A DNA stretch of 64,000 nt from positions 66,312,716 to 66,376,715 of the forward strand of contig CM026426.1 in the NCBI GenBank assembly GCA_014871385.1. The letters are read 5' to 3'. Each line of letters opens with the position of its first letter. The stretch's first letter is position 1. Under the pieces are notes generated by a model. The model saw only the letters and a list, made by a program, of their open reading frames with translations. It searched no databases and was not told the origin of the DNA. Both the position numbers and the translations under genes were made by a program. Origin of the DNA: Ceratodon purpureus. Taxonomy: Eukaryota; Streptophyta; Bryopsida; Pseudoditrichales; Ditrichaceae. Of the stretch, positions 1 through 64,000 are shown piece by piece.

Positions 1-1708
1 CGGTACGAGATCTCCAGGTGCACAGATCTTGCTGAGCGAAAGCAATTCGCGATCCAGTACTTCAAAGTCTACGGGAACAAGCCCGACAATTCGTGAGGGC
101 CTGCTACGCTACTTTTGGTTATGGTTTACCTGTGAATTGGCTTGTGGAAGCAATGTCCCGCATGGCGCTTTGACTAAAGAATCACCGCCGCAATCCTCTA
201 AGCTTGGGCCGGTGGCGACGAGCTGCCAAGTCGAAGGATTGTGCAAAATTATTGCACAATTGTTGTGCCGGAGCGCAGCACTGGTGAACCTCGATCTTGG
301 GGCATCCACTTCAGGTTCTTCATCTGCCTTTGCTTTATTCCACTTTGTAATATTCCACTTTCATTTCTAATTTGAGAGGATCTGTTTTGAGCCTTTATGT
401 TGTGTGCTTACATGTTTCTCGTTTTTTGTCTTTCATTTTCCACTCTGTAACGACGATGCTCTTTACTTTTAAGGTTTCGTGAAAGTGTTGTATTCGATGT
501 TTTTTGTTTCATCCTTTCATTGCCTCGTCCAGTCCGAACACATTTGGGATTGATTCCTACATAATCAAGATAAATATGCGGTAACAACTTCTCAACAAGT
601 CAGTTGATTAGGGATAAGATCAGAATTAACATCGTAGCATTGAATAAATTTGCGGACTGTTTTGTTGATTCGTGCAAGGTGCTGGGGGGTATGAACCGTG
701 AGACCACTTGATACCCGGATTGGGATTTATTTTTGAAATTTCTCAAAAGTAATACGGAACTTTCAGAAGTTCGTGTTGGCGGATTGGAAACTAGTTCTAT
801 TTTTTGCACATAATTAGAAAAGTTCAATTTGTAGAAAGAATCAAAAATTGTAGAGTCCACCACCCTCAGAGTCTTCAGTACTCATCTACTGAATGATACT
901 CAACCAATCCTTGCAATGTTTTTTAAAAAAAAAAAAAAAAAGATAACCACGAGCGTTTGCTTAATCATCTATGACTTCCGCCTTCATATCATTTCAGAAG
1001 AGTATTTCATTGTTTCCGATATTTGACGTCTTTGCAATCTGCTAAAAATGAGGGTGGAATTTTGTGAGCTCAAGACTAAAACATTGTCTCTGGTTTATGG
1101 GGAGTTTTCTTCAGAGGTGAATCTACGTACTGACCACGGACAATCAATTTATGAAGACCTACTTACCTCAATGTATGCTTCTTGTTTGGAAAGCAGCGGT
1201 AACTTGCAACAAAAGCACGCAGACTCAAGACTCACTTGCAAGCGCACAAGAGGACGAGTTAGCGGCAACAAAGGAGGTTGCTAAGACAGAAGCGCTTCTG
1301 AAGGAGACGGGGATGAAGCTTGACTCGGCCTTCTAGAAGTTGAGTGAGGAGGACAACGACGCCGCGGATGCACTTCATGCAGCTTATCTTGCAGCATCGA
1401 AGGAGGCAAAGCAACTTCTGCATGAGGGCGCTCTAGCTGCAGACTACGCAAACAAGGCCGCGGAGGTGAAGTCCTTGGCCATTGAATTTGATACTTTGCG
1501 AGCACTAGACGCCGCTTTTCAGGAGGAGGTGCAGAGGCTCGAGTCCACTTGCGCAACGCAGGGTGAAGCACACCACGCGGCAGTTGATTTGTTGACTCGT
1601 GCTCAAGCGAAGGTTGCTGATGGACGCCAGCAGTCACTCGGACTTTCTACACCGAGCCCATTACAGAATGCCATTGTGCTTTATGCAGCCACGCAGACAA
1701 GCGGGTAG
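1..1708 (+). pseudogene. Remnant of a coiled-coil gene of the same family as the 35-39 kb RING gene
   Basis: I do not recognise a named family. The first 93 bases read as protein in frame 1 (ending in FKVYGNKPDNS). The reading then continues one frame over (bases 90-177) with GYGLPVNWLVEAMSRMAL. That is close to a motif in the RING gene at 35.3 kb (HFARGLI..., PVNWTEF) and the gene at 13.5 kb (AVDWASF). A second piece at 1151-1708 is rich in Ala, Glu, Lys and Leu and looks like a long coiled coil, as in the RING gene. It is cut by one in-frame TAG at 1334-1336, with coding-like sequence on both sides in the same frame. The stretch 400-1040 is AT-rich and shows nothing coding. The frame change and the stop mark it as broken. 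Family membership is inferred from short motif similarity only. Confidence 0.4.
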
Positions 1709-3679
1709 TACATGTTACCGCAAAAACGGGAAATTCTGAGGACTTCAACGTTTTTAGCTACATTCACGCTGTTCATAGACCATAACCTTAAACTCTTCAA
1801 ATTTCAAACTTACATAATGCTTTCATTTAGGTGATACTGATGGATAAAGACTTTCCTGGGCCTTGAAGTTGCAGACTAACTCAATGTTTTCCTCTTGTAA
1901 ATAGAGTATCATTTCTTTATTTGAAGAGCTCTTGCGGAAGTTCTGAACCATACAAAATGTTGTATCAGGTGGTCATCTCTAAGTCTGCTATATTGTATAA
2001 ATTGCTTGGAGGTTTGTTGGTGAGCTTGTTATGTTTGTTAAGCTTGTTGGTTTCGTAGTAGATTTTGTGAACTTAGAACAATGTTCAAAAATTGTAGCAA
2101 GATGTTTGTGACCGCAGCCCAAGCATGCGATGCATTTAATATAAGCATGTCATTGCACACATTGTTATAATCTTTGCGGAAATTTGTATTCAAGGTTGTC
2201 AGCACGTAGTTTTGCTACTTATCTATACTCTTGCGGCTGCAACAATGAACACTGCATTTTTGTCGATAAATTAACAAGGCCAGATCAGTGGTGAAGCACC
2301 GACGTGTAACCCAAATATATGTTCCCGCCAATCTATTCCACTTAATCTATTCCATCTCTCAGGACAACAAGTTCTAAAATAATGTACACAACATCAAGTG
2401 GAGAATAGTTGTTTAATCGCGTTACCATCGCTACCGCACACAACACTTGGTACTCGCAGAATTTCATGAAGAACCTGATTGGCTGTGGTTCTAGTACCTG
2501 GGAGCAACAACAATGTCCCAAGCAAAGGTGGCACCCACCGTGCCAGCAAGGTTTTTGTACATTGTAAGTCCTTTCTCCGCCACAAACTTGCTGCCCCCCC
2601 TGATCTTCCACAGGGCCCCTTAGAGACTCGAAAACTTTTCTAATGTAAGTAAGATTTGATCACCTTCCTTGAATTCAAGCTTGCTCATCTAAAGTCATAA
2701 CTCAAAGAAGCCATATTATAGTATCTGTTAGTATGACAATCTATAAAACATATAGGTTCCTGCTACAAAGAACACTACTAAATTCTTGATTCAATCAATT
2801 GCAAATTGTCGTAATGTTACAAATATAAATTTTTGATCGATTCTCTACACTTTGGTATTTGAGAGGAAGTTATTTAGGAGGAGGTATATATATAAGTTCC
2901 TATAAAAATGTAAATATTGCAGCTTGTAGGCCTCCAAGGGTGACTTTACATTTCAATAAATGTTTCAAGATCATGAATATAAGTCCATTCAAATTTGCAG
3001 CCACTAAATTTGTACAATTTAGGTATTTTGTGTATTAATAACATCATCATATAACAGGTCAGTTCTAATTTAGCCATCATTTATTGTATAGCCATTATTT
3101 ATGAATATGAATCATGGTTTGTTGAAAATAATTAGAATTGAAGCCAAATGATAAAGACAATTGTAGGTATACATTTATTGTTTCAACAACATGCGACCTA
3201 GACATAGGCACAGGCTTTCTTGAAAAATAGGTATACACCAAAGCCTCATTTAAGATACTCCGAATTTGATTTGCTACTTGCATTTTTATGCCTTTGTAAT
3301 TTTTTCCTTTCTATGCATAGTAATGGAGTATTTCTAAACAATCTATAACATTTAGAGCTCTTTGAGACTACATTGTAAGCAACACTACTTAGCCCACTAT
3401 CTTAAGCTTCTAGATCTTTGGTATATTCTAATGTTTTTACTTCACATAGCTTTTACCGGTAGCTTTTTAATGACACAATTTCCAAGACATTTGTAGTTAT
3501 GATGCAAAAGTTATAGATTTTAAAGGAATCTGCTTTAAATTTAAACACCTAGTAATCTATCAGAGTATTCCGTTTTTTGCCTAAGTTGCTTGTCATTCAC
3601 AAGGGCAAAGAGTAACAAGACTGATTTCAAAAAGATGGCAGTTGCAAAAGAATAAGTCCAATATTTTTTCATCCATATA
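1709..3679. other. AT-rich gene-free stretch
   Basis: No convincing coding frame on either strand. Bases 2500-2630 hold a short GC-richer patch with GTGCCA-containing words that resembles part of the element at 4.5-5.0 kb. Otherwise it is plain AT-rich sequence. Confidence 0.5.
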
Positions 3680-4520
3680 CATTGTTCATGGCTTTTATTT
3701 GATAACACTCTTCATCCAATAAACCATTGTCATCTAAAAGGGTTGTTTTCATTCATCCAAAAAATCATCCAAAAGACATTTATCATCTACAACTCACTTT
3801 GCATCGAAAAAACTTTTTCCATCTACATAGAATTTTACATCCAATCTTCATTTTTCATCCAAAATTAACATATCTCATCTAGTATTTATAATGTGGCAGA
3901 ATGTCCATCTACATGACCTACTATTACCATAGCAACCCTTAGAAATTGTGCGGGAATATTTCATTTGTGCTTCAAAACATTCTACAAAATTGAGCTTCAC
4001 TCCAATTTAAATACAATTTTTGGTACTTCTTTTGTCAATTGACAAGAAAATATTTGATGTTTGGATTTTCAATTGGACATGTTTAAATTCCCCTTTTGCT
4101 AGTATTAGATTTGGAGAATGGAATGCATTTTCAGCACAACCCCTTTGACAAAATCAAGGATATTTTTCCCTTCCCACGTCCTTATAGGGCACAAACTTTG
4201 TGAGTGGATGTCTAACTCCTACACCAATAGGAACCAATGACCCTCCATAAATCAAATGTATTTTTATTGTATACTTTTAGAAATCAAAACTAGGTATTTT
4301 AATGAAATAATGTCGTAACAAACTTTTACAGTGAGTTCAAACCTTATAACCTTCGAATCCGTATGGTCGAATCAGCTCTATTTTAAAATACACCTTTGTA
4401 CAAGGTAGGTACAAGATCCTACATTTACATATTCCATTCTAGGTCTAAATTTAAAAATCAGTAATCTGCTATTAGTGGAAGTTTGTTTTTTGTGGTTTTG
4501 GCTCCAAAAACGTCATGAAT
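3680..4520 (+). repeat. Dispersed repeat, copy 1 (diverged)
   Basis: This AT-rich stretch shares many words in the same order and orientation with 6960-7700. Examples are CATCCA-rich runs at the start, a block with GCATTTTCAGCACA followed by TTGACAAAATCA, then ACTTTGTGAG, and a TTTTGGCT-CAAAAAC block near the end. The copies are clearly diverged and differ in length (about 840 against 740 bases), so this is an old interspersed element of unknown class. No protein is encoded. Confidence 0.5.
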
Positions 4521-4541
4521 CTTTCATTAGGTGAAAATTCA

Positions 4542-4962
4542 GGTCACAAAAAGGCCTTACGAAATGGCATGTGAGAAAAAAAAACAGGGTGCCCGAGCAC
4601 TTTTCACGGGGCACCGACGGTGCCACCGTGGTGCCAGCAATGCCTGAGCGAGGGGCCGAACCAATGACCTTCGGCTCCAACGTGTGTCGGGCGTTGCTAC
4701 AATGGCATGTTGACAGCACTCCTCTCCGCTAGGCACACCTCCCAAGCCGGCCTGCTTGTGTCAATAGGGATATTCGGCATTGTATTAAGGAAAGGGCCCA
4801 CACTTTAGTATAGTTTAAATATTCAACCATTCCCCCTTAGCCAAATGAGCGCCACCGAGCACTCCTCTCAAGTATGCGGGCAACAATTCTGCCAGCAGCA
4901 GAGGGGCCTTTGGGCAGCCGGTTTACCTAACCCGGGTTGCCTTAGAGGGCCTTTTTGTGACC
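4542..4962. mobile_element. Small inverted-repeat element (MITE-like)
   Basis: A perfect 15-bp inverted repeat, GGTCACAAAAAGGCC, stands at 4542-4556 and again inverted at 4948-4962, enclosing about 420 bases that are GC-richer than the surrounding AT-rich DNA. No open reading frame of note lies inside. I see no clear target-site duplication, so the class is open. The interior also holds words like an RNA polymerase III B box on the minus strand (GGTTCGGCCCC), so a tRNA-derived SINE is an alternative reading. Confidence 0.4.
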
Positions 4963-5699
4963 CCATTTTGCACGTAATGAGGGGTTAACATCTTTGTAAT
5001 TAGCCAAAGCCATATGAAATAGAATTGATTGATTACTTTAGAAATCATATGAATCTATATACATATATTATATAAATATCCATAATTACATCTCTATATC
5101 CTCAATCATAGAATTTTTAAATATTTGTGTTTGGAAATTTTTACTTTGTAAATATTTTTGCAATCAAATTCTAACTCATGTAATGCTAATTTTATTATTA
5201 ACTAATTTAATTATTTGAGTGCCATGCTTTTCAATTTAGAATATGGCATCTTAAGAATTTGTATCCATAAAGGTATCTTCTCATAATCACCATGTCTTTG
5301 TTCTACTTCTAAAGAATACATGAAGCAAAGACTAATAATGTTTGTGGATCATCTATTCCAAGATCTTTCATCCACTTCTTCCTTCCAAATAACTGGACAT
5401 TCCTTGAGGGTATTAGATTACAAAATTTGAAACCACTCAATGCACATGCCATTCATGAATAGCAAATAATTCAAAAAATACAATACGCTCCCGCATAGCA
5501 TTCTTTACACTTCTAAATCTCTACAATGTTTAACTGAATTGATAAAACGTGGTTCATAGATCTAAATATTCTTTGCTTTCCATTTTTCCAATTTTTAGGC
5601 ATTCATACTTGGAAACTCAAAATTCTTCCTATTATTTTTTCTTCATTTTCATTTGGGGGTGAGGGTTGAACAGAGGTGTAAGGTAACTTACATTGATAG

Positions 5700-6420
5700 A
5701 TGGATGAATGAAATCTTCTAATCACATTGGACAGTGTGTAAGCAGAGGATGAAAGGAGTCAGACAACTCCCAGCTGAGGATAGATGGACCGGAGTCAGAC
5801 AACTCCAGATTGAGAACATGTGCACTGGAGTTAAACAGCTCTATATTTAGTGCATTGGAGTCAGACCACTCGAAGATTGAGAACATGTGTACAAGAGTTA
5901 GACAACTCAAGATGAGGTACACTAGAATTAGACTACTGATAGTAGTGAATTAGCTTTACTCTAAATATAGAAGTAAAGATAGTAGTGGATTATCTTTACT
6001 CCAGATATATGAGTAAAGAAGATGGAAAGATCTAGAAGAGTCTCTGTGTTGAAGAGATAGAAGAACCTAGAAGGATTTGTGGATTACCTTTACTCCAGAT
6101 ATAGGAGTAAAAGAGATAGAATGATCTATGAATAGGCTAGACTCTGGGACATAGCCGAAGATAGACTGTAGTTCCTTTTGGGAAGGAACTCATATATAAA
6201 GGCTCGAGGGTGAGATGGTGAGACACTTCTCTGGTAATCACTTCTCTATGGTTGGATGGTGAGCCTTCAGTCAATATATTTTGATCTTTGTAGTTCTATT
6301 GAGTTTTTATCTTTCCTTTGTCTTATTTGTCTTTTTGTTTGAGAGTTGGTGGCAAACCTGTTGGGAGGTTTGTTACAAGAGGGATTGTCAAAGGGGTGGG
6401 CATTGGGTCAAACATGGAGG
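5700..6420 (+). mobile_element. LTR-like stretch, possible solo LTR (fossil)
   Basis: Bases 5740-5935 hold degenerate tandem units of roughly 35-40 bases built on GGAGTCAGACAACTC. They are followed by three copies of a unit containing GGATTA-CTTTACTCCAGATATA. A TATA-like box (CATATATAAAGG) lies near 6190 and a T-rich stretch follows. Internal tandem enhancer-like repeats, a TATA box and a U5-like tail are the usual make-up of a plant LTR. No second copy was found in the window, so ends and family are unknown and the call is tentative. Confidence 0.25.
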
Positions 6421-6959
6421 AAACATGAGTGGACAAGCAAAGTACAAGGTCAAATAAGGAGGAATGGGGTCCTGTAGAGGAGATTTTAAGAGGGTAAAAG
6501 GGTGCTTTGATATCTACGTCGCACTATTTTGAAGTGGAATCAATGTTCTAGAATCTTGTGAACTATATTTTTAGGTTTAGATTTAAGAATCTAGATTAGT
6601 TGTAGAATTAAGTGTGCAAACATGGCAACTTGGGAGATATACATGGATGGATTGGGAGGAGATAGGGGTGGACAATATTGAGCATAGAGCAGACGTGAAG
6701 ATTATTGGGGTGGAGGCATTCCTCTATGGATAGTCATCGTAGAGCACTAGACTTTGATGGTTGCAAAGGGTCACAACCTCCTTTGGATGAAGTATGCAAG
6801 CGGCACAAAACAAAAGTAGTTGATTTCTAAGCACGCATATCCACATTAAATCTCACCTTGCAGCATTAGGACTACGGGAAGATGGTGCTTCTTATAGTGG
6901 GGCTAATTAGAAAACATTTCAACATGGTCTTCCAATGATAGATATAGTGCTTCAAGTTG

Positions 6960-7700
6960 ATAGCACCAAGTTAATAAAAATACATCCACATAATCTATTT
7001 CATCCATGTAGTTTTTTCATCCAAAACATTTTTCACGTATTGTATCATTTCATCCAGATCACCTATGTCATCCAAAGTGTATGACTTGGCGGGGAGTCCA
7101 TCCCTACAACCCTTTATTTTGGAAATTGCCCGTCTAAAATTCAATGAAATTTATTTTGTCAACTTCAAAAAATTCTCAAAATTTGATTTTAACTTCAATT
7201 GTGTTGAAATTGTTTTGTGTTATACTTCTCAACATATCTACCGTTTGGAATTTTTCTTGGACACCTTTAGATTACCCTTTTGGTAGTTTCTATTTTGAAG
7301 ACTATAAGGCAATTTCAGCACACAGCCTTTCACAAAATCACATATTTTTCTACTTTGAAAGCCCGTATGAGGCTCAAAATTTGTGAGCTTATACCTTAAT
7401 TTCATACCTACATGAATTGATAATCCTCTTAAAATCACATGTATTAACAAATTATACTTATTGGACATCAATGTGTACTTTAAGGCAATAACCAAAAAAA
7501 CTTTTATAGTGACTTCAAACCTTATAATCAATACGGTGGATTGTGCTCAAATTTGGTATACACCTTTAGGAATATGATAGATACAACATCCTACGGTTAC
7601 ATATTCAATATAAAGTATAAATTTTGAAAACAATATGTTTCCATCAGTAAAGGTATGTTTTTGGCAGTTTTGGCTTCAAAAACACCAAGGGCCTTTAGGG
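6960..7700 (+). repeat. Dispersed repeat, copy 2 (diverged)
   Basis: Second copy of the AT-rich repeat at 3680-4520, in the same orientation and about 3.2 kb further on. It shares the CATCCA-rich start, the TTTCAGCACA block, the AATTTGTGAG block and the TTTTGGCTTCAAAAAC block. Small open frames inside are not conserved between the copies, so I do not treat them as genes. Confidence 0.5.
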
Positions 7701-8211
7701 GTTAACTATTTTGAAGGTAGTGGAAAAGGCAAGCTTCCACATCTCATAATTGTTGTTGGTTACAAGATACATTGCAAAGCCCTTTTATATAAAGTTTTAT
7801 TTCCAAATATATACATTTCTGTGGAAAGTGTAAGATATACCTTTGTGAAAGCCATTAACGTCTGATAGTAATTTTCACATAGGAATTTCTCTTTTTGGAA
7901 CAATATTATGACTACAACATTTTTAATGTTGACTAACTTCTTCAAGATATTTTCTTAGCATGATGTATCTTTCAACATTATTGTTACTTTTAATCATTCA
8001 ATTTAAATTGCAATCATTTATGCTCTAAGTCTTCCCTTATTAATATTATTTTATAATTTGAAGATTTTAAAAAATAAATCATCTTCATATTTCAATTTTA
8101 ATTTCACTCACATTTCACATCTATATTTTATATTTTTTGGAATTTTCATTACTAATATATAAAATTTTATTATTATTTTAGTTTGCTTTGGAAATAACAG
8201 AAAGAGTAAAC

Positions 8212-8513
8212 TATAAGGATTCTCTTATGCAGTGAACTAAAGCAATGTGTATAAACATTGGTCAATGTTAGTTGATTATGACCACATGAATTTTGTAGCT
8301 GTTGGTGCATGTGGCAATGATCTCAATTCAAAATCCATTTTTAGAATTTGAATTTTACAATATCTTGATGCTTGTATAATCCTAATGACACTAACAGGAA
8401 GGGTGTCCTCTGCCACTAAAAAGAGTACCAAAATATGGACTTTTCCTTTTGAAACTCTATAATTTACACTAAAATGGACATAATCTAGTTCACCGCAGAA
8501 AAGAACCCTTATA
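8212..8513. mobile_element. MITE-like element with 28-bp terminal inverted repeats
   Basis: The left end (8212-8239, starting TATAAGGATTCTC) and the inverted right end (8486-8513) match at 24 of 28 positions. Shared words are TATAAGG at the tip and GTGAACTA at the inner end. The element is about 302 bases, AT-rich and non-coding, the usual shape of a non-autonomous DNA transposon. No clear target duplication is visible. Confidence 0.5.
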
Positions 8514-10550
8514 CTTTCATCAATTTTTTACAAGATAATAAAACATCTATTTTAACAGATTCACTTTAGTGACTTGATGTATAATGAACTATGATTTTGC
8601 TAGCATAATTGAACATAATGTTGTATATTGTGATTTATGTTGGAACATATGTGCACTATATGGTATTCAGATTGTATTGTGAAACTGGATTTGTGAATTG
8701 CATAGCATAGTAGATTGTAAACAATTATATATCTGACATCCAAATGTGGCTAGTTGCAAACTGAGATTGTTCCCAGGGAAGGCGTATTGAAGACTTTTCT
8801 GAATGAAGCTACTACAATTGATCGACATCAGGTACACATCCATGAAAATTTTATTTTTTTATTATTCCAAGTATTCATGAATTGAAGTAGCAAAACTTGT
8901 TAATTGAATTTTATGTTGTAAGCTATGAATCCTGAGCAAAAGTAAATCAATATGATTTCTTTTATGTTATTTAAACAAATGAAGTAAAATTTACTGAATA
9001 CCACAAAATTCTTCAAACTGAATAATCAAGATTATTTCTTAGTTTCTAGATTTTATAAATAATATTATACTCTAATTTTTTGTTGACATGATGATTTTCT
9101 TATTACAGAATTTCCAAATTTTAATTACTAATTAATAATTCAATTAATATCGTTATTCAATATCCTTATGTTACATGGAAAAGAAAAAGGAGAAAGATAT
9201 ACTGTATGTGAATAAAGTTGAAATGCAACACGAATTTTCTGTAGAAGACGTTTTTTATTTTCACACTAAGCGTTAATTTTTTTAGAATAATGATTATAAA
9301 AATTATAAAACAAATCCTTGTACAAATTTATGATTTTTCAAATTAGGTATTTGGATGCATATACACAATGTTGTACTGTCGTTTTCATTTTCAAATCTGG
9401 AGAAGAAACAAGAAAAAATCCATGAAAAAATAATATTTATTGGAGAAATAATATCTAACTGAGAAATGAAATTACAAATAAATTAACACTAAGTGAAAAA
9501 ATGTCTTAAAATGTACTTTCTTCATCTATCAAAGGTATATGCGCCACATATTATACAACAAAACTGCCCATAATGCAATTTATAATCTTTTTAATGATAC
9601 TTGATAATAATCTTTTTAAAACTAACATCAAAAAGCCTCCTACAAGTTTGCTACCAAGTTTTACAATACTTCACAATAATGAACTAAAAATACAATGGTG
9701 AGTTACAAAGACTTGTTTTATCATCTAAACATCCCTAAATACAATCATAGAGCAACAATTCTTTGGTCTATGCTCAATCATCTAACCATAGAATCAGAAC
9801 AAATTGCAAGATTTTAGCCTCTCAACTTAGAGAACAAGTTTTTTTGAATCCATTTCAGAATTGAAAATTCAATTGACTTTAATTCTAAAAAAATAAAATC
9901 CCAAATTTGTTGTACTTGCGGCCAGTATTTAAATAACTCCATTTGGCCGTGTAATGTTAGCCTCCAGATAAGCTCTCGTCCCAGATTGTGTCATCTAGGA
10001 GTATTCAAGCAGATTCATAAGTCGTGACGATGCTCACAGGGCCATCACGTACAGCAAACCAGCACACTCTTTTCTAAAATTCCTTGTCAACGATATTTCC
10101 CTGTCGTATATGTTCAATGCTATCAAATGCACATTGCCGAATCCCATAGCGAAACAAGTTCATTATATGCAAACCTTGGTCCAAATAAGCTTACCACAAC
10201 CTCCAAAAGATAATCCACTTCCACATCATCCAGTCCCCTCTCTCCGTGTTTCCTGATATTGTGTCTTCTACTATTCGACGTATATGATTTTGTCTAGCAG
10301 CGCACATTGGATCAACACCGGTGACAAAAACACACAGTGCGCGGACCTACTAAACTTCGGTGTCGCATGGTCTATTCCGCTGGAATCTTAGACTTAATCA
10401 TCTCGAAGTGAACTCCGGATCTCCCCTGTGCAACTGCAGTTCCAAGATGCTCTGGGTAGAGGACCCAGACGTCCTTTGACTGTCGAATAGGATCCCGCGC
10501 CGTAAATGGTACACCTTAGTCGCGCTATTTAACACTCCTAAAAGGGTTCA
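8514..10550. other. AT-rich gene-free stretch
   Basis: AT content stays high to about 9.9 kb and then falls. No supported gene, RNA gene or repeat structure was seen. Confidence 0.4.
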
Positions 10551-11900
10551 TAACTACGCCATCGGCCGGTGGTGAAGAAAGTCTCTTATTACACCACAGC
10601 CCTTGATCCGATGGCATGACAACAACGGATTCCATTCACATATTTGAAATATGCTTCTTGACTATTTCTCGGCATCAAGTTTTGTTGCCGATTGCCATCA
10701 GGTTTTGTTGCCGATTGCATCAGTAAGCCTCTTTGGTTTCCTTTTCATACGAGCCAGTTTCTGTTTCAAAATGACGGCTGCTTCCGCGAGAGCCTTCGGG
10801 TCTTTCTCCTTTCTGGATGCTTGGCCATCCCACCTGCATGTCACCATTCACTACTAGCGAGGGTGACGTTCCCCACTCCGTCCCTGACGTTCTTCACTCT
10901 CTGGACTTTCTGGACTTGGAAGTGGGCTGGTTTCCTTGGCGAAGGGTTCACTGGACCGGATTTTCTGGCACCTCTGCAGTTGCAACCAATCAGTGAGCAA
11001 GGTAATTTCGGATTTACAGAATGGTATTCTACAGGGGATTGTCAGGGGCTTTTCCAGTCCACGTAGATTTACGTGGGATTTGCACTTCGCTGACTCTGAG
11101 TCCAGATCCCCGAGTTGAACGACGAGGTTGGAGTGGCATCTCGGTTTTAGGGTAATTATTTCATTTTGCGAATTTCTGGACTAAGTGAGACACGGAAGGG
11201 TTATTTACAGAGCGGTTGCCAGTTTTACTCATGTAAATCCCTGTGTCTCCGATCGGGACTAAGTACATGTGATTCTAAAAATGGTGCAGAGTGATTTAGT
11301 CTTCGGCTAGAAAATCCCTTTTTACTACATTCAGAGGTATGTGCCCATTGTTTTCATAGTGTTAGCTGTTCGATAGTAAGGCAGATTCCTCAAATATAGA
11401 CTTACAGTTTTTAGGATTAGAACGTAGAGATCAAGACTCTACTGCACCAAGTCCGGTCTGTTTCTTGTGTATATCAAGTCTGCTGCTTCTCATATATCGT
11501 GTCCCAAAAAAATAGTTCACTTGAGTAGCAATTGAGACAATGTGGATCTGACACCCACGCTAATGTCCACTGATATCCTACAAGACTGTATAAGTTTCTC
11601 CTATACATTTTTGATATCATCCTCTGCCTTCCGTCATTTCCAAAACCGGTACCTAGTCAATGGCAGCCCCCATCGACATAATCGATGTTCCTACCTAACC
11701 GTTACATCCTAAACAGAAATGCAAAAACATTGTGGAAAAAGAGACCAATGTGTCGGTGCGTATGAAGTCCATCGCTTGGCTATGGCCGCCCTGTCACAGT
11801 CCATCCAGCGGACCTTTCGTCTCTCCTCCGTCTTGTACACCTTCGCTGTCCCCATTCACAGTCCTTGTCACTGGCCTTTGCTGACGTCGTTGCTGTCCAT
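10551..11900 (+). other. Mixed-composition stretch with weak coding traces
   Basis: GC content rises here. Overlapping frames on the plus strand between 10.65 and 11.1 kb have some protein-like character (for example SKVISDLQNGILQGIVRGF), and a short word is duplicated (TTTTGTTGCCGATTGC at about 10.68 and 10.70 kb). No frame is long, has splice sites I trust or matches a family I know. It could be the eroded end of a transposon. Confidence 0.2.
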
Positions 11901-11928
11901 GTAAATCCTGCGCGGCCCTTGTGACGTC

Positions 11929-12153
11929 GTGGCTGATACGGTACAGACAGAAAATGCAAATTCACTTAGTATCGTAGAATGTGTCTGTGAAATTATCAAA
12001 GGAGAAATGGGATACATGGACAACCCAAACATGGAGCAAAGACAAAATGAACTGCGCCTCAGATATAGAAAGCGCTTGAATTTACCCGTATCAATCTCTA
12101 GAGGCATCCGCTTGAAACGCAGTGGAGAGAATGGCGTATGCTCCGGTGCCTGA
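11929..12153 (+). CDS. Possible exon, unknown protein
   Basis: An open frame of 74 codons reads well as protein (for example SIVECVCEIIKGEMGYMDN, then a basic Arg-rich stretch). It is the most protein-like of the overlapping frames here. It could be an exon, as a polypyrimidine/AG acceptor-like site (GGTACAG) lies near 11947, but no partner exon was found. Function unknown. Confidence 0.25.
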   Translation: MADTVQTENANSLSIVECVCEIIKGEMGYMDNPNMEQRQNELRLRYRKRLNLPVSISRGIRLKRSGENGVCSGA

Positions 12154-12358
12154 ACCCCACGTGTAATTGCTTCCAAACCTGCATTGCAAGCGTTATCCGG
12201 GGAACGCTCAGTGCTAGAAGAATTCGATATAGTTCGGTTCGGGACATTCTCTCGTCTGAGAATGTTGGGGGGGGGGATATGGATCCTCTGCAAGCGAAGT
12301 GGCATTTAGTTTACTACAACCCGAACAACAAGCAGAATTTTTGAATAAGTTACAGTGT

Positions 12359-13878
12359 TCATTTTAATATTCCAAACCAATTGTGATAGGAACACAGAAG
12401 GGTAGAAGTTACAGATCCAAGTGATGAGATACCGTAGTCTGAGTCGGTATCCGGCTGGACTCGCGAAGGGGCTGCACGGAGGCGAGAGCGGGCTTCAGCT
12501 CGCATTGCCTCAACGGTGACCAATCTCTGTTTGCCGATCCACGCCTCTTGCACTTCTTCAATGGACATTCTCTTCGTCCTGACATCCCAAAGTTCTTGTC
12601 CTCGACTGCTGAGGTACTGCATCTTCTGGTTCAGATTCATATGTTCATATCCTTCGGAGGCGGCGTGATCTTCCACTGCAAATCACACATACCCGTATGG
12701 ATTATTAGAGACAGTTATCGAGGGAATCATGCACCCATGGAAGATTTAATGCAAAATGTTACTTACTCTCTTTAAAAGTCGCAATCTCCTCTGGCGATCG
12801 ACATTTCCTCTTTCCACCTTTGTTGCGTCCCCCGGGCTCCGACCCCGTTGTAGTGTGGCTCCCTTGGTTTCCCGCCTGCGTCTGTCCTCCCAGAATCCCA
12901 CCTGCGTTCCATATGTGATGCTAAAATTCAGTTGACACGTAACCAATGCATAGTGTGAGTGACCATTTAAACAATGAGAGGTCTAACCTGTGAACTACGC
13001 GACGCAAGAGAAAGTTACTGTTTCATGCGTTCTGGTAGGACGGGACTTACGGCGTGGGGATGGGGGTCTGGATGCGATGCTGTCACCGCTAGGACTGTCC
13101 GCTAGATTATCCTCCGAGGGTTCTGCAAACGAGTAGAAAGAATCAGATAATTCGTTTTGAACATGGAACAAACTAGTCTGTAAAATTGGAAACAGCAATG
13201 GAAATCATGACGGAGCTTATATTACTTACCCTGGCCCATAGCCCCTTGCTTGTACAGCGGACGTCGGACAATGCGCACAGGGATAGTCGGGAGAGCGTCT
13301 TTGAGGTCATAATGCTGGACCTTCTTCATGTCCAGCATCCGAGGGTGGCGGTTAACTTCCCAGTCGTCATCTGCTCCTTCAAGAGTATTGTCGTCGAGAT
13401 CAAAGTCCTTTGTTTCGTTTTCTGGAAACCATTTCCCCTCTGCGGTGCAGCGCCGCTCGAACTCCTCGGTGGTTTTAAATGGCCTCGCTCCTCGGCTACA
13501 TTGCTTCTCAGCAAAAGAGGCCCAGTCGACCGCATACCCTAATTTCTCTGCGATTAGTCCTCTTCCGAAGGCTATCCCAAATCCTCTTACTTTACCAATT
13601 GGTTTCTGATGGGTCAGCTGATACAGTCTCTCTATCCGGTATCGCTGTCTTGGACTCTCACCTTCTCCCGGCTTCGCGTAAAGAAACTTCCCCCCCTTCT
13701 TATGACCCCAGCGGTCCTTGCACATTGCTTCGCTTGCTATTTTCTTCGGGAGAGAATTCCGGTCAGTACCAGGTGCTCCCGAGATGTAACCATAGTTGTT
13801 CAGTCCGACCTCCTTGTGGAACCAGATGTTCTTGCCTCTCCCCGGTGTAGTGCAATTTCTCCTTGGTAAAGACGACAT
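12359..13878 (-). CDS. Intact four-exon gene, unknown protein with RGLI...VDW motif
   Basis: The ATG at 13876-13878 opens exon 1 (13878-13230), followed by exons 13122-13051, 12901-12767 and 12675-12359, ending in TGA. All introns are GT-AG (three GTAAGT donors) and every junction keeps phase, giving about 390 residues with no internal stop. Exon 1 carries FGRGLIAEKLGYAVDWASF, which resembles FARGLI...PVNWTEF in the RING gene at 35.3 kb. Exon 3 ends in a basic, nuclear-signal-like run (NKGGKRKCRSPEE). Exon 4 is helical and charged. Function is unknown. Its position beside a decayed CACTA element, in the same orientation as TNP2, suggests an accessory gene of that element or a captured host gene. 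Intactness is notable next to the stop-ridden transposase. Confidence 0.55.
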
Positions 13879-14431
13879 GTTCGTAGCGTTCGACTACTCC
13901 CACAGTCTTCTGAATCAACATGCGAGCATATCACAGGTTCAGAATAGGGTTAGAGGGACGCTGAAAACTAGCCACAGAACGGCCGAAACAAGGTAAGAAC
14001 GGAGCCTTGAGAAATCACACACAGAAGGGGAAACTGAGATACCGTAGAAAGAAAAGGCTTACTAGAAGATTGCAGTAGGCGCCGAAGGTTCCGACGGCGC
14101 AGAATGTATCTCTCTTCAATTCTAAAGCGGTTATAAGTTGATCCTCCGCAGTAGCAGAATCCGTTTAATCAAGCCGATTACCAGGCAATACACGCTGCAC
14201 TCCACTTTCGTCCAGGCACACAATCCCAATGTCTGACGGCACTCAATCACCGTGCGACTTCTGCAACCATCACCCAAAACATCCGAATTCAGCCCAACCC
14301 CCATCCACACCAACATGCATTATCCATCCTGATCCCCTCACTACAGAAAGCACTACCAATTTGCAATCCTCGTCCTTCTCCCTCCCTCACCCTCCCCTCC
14401 ACCTCCCCGAAATGACACCTTTTGTCTTAAA

Positions 14432-14881
14432 CTAGGCAGTCCCTAACAAACCAATCACGAAACGCACACACAGAACCCAAAAAACCGAAGTAAAGCAGCA
14501 TCCTATAGACGCCATAGCCAACAGCAGTTGACAGTTTGGGTTTAGGGTAAAGCACGCAGCCTTCAAGCTATGCACATAGAAGGAGGAATTGACGTACAAG
14601 AAGGAGGAAGACCTTACAAGAGGATGATGGTAGGCGTCCAAGTTCCTGACAACGCAGTAGGTGCCGTCTCGAAACCCTGCGCAAACAAGTTGTTCATCAG
14701 AAATGGACATGCATGCCATTACTTGGGGTGGCTGTGTATGCATCGTGTGTGGCATTGCATCCTCGGCTAAGAGAGAACAAGACGCTAGAACAATGAACAA
14801 GGCTAGGTGCTGCAGATGCACAGACATGGCGAAACAAACCACATAAGTTCGAAGGACCTCAGCGACATCAGGCAAAGCCAT
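14432..14881 (-). CDS. Possible small secreted or membrane protein
   Basis: An open frame of about 149 residues starts with MALPDVAEVLRTYVVCFAM. A second Met follows, leading a hydrophobic stretch (LALFIVLASCSLLA) that would serve as a signal peptide. A second hydrophobic segment lies near the C-terminus. No conserved domain was recognised and the opposite strand is also open in part, so coding status is uncertain. Confidence 0.25.
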   Translation of the reverse strand: MALPDVAEVLRTYVVCFAMSVHLQHLALFIVLASCSLLAEDAMPHTMHTQPPQVMACMSISDEQLVCAGFRDGTYCVVRNLDAYHHPLVRSSSFLYVNSSFYVHSLKAACFTLNPNCQLLLAMASIGCCFTSVFWVLCVRFVIGLLGTA

Positions 14882-16049
14882 AGATGAACATGGAAGAACG
14901 AAAAGCGGGAAGCAACGTACCTGATTGTAGAGCGCGAAGTCAGAAACTCCGGCAGATATCACTTCGGTATACACACACACTCAGAGCTCGGAGCATAGAC
15001 TACAACCACAAAGTTCTCCAACAAAACGGAGATGATGCTGAACATGCGAACCGGCTAGCGAAGGAGACTGTAAACGAGAGCTCAGTCTCCGCGGGGATGC
15101 AACGAAGAGCCCAAAGCAGTATCCATAATGCCGCGAGGATTCAAGGTGTACTGTGGCATAGGAAGAAAGAGAGCAGAAATGAGCAACTACGTCCTCGGGT
15201 ATGCCCTATATATACTCACCAGGAGAACTGTGACTTCGTGGGGGGTAATGGTGACCAGGTGCGGGGGTTCGAGGACAGGCTGAGAAGGTTACCGTGAGAA
15301 GATGTTCTGGGTCTCGGATGTGATGCTCAGGTTATCCAAGCCATCATGGGCAATGGTAGTGGCGAGGCACATCGCAGCCTCCAAATCTGGGCCATCGTAT
15401 CAGTCGCCGGGAAATGTGATTGACATGTGACATGTGTCGAATCGGTGTTGATCATTGAAAGCTCGGACAGTCCCGGGGTATCATTCCTTACAGTAGTGAG
15501 TTTCTAACTAACTACTGCACTGGTTCCTCATCACGCACGAAGAGACTGCACACAGCACAGAAATTAGTGTGGCAATCCGCTAGAAGGCTCTCCCTACACA
15601 TGAAGGAAGGTGTAAGCTACTTACAAAACTAGATATCTAACACTGATACAAGAATTCCATGTTTCGGTACCTTGTAATCCAAGAGGAAGCACATAGGTAA
15701 GCCGTGGCACTTCCTTCCACATTGACTGTCTTGGTCATCCCTGCCATGGTGTAAGATCTTGTATTCAAGGTCAGAGAACGGCTGCAGCTTTTAACACAAC
15801 CCTTCCAAGAAGGAATTGAAGTACCAAAAAGAGGAAATGATAAAATCAAGTCTAGAGAAATTAAGAAGCAGGTGCAAACCTGTAAATTGGTACCTGTTCT
15901 AACCTTCATAATGGAAAAATAGATCCAATAAAATTAAAAAAAAAGAATTGCAAATGCGAAGGTACTGGACTCTAGGAAAAAAAGGGTTCCATATGTAAGT
16001 GTGGAACACTAAGATGACGAAATAATAAAACATTAATGAAGGTAAACAA
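14882..16049. other. Spacer without supported gene
   Basis: A plus-strand frame at 14884-15297 is open but has no recognisable feature. The rest shows many short frames and nothing I can support. Confidence 0.3.
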
Positions 16050-17000
16050 AGTGTGAGCAAACAGACGAGCATGCCAGGGCGAAAGTACAGTTCGCATAAA
16101 ATGAAATTACACATTTACTGAACTATCCGGGTGCTTATGGCTTATTAAATTGAAAAAGAATTGAGAAAACAAAAAGGGAAATGGAACAGAAATCAATAAC
16201 CAGTCCGGTAATGCCCAGGTACTTCTCAGGCAAAGGAACGAATGCTAGCCGACCAGCGGAGACCATGAGAGAGCAGCTGCATTTAAATTATAAAAATAAA
16301 AAAAAATAAAAAAAATCAATTGAATACAAGGGAATGACCTAACTGGATAATGAGACCTTGGAAAAAAAGAGAATGCAAAAGTATGAAATAGAGCGGAAAA
16401 AGGACCTCAAACACTCATGTACTTCTCAGGTAGTTCTTCTATAAGCAACAGAAAACCAGCAGACCACCATACTGATTTGAACTAAAAATGTAAAAAACAA
16501 GAGGGAAAAAGGGTAAAAAACCGACCAGAGTATGTTTCATTCAAAAAAAAAGAAATAGAAAGTCCTTTAAAGAAAGGTGAAACAAACAAAGGATGGTCAC
16601 ATACTTCTCAGTTACTTTGCAGTTAAATAAGAGAGAGCTCACGGACTAGCACACTCATTTAAAATTTTAAAAAACAAAAAAGGACTTATAAACTACTTGG
16701 ATGATGAGCATTTTTTTTTTATAAAGAATGGAAGAAACCTAAAAAAATAGGGAAGACAATCTAGGACTCTGAGCTACTACTCAATTCAGGTACCTATTTG
16801 GTAAATAAAAGAAAGGTGGTAAGCTATCATACTGAATTTTTTTAATTTTTTTTTAAAAATAGGATACAACACAAAGAACTAACTGAATGCTGAGATCTTA
16901 AAACTTAATGGAATGGAAACACCAGGATAGAAAGGGGAAAAACAATCAAGTTCCACAGAGGACTGACGACAGTAAACCGACATTTATATCTACTCATTGA
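16050..17000 (+). repeat. Degenerate tandem array, unit about 180-200 bp
   Basis: The word GTACTTCTCAGG or a close variant recurs at about 16219, 16419 and 16600, with a weaker match near 16777. Each is followed by similar A-rich sequence, a CAGA/GACCA word and an AACTGG-ATGATGAG word. Spacing is 200, 181 and about 180 bases. The array lies directly beyond the 3' end of the TNP2 gene, where CACTA elements keep their subterminal repeats, so it may belong to that element. Confidence 0.5.
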
Positions 17001-17269
17001 ATACGTTAGAAGCTGATTATCCGCAAACAAAAGGCCAATTCAGGTGAGGGAGAACGCATCAATTAATGGCTCCAAACCAAATAAAAGGAAAACAAAAACA
17101 AAACCACAGACTGGAGTGTGTACAAGCAGTGATAAATGTGTTAATAGACTACATGACTACATGGGTAACAGAGATGTGTGGAAACTTGATGTGTGGCCTA
17201 TGGTACCTCATAGGACAGACACCAAAGTCGAAATTGGTGGAGATTAACATGCTGCTGTCAAAGAACGCT

Positions 17270-20200
17270 CTATCTGTCGTCGATGGGATCATCAATAGGG
17301 ACGCTGTGAATGGGGTTATCCACGACCAAAACCTCTGGTTCCTCCTCAGGCACGTCCTGATGATCAACATCGCAGTGGGCTGCCTCGTCATCTGATTTGT
17401 CATGAGCCATGACTTGCTCAATGTCAGCCTGGAGGACTGGTTCCGGCGGCACTTCCTGTACGGGATCTGCTCCACGAGCATTTGCGAAAACCAGCTGAGT
17501 GGCGTTCAACCGACCGGGTGCGGATAGAGAACCCTCCGAGAGTCCGTCAATGACGCGTTTCGACCGTGGGGTTTTATAACGCACCACCTTCCACTCCCTG
17601 TCTAGGGGGTCGTCTACAAAGTACACCTGCTCGACCAAGCAGATATGTAGAAATTCAGTTCTTCAATTATGACATGCTTGTGAATACAGCGGAAGAACGG
17701 TGTGAGGCTATCTATATGTGTAAGACTGACTTCCACTGAGTGTATCGTGGTTCATAGAATTCGGTGTACCTGTCGAGCATGTAGGGGCTGCAGGTATGGT
17801 TCGACCCCGGGTGGCTGCCGGCTGGCATACTTGACGGACTAAAATCCATCAACGTCGCGTCGTATGGTTTCTTCCCCCTGCAGGTTTGGCTTAATCCAAG
17901 AGCACTTGAGGACATTCCGTTTGATATGTCCGTAGTCCACTTCCAAAATGTCCTTAATGATGCCCACGTAAAGGAGCTCCGCATCTACCGGGTTTTGGTC
18001 TGCTCTGGACGATCGGCATGTTTGAGTTATAATTGCTGCTACTCCTCCGTCAAACGACACATAGTTTGCGCCATTCTCTTCCTCAGCGCGTAGATGGTAA
18101 CCATACGCCCACATGGACGGATGGTGCTTTACAATCGGTGAAGGGAGCCTTGACATTGTGATCAACTCGGCGGACGGGGATAGTCTTAACCGACTCATTT
18201 CACGGACCCTATCTTCCAGCCAGTGTGAGAACAGCGGCACACGTCCTTGGTTACGTCGATTATGTGAGCCATAAAGTGCAGTATACTCGTTGCATGGATT
18301 GCAGAGGCAGCGTGTTCGGTTAAATCGTTTAGCATACACAGGCAATGTAGGTTGGACATACCTACTCCAATTGATGTGGTAAATAGAAACAGGCACCCCA
18401 AACCATCGGAAAAGTCGAGGTTAGGTACGAGCATGTACCTGTACAGCTGGTCTGTTGCATCGGTGTGTCGTATGATGTGCTCGTGCAGATCCTTCAACTC
18501 ATCTTCGTCCCACGTTGCCTCTCGACCACGGCCTTCTAAAACTTCGCCATTGTCCTGAATGATCTCGTCCATGTCCTAGATTACCCTTGCTGCTGCAGGA
18601 TACATTCTGAAATGCTCTGTCACGAAACCAAGAGACTCCTCATACATGTAGCCCATAGCCATAGATCCTTCTGGTCGAGCTTTGTTCCGAACTAAACTCT
18701 TCAGGTGTCCTAGGTATCTCTCTACACTGTACATCCATTGCGCGTGTACGGAACCGCACCAATAAAGCTCTCGGGGAAGATGTAAGGGAAGATGTTCCAT
18801 TACGTTGAAGAAGGCGAGTGGGAATTGGATCTCTAACAACGCAAATGTTTCTGCAACATATGTCGTGAGTGCTTCCAACTCGCTAACTCAGATCACCTTC
18901 TCACACATCATCTTGAAGCAATGTCCAAGTCGGATGACGGCAACACGGAGACCATCTGCCAACGAACCACGCAGTGCTGCTGGAAGTATCTCCTTGATCA
19001 GAACGTGCCAATCATGGGACTTCATAAACTGCAACTTCCCCTTTTCCAGATTAACTAGCTTAGTGAAGTTTGCAGAGTGCCCGGATGGGACTTAGACTGA
19101 TTTGATGGTCTCCTGAACTCGTCTCTTTTCATGCTCTCTTAACACATACGGAGCATAAGGCATGAGGTAGTTGTCACTGTCCCCATCCCGTACCAGGTGG
19201 AGTTCTTCCCGCACACCCATCTCCTGCAAATCCCTTCGAACAGCTATTGTATCTTCATCGCCTATTAGAAAACCAGCCACGGTTGCGGCCACGTCTTTCT
19301 CTACATGCATCATGTCGAGCGTGTGGCGTACTGGGAGCTCCTGCGCGCAACCCCAATAATCAGTATCAACGGAGGTACCATTGGTTCCTGTAACGTATGA
19401 CTCGAGTTAGGTTAAACTCTGACCTCAATGGTTAGAACAGTACACATGTACAATAACTAAACTGCTATACTGTGACACCTAGGTATGACCACTGCAGACA
19501 TGGGAACGTCTGCCACATCCATGTAAGACAACAAACGTGCACGGTCAAACCAATTATTTCAAGGTATAGGTCGCCGTTTATTCTATACCATACGCTTAGA
19601 CATCACATATTTTGCAGCCCGATGAGAGGTGGATCCTGGTATCTACACCCACACAGCATATTCAATGGCATCATTACAGCATGAAGCGGACAGATGCAAG
19701 GGTAGTGTGGGCGTTGGGGTACTAAGCTGGTCATCTTCGTCGGGATATAAACGTCTGCACGTGAAAGTTTGAAATGATGCATCTCTAACATTGACATCAA
19801 ACTGAGCATAAATACCTCATGGGCCAGCGAGTACATGTCATCCCCGAACCCTACTTCAAACCCCAAACCATATGAACTCTATAAGGTTCTCGTTCACAAA
19901 CCTTCCAGTAAGGCAGTCGAAATAGGGAAGACACTCGTTTGACTCCGTTCCGTCTAACGGGATCTTGTTGAGCAGGCGCGCCTTCCTCCCTGAGCCACCG
20001 GAGTCGCTCTTCTCCCTGAGCCAAGGCCACGGCCCCGGTCACCGGCAGTGGAGCCACGCGCACCTCAATGTCATCGAAGTTCTCCGTATCAAAGCGCATG
20101 TGGTGATCATGTTCAAGCAGGAATCTACGTGCGCAGCTATAGAATATATTCTTGTGCAACACCTTGGATCTCCTGGACCGAAATCTCTCTCCACAGACGG

Positions 20201-22170
20201 GGCATCCCACGAAGCCGTTAGTCGTGCATCCTGCTAGCATTCCGTATGCCGGGAAATCTCCCACTGTCCATATCACCATTGCCTTCAGGATGAAACGAGA
20301 GGACTCCTTGTAGTTGGCCACATCACGACAGTATATCCCGTATGTCCAAAGATCAAGTAGCTCATCTATCAGTGGCTCTATGAATACATCGAAGTGCTCA
20401 GCGATAACGGATTTTGGCCGAGGGATAAGCACCGAAAGCATAATGAAGTAATTCTTGGTGGTTAACCAAGGGGCAATGTTGTAATTCATCAACGAAATGG
20501 GCCAAATTGAATAAGTCCCTCGCTTATCTGAATTTGGGTTGAACCCGTCCGTAACTAGCGCCATCCGCACATTTCTGTCCTCGCTTCCGAACTCTTCCCT
20601 AGAGCGGTTGTTGATCCACTTCCATTGCGCTGAGTCAGAAACATGTCTCATAACGCCGTCCTCTTCACCCAATGTCGCCCACCATGTCATGGCGGCTGCC
20701 TGCATTGGTGATCGAAACATTGTCTTCAGTCTTGGAGTTAACGGAAACACACGACAAACCTTGTATGGAACCTCAGATCTCCCAACTCTCCTCTTCCGTG
20801 GTGCCCTGCATTCCGGACATACCCTTGCATTCTTCAAGGGACCTCTGAACAGTTTACAGCTATTTGGACATACATTGTAAGACTTGTAACAATGACCCAG
20901 CCTTCTCAGGTACTCAGAAGCCTCGCGGTAGGTCTTCGGGAGCGAATTAGGCTGGGGAAGTATCGTGGTACTCAGTGTCCGAAAGAGCTCCTCCATGTAC
21001 GTATCAGTACAACCATGTAACTTACCACCACTGAGGAGGACATAGGTGGTTCCCATGCTAGAGTGATTCGACCTTGCAAACAGAGGTGTTGCAGCCGCCT
21101 CTTCAAGAGCTGTGACTGCGGCGTCTGACTCATCATCAGACTCACCCTAGTCCATGGCCTCATCATCCCCTGAGAGATCATCTGCCTCAGACCCACTTTC
21201 TGCCCACTGTCCACCTGCAACCCCGTTGACTCCGCCCGCGGGAAGATCTCTGTCGATGTCTAGTGAAGGAGTGGATGGTCTCTTAGGTGAACATCTGCGA
21301 GGGGGACTCATGTGAGCAGGTGTATCAAAGGAGGGTGCTTCGTAGCCTGTGCCATTGACATCCATGTCTCTAGACCCTGCCTGGTCATGGTCAGGCTCCC
21401 GGCCTGGCTGCACAAATTCCGCTGCTCGTTCCCCATGGTGATCCCCTTCGTGACCTCCTTCATCACCCGGTTCATGGGGACGTCCCACCTCTGCACCTTC
21501 TTGGGCTGCTTCCGCTCTAATCCTGTCGACAATGTCCATGGCCTCGACAACCATCTCGGTCATATCCATCCCGGGATCTAAATTCCTTGGACCATGTGCA
21601 TTGTCATTGTTCCTGGCTTGAGCACCGTACCACCATACAATGTGATCCTCCCATTCGTCATCGGATTCGTCTGCATCGACCCCCTGCGCATATTACGAAT
21701 AAGTGTAATGTTGAGAGATGCGTATGGGATGGTAACTTTTGTTTTGCAAATATATTACTGACATTAACCAGCAAGCATCTGACATTTTACTAGCAGATAG
21801 CAAAACGGCACCCGCCGAATGGGAGAATCAGAGCGAAGTAAGGCACTAGAACTCCCTAAATGACTACATGGTCGCTCGAACTTCCCACATTTACAACATG
21901 TAGTGATAGGATATATATTTGCATACCTCTGTAGCTCCAAAAAACCACGGGTGACGAGAGTTCTCCCTGACGCAGCGCCGGTACGATGCAATGGAAAGTT
22001 CGGATTCCCGCATGTGTATTCGGCAGGGACAAAGGATCCTTCTGGAGTTCCGCTGTCTGGCGAGAGCAAGTTCGCGATCCAGCAATCGTGTTTCCCGTCT
22101 GCGAATGCGTTGTTGGTCCGGTGCATTGCGCCTGATCCCTTCCATTTTGGCAACGTTCTGAGAGAGCACG
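17270..22170 (-). pseudogene. CACTA (En/Spm) TNP2-type transposase, decayed
   Basis: Reading down the minus strand: a transposase-associated Cys region (about 22170-21930, with ILCPCRIHMRE); an exon from 21686 with an acidic leader; the conserved N-terminus ALEEAATPLF and GGKLHGCTDTYMEEL; a zinc-like CPNSCKLF...CPECRAP; the catalytic core (19851-21056); RHTLDMMHVEK at about 19.3 kb; a DUF4218-like block (18576-18878, ALLEIQFPLAFFNVMEHL); and a DUF4216-like block (17.6-18.1 kb, VYFVDDP). This order is that of plant TNP2 proteins, which cut CACTA elements out as DNA. Stops interrupt the frame at 21147 (TAG), 19092 (TAA), 18888 (TGA), 18576 (TAG) and 17839 (TAG), and the frame shifts near 18.4 kb. 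I could not identify the CACTA-type terminal repeats, so element ends are unknown. Confidence 0.85.
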
Positions 22171-22277
22171 GGACAAGTAATAAGTTAGGAAGTCCATGTC
22201 ACAAGAGGCAGAATCCTTTTCGATCCGTTCGAAACCTAATCCCTCAAACACATCAGACTGACCAATCATGAAAATCC

Positions 22278-22301
22278 GTCATCGTTGAAATTAACGATGA
22301 C
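22278..22301. other. Short perfect hairpin upstream of TNP2
   Basis: GTCATCGTT is followed after six bases by AACGATGAC, giving a 9-bp perfect stem. It lies just upstream of the first TNP2 coding trace and could be a protein-binding or promoter element of the transposon. Nothing else supports a role. Confidence 0.3.
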
Positions 22302-22753
22302 AACCCGAAGTGACTTCTACAGAGCACGCGTTCACAACATCAAACAGAAACCAGTGATATAAAAACCCACGATGGTCTCACAACGCGGCGAATGCTATTT
22401 CCCCAAAATGTCAATACAATTACGTTTTAAAATTCCAAACAACGCAGTACAAAGTGAACATGTCCGTCGCTACTGTAGTGTAGGTCCGTAACAAGCTCAT
22501 TGCCGAATTGAGCGTTTCGCTAGTTTGCCGTACATGGACAGGCTCTAAAATCCCACACAGCAAACCATACTCTTGTGCATAGACTGACTGCGGGTAATGC
22601 AGTTCTACGGGGACTTCCCTTTTGATGGCAGGGTACATTCCCTATCCCTAAACTAACATAGTGCTTAAGAAAAACCCCCGACAATGTACCCTTACAATCA
22701 GGCGCTCTGAGAAGATCTTGAAACCCTAATCTGCTTAGACATTGCAAAGTCTT

Positions 22754-23465
22754 CTATACGGCGAGACTGTCAATGAACGGGCTAAGGTCAAAGACTAGGT
22801 CGTCGTCTTCACCCCCACTACTCTCGTCTAGTGGGTCATCAGTCTCTGGGTTTGGCCCTATAGGTATCACAAATTCTTGGGTCGGAAGCAGTAAAAGGCA
22901 AGAGCATATAGAGTTTGGGTGTCGGGGCGGTGGTGTCTTGGGCTTGCATCTGCATAATCTCCACTTCTGACGCATAGCATGTTCCAGTGATATGAACCTA
23001 CCCCATAGTAACCCAATTTTGCAGGTGCATACAGGGTCTCTGAACCAACGAAGTTTGAAACAAGAATCGCAATCGCAGGGCTCGTAACACTCGTGGCGAG
23101 GCCCTAAAATACCCAGCTCGTACTCATGGATAACAGAGTCCAACCAGCCTGTACTAGTTGTCATCCCATCCAATTTCTCCACCCTCGAGCCGTCATGAGC
23201 ATCGTCCATGCTTGTGCAAGAAGAAACCAGAGGACAAGCCGGAATGTATCTATAGAAAGCACGAGCACTGAGCAGAAATTTAAATGAAGAACAACTCACC
23301 TTGGTGCGTAAGATCGAATGTGTACTCTTGGAGATGTCGTAGTCTTGGAAGGAAGCGAATAGTGCAGTCCCTCCATTTAGTACCAGAAGCCTTCCTAAAC
23401 CAAACACACTGACCATGGACCTCCGTCTGTGTCCCACGCATATTGCTAACCTCCGAAGAAGACAA
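22754..23465 (-). CDS. Possible Cys-rich protein gene, unknown
   Basis: Two protein-like pieces lie on the minus strand. The upstream piece (23465-23280) starts MSSSEVSNMRG and ends before a GTGAG donor. The downstream piece, within 23210-22754, has closely spaced Cys and His (HECYEPCDCDSC, then CTCKI and CRCK), which suggests metal binding, and an acidic tail (SSGGEDDDLVFDLS). I could not find a splice that joins the two in phase, so the model is provisional. It lies upstream of TNP2 in the same direction. Confidence 0.3.
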
Positions 23466-24246
23466 AATGTAGTTATAGAGCTTTAAATGCGTCCCAACCT
23501 ATTTCCCTATAGCAAGTGAGAGTATCTGCTGCTTCGACTTCTCTTGCCGCTTTATGTTCCTCTTGTTATTGGATATGATACGGAGTGGCGGGGGTCACGA
23601 CGAAACGTGTCGTGATTACTTATAAAGCGTCTTCGTGCCCCACTTTCCATAGCGAAAATGAGTGCCGTACCCAAGGGGCCAGTGACGGTCATCTCCGAAT
23701 GGGACCGCACAGGGACCGGAAATGACGAGTTCAACTTACAGCGAGGTACGCACGTCGCACCCAGAGGTGTCTCCGCTACACACCTAGTGGAGGATGGGAT
23801 TTCTTGCGTCCTTCCTGTGTATCCCACGATGGAGCGACGGAGAATTCCTTGACCATGGCACGTACACAACTTGCCAGAATTAGAGAGGAGTTTGAATTAA
23901 TGCAATAGCGTTGTGGTCGGGGAGAAGATGGAGCTCTTTGTTTTACTTCGAAATTAGGGTTACGCTTTGTGCAAAATTTTCTAAGGCTTGAACTTTGGCT
24001 GACGACAATGGCTCCCCCCGACGGCGTCTACGGCTTCTACGAAGGACTCCCAGACATGACGGTGCATGCAACACACCCTCGCAATCTCCAAACGCAGTGT
24101 ACCTTCAGCATTTCCTCCTAGGTAAGGTCTAGACCCTTACATTGATGCACATCGTTTCTCTCTCAATTTTTGTGGGCAAGTAAGTTGTGCAATCACATAG
24201 GTGGAGTGAAGGATTTTGCTTTCGAACGTCTCTATCTACATTTGTC

Positions 24247-24813
24247 ATGGCTAGTTCCCCGGATGTCCAGGAAGTTCTCCCGGAATCCCCCGTGGCAGAT
24301 GTCTTCCCGGAGACAATTCACAAAACCATGACCCGAGTTATCCATTTCCAGAGGTGGCGTGTAGAGAGGTACATGCTTAAACGCAACATCCGTCTAATTC
24401 CTGCATACGACAGTGAGCTGGACTACACTCGGGAGATTGATAATCCCCCTTCATCTCTTGACCCGACTCCGAGAGTAGCAGAGTCCTTTCTCGACCCTCT
24501 AACAGAGGACATCATTTTGTCGAAGGTGTGGCCTTTGTTGTCGGAGGGGTTAGCACTGGAGGACATCCTATCATCTACTTGGCCCATTCAAATGGAGGGG
24601 TACTCGTGGGTGTCTAAATTCCAGGCCTTTTGTAACCTCAGATGTGTGTGCAAAAGCTGGAAGCGGTTCGTAGAGGACAGGCCAGAATGGCCGCAGAGCC
24701 TGGAATGGTGGTGTGATGGACTGCATCGACTCCCGATAGGACAGTTTGACAATCCTTTATCAACGACGGATGATTCATTGGGATATGACAAGAGCGACAC
24801 TAACACAGAATAG
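24247..24813 (+). CDS. F-box-like protein
   Basis: From the ATG at 24247 the frame runs about 188 codons to a TAG. Residues about 80-150 carry an F-box-like pattern: LDPLTEDIILSKVWPLL, then NLRCVCKSWKRFVEDRPEW, the typical LxxVCKxW helix of proteins that bind SKP1 in ubiquitin ligases. A possible upstream exon starts at 24009 (MAPPDGVYGFYEG) and ends at 24120 before GTAAGG, with an acceptor at about 24201. F-box-like pieces occur in transposon proteins of early land plants as I recall, so this may be element-borne rather than a host ligase adaptor. No substrate-binding repeats (LRR, Kelch) are visible. Confidence 0.45.
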   Translation: MASSPDVQEVLPESPVADVFPETIHKTMTRVIHFQRWRVERYMLKRNIRLIPAYDSELDYTREIDNPPSSLDPTPRVAESFLDPLTEDIILSKVWPLLSEGLALEDILSSTWPIQMEGYSWVSKFQAFCNLRCVCKSWKRFVEDRPEWPQSLEWWCDGLHRLPIGQFDNPLSTTDDSLGYDKSDTNTE

Positions 24814-25314
24814 TGTCGTAGAGAATCACGTGTCCATCTCCTCTTTCGTTTTACAGGACTAGTATCGTTCGCACATGCGTTACATCCATTGGGCCGGCAC
24901 CTTACCGAGGTCGGCAGAGTACATGCTTGTAACGAAGTCGAACCACATAATGGTTGAAATAAAGAGGGATTATAACGGACAAGGATCTCCAGAGTGACAA
25001 ATCTGAGTGCCAAAGACCAAACTGATGATTCCCAATTACTGTTGTACCTACTGATTCGTACGCATGAGTAGAACATCCTGACTTGAATGACTATTGCAAC
25101 AGGAAGGAGTGATTTTTGCGGTGACGTCCTCCCCCCACTGTGCATGGGCAGCGCCTACTCTCGAGGCCAAGATGAGTAACTCTTCATTCGACCTCTCAAA
25201 CGCAGCCTCTCAGGTACATGACGAACCAATCCAGATTGCACTTCTATGTCAGTTGATGTAGGAGGTCATTGTATCCATTTGTGAAGTCTGTTTCATTTCC
25301 TCTAGTGAATCTAG

Positions 25315-28300
25315 TTGGATAAGCTTGTACAGGGAGCGCCTACCGATCAGTTGACAGGCATGACGTCGTATCCACCGCGACCTCCATCTTTTAACCCGTG
25401 GACAGGACAACCATTATATACACCGAGCAGTGCCCCCTCAGCGGCAGCAACCGAACAGATGCAGTATCTATTCCATGGTTTCTCGCATCCACAGATGCAG
25501 GGCAACCAGGATCGGATGCAGGGGATGTCTCCTATCCCTCGGATGCTCAACCCAAACATGCTTAACATGGAATACTCTGCCGGGACCGGGGGGATGCCAC
25601 CCAGAGGGATATCGGCAACGAGCGATGCTCCTTACAACAGGCACCGTCCTTTGACGTCGGGCCAAATGTCGGGCTTGTTCGGACGAGAGAGAAGCTTTGC
25701 AGGCAGTGCCGGTCCAGGAAATGCTGCTAGCACCGAAGCATCTGACACAAGGCAGCAGCAGTATTTGTCGACTATGTCTCAAAACCCTGTTGCCCCCTTC
25801 TACGCACCAGAAAACATGCAGTGGCCCAACTGGGGGGCCCCCTCCCTGTTATCCCCATTCTCATTCCCAATGGGAAACGCACCACCGACCAATCCAGCAA
25901 CTAATACATCTGCCATTCAGAGGAGAACCCCGGAGCCCGCACCCACTACATCGCAACCTGAACAAGGTATTGCCCCCTACGTGGAGTCAAAGAAAACCGC
26001 ACAAAGAAAGTTGCAGAGACAAAAACAAAGGGCATTCAAGATTTTGTCCGCGCAGTGGCCCATGAAGATTGAAGGTACAGAGGAAGGTGAAATTCCACTG
26101 GAATTTAGGACTATGGTCCACACACAATTCAGGGCCTCCGCAAGGCGGTTCTTGAATCTTTCGACGATAAAATGGAGAGACCACCCGGACACGGACATTG
26201 AAGTACTCGTAGATGACCTGGATAGGCGATTCCAGTTTGACCCTCCCCTCAGAAAGGATTACATCCTAGAGTACATTGAGAGTTGGTTGCGTACAGCCCG
26301 GTACGTCTGGCGGAAACACTGGATTAGTACAGGCAGGGGAGAGAAGCACTCTCAATGTCCAATTCGGTACTACCCAGCGCTTGTTAAGTACTGGCGCACT
26401 AAAGAAGCCGACGAGGAAGCCAAGCTTTTGAAAGAAGAAAGGGCAGCTAAGCTGAAGGAAAGAGAGCTTAGGATCTCAAACGGAGGAGCCACCCAAGAAA
26501 CCTTAGCGGAATGGGATGTAAGTGCTGTACTCACCCTTGGGTTTTCCACGAAACGCATAGTCTGGTTTTGAACCGCACCTTCCCGAATAAATTAAAATTA
26601 CGGTTCTTGGCTAAGGGAATTTCCACCCATTCTAGTGCAACTAACTATTTCAACGTGCAGCCATTACTGGATGAAGACGACCAAGACATAGATTGGGAAG
26701 ACGAGGATCCGAGCGAGGACTCTGTACCAACAGACGATTTGGCAGGTTCAACGGCGATGAACAATCCTGACAGCAATGTAAGTAAACATCACAAACGTCC
26801 CGTACCCTGCTGCAGCTCTACTTGTATCGTGTAGAGTACATAGGGTGCCGTAGACTTTCATTGAACATATCGGGGGAATTCAATTTAAAGGAATTGTTGG
26901 GTCGGCCATAGCTGGGGTTGCATGGTTTACTCTACCCTAATGTAGAAGGTCGGAATGCTAAGGTGTTTACCGCGCATATGATTATAACAACGTCATGAAC
27001 AGGCTGCGCTTGCGTCGACGGTGGGTACCACAAGCACACCAGTGTCACGAGACAACGACACCTCGTACCAGGTGATCTTCCCTTTGTAATTTTCACGTCA
27101 TCGTTCTCCTCGATTGAATGTATTAGTCTTTAGATACCCTTCGCTAATTGCGTAGTCACAGATTCCTGAAAAAGGAAGTGCATGACCAATCCCCGAGAAA
27201 TGAAATCTGTGTGTCCTACTGACCTAGGCCATCAACGAAGACAATGGCACTCCCAGCCATGCGACGGCAGCCATCGTTAATAGGAAGAAAGGTGACTTGA
27301 CGGCCCGATCCATTATTCGAGACCTGGGAACAGTGACAAGCCAAGTTCTTGACATAGCAAAGTGGAGGGATGGGGTGGAGCACAATTTGGCAGCCGTGAA
27401 CAAAAAATTGGATTTGCTTATCGGAGTGATCATGCCAACCAGAGTCAATGGGGACGCCCGTGAAGGGGAACCAACCATTGCAACTACAACGCTCACTTCT
27501 AGTCCCCCAGCACTCACGGATAGCTACGATTGCGGGGACAAAATGACGCGAAATGATGGAGCTGTTGGCGGAGAATCCACATATGGTACACCTTCGGCCA
27601 TGTCAGAGGAGGTATGCCGTGTGTTTCGACAAGGTTACCCTCCAAGTAAGCGCAATTCGTTTAACCATAGACTCTCTATTCCTAAAATTGATCAGTTACA
27701 TGCCCAGTGAGAATCCCCTTCAAGTATGTTAGATGCTATTAGTGACATACGAAGTGTCTGACACCGTTGTCACTTGTACATGGTACCAGAGCCAAAGATG
27801 GACGTAACAGACGTAATCTGTCATGGAGAAGGAGGGCCTACATGTTTGCAGTCTCCGACACTTGGTCAAGGCGGAGCCCCTGTGTCTTCCCTGCAAGCTG
27901 CATTCGGATTAGCTGACAGTAGAGAGAACCTTAAATCGAAGAAGAGGCTTGTCCCCGCGAGTGAGATACGCTTTTCATATTCATCTTTGATCAAGGTTAT
28001 TTTAAAAAATATATATATAAAGTATGTGGAATCCCTCCCCGATGACTTGACCCATGGTAATTCCTAACAGAACTATGTATTGTATTGGAATGCAGCAGAC
28101 AGATTAGTAGCTCCAACAGAGACGCTGGCCAAGAAAACGAAGTTAACGCAGGCTAACCAAAAAGGGACGCTCAGGGCTTACGCTCAGGGGATTGCGAAAC
28201 CAGGGGATCTTCCTTCAACATCAGACTCGATCACTGTGACACGACCAACACGCGTTAGGAAGAGGCCTTCGAAGTATCTGGACTACGTTCCACCCACAGA

Positions 28301-28756
28301 AAACAAGCCTCGGGCAGAAGGGGTAAGCTTTTTGAAAACCATCTTCCGGCATGCTGGAACCCATTCAATCCATTCTTGAACTGACTAAGTACCTTGTTCC
28401 TCTGATCTCAGTGCGATCGACTAAAGCCAAACAAGGCAGTATGGGTGCTCCATCCTGACCACCAGAACAAGACAGTGGCACAAGGACGATGCGGTCCACA
28501 TTGGCGCACCAACAAGAAGAAGTCAGCCCCAAATGTCCCAAATACGAAGAGCATACAATGGGAGTTTGGAATGCAACAAGTGACGATTGAGCACGTCTAT
28601 CGAGAGTGGGCAAACATACAGGTCCTATATCCTGATAAACAGCGTGAAGGTATTGTGACATTATCAGATGCACTGAGGGGCGATTTTGCCGAGGATGCGA
28701 CTATTCTGTGGCAGTCTCGGTATCTCAACTACGTGGAGGTCAGCAAAGTCAACTAA
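25315..28756 (+). CDS. Intact seven-exon gene resembling the second plant CACTA protein (En/Spm Transposase_24-like)
   Basis: Exons 25315-26517, 26661-26777, 27003-27071, 27228-27611, 27792-27960, 28096-28322 and 28412-28756 join in phase through GT-AG introns to about 837 residues with no internal stop. Residues 1-220 are Pro/Gln/Met-rich and low complexity. Residues about 225-400 are basic and helical, with KWRDHPDTD, then LDRRFQFDPP and SWLRTARYVWRKHW, a layout like the plant Transposase_24 family that accompanies TNP2. The middle is acidic (WEDEDPSEDS), followed by a short coiled coil. The last exon has a compact domain with HPDHQNKTVAQGRCGPHWR. The start is set by the first ATG after an acceptor-like TAG. 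It runs opposite to TNP2, which is unusual for one element. Alternative: an unrelated DNA-binding gene. Confidence 0.55.
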
Positions 28757-30083
28757 GGAGAGAATTTCGACATAACACCCACGCACCATTGCTACTTTGA
28801 GTCAACCCAGTTGTAATGTTGGAAGACCGATTCTAACCTTCGGCTATACTGCTCACAGAGCTTTGAGGACTCCCAAGATATTAATGCAACATCTCTATGA
28901 AAAGCATTTGGAGGTCAGGTTTGGATTTATTAGCGTATATGTATAGTGGTGTGGTGTTGGGTAACTGTGTTGGAATTGCTTCCATACGACTGGACAAAAG
29001 TAGGGTCAGGCAAACCATGACGGAGATTCGAACGGGGTCAGGCTAACCATGAGGGGAGCATCATGTCCAAGACGCGCAAGGATTTAAACCGTTTCTTAAG
29101 CGTCCTCGAGCATTTCGTCACGTCGCCACCGGGTTCAACGACTCCACAGCTTACCAATCATGTCGGTGACACCCTCAGTACGTTATTGGGGGTGAGTGTG
29201 TGCTCCGGGGTAGATACTTGTTGAGCTTGCAAATGTAGCAGCATATGACATCGTGTTAGATGAGGACCGAAGTCAATGAGTGGAAGGCATTGCTGTTTTT
29301 ATGCTGCTCTTTTTAATAAGAAACCATGAAATCGAAGGCTTCAGATTTCAATGGTTGCGTGTTCTGGATACACTGTTGTCTGTATTGCATTTATTGGCTC
29401 GCACAAGTCTACCTCCTCATGCACACTATGACTTTCGACGACGAAAAGCACATTGAATGGACGATTTGTTAATCCCACAATCTGCGCAGCATTGTAAATT
29501 CTACGAATTTGATCCGGATTCGAAAATTGCCCCACCGTAAACACGATATTTACCCACGAATTGACATATGTCTCTATTGGACCACGTGTAAGGCAATCAT
29601 TGCCTTATTTATCACCACATTCAAGGTCCCGTCCGTTTTACCCACCCGACTATCGCACCTCCTCCGCGAATTGGATGCTACAACGAGGCAACAAATCCAA
29701 CGGAGAACAGAGTCCCGTATCAATTACCACAGGCATCGAAGTGGGGGTAAGTCTCCAAAATCAGCTCACCCGCTCATTAGCCACGTCGGAATCCAGAAGT
29801 CCATGTCAGCCCAGAACAAACCCACATCACACATCACGGAACCCCGAGTACCTGCAAGCCGATCGATTTCGCGAATTCCACCGTGGCCAGTCCTTGTCCT
29901 ATGTGACTTCGAGCACTCAGAATTCTGCGGAGAGCACACTCCACCGTCTGAGGCTTCGAAGCGTGAAAGAACTGACGCCAAGGCGCACTTTTTGCCATTT
30001 CAGGCCGTGAGGAATGTCACACAAACATGCAGTGATTACCTTATTGTAGCAAAGGGTACCATTCAGTTATTCCGAATTATTAA
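28757..30083. other. Spacer without supported gene
   Basis: A near-repeat of GGGTCAGGC-AACCATGA occurs at about 29.00 and 29.04 kb. Two plus-strand frames between 29.5 and 30.2 kb overlap each other, have no domain and are probably chance. Confidence 0.3.
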
Positions 30084-30116
30084 TGGATGCACCCCGTTGA
30101 GATTGGGGTGCATCCA
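30084..30116. other. Perfect 12-bp stem with 9-base loop
   Basis: TGGATGCACCCC at 30084-30095 is answered by GGGGTGCATCCA at 30105-30116. So long a perfect stem in single-copy surroundings is unlikely by chance. It lies about 300 bases before the fossil Copia element. No Helitron-type CTRR end follows it, and no transcript end signal is visible. Confidence 0.45.
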
Positions 30117-30958
30117 CGATTCTTTATCTTCCTTGCCATTTTCGAGAGTGAACGGCTCCTACAGCCAATGTCAGGTCACGTCGTATGCAACATTCCTCGC
30201 TCACAACGTCCCCGCATTGAGGATTGACGTTGACGTTTTCTTCTGAGGATCACTGTGAGCGCCGTTGTTTTTTGTTCCCAACCAACAGGCTTCTCATGAG
30301 GGCAGTCAATGCAGTCATGTCCCGCCAGAGGTGCTCACTTTCCTCCAACTTTTTTGACATCATTATTTTTGATATTTCCGCCCTGTCTTAAAAGAAAATT
30401 ATATTCATTGAGGCTGGCTGAAGGAAAGACTCTAGATTCCCACTTACTTAACTAGCTAGTTTACTTCAAGATGAGGACTTAGTAGACCAAATGCTAAGAA
30501 GTTTACCTCGAAGCTGGGCTACATTTAAGGCAATTTAGAAAAGTAGGGAGAGGAGTCCCACTTTATGCAAGGCCTTATGCTACATGAGGAGAGTTCTAGA
30601 CTTTCTGACAGACAACAGGAATCAGAAGAGATCCTGTACTTGCAAAAGACGGACCAATCTCAACGGACTTCCAACTTCCGCGACAATCGAGGCAGGATTG
30701 GTAGACGCAACCGTAGTTACGGTCGCATCTCTTATCCACCTCGCACCATCAGAAGATGCGGCAAGCAAGGTCACATCGAACAAGATTGTGAGGTCACCAA
30801 AGTCAAAAGACAGATTAAGGACTTACAAATTTAGCTCTCCAACTTGAAGACAAAAGAGAGCATTTACGCTACAATCGAAGCCTTACCTGACAACAAATCC
30901 GACTTCGAAGATACTGAAGCCTCCCTCAGCGCTTGCATGTCGGCTTTTTAACTAACAC

Positions 30959-31694
30959 GGTGTAAGCATGGTAAAGTGGACCAAAAAAGTGCTTAACTAT
31001 TTGTCAGTTTCAGCCCTTTTGCAAAAATTGCACAAAAGTGACGGAAAGATGTAATTGAAGTCAATTTTTTTTGCTAATATGGATTCTCAACTTGTTTTTC
31101 TACAACTTGGAAATGTTTCGTGCAAAGTAGACACTTTAAAGTTATTGTATGAAGGCTTTAAATCCAAGCAAAGTGAATGCAGTTGTTTGGAAAAGTGAAC
31201 ATAACGGTTTAGGGTTTTGTCCTAAATCACTTTTAATTTTGCGGTGCCCTCTGTATATTTAAGAGGTATTCTAAAATAGTCGATACATATACTCATTAAT
31301 TGGTTTAGCGTTCCAAAAGTACCGCAAGAATGTTATTTAAGGAGGTCACTTCCGCGGTACTTTTTGTCACTTTTTTTTCACCGAACATTGTTTTTTAAAT
31401 TGAAGAAAACATCCTCTAAAGACAACAAAGGGCACCAAATGAAGAAATCAAGAGTTTGGAAAGTTCATTTTCATGATTTACAACTAGTGGTCAAACTTAG
31501 TTTCAATTCAGGATGTTTTTTGTATGAAGATGTGTGTAAGATACCTTGCGACACCCTCAAAAGTGACTAAAATGCTCAAAAAGTACACCAAAATGCTCAA
31601 AATCAGCTTTGAGCTTTAAAAAACAGCACACTTCATATTCACTTGTTAGTGGTCACATGTTGCACTTTGTGGTCCACTTTATTGTGCTTACACC
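30959..31694. mobile_element. Non-autonomous DNA element inserted in the Copia fossil
   Basis: GGTGTAAGCATGGTAAAGTG at 30959 onward is mirrored at the other end (31660-31694), where the inverted copy reads GGTGTAAGCACAATAAAGTG. The match continues with GGACCA and a few more bases, about 33 bp in all with few mismatches. The 736 bases between are AT-rich and non-coding and separate the Copia gag region from its protease, which dates this insertion after the Copia insertion. No clear target duplication is seen. Confidence 0.7.
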
Positions 31695-32483
31695 CAACAA
31701 GGAACCGTGGCAAGCACCAGCTCACATGTCACTGGGAGTACCAAGTTCATTTCCGATGTCACTAAGTCTTCAATCTCTACTATTTGTACAAATGCAGGAG
31801 AAGTACTCCCAGTTAGTCACAAAAGAAATGTTAAATTTTCAGCATATGGAGTGAAAACAGTCACGGACGTTCTTTATTTTCCTGGAATGCGAACTAACTT
31901 ACTCTCAGTAGGACAATTTGCAAATCTAGGGCATACTATAGTATTCAATTCCAACAACTACCGGATAATTGACATCCAAAAACCAACTAGAATATGCCGA
32001 CAGGCAGGTTGAGACCCTCGCACAAAACTATATTGGCTGCTAGCAAAACCTATCCCTACTCAATCTTTAGTCAACACAGTCCCTCATTCACAGAAAGCAT
32101 CAATAGAAATTAGAGATCTATGGCATCAAAATTGGCTCACATCAATAGCCAAAGCCTATATCACCTGACACAGAGGAATCTATTTAATGGTATAGCAAAT
32201 CTCCCATACCTCAAGCGGCACTCTGACAGCTGCGTTCTTGGAAAATCTCACCGTTAAGCATTTCCAAAGGTGAGGTCAACTTTCACCACACAACCACTCT
32301 ATGTCATTCATAGCAACTCCTGTGGACTCTTATCAACAACAACACGCACAAATTATAAGTACATATTAACATTCATTGATGATTTCTCAAGAAAATCTTA
32401 GATATACTTTCTAGCTTCAAACCCTATCCTACTTTATACAATTCAGGAAACTAGTAGAAAATCTAAGGTCTTCGTACAAACGG

Positions 32484-32486
32484 GGG

Positions 32487-32510
<24 letters not shown>
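32484..32510 (+). repeat. Poly(G) tract, about 27 bases
   Basis: An uninterrupted run of G inside the fossil Copia element, one of several very long G or C runs in the window. Confidence 0.9.
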
Positions 32511-32517
<7 letters not shown>

Positions 32518-34499
32518 ACACATTGACAGAATTTGATCAATTCTGCATGACAAATGGAATACATCATCAGCTCACCTCACGGTACTCACCACAACAAAAT
32601 AGAGTTGCCAAAAGGCGATACTGTTATCTTTTGGAAGGAATCAAGAGTGTTGCTTAGGGGACTCGAATTCCACAATCTCTCTCAGATGAGGTCGCAAAGA
32701 CTGTAAACTACATTCAGAACCGGCTTCCTTGTCGGGCTCTTGACTTGCCGACACCAGAAGAAAGGTTCAGAAGTCAAAAGCCTTACTTATTTCACCTCAG
32801 AGTCATAGAATGTGTAGCTTTCTGTTACATACCACAAGAAAAGCGATCCAAACTGGACCCCAAAGCCATTCCTACCTTACTATTAGGTTAAGACAAAAAA
32901 TCTAAAGCCTAGACATGCTACAACCCTCAGTCAAGAAAAATTGTTATCAGTTGTGATGTTGTCTTCGATAAAGAAAACTTCACAATTAAAAATATCCCAT
33001 CTCAACCTAGTCTACAAAAGTTATATCTATTAAAAGAAAAAACGACTAATTTAAGTCTACCCAATCCCACTTCTAGCTCAACCAACTCAGAACCCAGGTT
33101 ACTTCATATCATAGAGTCAGCTTCCCCATCGACCGCTCCTCAACTCTATTGTCGTCAACCTGCAGACCAACCAGTCGCCAATTTAGAATCACAAGAAGTT
33201 GCTATCATACCACCTTGTCGCAGCTTTAGGTCTAGGGCTCCAAGTATCAAACTCCGAGATTACTATGTTTACTTTACAGACACCTCCCCAGACTGTCTCC
33301 CTGTATCCACCTTAGTGTTAGCCGACTGCCTTACACCTTCACTCCCTCATCCAAACCCAGAGCCCACCTTCAGAGACGCAATTCGAGATCCATAGTGGAA
33401 ACATGCAATGCAAGAGAAGATGAACATCATAAATCAAAATAACATGTGGCAACTAGAATCCTTACCTGACGGAGTCAACCAATTACATATCGTTGGGTTT
33501 TTTGTACAAAACAAGGCCTCGACAAAAATTCATTAATCTACAAAGCAAGGCTGGTGGCCCGCGGCTTTGAGCAACAACCAGGCATTGATTATGATGAGAC
33601 TTTTGCGCCCATAATTAAATGGGTGACAATACCTACCTCAATTGCCTTGGCCGCCACCCATCACTAGGACATCCATCACATGGATGTCTGTACCGCCTTT
33701 CTTCATGGCGTTTTGAAAGAACAAGTTGCATGAGGCAGCCTCCGGGATTCGAAGTCAAAGGTCAGGAGGACAAGGTGTGTAAGCTTCTCCGCACGCTTTT
33801 TGGCTTGAAGTAGTCACCACGCGCTCAGTATGATCGCATCGACAATTCCCTACGCGATATTGGCCCCAAAAGGAGCTATTTTGATCCTAATCTATACTAC
33901 TTGCATCAAAGTAACAACATACTATTTGTAATGTTGTACGTTGATCTATTCATTACAGGTAGCTATCCAAATCTAATCACCAAGATCAAACTCTATCTAC
34001 GCAAGACATTTGATATGACTGATCTCGGACAAATCACTAAGTACCTCCGAGTTATGTTCGAATATATACCTCATGGAATATTTCTGCACTAGCGCAACTA
34101 TGCTTCCAGCATCTTTGCCGAATTTCTCCCAATTGAACTCCAACTTGCAAAGGTGCCACTTCTAGCAAGTCAGCTTCTTAAATCTATAACAAGTACTCCA
34201 AGCATAGAATCTACTCACTATTCTAAACTAGTCGGTAAACTTATCTTTCTCACTATCTCTAGGCCAAACATCTCCTTTGCGGTCAACCGCATTGCCTCAT
34301 ACATGTCGAAACCACAGAGAGCTCACCTAGATTCCGCCTTTCATATTCTACGTTACCAAAAGGGAACCATAGATTACGGTATTCTCTAACAATAGATTTC
34401 TTAGGTTTTTTGCATTATGAATTTTAGGGGTTTTAGTGCATGTCAAAGAGTTTTAAGTTAGCTAATTGATGAAAGCTACGAGAGGCCCTACTTGAAAGG

Positions 34500-35070
34500 T
34501 AGAAATTAGATCCTAACATGTTAAGTACGTTGTTGCCTCGGGTGCGGGTCCGCTTCGGGTACCCCGCCACGGACATCAGTACAGAACAACGCACACCACG
34601 ATTACACCACGATTAGGTTTGTTGTGAACCCCGCCATGGCGTGTTATGTCTGTCGCCGGACTCCGCCATGGCGGGAAGCAGCGTGCTTGCGTGGACATCC
34701 CCGCCCATCCAATTTGATCCCCACCAAATTTGTGTACAAATTTCTTTTCAGCATCTTCAGTCCTTCATCTTTCTCGAGTTCCGTGCCACGTTCAGTTCCG
34801 TGCAGACTTCAATTTTTGCGGTAAGGGTTTCTTGTTCCTTCTATTTTCTTGTATCTTCTATTTACTTGTTCCCTCTGCTTCGATGTCGTAGGATAGATGT
34901 CGTGATGCAGGATTTGATATTGGGTTGTTGATGTTGCTCTGTGTTTTCGATGTACCTTGCTCTTTGTCCCTTTTGCATTGCCGTAGATTATTCTTGATGT
35001 AGCTCTGTGCGGGCTTTGTAGACATAGGGAAGATGTTTCTGCTCAATTTTTCTTTGGGTTCTTCATGTAG
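34500..35070 (+). promoter_or_regulatory. Likely promoter, 5' UTR and first intron of the RING gene
   Basis: A GC-richer stretch contains the palindrome CGCCATGGCG twice (34628 and 34665 regions) and a direct repeat of ACACCACGATTA near 34.6 kb. A GTAAGG donor at about 34818 and a CATGTAG acceptor directly before the ATG at 35071 define a 5' leader intron of about 250 bases, a common plant arrangement. No TATA box is obvious. Confidence 0.35.
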
Positions 35071-37139
35071 ATGGAGGGTTCCAAAACCGTACCGAAATCT
35101 TTGAGCAAGGATCCTCTCTTCATCAAGTTCTCAGCCATTCTGCCCTCGTCTGGTGCTATAGTAGATGAAATCCGCGAGGAAATTCCTGAGTCTCTAGTTT
35201 CTTCTTACTTCGGACCGAAAGCGAGCAAATCTGGCTGGAAGTATGCTCGCCACTCAAAACCGGACGAAGCTGCTGCCATATTTGATCTGTGGACGAAAGT
35301 GTATGACGATGTTCATATGCCGAACAAAGAAATAACGCTCCACTTTGCAAGGGGCCTTATCTTGCAACAAACTTAGCCCGTGAATTGGACTGAGTTTGCT
35401 GCAAGGAGGCAGAGGTATAGGGAGCGTCAAAGAGAGTCGAAGAAGACTGGTATTGTGAAGGTAGAGAAGAGCAGTGTGAATCTTGGAGGGGTCTAGGTGC
35501 TAGGCAAGAAGAGGTTCCAGGTTCCCTTACTTACAGTTGAGGCGCCGTTGCCATCTGTTCTCAAGCTCACTCTCAAAGAAGAGCTGGAGGAGGACTGTAC
35601 GATGGGCAAGAGGGTTGGGCCAGCAAAGGGGAAAGGGTTCAAGAAGACCGATGATGGTGCTCCTCGTTGGGAGACAAGTGAATTGCAGGCCATATCTGTT
35701 GTCATTGAAAGGACAGAAAGCTTGTTCGAAGGGTGTCGTGTAGAGTTGAAAGAAAGTTCGGTGGAAGTTGAGAGATTAGAAGGTCAGTCTAGGAGGGCCG
35801 CCATCAATCTGTCTGATAGGGTTGTCATGTTAGAGGATCATGAGCGGGAGGTTGCGGGATTTTTAGAGCAAAATACACGCCTTTAGAGCACAATTCAAGA
35901 GACTGAGTCGCAGTTGAGTATACAAGGTGGTAGTGAAGTCCTGAATTCATCCCTTGTAAGCAGCAAGTTGCAGGTCGATGATGTTTCCCTTTCAATGGCC
36001 TTCGCGGCAAAAGCATCTGCCCACTGTCGAGCAATTGTTCTTGGGAGTCGGGTGGATCTTGCATCAGTTGAGGGGCAACTGCGTGAGAGTCTTGAGAGGC
36101 ATGAGAATGTTCGAAGTAGACTTTCAGGACTGGAACGTCTTCTTGTCAGCATGCATGACCAGTCAAAGAAGATGAACGAAGGCACTGGATATGCCTTCTT
36201 CCCAAGACCGATTGCAAATAATCCAGAGAGCCCCTTGTCTACTGTTCATATCATGAATGCGTGTCCTGTCTGCGGCTATTGGTACCTCGCTAACAACTTT
36301 GTTCCTTTGAGTTGTGGGCATACATATCATGTTTTCTGCTTGGCTCAACACGCAAGGACATCCTCCCTGTGCTGCTTTCAGGGATGTGATCAAGAATTCT
36401 CCCCTGGCAGCATTTGCTCAATCGGGATACGGATTTCCCAACCCATTACCAACCTCCCGAGTGAGGTCAAGATCGAGGGCGCAAAGGCGGGCCAGGGCAG
36501 AGAGTTCAAGATCCATGGTGAGCACTCGCCCCTCCCGATGTTCTTGTAAATGATGTGCTGTTCTCCAAATTTTGCTTGTTTCTTTCAACTGTTTAGTTTT
36601 GTTTCTAACTTGATTGGGTTGGTGAGTGAGCATAGTTTTTGACTTGCTATAAATCAGGGTTTGGATTAGAATGGGGTTTTGGAGTTTTTAGCAGTTGAGA
36701 AGTGGAAGTGAGAAGTTCCATCTTTCGAGGTTGAGAGAGTTTGTAATCAGTATCAAATTAGTGAACGTGAGGATTGGTTGCTCTTTTTTTTTCCTTCAAT
36801 TTTGAGGAATTTTTTGTTTCGAGATTGGCTATGTGGATCTTGGCAGTTGAAGTGACGAGCTCCGGGGTTGTCTTGGTTCTTTTCTTTCGGAATTTGATCT
36901 TATTGGGAGTAGCTTAGCTGGGAAAGTGGTAGTTGGGGGGTGGGTAAGTTGTGGAATCGCTGGCAACTTTTAGTGTGTTTTTCTTTTAATTAATTCTGAA
37001 GGCTTTTAGAGGAGTCGATGTGTTAGGTGATTAATTTTTGGGAGGAAAGATGGTTGAGGTTGTTCTGAGTGATAATTGTTTTCTGTACTTTGTTGATTCC
37101 GAGAGTCCTTTGTTGAGTCTGTGTCGAGTATTCATTTCC

Positions 37140-37860
37140 TCTTCATAGCTTCAAGAGTCTGTGTTGAGTCTGTGTGAAGCGACTTCAAGTCCGGAGGTGC
37201 CTTTCTTTCTGTACTTAATATGTCTTAGAGTCGACCGCCTCCTTTTCTTTCACCGTTGTCCTGCTCACTCTTTCAAAGTCCATTTTGGAACGCTTAAAGT
37301 CCGGTCATTGAAAGTCCTTTACTAGTTTTGTTTCATCCATTACTTAGAAGACAAATTCCTTTCCGAGTTTAGGTGCATAGCTCGAGTCCGTTCCTTTAGT
37401 TTCAGAGTCTGTTCCTTTTGTTTGAGGTTATGTTCCTTGAGATTTTGAGTCTGTAATTGGGCATTCTAAGTCCGTTCCTGGCCGAGGCAAAGATTAAGAC
37501 ATCTCTTCCTTTATTAATAGAGTCCGTTCCTTCTGATTAGAAGAGAGTCAATTCTTTTATTTATAGAGTCCGTTCCTTCTGATTAGAAGAGAGTCTGTTC
37601 CTTTATTAATAGAGTCCGTTCCTTCTAATTAGAAGAGAGCCTGTTCCTTTAGTTTCAGACTCCGTTCCTTTAGTTTTAGATTCTGTTCCTGAAGATTCAC
37701 GGTCTAGGATTTAGAGTCCGTTCCTTGTCATGTAAAGATTAAGAATCTCGTCATACAGTGATAGAGTCCGTTTAGGGTCAAGAGATTGAGGAAACGATCC
37801 TTTAGGAATACAGTCCGTTCCTTCTCATATTGGGGTTTGGGATTCACTTTCTCCTGAGTT
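37140..37860 (+). repeat. GTTCC-rich degenerate tandem repeat inside an intron
   Basis: Words of the type AGAGTCCGTTCCTTT recur more than twelve times. Some units are longer and nearly identical (GAGTCCGTTCCTTCTGATTA, then GAAGAGAGTC, twice around 37.53-37.65 kb). The array lies wholly in the 1.4-kb intron of the RING gene. The same words occur in the sense direction of an intron of the transposase gene at 46.4-47.0 kb. Confidence 0.7.
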
Positions 37861-38654
37861 TCAAATTCTGTTCCTTGGGCTGAGATTGAGAATCCGTTCT
37901 TGTGGTCCTTGCAGAAACAGGATCAGAGCTCCGAGGTCCGGAGATTCCCAGACCAGCATTGCTCTTTGGCTGTGTAACGCCAAGCACTTCAGTATCCACC
38001 GCCCAAGATTCTGAGCCCTCCAGCGAGTCTTTTAAGAGGACGGAGGAGAATACGACCCATATATCAGCGACAACAAGATCCCCACAGCCAGAACATGTCA
38101 CTAATCTCGGAAAAAGTGGTAGTTGTGGTGCACATTCATTTTCGGGGCTGGAGCGGGCACCACAAGCCGGCTTCAATCAGTCGCACTCTAGTGTAAGCAA
38201 CGACATTTCGGGGAAGACACATGCGGCAGATGAAACTACAGGCAAACTTTGCACCTTGTGCAAGACCAAAGCACCGTCACTGTCACTCACGGTAAGCCAG
38301 CTTGTACATTTTTCTTTTTCTATATCTCATAGGGTTTATCCACTAGTTCAGTTAGAAATATGTTGTTTTAAAGTTGTAGATGTAATGTAATCATTTTAAA
38401 GTTTTGGATGTGCGAATGTTTTGAACAGGCATGTGGACACGATAATTTCTGCTTTAAGTGCATCTCCGGTTTGGAGAATTGCTCGATATACACAACGAAG
38501 ATTGGAGGATAAGTTGTGACGTCACATAAATCCAACCCATCGCTCTTTCCACCTGCTGAGGCTGTAGTAGATCATGCAGACGCCAATGAAAGCGACGACG
38601 ACGACAATCCAGCACGACTTGTGGAATGGTGCGATGACGATTTGTTCTCTCAGG

Positions 38655-38687
38655 GGGGGGGGGGGGGGGGGGGGGGGCAAACGGTAC
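38655..38687 (+). repeat. Poly(G) tract, about 32 bases
   Basis: Homopolymer run inside the last open frame of the RING gene, read there as Gly codons. Replication slippage at such a run would change the frame easily. Confidence 0.9.
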
Positions 38688-39489
38688 TAGGAAGCACAGT
38701 TGCTAATGATAGCGTAGGCTTAGAGGGAGGTGAGAATTCGCATGCAAAGGAGAGGCCTAGCTTGGAAAACGATGAAGTAGCGGTAGCGGAAACTCTAGAG
38801 AGGACTGAAGATCGAGCTCCTTCGCTGAAGAAAACTTTCATTCGCCGTGCTACGAGGACGATGGCCACTGAGGAGCCCGCGGTTGCTGACGTAGAATTGG
38901 AGTCTAGTCGGCCAATAATTGCATTATCCAAGAAGCGACATGGCCAAAGATCACTGGACGTAGATACTTTAAATCATACCCGGCTGATGGAACGGCCACT
39001 AACGGAGATTTTAGTTGCAGCGCCACTAGCTGATCTCGACAGCAAGGCCAAGGAGAAGGATGCTCAACCAACTTCGAAGTGCATAGTTAAACGACTGCGC
39101 ATAGGAGCGACGCGGGGCAATTCACAACGTTTGACTGTCCCTGCAAAATTTAGAGAGTAGTTTTGATGCTTTGTATAGGTTCCATTTTTGGTGAAGATGG
39201 ATTATGGCTCACTAAACAGTACTTGTTTCTATGGTTTACTTCCCTAGTACTATGTGGTTTTTAAAGAGCTTTGGGTGATATTGTACATTCTTAAGCTCAA
39301 TTTGCATGAGATTGTGAGGGTTTGTGAGGGTCAGTTGGTTGTATGTAGGAGATCGTGAGTTTGTATGTTATCTTGTGAGGGTCAGTTCTAACTAAGTCAT
39401 AGCATGCCATAGTGTGCAATTCATTTGTATGAGAATTTTGCAGATGACCATTCATGAAAGAAGAAGAAAATCTTGAAAAAAAATCGAAT

Positions 39490-39679
39490 AAAATTGCGTG
39501 ACGGGGTGGGTGTCAGAGGGTGGTTTGGGGCCCGGCACAAGCACTCGAAGGTTGCCACGGCAGCCCCAAACCATTGGAGCCTCTGATCACCAATCCGTTC
39601 AGGCTGTACAACTGGAAGTGGGGAGTTGTGTGAGAGTATATATATCAAACCAGAGATACGATGGCAAATGATATGGGAT
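39490..39679 (-). ncRNA. snRNA-type Pol III gene candidate, copy A (~123-nt RNA with USE and TATA)
   Basis: On the minus strand an 11-base ATCCCATATCA (39679-39669) resembles the plant upstream sequence element RTCCCACATCG (two mismatches). About 23 bases on is a TATATATA box (39645-39637), the spacing used by plant Pol III snRNA-type genes such as U6. Transcription would start near 39612 and end at a TTTT at 39493-39490, about 123 nt. The RNA folds well: GGUUUGGGGC pairs with GCCCCAAACC, TCAGAGG with CCTCTGA just outside, and a further GGTG/CACC stem beyond, with a UUCG loop at the tip. It is not U6, U3, 5S, tRNA or any U-snRNA I can recall. Copy B at 42.4 kb differs by five transitions. Confidence 0.5.
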
Positions 39680-40139
39680 AAGTCCCGCCATGGACCAGTT
39701 TCACTTGCACCATGCTGAATAATATGTGATGCAAATACACTGTCATTGATGATGTAGGAACAAGTCCATCGATGAGGCATCAGAGGCATTGTCTTTGTGA
39801 TTGGTGACTGATTAAACAAACTGATTAAAGGTGTGCAGTGAAATGAGTATGACAGAGTTTCTAATGCATCAGGATTCTGTTCCGAAAAGTTCAGCAAAAT
39901 TTAGTCTTGTCTGGACTTTTTGAGGGCCTAACTGCAGCATACTTAACCAGTATTCTAGCGTGAGAAGTACAAAATCGTTTTGAATAAGTCCATAAGTGCA
40001 AATGTTTGTGTTTTACATCCTAACACAATTTACGTTCGTTTTGAATATTCCCTCGGTACTTATAGCAAGATGCTCTCACAAAAACAAATAACAGGCAACA
40101 CTCTAGCTGAGGTTTGCAACAACTATTTTGGCTAACTAA

Positions 40140-41268
40140 GCTTCCACTATACAACCGGAAGGGGATTCATCGAATCTTTTATATTGCAAAATTGTGAAAC
40201 TCTTACAGTAGTCCTTTGGAAGGCAGGCGCCATCAATCTCAGTGTCATCTTCATCTTAACAGTAAAGATTGACTTGAACTGTGCAGTCCTGATCTTGGTA
40301 CTTAGTCGAGCTTGCACACCGAAAGTCAGAAATCCCGCAATTGCGACTATTTGCTGGCTTCGTCTCTTGCGACACATCACCATGGTGTTACATCTGGAAA
40401 AATGGTACCAAGTATCAAATGAACTGAAATTAAACATGCAAAGTATATTTTGACCACGGTGCAGTTAGTGAAGACATGTACCTTGTTTATGAATGCAGTT
40501 AGTGATCAAAGACATACCTTTAGAGTTCTTGAGGAAATCAGCAACCGCCATTTCAGCCAGTGTGTTGAAGTCGTCGGATTTGTCCGAGCTTGGAATGGAA
40601 GACAGATCTATCACAGGTACAACTTTGCTTGGGCCAATCTGGGGCGCGTCGACAGAGTATGGGCAGTGGAGAATATGTTCGGACGCGTACCTTGCTTTGC
40701 ATGCCTGGCACCAACCCGCCAAGTTCGGAGTGTTTGCCATTCTTGCGGCGCCCGTAGATTGACGGCAACGAGCGGTTGTTCTCTCTCGGACAATTGCCGG
40801 CAGTGCTAGAACTGGTCGTAGTTTCGTTGGACTCCCACAGGATGGCACTGGCAGGTCTGATGCTCCTTGGACCTGCACCCCACCCGACGTTTCCGCGACC
40901 TCCTTCCCGGTTGATGGCTGCTTGACAACCTGTGCTTCATGCTTCCCAGGCGATGCAGGTTCGTTGCTCCCCACGAGTTGGTCCCCACGAGTTGGTTTGC
41001 GCTACTCCTTGGGACTAGTTGGTTCGTGCTGCTCCCCATGAGTTGGTTCGCGCAGCTCCCCACAAGTTTGCAGAGATCCCTATCGTCGCGGTCGCGGTGG
41101 ATGCATTATGCCAGTGGCATGCGCCACCGCGTGGAACTGCAGCAACGCCTTCATCTTCCAAGCACATCGCCAACTTGATGTAGGCATCTCCCGGACTTTG
41201 TCATGCTTGGGAACCTCCAGCCCGGTGACGACAACGAACTCTGCCACAGTCTTCAGCCACCAACGCAA
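40140..41268 (-). pseudogene. Decayed unknown gene with NQL/EPT-type short repeats
   Basis: One continuous minus-strand frame runs from about 41268 to a GTATGT donor at 40517. It starts with LRWWLKTVAEFVVVTG, then FHAVAHATGIMHP, then short repeats (REPTHGEQHEPTSPKE), then a Cys-containing stretch (GWCQACKARY...HCPY) and an acidic end. In-frame TAG codons stand at 41080-41082 and 41002-41004, both at positions where Gln fits the surrounding repeats. A likely further exon (40393-40140) reads FRCASSTKYQDCTVQVNLYC in one frame, with a TAA at 40256. I could not find an in-phase join to it. No known domain. Confidence 0.35.
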
Positions 41269-42150
41269 GCAAGGTAGGTTAGTTGGTGCATCCCGGAGCA
41301 GTTGGTACTCTGAACCTCTTCTCTCTGCCGACCCCTTCCAGACTTCTAGATCTCCCTACTCGTAGTCACCAACATGACGGAGCTCGGTTTTCACTCCGTC
41401 CGAGGTTTCAGCCCCGTTCCCCTCCTCATCTCTTTGTTGCTCCTTCCCCTTCCCAACTACTCCGGCCATCACCTTTCCCTTCCCAACAGCTTCTGCCATT
41501 GATTACGCCTGAGCACTCTAACACAATCCCTCCAGCTCCTCGCTAACAACTACTCACGACTACTTGCGAGCTCCAGTGCTCAAAGACTAAAAACTTACAG
41601 ACTGTGCACCCCACCTAATGAAGCTGCCCTGGACGTCTACAGTAGGAAGCAGTTTCACATGGCGAGGCACAGGTACTGTGTCTGAACGTTGCTAAATTCA
41701 TTTTGATTAGATGTCCTAAGAGTTAAATAATAATTCACTCATTGCCGGGGACATATTTCACTCCCAAGACACAAATTGGAATTGACAGACTAGAAGCTTA
41801 ATTACAGAGACACCAATTACTCCTCTTGAGACAGTTTGATTAATAGTTCATGGCAATCCGTAGATCTAGAACCCTACAGCCTAGACATCTCTGGAACTAG
41901 ACTGTTGAGTTGGAATCACGTAGTTCACTGTTCATCGCATCATCTAGACGGTTGCATCAGACTGTGGAGGCTGTGGAGTCCTAGACTTCCCAAAAGAATT
42001 ATCCAACACTTGTTTCAGAGCTGTGTCTACTATAATCCTGGAGGATTAGACACATGAAGGGCAACTATTTTTGCAGGCTACTGTTGGCGTGGAAATGTCT
42101 GGGCTCAGCTAGAACTGGTGTTGCGACAATAGAATTCATGTCCCCTTTTA

Positions 42151-42276
42151 GTTATGCTGAATAAATCTAGTGCTGGTTCAAGCTATGCTGAATAAATCTA
42201 GTGCTGGTTCAAGCTATGCTGAATAAATCTAGTGCTATTTCAAGCTATGCTCAATAAATCCAGTGCTCGTTCAAGC
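42151..42276 (+). repeat. Tandem repeat, 31-bp unit, four copies
   Basis: The unit GCTGAATAAATCTAGTGCTG plus 11 more bases starts at 42156, 42187, 42218 and 42249, exactly 31 bases apart, the last copy most diverged. It lies about 120 bases beyond the terminator of ncRNA copy B. Confidence 0.85.
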
Positions 42277-42397
42277 TAGTTACAACTTCACGGAATTGAA
42301 ACACAAATGAATCACAAAATAAAATTGGGTGAGATTGGGAGAGACTTGCAGATGACCATTCATGAAAGAAAAAAAAAATATTGAAAAAAATTCAAAT

Positions 42398-42587
42398 AAA
42401 ATTGCGTGGCGGGGTGGGTGTCAGAGGGTGGTTTGGGGCCCGGCACAAGCACCCGGAGGTTGCCACGGCAGCCCCAAACCATCGGAGCCTCTGATCACCA
42501 ACCCGTTCAGGCTGTACAACTGGAAGTGAGGAGCTGTGTGAGAGTATATATATCAAACCAGAGATACGATGGCAAACGATATGGGAT
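42398..42587 (-). ncRNA. snRNA-type Pol III gene candidate, copy B (~123-nt RNA with USE and TATA)
   Basis: The minus strand has ATCCCATATCG (42587-42577), one mismatch from the plant USE consensus. About 23 bases later comes a TATATATAT box (42553-42545), then a predicted start near 42520 and a TTTT terminator at 42401-42398. The main stems seen in copy A are unchanged, and the tip loop is UCCG instead of UUCG, both of the UNCG class. The duplicated block (42346-42589 against 39438-39681) runs almost exactly from the USE to just past the terminator, as expected for copies of a self-contained gene. USE function and spacing are established for plant snRNA genes. That this RNA is made is my inference. 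Confidence 0.55.
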
Positions 42588-45500
42588 AACTCGTAATGTG
42601 TGATGTGTATAGTGTTTGGTCGCAAGTCGTAATGTGTTGTTCTGTTTTTTTGCTAACAGCAATTGCATATGTGATTGGAGCTGGCTCGCTTTGTTAAATA
42701 AGTACATATGAACGCAGAGGTAAGGACCTATCATGAGAGTGTAAGAAAGAATAGAGAGACTTAGCTTGCTGCCTGATCACTTAGATTTTGACAGAAATTA
42801 ATTCACGGCATCCATAAAAGCAAGATTAATACAACAAAAATTATTGAAACATGTACGGTTGACTCGTCCAATCGAAACACACAGCTCTAAAACTAGGAAA
42901 TAATGTGCAAAAACCAAGATCAAACAGCATCTCAACAACATAAACCAGATTTCAACCAAAATATCAATGAGATTAGTAGACTCGCGTTTTCAAAAGCCAA
43001 GACAACAGCAGCAGAGCCACAAAACAGAAGTGAACATACTTACAGCTACGCTTGCAATGACAATAAAAGTTAGACCCTAGATACTAAGGAGAGCTCATAG
43101 ATGTTCAACACCAAAATGTATGTTTAATCACTTACTCATCAAAATCGCTCTCAGAGTCCTCGCTACTGTCTACATCATCATGTTCCTCATCTTCTTCTGT
43201 AGCGAGGTCCTCTTGTTCACGATGTCTCATCAGAACTTCCTCGATGTGTTCCAAGGTGCTGTCACTGAGCTGAAAGACAGTCTCGTTACCATTTTGCCTG
43301 TGCGGAGCCTGGGTCATAGTGAACTTAGTAGCAATCTAGATGGGAGTACACACGAGCAACTCCGGCTTCTCTCAAAAAAACATAGGAATTTGGTCGTCTA
43401 CCTTGATGGCGGTAATAGTACCCCTCTAAAACCTCGTCTCCGTCGTCAATCACAGTGTTCCACGCATCCCTGGTAGACGGACCTCGATGCACATACATAG
43501 ACTTGGTGCATTGCAGGACATAAAACTCTTCCCCAGGTTCATCTAAATTATTTGGATTAGCGACTATTGCGAAATGATCTCCCACCTGACACTCTGCAGC
43601 TAGTATATTATCGCCCGTCTCAACAATCCAGCTAGGGTCGGGATCCTCGGACTGTTGCACTGCGTTGTCGCTAGAAAGAGGTTGTAGCATCACAAGCTCC
43701 CAAGGACGTACATGAGTAGCGTTGGCACACACTCGGGATTTGCCCCGACCACATGCAGAGCAAAAACAGCAGAAATCCCTGCACTCGAAGAGCACATTAT
43801 TGGTGTGCGAAACTGATCTGATTGAATGCAAACTTCTACTTCCCGGCACTGTTTGACACGCTAAAGGCTTATCCCGGGGAACGTCAAATAGACCTATTAG
43901 GTGGAAATGTCTAACAACATGTTGTTTTGCATTCGGGTAGGCTGCATGCGGTAAGTTCATTTCTACCTGCAGAAAGGAGACTACATCTGTTGCATTATGA
44001 AGCTTGACGCTATCTTCCTTGAGTTGTTCTTTTCGAAGAGTCCGTTTCACCCATGCTCGTGCCCCGTCGTGGGGACCCTTTCCGTGACCAGTCCCCCAGT
44101 AATTCCAGTCGAGCTTGCAGCCTGTGGACAAGTTGTCTGACACTGTCAAGCTAGGGTATCTGCATCTCACAGCCAACGACACATTGTTAGTTATACTGTT
44201 AGAAGTCCCAAGAACCCTTCCATCCTGCTAAGGAACTAGATCTGCTTTGTATTGGTCTTGTCTTGCACCAAAACAAGCCTTTTATTATCCTAAAAGTCAG
44301 TAAAACAGACAGTTGACTTGATATTCAAACAAAAAAGGGTTTACAAAGAAATACATGATCACATGACATGTCTAAAAAACTCACCACAAGAAAGTTACAA
44401 TTCAGCACTGAGAGCATGAAGACATACACAGGGATTTATCGTTAAAAAATCCTTGATAGTTGGCTCATGCTGCTAAATCAAAGTTCTATCAGAAAACAGC
44501 ATCAAAAGAAATGGTAACTGACCAAGGAATCAACCTACTTTTGCTTCAGAGAAATAAAAGAAAAAATAAATAAATTTAGACTCATAATAACAAATCACCC
44601 TGCTAGGTGTCTACGTTCCATTGTAAGTTACTCTAGAAGATGAGTACGTCCTAAACGTCTTAACGAGATTATTTCTTGAACCTCACACATTGTGCAACCT
44701 GAACAGTACATAGCACCAAATGTACGTTACACTCTTCAAGCATCAAAATCGTACGCCATCCATCGTCTACTACTTTCTGTAGCAGATGCTAAATAATTCT
44801 GGTGATCCTATAACGCGTGTCAAAAAAATAAAAAATAAATAAAAAAATAATCCCTTGTTTATACCGCCTAGTTATTCTTCAAAGCAATTATTCATTATAA
44901 GATCTCTGCATACAATACTCAGATTCTCCGGACAGTTCTCTAGGCAATACTAAGAAGGGTCTCGACCTGATAAAAATAAGTTCATTTAAAATGATGGAGG
45001 ATTAAAAACAGCGGGATTGTTGACAAACTGTTTTGGACAGGTGCAAAACGCAGCATAGACCAATTACATTGAAATTAACAATAATTCACAAATATCTACA
45101 TATATAATCATACAATACATAATGAAAAACAATAATCATGATCAAAGAAATTACTACATACAGAATCATACAAAATATAAGTCACAACAATACATAATCA
45201 TAAACAGTTTGCAGCCTTCGTAGATAACCAAACAAATGCACCGAAATCAGGACACAGCAAACAACGACGCTTTCAGCCAGCACGTGCAAAGGATCTTTCT
45301 TAAAACATGACAAGGGACTTTGAAGAAAGCCTTTGCTTCCTTGAATTGAGAAGCACAGCCGTCACTCTACACGATATGTCGAGATGAAGTTTTTTCTGCA
45401 GCAACTAATGACGACCAGTGCAATATAAGACAATGTTGGACGTAAAGGGAGTCATGAACTCTGTCATCACTTATATAATAGTAGTACTCAGTTGATAACC

Positions 45501-46439
45501 TCTTCGATTGCGGGTCTTTAGGGTTGTGGCTGTTGTTGATGCGGTAAGTAATGTGCACCAGTATTGTGCATTGAAACGAGAACCAGTGCAGACTTTGGAT
45601 CTCGCTTTGCCCCTTATAGCTATAATTTTTGGCAAAATCGATGAGGCTCAGAACTTCACCTGGTTTAAGATCCTAAACTGATTGCTTGAATTTAGTATCT
45701 TGCCAACGTGCAACAAACTGGTGCCAGACGAATCCCTTTATCTTCGGCTCAGCATACAGTAGGAATTCTCTCGGTATTGTGACCTTGTACTCCAATTGTA
45801 TAACTTGCTTGGGGTCACCTTTTTTTGTTTTAGAACCAGTAGAGACCATTTCAAAGCATCTCCAAGTCATTGTGCTCTTGTTCTCCAGATCTACCTTTCT
45901 TTCACACAACGGAATAAGACGAAATCCGCACTCACTGCATTCTCCTTTGAGGCAGCTTTTAGCATGCCATTTGCTCCCCTGTAGCTGGGGACATAAACTC
46001 TGCTCCCAGAGTTTGCTGCTCCGTTTGTACCTAGCAATCACCGAACTTAGTCAGATTATTCCACATACATATATAATTAAATTTTCAAGCAAACTAAATT
46101 AATCATGAACGTGACAAGAGATTTGAGTGTACCTGTGACGAGACACCTGGCAAGTTACCGGGCCTTCCTTCATCGTTGATTCGCCAAAATTTGTGCATAC
46201 ACTTGCACAACCACAGGTACACCCGCTCTCACCCGCCTCGATGTGGACTTTGTTTGTTCGCATATTCTCAAGACCGGGAGTAATTTCCTACATTTCCTGA
46301 TGATACTTACAGCAGCAGCTATTGAAGTCCGTAAGTCGTTTAACATAAAAAGGCTTCAGTCGCTTGAAGACGGTGTAGGATAAAGAGACGTCACTGTTTG
46401 CAGCCCGAAATGTGGTATAAAAATGCAGCTGCACACGCA

Positions 46440-47040
46440 ATTCACTTGGTAGTCAGAAGTCATGCTCAGGTCCTGGATCAGGAGTGTCCATATCCGGAGT
46501 TTATATATGGAACATACCAGGTCCTGAGTCTAGGAACGAACCATGACTAAAAAAAAAGGAACGGAATTGTATGAGAAAGAAACGGAACATGTCGACAAAG
46601 TCAATTCGGAACATACCATGTCCGGAGTCTGGGAACGGAGCAACTCCTTGAAAAAAAAAGGAACATGTCAAAAAGGAAAACGGAACAAGTCAAAGAAGGA
46701 AAAGGACTATGTGGAAGTCGAAGAAGCTTCAGGAACAACTAGAAAATGGAAAAGGAACATGAAGAAAATGGAAACATAACATCTGCAAAACGGAAAAGGA
46801 GCGACGTCAAGACAGAATCTGAACTTGTCGGAGGGATCCGGACTCCTTCGAACGAGAGAAAGGAATATGAGAGAAAAGGATCTCCTGGAACTTCTAATTC
46901 TTGGAATCGCAGAGGCTCTAATTTCTCCTTGTCACTTTAAGAGTAAAGGACTTCAAGACGACTACAAGACCACTAACAGAGATCAAGGACATGTTCCAGA
47001 CTCTACCTAAAGGAACAGACTCCGGGTGTCCCTAAAACCT
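46440..47040 (-). repeat. GTTCC-rich degenerate repeat in the transposase intron
   Basis: On the minus strand (sense for the surrounding gene) this stretch is full of GTTCC words, including GAGTCTGTTCCTTT, identical over 14 bases to units in the RING-gene intron at 37.1-37.9 kb. It lies inside the large intron of the transposase gene. Confidence 0.6.
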
Positions 47041-47478
47041 TCCTTTATCTGGAATCAATAAAAATTCGAATTGGTCCAATAGACGACGTAAATCCCAAGA
47101 CATTCTACAGGACTAAACCATGTTCCCCGGACACGCACAGTTCTTTGCAAAACTATAACAGTCCTTAGCAAAATCCATTTACAGCTCTCTTCTACATTTA
47201 CTCAAGTCCTGTGCAATCTTCACCACGAATATAACCTTGTCAATTAATTGACTCTTTCTCTACAAATTCTCCGTCACTCCGCACCAATTCTACACTGGTC
47301 TGCAAACCTTCTGCAATGAAGATACCCTAAACGATTTCCTATAAGCTAACTTACCTAACCTTTACAAGAAAATTGTACTACAAATTGTACACTGCTGTGA
47401 ATATTAACACACAATAAGAAGAACTCAATCACCCAATGACATAATCCATCAAGAAAAAGCATGCTGATTGAACTAATT

Positions 47479-47960
47479 GAACAGGAGCGTCTTAACTCAT
47501 TCAGAATTGATTATGCAAGAAATTGGAGGCTTCACTCATGCAAGGCCAATGACATAATCAAAAAAAGAAGCTCAACTAAAAAGGGACAGAGACGATTAGT
47601 CTTCTCGAAGGCTAAGCCGCAACACCAAGCCCGAAAGAACCAGGAACAGCAAACTCCAAAAAGACAATCACAGAAACGTTACTCTCCGATAATTTTAAAC
47701 AACATAAATCAAGCTACCAAGAACAAGAGCGTCTTAATTCATTCAGAACACTACCACATAAATTGGTGGCTTCACTCATGTTCAATGAATGACATAATCA
47801 ACAAAAGAAGCTCAACTGAAAAGGTTGGGAGACGATTAGTCTTCTCCGAGGCTAAGCCGCAACACCAAACCCCAAAGAACTAGGAACACCAAACCCCAAA
47901 AAGACGAGAATTCCAAGAGAGCGACCAAATGTGTAAACTCACCTCACTCTCCTCAAGCCA
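47479..47960 (+). repeat. Tandem duplication, unit about 242 bp
   Basis: A block starting GAACAGGAGCGTCTTAA at 47479 is repeated from 47721 (GAACAAGAGCGTCTTAA). It includes the shared words GGCTTCACTCATG, AGAAGCTCAACT and GGCTAAGCCGCAACACCAA. Both copies lie in the large intron of the transposase gene. The open frame across them (47461-47883) is not conserved as protein between units. Confidence 0.8.
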
Positions 47961-48734
47961 GTGCGTCACGTGAGTAATCTTTGTCTTGAACGCAACCCAT
48001 TTTACTCTAACGTCCTTCTTGCAGGAGCTCACTCTTGTCTCATCCGTCCACCAAGCGACAACCTGGTCAACAATGCACTAGTCGAAGGCGTCCTTCCTCT
48101 TCCGCTTGTAAAGCCTGGCCCACACCTCCCCATCAGAAGACTGGTTAAGCAAGGCCCTGCGTTGAATTGCACGACAAATCGTCTTCTTGTTCATCACGAC
48201 GCAAGTGGCTACTGCTCTCATGCATCGTTCGTCTCCAATTGAAATGACCGCAGCCTCTATGACATTACGTGCCAATATCCGATCCTTTCCGATCCCAAAC
48301 TTCAACCCTGACCACGCTTGGGCAAGACCATCACAAACAACTCCAGAAAGTTGTAGCTGCTTCCTCTCCGACACGTATTCGGGAACTACTCTTGCTAGGA
48401 CATGTTGTTCAATCAATTTCTGCATAAAGACTCTCTGGTATTCCTCCCCCCTTGTGCCTGTTTCTGCACTAATGCTGAATGCGACCTTCTTGGCATGCGC
48501 AGCGGCCGCCCTATGCAAGAGTGCCGTACGAAGACACTCGCTGTTATCAACAGATGCTGGAATAGACTGTGCAGCTTCACGACGTATCCTCTCCAACCCT
48601 CTATTCCTTCTCCTGCACTCGGTATTTTTCAGCCGTTGTTGTGCAACCCTCAATTTCTCTACCTGTCGACACCGCTCTTGCCTGATCCGGGACGAAGTCA
48701 TTCTGTCACAAAATTGCTCCTCTAACAGGTTCAA

Positions 48735-49900
48735 GCCGTTACCCTAAAAGTGAATCATCTCAATCGTGGCTTCAATCTTGCTCCAAGACCCTCAACCTTG
48801 CAAGACCGCAATCGCACCATCTCATGATCAGCTTAACCCTTCCCCTCGGGAGAGACACAATTTGTACCGTTGAATCCATTTCTCATGCGTTTCTAAAAGC
48901 CGTCCATTTCTCATGCGATGATCACCCTCGAAAGCGACCCTAAAACCGTATCTTTGTCTCAGGTACATTCCAGTTCCGTCATCTACATCTTGGAAATGCC
49001 GCTTTAGGAACCCACGCGCATATAGAAAATTGGCGCAATTTAGGTACCTCGTCGTCTTCGTTCTGTCTGTTTGGTATTGGATTTCGCAGCGTGAATGTCG
49101 GGTATTGGGAAGGGATTGGGCAGGTATTCGTTGGTTATTAGAGGGGTGTTCAATGGTTATTCAATGAGTATTGGAGGGTATTTGGTAGGTATCGGTTGCT
49201 AATGCTGTTGTTGTGAGAATGCCTTCGTATTTCCTGTTTAAGCTGTACTGTTTTTGTCTAATCGGTTTAGTTTAACATTTTGTTTAACAGTTTTGAATTC
49301 ACATTTAATTTAGACAAGTACAAATTACTATTATTTAATCCTCATGATATTATGTAAACCAATTTCAATTTGCTCAAAGTTTAAAGTGGTGCATCAATGT
49401 ACGTAAACATTAAGTTGCAAAACAAATTATAATTAATTGTAAACTGCAAATTCTAAATTTAACTGGATGTAAATGAAGGTTATGTGGAATCCTACGTGGA
49501 GAGCATAAATTAATGTAATGTATTCACTGACAAATTTTTTAAATAGTTGAATAATTGACACAGTCTGTTGACCAACTCTAATATAGTTCACCGTAGATGC
49601 GTAGACATTACTTGGTTAAAATTGTTTTTCACAAGTATCCTACGTGTCCAATGTAACTATTTGTATATTTCAGATTTTGACTTTAATCCGTATATATTTT
49701 AAATATATGTAGTTAATCAATATACCTGAACATCACGTTACATTCATTAAAAATTAATGAAATTTGAAGGTCCAGCCTTAATTGAAATTAATTGAAGCTC
49801 ATGTACAATATATCAAGACTATTTTAAAAGTGCATGTAATCATTGAGATTAAGATGTAGACATATATATTAAATATACACCTAGTGACCTATAGCATGTT
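48735..49900. other. Gene-free flank of the transposase gene
   Basis: Bases 49050-49200 hold loosely repeated GGTATTGG/GGTATTCG words. Beyond that it is AT-rich with no supported gene. Confidence 0.4.
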
Positions 49901-49904
49901 AAGC

Positions 49905-50030
49905 CTAGGGTCTAGGATCTAGGGTTTCTAGAGTTTAGGGTTTTATAGGGTATAGGGTTTCTAGGGTCTAGGGTATAGGGTTTCTAGGGTCTAGGGTCTA
50001 GTGTGTAGCGTATAGGTTATATGGTTTGAG
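49905..50030 (+). repeat. Degenerate telomere-like repeat
   Basis: Words CTAGGG, TATAGGG and TTTAGGG alternate with GTTT spacers for about 120 bases. It resembles decayed plant-type telomere repeat (TTTAGGG) at an internal site, but many units are off-register, so a simple-sequence origin is possible. Confidence 0.55.
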
Positions 50031-50279
50031 GTGCAGGGCCTTTAATAGGTTGCATGAATTGGAGGAATGGTTGCTTGTTATTTAAAATGTCATTTTTTGG
50101 AATGCCTTTCATTATTAAAATAATTTGTATATCTTTCTAAATATCATTTAATGCCTTTCATTCCTTTTCTTTCTTTGCAACATTATTAAATATCATTTTA
50201 ATATGCTGTGCATCTGTTTTTGTACTCTCTATTGTTTGCAAAGATTATTCAATGATAATTTTTATTTTATTTAGTATGT

Positions 50280-50770
50280 CTAAATATTCATTTTTCATTT
50301 CACTATTTTAATTGAGCTATTTTTTTTCTAATATGATTTAATTACTTTTATAATTTCATTTTCTCTTTTTAATTGAGTTATTTGAAAATTAATGTGCGAC
50401 CAAATTGAGTTATTTCTTCATTTGATTATTTAAATTGAGTAATTTGTTTCTCAATATGTATTAATCACTTTTATTTTCTTCATTTGCATATTTTAATTGA
50501 CTTATTTGTTTATTAATGTGCAACTAATCACTTTTGTTTTTTCATTTCCTTTCTTTAATTGAGACATTTGTTTTTTAACATGCAACTAAATACTTTTATT
50601 TTTTAATTTGGTTCTTTTAATTCAGAAATTTGTTTTTTAATAAAAATTAATCACTTTTATTTTTTCATTTGCTCCTATTAATTGTGTTGTTTGTTTTTAA
50701 TGTGCAACTAAGCACTTTTATTTGTTCATTTGGTTTTTTTTATTGAGACATTTAATTTTTAATATGAAAG
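50280..50770 (+). repeat. AT-rich minisatellite, unit about 62 bp
   Basis: The word CACTTTTATTTTTTCATTTG and variants recur at about 50466, 50528, 50590, 50651 and 50711, with two weaker units before. Spacing is 60-62 bases. Each unit also carries AATTGAG, ATTTGTTTTTTAAT and TGCAACTAA words. Confidence 0.8.
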
Positions 50771-51358
50771 GGATATTTAGGTAATTCTCGACAAAAAAAA
50801 GTCCAGAATTCAAAAATGGCCAATTCGAACTCAGCGGACCGCCGATGGATGGAGACCACGGATGAACACTGTCAGAGTACATGAATACCACAGAATATGG
50901 AATGCAAAAGTGGACATCGATATGTACATGGGCGGAATATGCCAGTGATGGATATATGAAACCAAAGATTGCAACATATGATGCAGAATAAGAGTTACAA
51001 TGAATACTTTAAAGAATATCATGTTGATTCAAGTATTGAAATGTACAATACAGAGTCGGCATCCCGCCGATAACAAAACACGCTAAACTAACTAGTCCTG
51101 TTGCACTTTGAGTCATTAAGTCCTACGACATTAAGTCTACATCCACCACTATGTACCAAGTTGACGTAAATCCTATCACATTATAACCTACTCGGCGAAC
51201 TATTTCCTTGAAAGCATAGCCGTAAGGTCAATGAGTAAATCATATATTTGAAGGCCGCACAAACGGATCGACCAAGTCGGCGGGCAGCCGATGGAAGGTG
51301 TTCTGTTGGTCAGGAGGAGGGAAGAAGTGCAAGTTGTAGGCAAAAAAGTCCGCTTTAC

Positions 51359-52046
51359 TCAGTCCCAGCAAACTTGAGTCCAGTCCACTCGTGCACGTCC
51401 AAACTTTCTCGCAGCTTGAATTGCCCAGTGCACTTGCCCCAGCTTCCACGCCTGCGCCATATACTCCGGAACAGATCCGAACTTGTGCAAGGGATATACC
51501 AGAGGAAGGATATCTGTAGCAATGTTAGGTATAACGTCGTCATCATTCGGAAAATTTAGATGACCCTGAAAAGGCCAAGGAATGTAGCACATACAGTTAG
51601 GTGTCTTCCTCAATGACCTCGGGTCAACATCCACAAATAGCACCTGATCTAGTTTGCAGACGTTACGAGACTGTACCTTGGAGCAAACTTGACCTAACGT
51701 CTTATAACTCTAGGGGAAAATCTCCCGGTCGATAAGGTCACTTCTGCTATACACGAAGGACAGCCTCTCCATTACACAGGCCGACATAATATGTGTGAGT
51801 AAAGGCTTCAATCCTCCCAAGGGCATCTTCGACCACAGACCAACATGAAAATGCAAGAAAAGCATGTCGAAAAGCTTCTTCAAACCTGGACGCTGCACTA
51901 CATTCCGATGCGTATCCCATGGCAAAGCCTCTATACTGGGATCCACATAGCAGAGAAGGCCATTGACGCCTAGGACAATACATTTCTTGACATGATGGGG
52001 TGGACCGTGAAGGCATTTGAAATAAAACGAGGTACCCTGAAGAATA
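51359..52046 (-). pseudogene. NIF/FCP1-like HAD protein, third tandem copy
   Basis: An acceptor (TTCTTCAG) near 52047 opens a frame with KKCIVLGVNGLLCYVDP, the position of HAD motif I. The first Asp, the usual phosphate-accepting residue, is Gly here. Next come RPGLKKLFDMLFLHFHVGLW (motif II region) and, after an in-frame TAG at 51710-51712, LDQVLFVDVDPRSLRKTPN (motif III/IV region). The frame ends in TGA at 51359. The family normally removes phosphate from proteins such as the RNA polymerase II tail. With its nucleophile gone this copy should be inactive. The TAG lies where Gln would fit, in an otherwise continuous frame. Confidence 0.65.
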
Positions 52047-52342
52047 TGAAGTGCAATCGGTGAAGGAAATCAAGGAACAGGAGGAAGTATATGAAAAAAA
52101 TGGACTATATTCAAAGTCGTCGGCGACCCGCCGACAAATCGATGCATTGAAGAAACCTCAAAGGTAAATGTGCAGCAAGGGAAATGTCATGCATGGATCT
52201 ACAAAAAGAAGTACCGAATTGCAGCACTGGAAACAAATGTGTGGTGCAGGGAAGTTCGAAAAGGGAACAGTCTTAGCGTATTTAACTAAAGAATGTAGAG
52301 TATCATATGTGATTTTTAAAACAAGTAGCGCCGCTGTTATAG

Positions 52343-53224
52343 GCTCTAATCAGTCGGCGAACCGCCGATGATGGAACTACCAGGGGCCTCAGGAGGACAA
52401 GTTAAATTCACAAACCAAGATCGAGGATTACCCGGGACGTCAAACCCGCATGCATGAGAAGGAATAACCTCCCTATACTTTTGGTATTCGCGAGATTCTG
52501 GAAAAAGACGTGGCTTCCCCACGCTAGAATTCTTCCTACAATACTCCTGGACATCCAATCCACACTGCTTAAGTCCTGCAAGGAATGGTGTTACTACCCT
52601 AGTTAAATATGAATTGGGGGTGGATTGAGGTCCTTTGCACTCTGCAGACTCCTAGAAGAAAGAATTAGGATGGACAACGTTAAATGGATAATTAAGTACA
52701 TTTCTATAAGGCCGGTCGTCTACCAGTAGGGTATTCTGGACACTGGCGCCTGATCGAGCCAGTAGCCTAGTGTCGCAGAAAAGTCTATCCAAACGCTTCA
52801 ACAAGTACTCCCGTTTTCCATTAGAATTATTTCTTGTCAAGATATCACATGAGTATCCCGGAACGCGTCTGTGATTGCTCCTGAGCAAAGGATGAATGGC
52901 TAACAGCTTCTGGTAGTGACGATCGCGATTCTTTTCAGAAATCGTGGACCAAAAGACTACCTCGAAATTTGCCGAGCAGAACTCTAGAAATGTAAGAAGT
53001 CCAGGTCTAGCCCAGATATGAATTTTTGTCTTCAAGTCATCACCGATATACCCGTGGTGCTTAGCTATGAGCAATCCCTTAATGTCGAGGACAAGGTAGT
53101 ATTGTAGGAGAGGTACCCCAATATTAAGCGCGATAATATTAGTGCTGACACTGACGGAATCATCGCGCGGGGAATCGGTGCTCAGGATCCCAACGCTGGT
53201 CTCGACAAACGAGGTGGAAGCCAT
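52343..53224 (-). pseudogene. NIF/FCP1-like HAD protein, first tandem copy
   Basis: ATG at 53222-53224. Motif I reads YYLVLDIKGLLIAKHHG: the first Asp is kept, but the second (Asp in active FCP1/SCP enzymes) is Lys. The plant branch of this family often has DxNGLL here. Motif II region is FCSANFEVVFWSTISEKN and motif IV is NTLLVDDRPYRNVLNYP. A TAG at 52652-52654 follows NSFF. Beyond it the same frame stays open to 52343 and matches the C-terminus of the neighbouring copy (LKQCGLDVQEYC then GKPRLFPESREY against RLFPGDEAY), which shows the TAG interrupts a once-longer protein. An acidic exon-like frame (53461-53228) precedes it and ends in TGA just before this ATG. Confidence 0.7.
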
Positions 53225-53685
53225 AGCTCACGGGCCGGAGCTATGTGCAGCAGACAGCGTCGGCGGCCCGCCGACAGGATAGTCATACTCGTCCTCCTCA
53301 TCACTTTCATTGTCGGCTACCGCTGCCGTAGACTCTTCTTCAATAGCATCACCATCAAGAGATGTTGGGTACTGCATCAAGAGCGTACTAAAAAGGGAAG
53401 GTCCATGGTGCACTTCAACTCCGGCGTCATCCTCCAGTGACTCCTGAACAGTGAAGGACAAATTCCAAGTACACAGCGGCAGTCAATTACGTGCTCACAA
53501 TTCATACATACTCTGGGGTAAAATTGGAGATACAATAAGACACCCACGACAGAATACACAGTCTCGACACTGAGTTCCGTTCTCATATACTTAAAAGGAG
53601 GAAAACTTTATTTACTGTGTAGTTCTAAATACATGAATCATGTGCATGTTCTCAAAAAGAGTTTCTACTTCTCCTATGTCCTCTT

Positions 53686-54444
53686 TCATTTAGGGCAATC
53701 AATGTGTGGAGAGAAGAGACTATAAGCTTCATCCCCCGGAAAGAGACGACGATGACCAAATTCGGAGTGTTTCGGGCAGTACTTGGGCACGGGGAGTTTG
53801 GATTCTTTCAATCTTGTAAGCCAAGGAATCAATTCTACCACCAGATAATTCCTCTTATTTTCCAACTCCTTCGACTCTAAGGTATATGGTGTAGCATGCA
53901 CAGCGTTCCAAGGAGTGTTTGCGACATTCTTATAAGGGGAATCATCAACCAAGAGAGTGTTGATTGAAGACGCCCCCGTCCCCTTCAGCCCGTCATCAAG
54001 GTCGAAGAGGGTCTGGAGTCTCTTCAAATAAAACTCCCTACCAGCCTTATGTACGCAAGTCTCGCAGAAACTCTGGTTGAAATTGTAGCGCACTTCAGCA
54101 TCTAGACGAGGACAGCGCTGCTGCAACACTATACACAGTATCTCGAACCTCTTTTCCCGAACGTAGCTCCAAAAGACCACCTCAAAATTGTCCAGGCAGA
54201 ACTCTAGGAACTTCTCTAAATGCAGTCTAGTTTTAGTATTCCACCTAGTGCCCATCTTCGTCTGGACTAGTAGCAGGTCGTTAATATCCAGAATCAGAAA
54301 GTACTTCAGCACTGGATCCTGTGCCTGAATACTAGCCTGTTCCGGGGCTATGTGAGCTGCATTCAGAGGTGTAGTCCCTGCTCCAGAACTGCATTGGGTC
54401 TGTCTTTGCGGAGTTTTCCATGGACTTCCTTGTCCGCGGACTCT
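53686..54444 (-). CDS. NIF/FCP1-like HAD protein, second tandem copy (open)
   Basis: A single open frame ends in TGA at 53686. An acceptor-like site (TATCACTCCAG) near 54445 suggests this is a downstream exon, and no good ATG precedes motif I. Motif I is KYFLILDINDLLLVQTK (first Asp present, second replaced by Asn). Motif II region is FCLDNFEVVFWSYVREKR. Motif IV is NTLLVDDSPYKNVANTP. A C-terminal extension carries CPKHSEFGHRRLFPGDEAY. This is the only one of the three copies without an internal stop. The Asp pair LVDD and the first Asp could still bind metal and phosphate, but the missing general acid makes activity uncertain. Confidence 0.7.
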   Translation of the reverse strand, partial: RVRGQGSPWKTPQRQTQCSSGAGTTPLNAAHIAPEQASIQAQDPVLKYFLILDINDLLLVQTKMGTRWNTKTRLHLEKFLEFCLDNFEVVFWSYVREKRFEILCIVLQQRCPRLDAEVRYNFNQSFCETCVHKAGREFYLKRLQTLFDLDDGLKGTGASSINTLLVDDSPYKNVANTPWNAVHATPYTLESKELENKRNYLVVELIPWLTRLKESKLPVPKYCPKHSEFGHRRLFPGDEAYSLFSPHIDCPK

Positions 54445-54674
54445 GGAGTGATAGCAAACAAAGCAGAAGACAAACGTGACGGTTAGGACAACGGTCGGCG
54501 GACAGCCGACTTGCAAGCAACATTATTTGGAGAAAGGGAGAGCGTACAACTTGGCATTTACCGATAATTTATTCATATTTGGCAGTACAAACATCTAACA
54601 TAATCCTAGCGTCGGACCTCTACACTACTTTATCACTGCAGGCATTTAAAAGATGGACTCGGCCACCGCCTGAT

Positions 54675-55864
54675 TTACCGACCTCCACCTTTGTGCTTCT
54701 TCGACCTAGGCTCCTTTTTGGATGCCCGCGGAGGTGACGGAACGTCCTCTGGAGCATCCACATTTTTTGGACTCATGTGTTGTTCCCCAGATGTGCCCTT
54801 CTTCGAGGAAGTCTTTTTAGAAGCAGCCTTCCGTATGCCCTTCCTAGAAGACTCTTCCCCTTCCTGAACCTCTGAGGAATCGCGGGATACGTTATCCACA
54901 AGAGAGGAAGCCTAAGCAGTACCATTGGTCTAACTTCTCTTTGATGCTCGTGTCTTGCCCAGAGGGTTCTCATCTGGGCCAATCATCCGAGATGCGCCCT
55001 TGACACCCTGATTGACAAATGCGATTGACTTCACTGTGACCTTGGACTTGGCAGTGGGGTTAGATGAAGTTTGCTCGTCTGTTGTCGGCCCGCCAACGGC
55101 AGCAGGAGGAAGATGCCCTTCAATGCTCACTGCAAGCTCCTGGGTTGGTGCGACACGGACAACCAGTTCTTGATCAGGCCCCAAAGCTAGAGGAACCTGC
55201 ATCTTTTTTGGAGGCCCCGTCTGGTCTAGGTCAAGTACTGGCTCGGCGGGAGGAGTCTCCTGCTCATGTATTGTAGGAGAATTATTACCTACGCCGAGGG
55301 AGTCTGTTCCTTGCTCCCTTGCAACTTGCGATAGAGGTGGGTTTACGTAACGAGGATTCGAAGCTTCCAGTGGTACCACGTCGGGTTCTGGTTCATAGTC
55401 TAAGTCCTCCGTGTATCTCTCTACTACCACTGCATTTCCAACTCAAATGCGAGCTTCAGCTTGGTCGTCCTCGTATCTTGCCTGTTCCTCAGCATCTCTA
55501 GTTGGAAGGTAAGCTTCACCTTCAACGTCAGGGTCGGGTACATCTGGTGGCTTCTAGTCGTCGTAGTCGGAGCCTAGAAAATTCTGTGACGGAACCTTCT
55601 TCCCCGAACCCATACATCTACCCTTCCCGACCAAATGGGCCTCCTCCGCATTCACACCCAAGTCAGCAGGCGTGAGAGTGCCAGTCCTGGCTCTAGCAGA
55701 GGCCGCGACAGACGACCCGGCTCTAGACTACGTGATCTAAACTGAAGCTTCGAGGGGCACGTTATAAACGCCCGGAATGAAAGTCATATTCCGAACCCGA
55801 CAGTGCGCTTGGAATCTCTCTTCCTCGGTACCCAATATCTCTATTATTGTCAAATGGTTTTTCT
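54675..55864 (-). pseudogene. Long Ser/Pro/Glu-rich exon with five in-frame TAG codons
   Basis: An acceptor (GGTCTTCTGCAG) stands just before 55864. From there one minus-strand frame runs to TAA at 54675, nearly 400 codons without a frame shift. It is interrupted only by TAG at 55737, 55728, 55554, 54930 and 54912 and one TGA at 55443. The protein is disordered: first NHLTIIEILGTEEERFQ, then GTLTPADLGVNAEEAHLV, acidic stretches, and a basic end (KKTSSKKGTSG ... KKEPRSKKHKGGG). No known domain. It is probably the downstream exon of the gene whose earlier exons lie at 58.3-58.8 kb, with the inverted-repeat element in the intron between. Confidence 0.45.
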
Positions 55865-55904
55865 GCAGAAGACCAAGACAAAACGGAGGGGGGGAGGCAA
55901 GTGC

Positions 55905-57807
55905 TTCTAGGAGGGGGGGGGGGCAAGTGCTTCTAGGAGGGGGGGAGGCAAGTGCTTCTAGGAGGGGGGGAGGCAAGTGCTTCTAGGAGGGGGGCCCAGA
56001 GCTTCCGGGAGGGGGGGCGCGAGGTTATGGGTTTAGGGTGATTCTGGAGAACGGGGCATACAATTGATATTTTATTTTTTCCGTTCCATTACAAAAATAA
56101 CAATAAAATTTTATTCTCCACAAGAGTATATAGCCGTCAAAAAAAGATTTATTATGATTTTGCAAACGTGTAAACAAAGCCATATAAGCAATCAAAATGT
56201 TACATATGCAATTCACTATGGTACTACAATGTGCCTCTAAAACAACTATCAGGAGCTTTGAAGTTGTAAGGAGGACTCATCAAATCATCCACAACTCTTG
56301 CAAGTGATAGCCTCATCGTGGGGTCTTCGTTAAGCAAGCCATTCAACTTCGTTGAGAATGCAATCATTGACATTGTATCCTTGAAGAGGTATTGGCATTG
56401 TTCGTCCCTCCATATCATCTTTGCCAAATAGCCTACCGAAAATGCATTAGATTGCTCCATCCTGGAACTCTAAATTTTATATTATAATCCCCTTTCTCTT
56501 CCAATATTAATGTTTCATCTCTTAATGTTTTGTGCATACTTCCCTCTGTAATGATTCATTTATTTATTTCTCTTCCAACCTTGTTCCATTCTATACTATT
56601 TGTTTATTTTTTTAACTCTTCCATTTATTTTTAAACACAAAATGAAAAATAAATGGAAAAGATGAAAATAGATCGAACTTTAATATTGAAAAAGAAAGGG
56701 AAAAATATAAAATTAAGAGTATAGATTGGAAGAAGGTTGCAAGAGAAATAAATAATTATGAAAGGAAGTATGCCAGAAACAAACAATGAATTAACATTGA
56801 ATTAAAAATATTTAGATAGTTAATTGATTTAGTACGGAAGAAACAAACAATGCTCTAACATAGAATTAAAAAAAAATGGTAGAGATTAAAAAAAAAACAA
56901 AAAAACAAACATTAAAATCAGAAGAGAAAGGGATAATATAAAATCAATAGCATGGGATGGAAGAAGGTTGGAAGAGAAATAAAAATTTGAATAATTAATC
57001 AATTTAGTACGGAAGAAACAAACAATGCTCTAATATACAATTAAATATAAATGGAAGAGTTAAAAAAAAAACAAATATTAATATAGAAAGATAAAGGGAA
57101 AAAAAATAAAAAATAGTATAGAGTGGAACAAGGTTGGAAGAGAAATAAATAAATGAATCATTACAGAGGGAAGTATGCACAAAACATTAAGAGATGAAAC
57201 ATTAATATTGGAAGAGAAAGGGGATTATAATATAAAATTTAGAGTTCCCGGATGGAGCAATCTAATGCATTTTCGGTAGGCTATTTGGCAAAGATGATAT
57301 GGAGGGACGAACAATGCCAATACCTCTTCAAGGATACAATGTCAATGATTGCATTCTCAACGAAGTTGAATGGCTTGCTTAACGAAGACCCCACGATGAG
57401 GCTATCACTTGCAAGAGTTGTGGATGATTTGATGAGTCCTCCTTACAACTTCAAAGCTCCTGATAGTTGTTTTAGAGGCACATTGTAGTACCATAGTGAA
57501 TTGCATATGTAACATTTTGATTGCTTATATGGCTTTGTTTACACGTTTGCAAAATCATAATAAATCTTTTTTTGACGGCTATATACTCTTGTGGAGAATA
57601 AAATTTTATTGTTATTTTTGTAATGGAACGGAAAAAATAAAATATCAATTGTATGCCCCGTTCTCCAGAATCACCCTAAACCCATAACCTCGCGCCCCCC
57701 CTCCCGGAAGCTCTGGGCCCCCCTCCTAGAAGCACTTGCCTCCCGCCCTCCTAGAAGCACTTGCCCCCCCCCCCCCCCCCAGAAGCTCGCGCCCCCCCCC
57801 CCTAGAA
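55905..57807. repeat. Near-perfect long inverted repeat carrying a kinase-like fragment
   Basis: The arms 55905-56600 and 57112-57807 are mirror images about one centre (paired positions sum to 113712) with only a few differences. The spacer is about 511 bases of AT-rich tandem sequence. Each arm encodes the same 78-codon frame, with GLLNEDPTMRLSLARVVDDL, like the C-terminal lobe of a protein kinase (the DPxxR region); it lacks all catalytic motifs, so it is a captured fragment. A transcript through both arms would form a hairpin of about 690 bp, a ready source of small RNAs. The outer ends run into G-rich or C-rich repeats. The element appears young because the arms hardly differ. Confidence 0.85.
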
Positions 57808-58125
57808 GCTCGCGCGCCCCCCCCTCAGAAGCTCGCGCCCCCCCAAGAAGCTCGCGCCCTCCCTAGAAGCTCGCGCCCCCCCCCCCTCAGAAGCTCGCGC
57901 CCCCCCCCCCCCCCCTCAGAAGCTCGCGCCCCCCCCCCCCCCCCCCTCAGAAGCTCGCGCCCCCCGCCCTCAGAAGCTCGCGCCCCCCCCCTAGAAGCTC
58001 GCGCCCCCCCCCCTAGAAGCGCTGCCCCCTCTCCCCTTAGAAGCTCGCGCCCCCCCCTCCCCCCCCCCCCACCCTAAGAAGCTCTCGCCCCCCCCCCCCC
58101 CCCCCAAGATGCTGGCGCCCCCCTC
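57781..58125 (+). repeat. AGAAGCTCGCG plus poly(C) minisatellite
   Basis: About fourteen units of AGAAGCTCGCG each followed by a C run of 6-20 bases. The mirrored arm at 55.9 kb has only about four units of a related form (AAGTGCTTCTAGG plus poly G), so the array has grown on one side only. Open frames through it (Pro/Arg/Ala-rich) are by-products of the repeat. Confidence 0.85.
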
Positions 58126-58338
58126 CCCCAAGGCGTTGGTGCCCTTCCTCTTAGCCATGTCATCCCCCGTGTCAACTCTATATGTGGAATATTTGGTGAC
58201 ATGTCAGACGCGTGGCATCCTAGGTGGCCAAGGTAACTCCCATTTTACCATTTGGATGGTCAACCGTAAGTCTTGGTCAAACGGACCTCCCCTGACCCTT
58301 AACGGACGGACGAGCGGACCGGACGGACGGACCGGTTC

Positions 58339-58760
58339 TTATGTCCCATGAACAACCCTGATGTACACTGGCGAGGTAGGCATGTACACTGGCGAGGTAG
58401 GCATGTACTGTGGAGAGTGGACCTCGAGAGGTCCACTTTCCAGACCTACAGTGTTGGCTACATCACAGGTACAATAGTACTCATCAAATGAATCCGAAAG
58501 ATCGGAAACATTGATCACAGAAATGGGGGAAGTAGCGGACATCGCTGGAGCATCGGATGATACCTAGAGTAGAAGAAATGGAGTGAGGATTAACTTCCAT
58601 TTCAAAAAGAGTAGGAAACAATGAAGGGTACATGGCGAAAAGAACTCAAATTCATAAGCATAAGAAAATAATATAAATTGTAAATTAAATGAAATACCTC
58701 AGTTTCTGCTGGCGTCGCGACCTGACGTTCACTCCCGACATGATCTCCATCAGAGTCCTA
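58339..58760 (-). CDS. Two exons of an acidic Ser-rich protein with YMPTSPV heptads
   Basis: Exon about 58757-58699 reads DSDGDHVGSERQVATPAETE, with an acceptor before it and a GTATTT donor after. The next exon starts after CTCTAG near 58568 with VSSDAPAMSATSPISV, continues DLSDSFDEYYCTC and ends with two heptads, YMPTSPVYMPTSPVY. The heptad resembles YSPTSPS of the RNA polymerase II tail. Downstream reading is lost at the edge of the inverted-repeat element; the exon at 55.86 kb is the likely continuation. Two heptads are too few to claim a real CTD, but the family next door (NIF/FCP1) is known for acting on such sequences. Confidence 0.35.
58416..58437. other. Short hairpin, 9-bp stem and 4-base loop
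   Basis: AGTGGACCT, then CGAG, then AGGTCCACT. It lies within the heptad-encoding exon. Confidence 0.4.
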
Positions 58761-58904
58761 AGGAATAAGATATTTATTAGAATAAAAAGCAACTATGAAG
58801 AATCAAACAACACCGTCGACAAGAGCTCACAAAAAAACCTTAAAAACTGAGAATAACGTACTAGACTTTCATCAAAACTCTGAACAAGGAATGAACTAGA
58901 CTTT

Positions 58905-59762
58905 CAGATCAGATTTTGTGAGAAGGAATGCACTAACAGTACCCAAATTGTCATTAAACCAAAAAAAAAAAATATCAAAACAAAATCCCCAAAATCCCAC
59001 CCCCCCCCGCGGCCCCACATTCGTGCACGAATGTGCTCAAACGGAATTTTTAAATTCTGGAAAATGGAAAATATTAAAAAAAAAAACCCCCAAAAATCCC
59101 CTCGGCCTTCCATTTCAGATCAGATTTTGTGAGAAGGAATGCACTAACAGTACCCAAATTGTCATTAAACCAAAAAAAAAAAATATCAAAACAAAATCCC
59201 CAAAATCCCACCCCCCCCGCGGCCCTACATTCGTGCACGAATGTGCTCAAGCGGAATTTTTAAATTCTGGAAAATGGAAAATATTAAAAAAAAAAACCCC
59301 CAAAAATCCCCTCGGCCTTCCATTTCAGATCAGATTTTGTGAGAAGGAATGCACTAACAGTACCCAAATTGTCATTAAACCAAAAAAAAAAAAATATCAA
59401 AACAAAATCCCCAAACCCCCCCCCCCCCCCCCCCCCCCCCTCGCGGCCCTACATTTGTGCACGAATGTGCTCAAGCGGAATTTTTAAATTCTGGAAAATG
59501 GAAAATATTAAAAAAAAAAAACCCCAAGAATCCCCTCGGCCTTCCATTTCAGATCAGATTTTGTGAGAAGGAATGCACTAACAGTACCCAAATTGTCATT
59601 AAACAAAAAAAAATAAAATATCAAAACAAAATCCCCAAACCCCCCCCCCCCCCCCCCCCCCCCCCTCGCGGCCCTACATTCGTGCATGAATGTGCTCAAG
59701 CGGAATTTTTGAATTCTGGAAATTGGAAAATATTAAAAAAAAATCACCAAAAATCCCCACGG
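58905..59762 (+). repeat. Satellite, unit about 211 bp, four copies, with internal poly(C) and palindrome
   Basis: Units start with CAGATCAGATTTTGTGAGAA at 58905, 59116, 59326 and 59550 (spacing 211, 210, 224). Each holds A-rich runs, a poly(C) run that grows from about 8-9 bases in the first two units to more than 20 in the last two, and the 14-bp perfect palindrome ATTCGTGCACGAAT (one change in some units). The last unit diverges at its end. The open frame 58918-59487 follows the unit length and is not a gene. Confidence 0.9.
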
Positions 59763-60301
59763 CCCAAAGTGCTGGCCCCGAACAAATCCCCAAGTGCTGG
59801 CCCCGAACTGATGAGCCCCTTCCTCGGCAATGACAATGCCTTCGAAGGGGGGGGGGGGTTTTAATTTGAATAATAAAAAATAAAAACACTTTGAAACTCA
59901 AGGCAACAGCAACTAGGCAGAGAAGCATCACACACCGCACTCACAAAACAAAATAAACAAGTGCTGGACAAGGAATCAAAACCCAAGCTTCATCAAAGGC
60001 ATAAGCCTCCTCGGCCTCCAACTGCTCATGCAGTGGGCTGCTCAGTAGCAGTCGATCGCTTCCCATTCCGCAACCTAAGAACCGCAACCCAAGAACCGCA
60101 ACCCAACAAGTCTCGCATTCCAACCCAACACAAGAAACTCCCAATACCCAACAACAATCTGAGAACCCGAATCCGCATTAGATCCATTCTCACAGAACCC
60201 AACCACAATAATGCTCGAATCCAAGTACATTGTACGAAATCATAATCACAAACCTTGCCGTACGATCTCATGATGGTTCTCAAGTCCGTGCGATAGAATC
60301 A

Positions 60302-60373
60302 ACCCAAGATTCAAAAATCCCACCAACCCAAGATTCAAAAATCCCACCAACCCAAGATTCAAAAATCCCACCA
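60302..60373 (+). repeat. Tandem repeat, 24-bp unit, three copies
   Basis: ACCCAAGATTCAAAAATCCC plus four bases, repeated three times without change. It lies in the intron or flank just downstream of the donor of the acidic exon at 60.4 kb. Confidence 0.85.
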
Positions 60374-60405
60374 TTCAAACAACCGGAAGAGACTCTAGGA
60401 ACAGG

Positions 60406-60622
60406 TGGTGGGCGTTACCTGGTCTTCCTCTTCCTCGTTGTCGAAAGGATTCTCCTCTTCCTCTTCCTCGCTGCCCTCGCTCCCGTCGCTCCCGCGTGGA
60501 GCTCCTACCCCGAGCTCAGGCTGCGGCTCGGGCTCAGCAGCCATTTCAGCCGCGCCTCCTCCACTAGCAAGCTCTCCCTCTTCCACTCGTTGCTCGACCT
60601 CATCTGCCACTCGTGCCGCCAT
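60406..60622 (-). CDS. First exon of an acidic protein, unknown
   Basis: ATG at 60620-60622 opens a GC-rich frame (MAARVADEVEQRVEEGELAS) that becomes Glu-rich and ends ENPFDNEEEEDQ directly before a CCAG/GTAACG donor. GC content and codon use are higher than in most neighbours and the frame has no stop, so this may be a host gene start. No continuing exon was found towards 59.9 kb, where the satellite begins; the gene may be truncated by repeats. Confidence 0.45.
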
Positions 60623-60894
60623 CGCTAAGCCACCCTCACCCGCGTGGAGAATCCCTTCCCTCGCCTGCCTCGCAACAAGTCGAAGCTGCTCAGTTTTGCA
60701 ACTCTCTCCACCTTATGAGAGTAATCTCGATCCACCCACCTCCCTTATCCATTTCTTACCCTATAAAAAATTAGACCAAAAATTAAACACGCGAGTTAGT
60801 GGCATTCATAAGTCTTAAACCATTTCATTCATAAAACTCAATTAAACTATTTAGAGAATAACGTTTAAAAAGTATAGTAATTATTACATAGAAT

Positions 60895-61392
60895 TCACAA
60901 CAGCGTGGTTATAGACGGTTTGCAATTACTTACCAAATCGGAGTTTAAATACAGATCTGATTGAGAATCAGGCTCCCCTGTCGAAAATTCATTGAAAGTA
61001 AACGAAGGTTGTGGTGACTCTACTCTTTGACTACAATTAAAGACTAATTCCTCCGTCATGGCCTCACGTGCAACTCCACTTACGAGTACCTCCAGTTCGT
61101 GCTCTTGACTCTCAACAACGGTGTTCTCTAATATCTCTTCCTTCTCCTCCACTATAGACTCGAGAATGAGTTTGCGAATGCTACAGAACTTCAATGCTAC
61201 AGGCAGGCCGACTCCTCTCCTTTTTACAGGAGCACTCAAATTGTCACCTTTAAAAACTACCTTCTTACGTAATGCTCTCCTCTTTCTAGCTCTCCTATCC
61301 GTGAAATCTGTACCACCTGGTTTTCTTCTAGGTTTAGGAGTGACATAAGTGGAGGGAGATGGCCCTCCACTCTGCTTCATGTGTCTAACCAC
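60895..61392 (-). CDS. Small basic-acidic protein, divergent from the MULE gene
   Basis: An open frame of 165 residues: a basic N-terminal third (PKPRRKPGG, RRARKRRALRKKVVFKG), then an acidic, helical second half (ESIVEEKEEILENTVVE). No known domain. It starts about 580 bases from the MULE start and runs the other way, so the two could share a promoter region or belong to one element, as second genes of MULEs do. Unknown function. Confidence 0.35.
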   Translation of the reverse strand: MVRHMKQSGGPSPSTYVTPKPRRKPGGTDFTDRRARKRRALRKKVVFKGDNLSAPVKRRGVGLPVALKFCSIRKLILESIVEEKEEILENTVVESQEHELEVLVSGVAREAMTEELVFNCSQRVESPQPSFTFNEFSTGEPDSQSDLYLNSDLVSNCKPSITTLL

Positions 61393-61970
61393 AGGAAGGA
61401 CTCTCTTACAAAAAGACTCTCATGAGAGTTTCCTCCCAGCTTAAATACCTATGACGTACCACTATTTTAATTAAACCTTAAGCTCAAATACTTTCTGAAC
61501 CACTGACACATTATATACCCACTTTATATTAAGAGTACCAATGATAATTCTATATTAAAGTATAGTTCAAAATTTCAGCCCTAAAATAAAAGGTAGAAAT
61601 CCGAGCACTTCAATGCTTGCCGCTTTTAAAAATCATTGTTTTAAATGTAGAATATTAATGACGGCTCATTCTAATCCTATAATAAATCATAACAAATAGA
61701 ATGTGCTCCTGGATTCAAATTATCAATGTAGAGTTCTAAAAATCTTACCTGATATTCTTAGACCTGCAAAAAGTGGCATTATAATTAGTTAGCGCCGTCT
61801 CTAATAAATCTTACATTCGTTACCTAACAGAATGAATCATTCTCCAACTGTTCACTGGGACATTCCAACTTGAATAAAATGATCAACAACGATGCATCAT
61901 TCCTCTCACTTTGCTCTCGCGATACGGCATTGGTAATACACTCTCTCTTCTACTCTCTGCGTCTGTAGAC

Positions 61971-64000
61971 ATGGGAATGGTGTGCCTGTACGCCCAAGGC
62001 ATGGGCATCCCTCTTAGGTTTCGCGTAGATGACGATGGTCTTGCTACAGTCTCCTCTCTTCGCTTGAGTCTCAGATTCCATTTCCGTGAGGATTCTATCA
62101 GTATAGAGGAGGAGATCTTTGATGACGTTACGGCCGAGGTTACCCACACCCTCGGGCAACCTTCAGTGAGAGATGAGAACAACATGTTGCAGTGGAGACT
62201 CCTCCCTGGATCCTATAGAGTCTATGGTCTTACTGATTCTCTTATGGCTGCATCCACTGAGATCCTCACCCCCCGTCGCTCTTCTACTTGCACAATTCAG
62301 ACTCCCTTACCTCGTGATGTCAAGGTCAAAGTCGAGCCTGGTACTGAAACTTCAGACGTAGAGAAACCTCCCCCTCCAACAGTCATTTCTCTCTCCTCTG
62401 ATGACGAAGTCAGTCCCGTCAAGTTGGTGCCTAAGGTCGACGCAGATGCTCCTCCTTCCAATGTGTCTCCTCCATTGTCCTTAGTCACAGTTAGCATTGT
62501 TCCGCTCCTTAAAGAGATTGCTAAGACGCGTGGGTCAAAAAACATATTGAAGAAGATAGACTATTCCACTATTAGACACGAGAGAGTTGAGTACTTGCCT
62601 GCGAAGTTTGATGGTCCGGTTCTTTTTGAGTTGCCCCCAGCTGCTGCAGGATCCTCTAAGGTCGCCGCCAAGTCAATGCAGGGAATGGACAAACGATACG
62701 ACGGACACTTGTGGACCAAGACCATCACAACAAACATCAAGAACGACTTCGGACTGTCTTTTCGTAGTTCCACCTGCGTCGGATGGCTGCGCTGCACCAA
62801 CGAGGAGTGTGACTTTCTGAAGCGTGTTCGCAAGATCTTCGATGTTAACGAGACTGAGTTCGAAGGCTGTACCCTGCAAGCTTTTCTCATGGATCAGCCT
62901 CCTCCATCTGAATCCACGCTGGTGTGCAAGGTATGTAAAGAACCTCCATCAGGTGTAGCTACATGCGAGGCTAAGATTTATTACGTAGTGGGCAAAGCAA
63001 ATCAGACTAGAGCTTGTATTCACCTAGGAACACATGATCATCCAGTGAAAGTTTGAGACTACAGAGACTCTAAAGCAGAAATTAGTAGTTTAATAGAAGA
63101 GCAGGTAGAGATGAACAACAAAGCAACGAAGAGCGCCGTTGTCTTGGAGGCGAGCAAACTCCTCATCGGGAGCTACCTGCTACAGCCCGAGGATGCACCA
63201 CCGAGGAAGCTGACGATGGAGGAGCTGGTTCCTGTTCTGGATCGATGCAAAGACATGGCGTCACCAAACATCCGCAACAAAGTCGCCACCTTCAAAAAAT
63301 TCAAAAGGTACGGAATCATGGACGGTATCACCAAGCTCCGTGGTAACAGTCTCTGGGCGTATGTCCAGGAGAATAGGTTTCCTGGTCAGGGATCTATGCG
63401 TGACAAAGTCTTTCTCTTCAAGATGTCGGAGGTCGGGCCGGGAAGTGGTGTCCACTTGGTCAGCCGAATGCAAGCTGGTGGCGACTTGGAGAACGCATGG
63501 ATCATGTTCGACCATGTAAAACGCGTCAAAGACTGGTCGACCATGGCGTGCCATGTGTACGACGCCACCTACTGCCGCGTGATGACAATCGCCACTTGCA
63601 ACATGCAGTCCGAGGACACGGACGCCCAGCTCGTCTTCTGGAAAAACCTGAACCTGGTCATGGAGATCAATGGCGTTGCAGCGCCGAACTTCAAGGGGTC
63701 CATGGCGGATAACGTACAGGCGAATTGGAATGCAGTGCGAATCCTTTACGGCAATGGCAACAAGGAGGACCCAATGGAGGACCGGGAGAGGTCGTGCTTG
63801 TTCCACTGGACTCAGAACATGGTGGCGTATACGCAGAAGCACTTCCCCGAAGAACTCTGGGAACAGCACAAGAAGATGTGCACTCAGTACAAGAATGCGA
63901 CCAGCATGGCAGAGGCGGAAACTCTGTACCACGCGTTGCGAGCATGGTGGGCATCCACCGGGGTTGTTGGCGAGAGCGGGCTCATCAAACTCGATCAGTG
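61971..64000 (+). pseudogene. MULE-type transposase with N-terminal WRKY/GCM1-like zinc domain, runs off the window
   Basis: ATG at 61971. After a low-complexity acidic leader, a zinc domain spans about 62.7-63.05 kb: HLWTKTITTNI, CVGWLRCTNEEC, VCKVC, then RACIHLGTHDHPVKV, matching the spacing of WRKY/GCM1-like fingers in Mutator-like transposases. A TGA at 63054-63056 follows, where Gly is expected. The same frame then stays open to the end of the window. It reads VYDATYCRVMTIATCNMQSE (first catalytic Asp), NFKGSMADNVQANWNAVRIL (second Asp) and CLFHWTQNM, the order of the MULE DDE core. GC at third positions is much higher after about 63.1 kb than before. The C-terminus and element ends lie outside the window. 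Confidence 0.75.

Follow-up and report, generated by a model that had tools for sequence, protein, structure and literature searches.

Candidate U6-type genes for a structured RNA form a large family, probably carried by big DNA transposons, in Ceratodon purpureus

Introduction

Plant Pol III genes of the snRNA type (type 3), for which SNAPc and TBP are the known factors, include those for U6, U3 and telomerase RNA/AtR8. Pol III RNAs borne by transposons are known mainly as SINEs, which have internal promoters and move by way of RNA; in SINEs derived from tRNAs the promoter is of the box B type. Rod-shaped small Pol III RNAs are also made by parasites, as exemplified by the VA RNAs and EBERs. 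USE and TATA promoters are described for plant telomerase RNA genes (PMC6765143, PMC12133305), and hairpin MIRNA loci of Cuscuta campestris carry a promoter of the USE/Pol III type (PMC10226582). Among DNA transposons, Sola2 elements produce 4-bp target duplications (PMC3627910). Among the open PMC papers listed in our literature searches (12 to 20 rows each), none describes a snRNA-type Pol III gene on a DNA transposon.

Here we analyse 64,000 nucleotides of the Ceratodon purpureus genome (contig CM026426.1; this whole stretch is called the window), which contains two copies, A and B, of a candidate RNA gene. Like plant type 3 genes, members of this gene family have a USE and a TATA box at fixed spacing and a T-run; unlike them, they specify an RNA without an Rfam family, correspond to hundreds of pattern sites and, in the window, are transposon-borne, and one class of the RNA was read without a USE. 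Dispersal at high copy number, Pol III-type genes and one class with a box B recall SINEs, whereas the external promoter lies inside the copied unit, the 3' flanks are T-rich, and classes I-III accompany other genes inside DNA transposons. The SINE trait of an internal promoter only was not found: the TATA box, joined by the USE in 67 of the 74 copies read, is upstream and is copied with the unit. The carrier resembles Sola-type transposons in its 4-bp target duplication, short terminal inverted repeats and a transposase without a Pfam match, but differs in its size (21-25 kb), its RING-like and P1 ORFs and its Pol III-type RNA genes; the two may be kin. As with VA RNAs and EBERs, the product is predicted to be a rod-shaped small Pol III-type RNA of a parasite, although the carrier here is a plant transposon and any sequence relation was compared through Rfam alone. 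As at the Cuscuta loci (PMC10226582), USE/Pol III-type hairpin transcripts are predicted here in a plant, but it is the apex that is conserved here and not the stem.

Results

Two related RNA genes in the window

The original prediction had described two similar blocks, each with a USE, a TATA box, an RNA part and a terminator. Such blocks are indeed present on the minus strand, copy A at 39690-39440 and copy B at 42592-42348, with 94.3% identity over 245 columns (Table 1). In each, the TATA box starts 34 nt past the USE start. The pair read as a duplicated gene is real, but the actual family numbers hundreds, not two. Likewise, the copied unit was thought to be essentially the gene, and between A and B it is, the similarity beginning at TTATCCCATATC and stopping at CATCTGCAA, past both T-runs; both copies, however, lie within a far larger mobile element. 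Coordinates of the features within the two copies were derived by hand. The 5' end of the RNA was predicted by U6 analogy as the TATA start + 31, which is the A of AGTTGTACAGCC (window positions 42521 in copy B and 39613 in copy A), and the RNA is then 120 nt plus U's, in agreement with the expected length of about 123 nt.

Table 1. Features of the two RNA genes and of the surrounding element, in window coordinates
Feature	Position	Strand	Remarks
Left terminal inverted repeat, window element	34540..34576	+	91.9% identity, 37 bases, to left end of C5 element
RING-like ORF, part a	35887..36549	+	sub-threshold zf-RING_2 match
Second ORF, RING-like cargo region (part b)	38513..39160	+	
Copy A T-run terminator TTTT	39490..39493	-	
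Copy A RNA, predicted	39494..39613	-	covariance model R1 112.6 bits; copy is in the model's alignment
Copy A TATA box TATATATA	39637..39644	-	
Copy A USE TCCCATATCATTTG	39665..39678	-	
ORF P1, 178 aa, between RNA copies	40465..41001	-	at least 29 genome matches; Pfam rubredoxin-like, sub-threshold only
Copy B T-run terminator TTTT	42398..42401	-	
Copy B RNA, predicted	42402..42521	-	covariance model R1 117 bits; copy is in the model's alignment
Copy B TATA box TATATATA	42545..42552	-	start 34 nt past USE start
Copy B USE TCCCATATCGTTTG	42573..42586	-	motif also upstream of host U6 genes
Transposase C-terminal part	43325..44227	-	...WGTGHGKGPHDG...; no Pfam or PDB match
Transposase middle part	45367..46050	-	two adjoining ORFs, stop between
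Transposase N-terminal part	48078..48743	-	

Rfam gave no match at gathering score anywhere in the window. Copy A searched at E<=10 gave seven matches, every one far below gathering score, and seven further loci gave none at E<=1. ARAGORN found no tRNA gene in the window or in 14 loci. We also considered a TnpB/Fanzor guide RNA and set it aside: the genome contains no match to PF07282, a profile that in a control matched in 7 of 14 named genomes and that a diverged Fanzor could escape. A 21-mer of the RNA 3' part matches three IMG/VR contigs exactly; the covariance model does not find the RNA in those three, and we take the match as chance and reject a viral origin. No IMG/VR match was obtained for a 20-mer of the RNA 5' part, and no IMG/VR relative for the transposase piece of the window.

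A large family with a U6-type promoter

A core pattern occurs at 456 sites genome-wide and a second exact pattern at 250, and reversed controls of both gave 0; since the core pattern recurs where its reversed control does not, the blocks go beyond chance. Counts from genome searches are lower bounds, drawn from the best 40 of 113, 40 of 539, 131 of 986 and 150 of 990 candidates. We read 74 copies with the core, kept from 75 clusters after one partial repeat was dropped, and these represent 61 distinct RNAs.

The start-to-start distance from USE to TATA is exactly 34 in 67 of the 74 copies, a TATA-like box is present in 73, and all 74 have a run of at least four T's no more than 33 nt past the end of the RNA, mostly at 2-7 nt in classes I and III and, for most class II copies, at 26-33 nt. 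The host's own U6 genes (at least 24 matches) were examined in 12 instances, all of which have a USE-like motif at -64/-65; the distance from USE to TATA is 34 nt in five and 36 nt in three, and no TATA was found at the expected place in four. To judge from these motifs, the promoter is of the U6 type with fixed geometry.

Conservation was assessed in 24 diverged representatives, picked among the 67 copies with a USE for low identity in upstream and spacer, a choice that lowers the upstream and spacer values and not those of leader or downstream. Mean identity is 0.89 for the USE, 0.88 for the TATA box, and 0.83, 0.96 and 0.75 for the RNA 5' part, apex and RNA 3' part, compared with 0.32 upstream, 0.49 in the spacer, 0.37 in the leader and 0.41 downstream. 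Conservation thus extends to USE, TATA and RNA but not to spacer, leader or flanks.

Compensatory changes in a rod-shaped hairpin

The RNA is modelled as one long rod-shaped hairpin of about 120 nt, its stems bearing bulges and internal loops. The fold z-score is -3.75 for copy B and, with slightly different cuts, -3.41 for copy A and -3.20 for copy B. Both stems named in the original prediction, GGUUUGGGGC/GCCCCAAACC and UCAGAGG/CCUCUGA, appear in the minimum-energy fold. The UNCG loop proposed as a conserved trait did not hold up: in copy A it has a C.A closing mismatch, and UCUG, CCCG or CCAG stand in its place elsewhere. With the loop varying among copies, we dropped the tetraloop as a feature of the family.

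Covariation was measured in 50 of the 61 distinct RNAs, leaving out seven of class III (with a shifted helix 3), one cut short and three with insertions. Double changes were found in 15 of 40 pairs versus 8.1 in shuffles, the double-change cells numbered 96 versus 29.9, and the covariation score was 0.164 versus 0.084; for each measure, none of 500 shuffles reached the observed value. When the partner was slid by 1-3 columns, paired cells fell from 92.2% to 33.5-49.2%. With all 61 distinct RNAs included, 10 of the 28 pairs predicted show double changes. Pairing in helix 1 is incomplete, three positions being unpaired in 20 of 50 sequences and the outermost in 35 of 50, and the class III fold barely beats its shuffles (z -1.37; 16 of 200 shuffles equally stable). 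Because double changes in the 50 copies exceed those in every shuffle, we conclude that the fold is under selection, and we consider it highly probable that these are genuine genes of the Pol III type whose RNA fold is selected. The Rfam search, the promoters of further copies and the compensatory changes were the sequence checks proposed with the original prediction; the candidate passed them, consistent with a gene of the snRNA-type Pol III class for an RNA of no known class.

The copies in the window lie in a large transposon

Carriage by a transposon, and a class with an internal box B instead of a USE, go beyond what the original prediction had noticed. Two elements, C5:7891484-7916196 and C11:6025337-6046959, share the ends GGGTGCGGG...CCGCACCC and are flanked by target duplications of 4 bp (TGTA/TGTA and ATCT/ATCT, respectively); these are the only two with both ends read. 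The carriers are DNA transposons of 21-25 kb that have inverted ends, duplicate 4 bp of target and encode a transposase, and each has several RNA genes beside the transposase, RING-like and P1 genes. The RNA genes of classes II, III and I stand together in the same order across copies of one element. At least one element protein is present in 25 of 28 class I-III loci holding an RNA copy, several of these loci being adjacent parts of a single element.

The window contains a decayed copy that starts at 34,540 and has stops within its transposase region; its right end was not found, and similarity to the C5 element ceases near 50,770. The transposase family has no match in Pfam or PDB, and we name it from motifs that we take to be those of transposases (Table 1). 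That the RNA copies of the window ride on a transposon is highly probable.

At three places, RNA genes lie 2.7-4.7 kb from transposases that are only 47-49% identical to the one in the window. Across contigs C1-C5, just three of the 25 transposase places have the RNA within 15 kb, where random placement gives a mean of 0.23 and three are reached in 5 of 2000 simulations; with extra transposase matches the figure is 3 of 41 (random mean 0.38; 14 of 2000 simulations). Here the list of RNA pattern sites is complete, whereas the transposases are the best 131 of 986 matches, to which the best 150 of 990 were then added; two fragments of one place were merged, the matches added were those judged to be separate places, and the length of contig C3 was assumed in both simulations. 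Among the matches listed, only 11 of 73 distinct RNA sites are near a transposase. Because so few sites co-occur, the RNA and the window's transposase do not generally go together, and most RNA copies of C1-C5 lie in surroundings outside the sequence read.

Discussion

We regard it as probable that both genes belong to a large family of Pol III genes of the snRNA type (type 3) that is cargo of big DNA transposons; for the RNA we favour a role in the service of the element. An unlikely alternative is that the gene moves or hitchhikes as a small unit of its own, SINE- or MITE-like and serving only its own spread, which landed in several kinds of transposon, so that its link to the one in the window is incidental. 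Consistent with this, 62 of the 73 distinct C1-C5 sites are not near a transposase among the matches listed. The class IV apex occurs in 70 of 100 sites among the matches listed (total 456); the seven class IV copies read have no USE, and five of the seven carry the exact box B GGTTCGAATCC, the kind of promoter found in SINEs derived from tRNAs; of 55 strong matches to a class IV copy, 46 have a shared unit that begins no more than 10 nt before the TATA box; and class IV sites form palindromic arrays in at least two places, for example at C4:7,682,000-7,690,500. Passage through an RNA intermediate would nevertheless shed the TATA box and, in classes I-III, the USE, all of which are part of the copied unit. 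Also against this alternative, the 3' flanks examined are T-rich rather than A-rich, and class II, III and I genes keep one order across copies of one element.

It is improbable that the genes specify a microRNA-type hairpin driven by Pol III. The RNA does fold as one long hairpin, and the trans-species microRNA loci of Cuscuta, which bear a USE/Pol III-type promoter (PMC10226582), offer a precedent. Conservation here is reversed, however, with a nearly invariant apex (mean entropy 0.14-0.15 bits) and more variable stem arms (0.30-0.60), and the stems are interrupted by bulges and internal loops. Still less probable is a host housekeeping RNA, such as an unrecognised telomerase RNA, MRP, 7SL, U3 or U6atac type, that was copied into transposons. 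In its favour, the promoter elements are those of host U6 genes, and plant telomerase RNA genes likewise use a USE and a TATA box (PMC6765143, PMC12133305). Against it stand the lack of an Rfam match in the window, copy A and seven further loci, and the element proteins at 25 of 28 class I-III loci. A telomerase RNA in particular was rejected, as 8 nt of a (CCCTAAA)n template occur in none of the 61 distinct RNAs.

Under the reading that we prefer, an RNA gene carried by and serving the transposon, host SNAPc and TBP would bring Pol III to the USE and TATA box, transcription would start about 31 nt past the TATA start and end at the T-run, and the RNA would act in trans by binding protein. Its likeliest service to the element would be to form a stable double helix that acts as decoy or scaffold towards a host protein that binds RNA, such as one of the silencing machinery, much as viral VA RNAs do; a role as transposase cofactor seems less likely. 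The decoy or scaffold function is put forward tentatively. We likewise offer as a possibility, short of an expectation, that a DNA transposon lineage encodes its own structured RNA under a U6-type promoter as a working part, whether transposition cofactor or anti-silencing decoy, and that a sister class has switched this RNA from an external USE/TATA promoter to a TATA box plus an internal box B.

What these data place aboard DNA transposons is a U6-style gene for an RNA selected for its fold, in company with transposases that have diverged to 47-49% identity. If expressed, the family would be a ready system in which to study how a non-coding RNA acts on behalf of a DNA transposon, how silencing might be evaded in a haploid plant, and how a gene passes between Pol III promoter types. 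It offers a wealth of natural variation on a U6-type promoter of fixed geometry and, should the promoter-switch reading be true, would also provide a natural series of change in Pol III promoter type.

Copies of the RNA gene in the window and in the genome

Copies A and B, the two candidate snRNA-type Pol III genes of the window, are 94.3% identical over 245 columns, and each carries a USE (TCCCATATCRTTTG), a TATATATA box whose start lies 34 nt beyond that of the USE, a ~120-nt RNA and a T-run. The window is part of contig C6 (110,524,308 bases) of a 362-Mb genome. One review puts the assemblies of Ceratodon purpureus at 110.5 Mb for U and 112.2 Mb for V (PMC9273592), and another gives a total of ~360 Mb, with sex chromosomes >100 Mb (PMC8000587); from the size match alone, the U chromosome of this moss is the probable location of the window.

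The original prediction of a duplicated snRNA-type gene is supported by further copies. Genome searches with copy A and one diverged copy yielded 74 readable copies (75 clusters minus one partial repeat) with 61 distinct RNA parts. The USE start and TATA start are exactly 34 nt apart in 67 of the 74, and 73 have a TATA-like box. The exact apex pattern occurs at 456 genome sites and the 5' RNA pattern at 250, with no site for either reversed control. Class I has the window-type RNA, with the T-run immediately after it; in class II the T-run lies mostly 26-33 nt past the anchor, and its genes in the C5 element, a relative, with both ends, of the window's transposon copy, stand in tandem at 535-base steps; class III has an altered apex; and class IV is represented by loci L062, L063, L067, L069 and L070.

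Features of the window and of related loci
Feature	Position	Strand	Remarks
Long ORFs	window 19851-21692	minus	presumably CACTA/EnSpm transposase-like, by their motifs
Left end of element	window 34,540		37 bases, 91.9% identity to the C5 element's left end
RING-like ORFs	window 35.1-39.2 kb		cargo ORFs at 35887-39160
Copy A	window 39690-39440	minus	pairwise comparison with copy B
P1 (178-aa ORF)	window 40465-41001		paired cysteines; VIDLSS stretch, which we take to resemble a SUMO-interaction motif
Copy B	window 42592-42348	minus	pairwise comparison with copy A
Transposase parts	window 43.3-48.7 kb		interrupted by stops
Tandem repeats	window 50261-50768		common to the C5 element; similarity of the window's element ends here
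C-rich array	window 57772-58096		AGAAGCTCGCGCCC units
Reading frame in tandem repeats	window 58900-59864		IRFCEKECTNSTQIVIK...
Element	C5:7891484-7916196		target duplication TGTA
Element	C11:6025337-6046959		target duplication ATCT
624-aa ORF	L038 (C5) 6714-8588		right outside element; Pfam lysine/ornithine monooxygenase match
Class IV palindromic array	C4: 7682569, 7684697, 7684920 (one arm)	minus	
Class IV palindromic array	C4: 7687639, 7687862, 7689780 (other arm of this array)	plus	
Class IV sites	C6:9721094-9728415		same order as C4 array
Partial class IV palindrome	C1:5316077-5321145		
Class IV copy	C6:66305945-66306137		6.6 kb ahead of window start

Promoter and RNA structure

Among 24 diverged representatives, mean identity is 0.89 in the USE, 0.88 in the TATA box and 0.75-0.96 in the RNA, whereas it is 0.32 upstream, 0.49 in the spacer, 0.37 in the leader and 0.41 downstream. 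Conservation of the USE, TATA and RNA, but not of the intervening and flanking parts, is, as read from the alignment, the mark of a promoter and a product that both work. Host U6 matches number 24, and all 12 that were examined have a USE-like motif at -64/-65; their TATA follows it by 34 nt in five and by 36 nt in three, and is absent from the expected place in four. By analogy with U6, the RNA would start 31 nt past the TATA start.

The RNAs of copies A and B are predicted to fold into a single elongated rod tipped by a hairpin; the energy for copy B is -58.1 kcal/mol, against a shuffle mean of -45.4 (z -3.75). The proposed stems also show compensatory changes. When 50 of the 61 different RNAs were laid over a 40-pair structure, 92.2% of cells were paired, and 15 of 40 pairs had changed on both sides (8.1 in shuffles), with 96 doubly changed cells (29.9) and a covariation score of 0.164 (0.084); none of 500 shuffles matched any of these three values. 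Examples are GGUUUGGGGC/GCCCCAAACC, GGUCUGAGGC/GCCUCAGACC, GGUGUGAGGC/GCCUCACACC and GGUACGAGGC/GCCUCGUACC. Sliding the partners by 1-3 columns lowered the cells paired to 33.5-49.2%, a comparison biased against the slid versions, since the structure was taken from one of the 50 sequences. RNAalifold on all 61 gave 28 pairs, with double changes in 10. Counting against the fold are the weak folding of class III (z -1.37) and an outer helix that is open in many copies; on the covariation evidence, the fold is under selection. Conservation peaks at the apex (entropy 0.14-0.15 bits, against 0.30-0.60 in the stems), the opposite of the conservation pattern of a microRNA hairpin.

A DNA transposon carries classes I-III

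Classes I-III are cargo of a DNA transposon. One element recurs in clusters on C2, C5, C8, C10, C11 and C12, with two more diverged on C6. Comparison of the C5 and C11 copies gave sharp ends, beginning GGGTGCGGGTACGCTTGGGG and finishing with inverted ...CCCGCACCC, each with a 4-bp target duplication. The contents are a RING-like gene, P1, RNA genes and a putative transposase gene, so named for its motifs; its pieces had no Pfam or PDB match. The window holds a diverged copy, ordered left end, RING-like ORFs, RNA A, P1, RNA B and transposase parts; a search for its right end found none. P1 and the RING-like ORFs possibly share a SUMO/ubiquitin theme. The monooxygenase-like ORF adjoining the C5 insertion is probably a host gene.

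At least one element protein lay within the stretch read in 25 of 28 fetched loci with an RNA copy, the others (L026, L027, L029) being stretches of 3-4 kb each. RNA genes also lie within 5 kb of transposases of just 47-49% identity on C2, C11 and C12. The transposase family is very large in this genome (at least 131 scored of 986 candidates; at least 150 of 990 in a second search). On C1-C5, an RNA lies within 15 kb at 3 of 25 places from the first search, among the matches listed (0.23 on average at random; a value this high arose in 5 of 2000 simulations), and at 3 of 41 when the second search's listed places are added (0.38; 14 of 2000). Of the 73 distinct RNA sites there, 11 are near a listed transposase. 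The RNA therefore accompanies only part of these transposases, and the majority of the copies on C1-C5, largely of class IV, are located elsewhere.

Class IV and a proposed role of the RNA

The class IV apex occurs at 70 of the 100 apex-pattern sites listed out of 456 (our own tally). All seven class IV copies read lack the USE and have TATA at the usual place (four tabulated, three by eye), and five contain an exact box B, GGTTCGAATCC, inside helix 3. Among 55 strong matches to one class IV copy, 46 have a shared unit that begins no more than 10 nt upstream of the TATA box. Locus L068 combines an L056-type apex with USE and TATA. Judged from these sequences, the RNA family has likely changed from one type of Pol III promoter to another in class IV. 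The class IV palindromes, with three genes outward per arm, suggest that a further sort of element exists, one bearing long inverted repeats.

We propose that Pol III would transcribe these genes and that the RNA would act in trans. It would do something for the element, because only then does the element gain from keeping such a gene; an invariant apex on a compensated rod points to protein binding. Our first choice, held tentatively, is that the RNA may be a decoy or scaffold for host RNA-binding proteins, with a possible cofactor role in transposition ranked second. A serious rival on account of class IV, which we hold to be improbable, makes the RNA unit a hitchhiker in its own right.

The matches listed from the open-access literature included no case of an snRNA-type Pol III gene on a DNA transposon. 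The ingredients are each known already; it is their combination that we had not met before.
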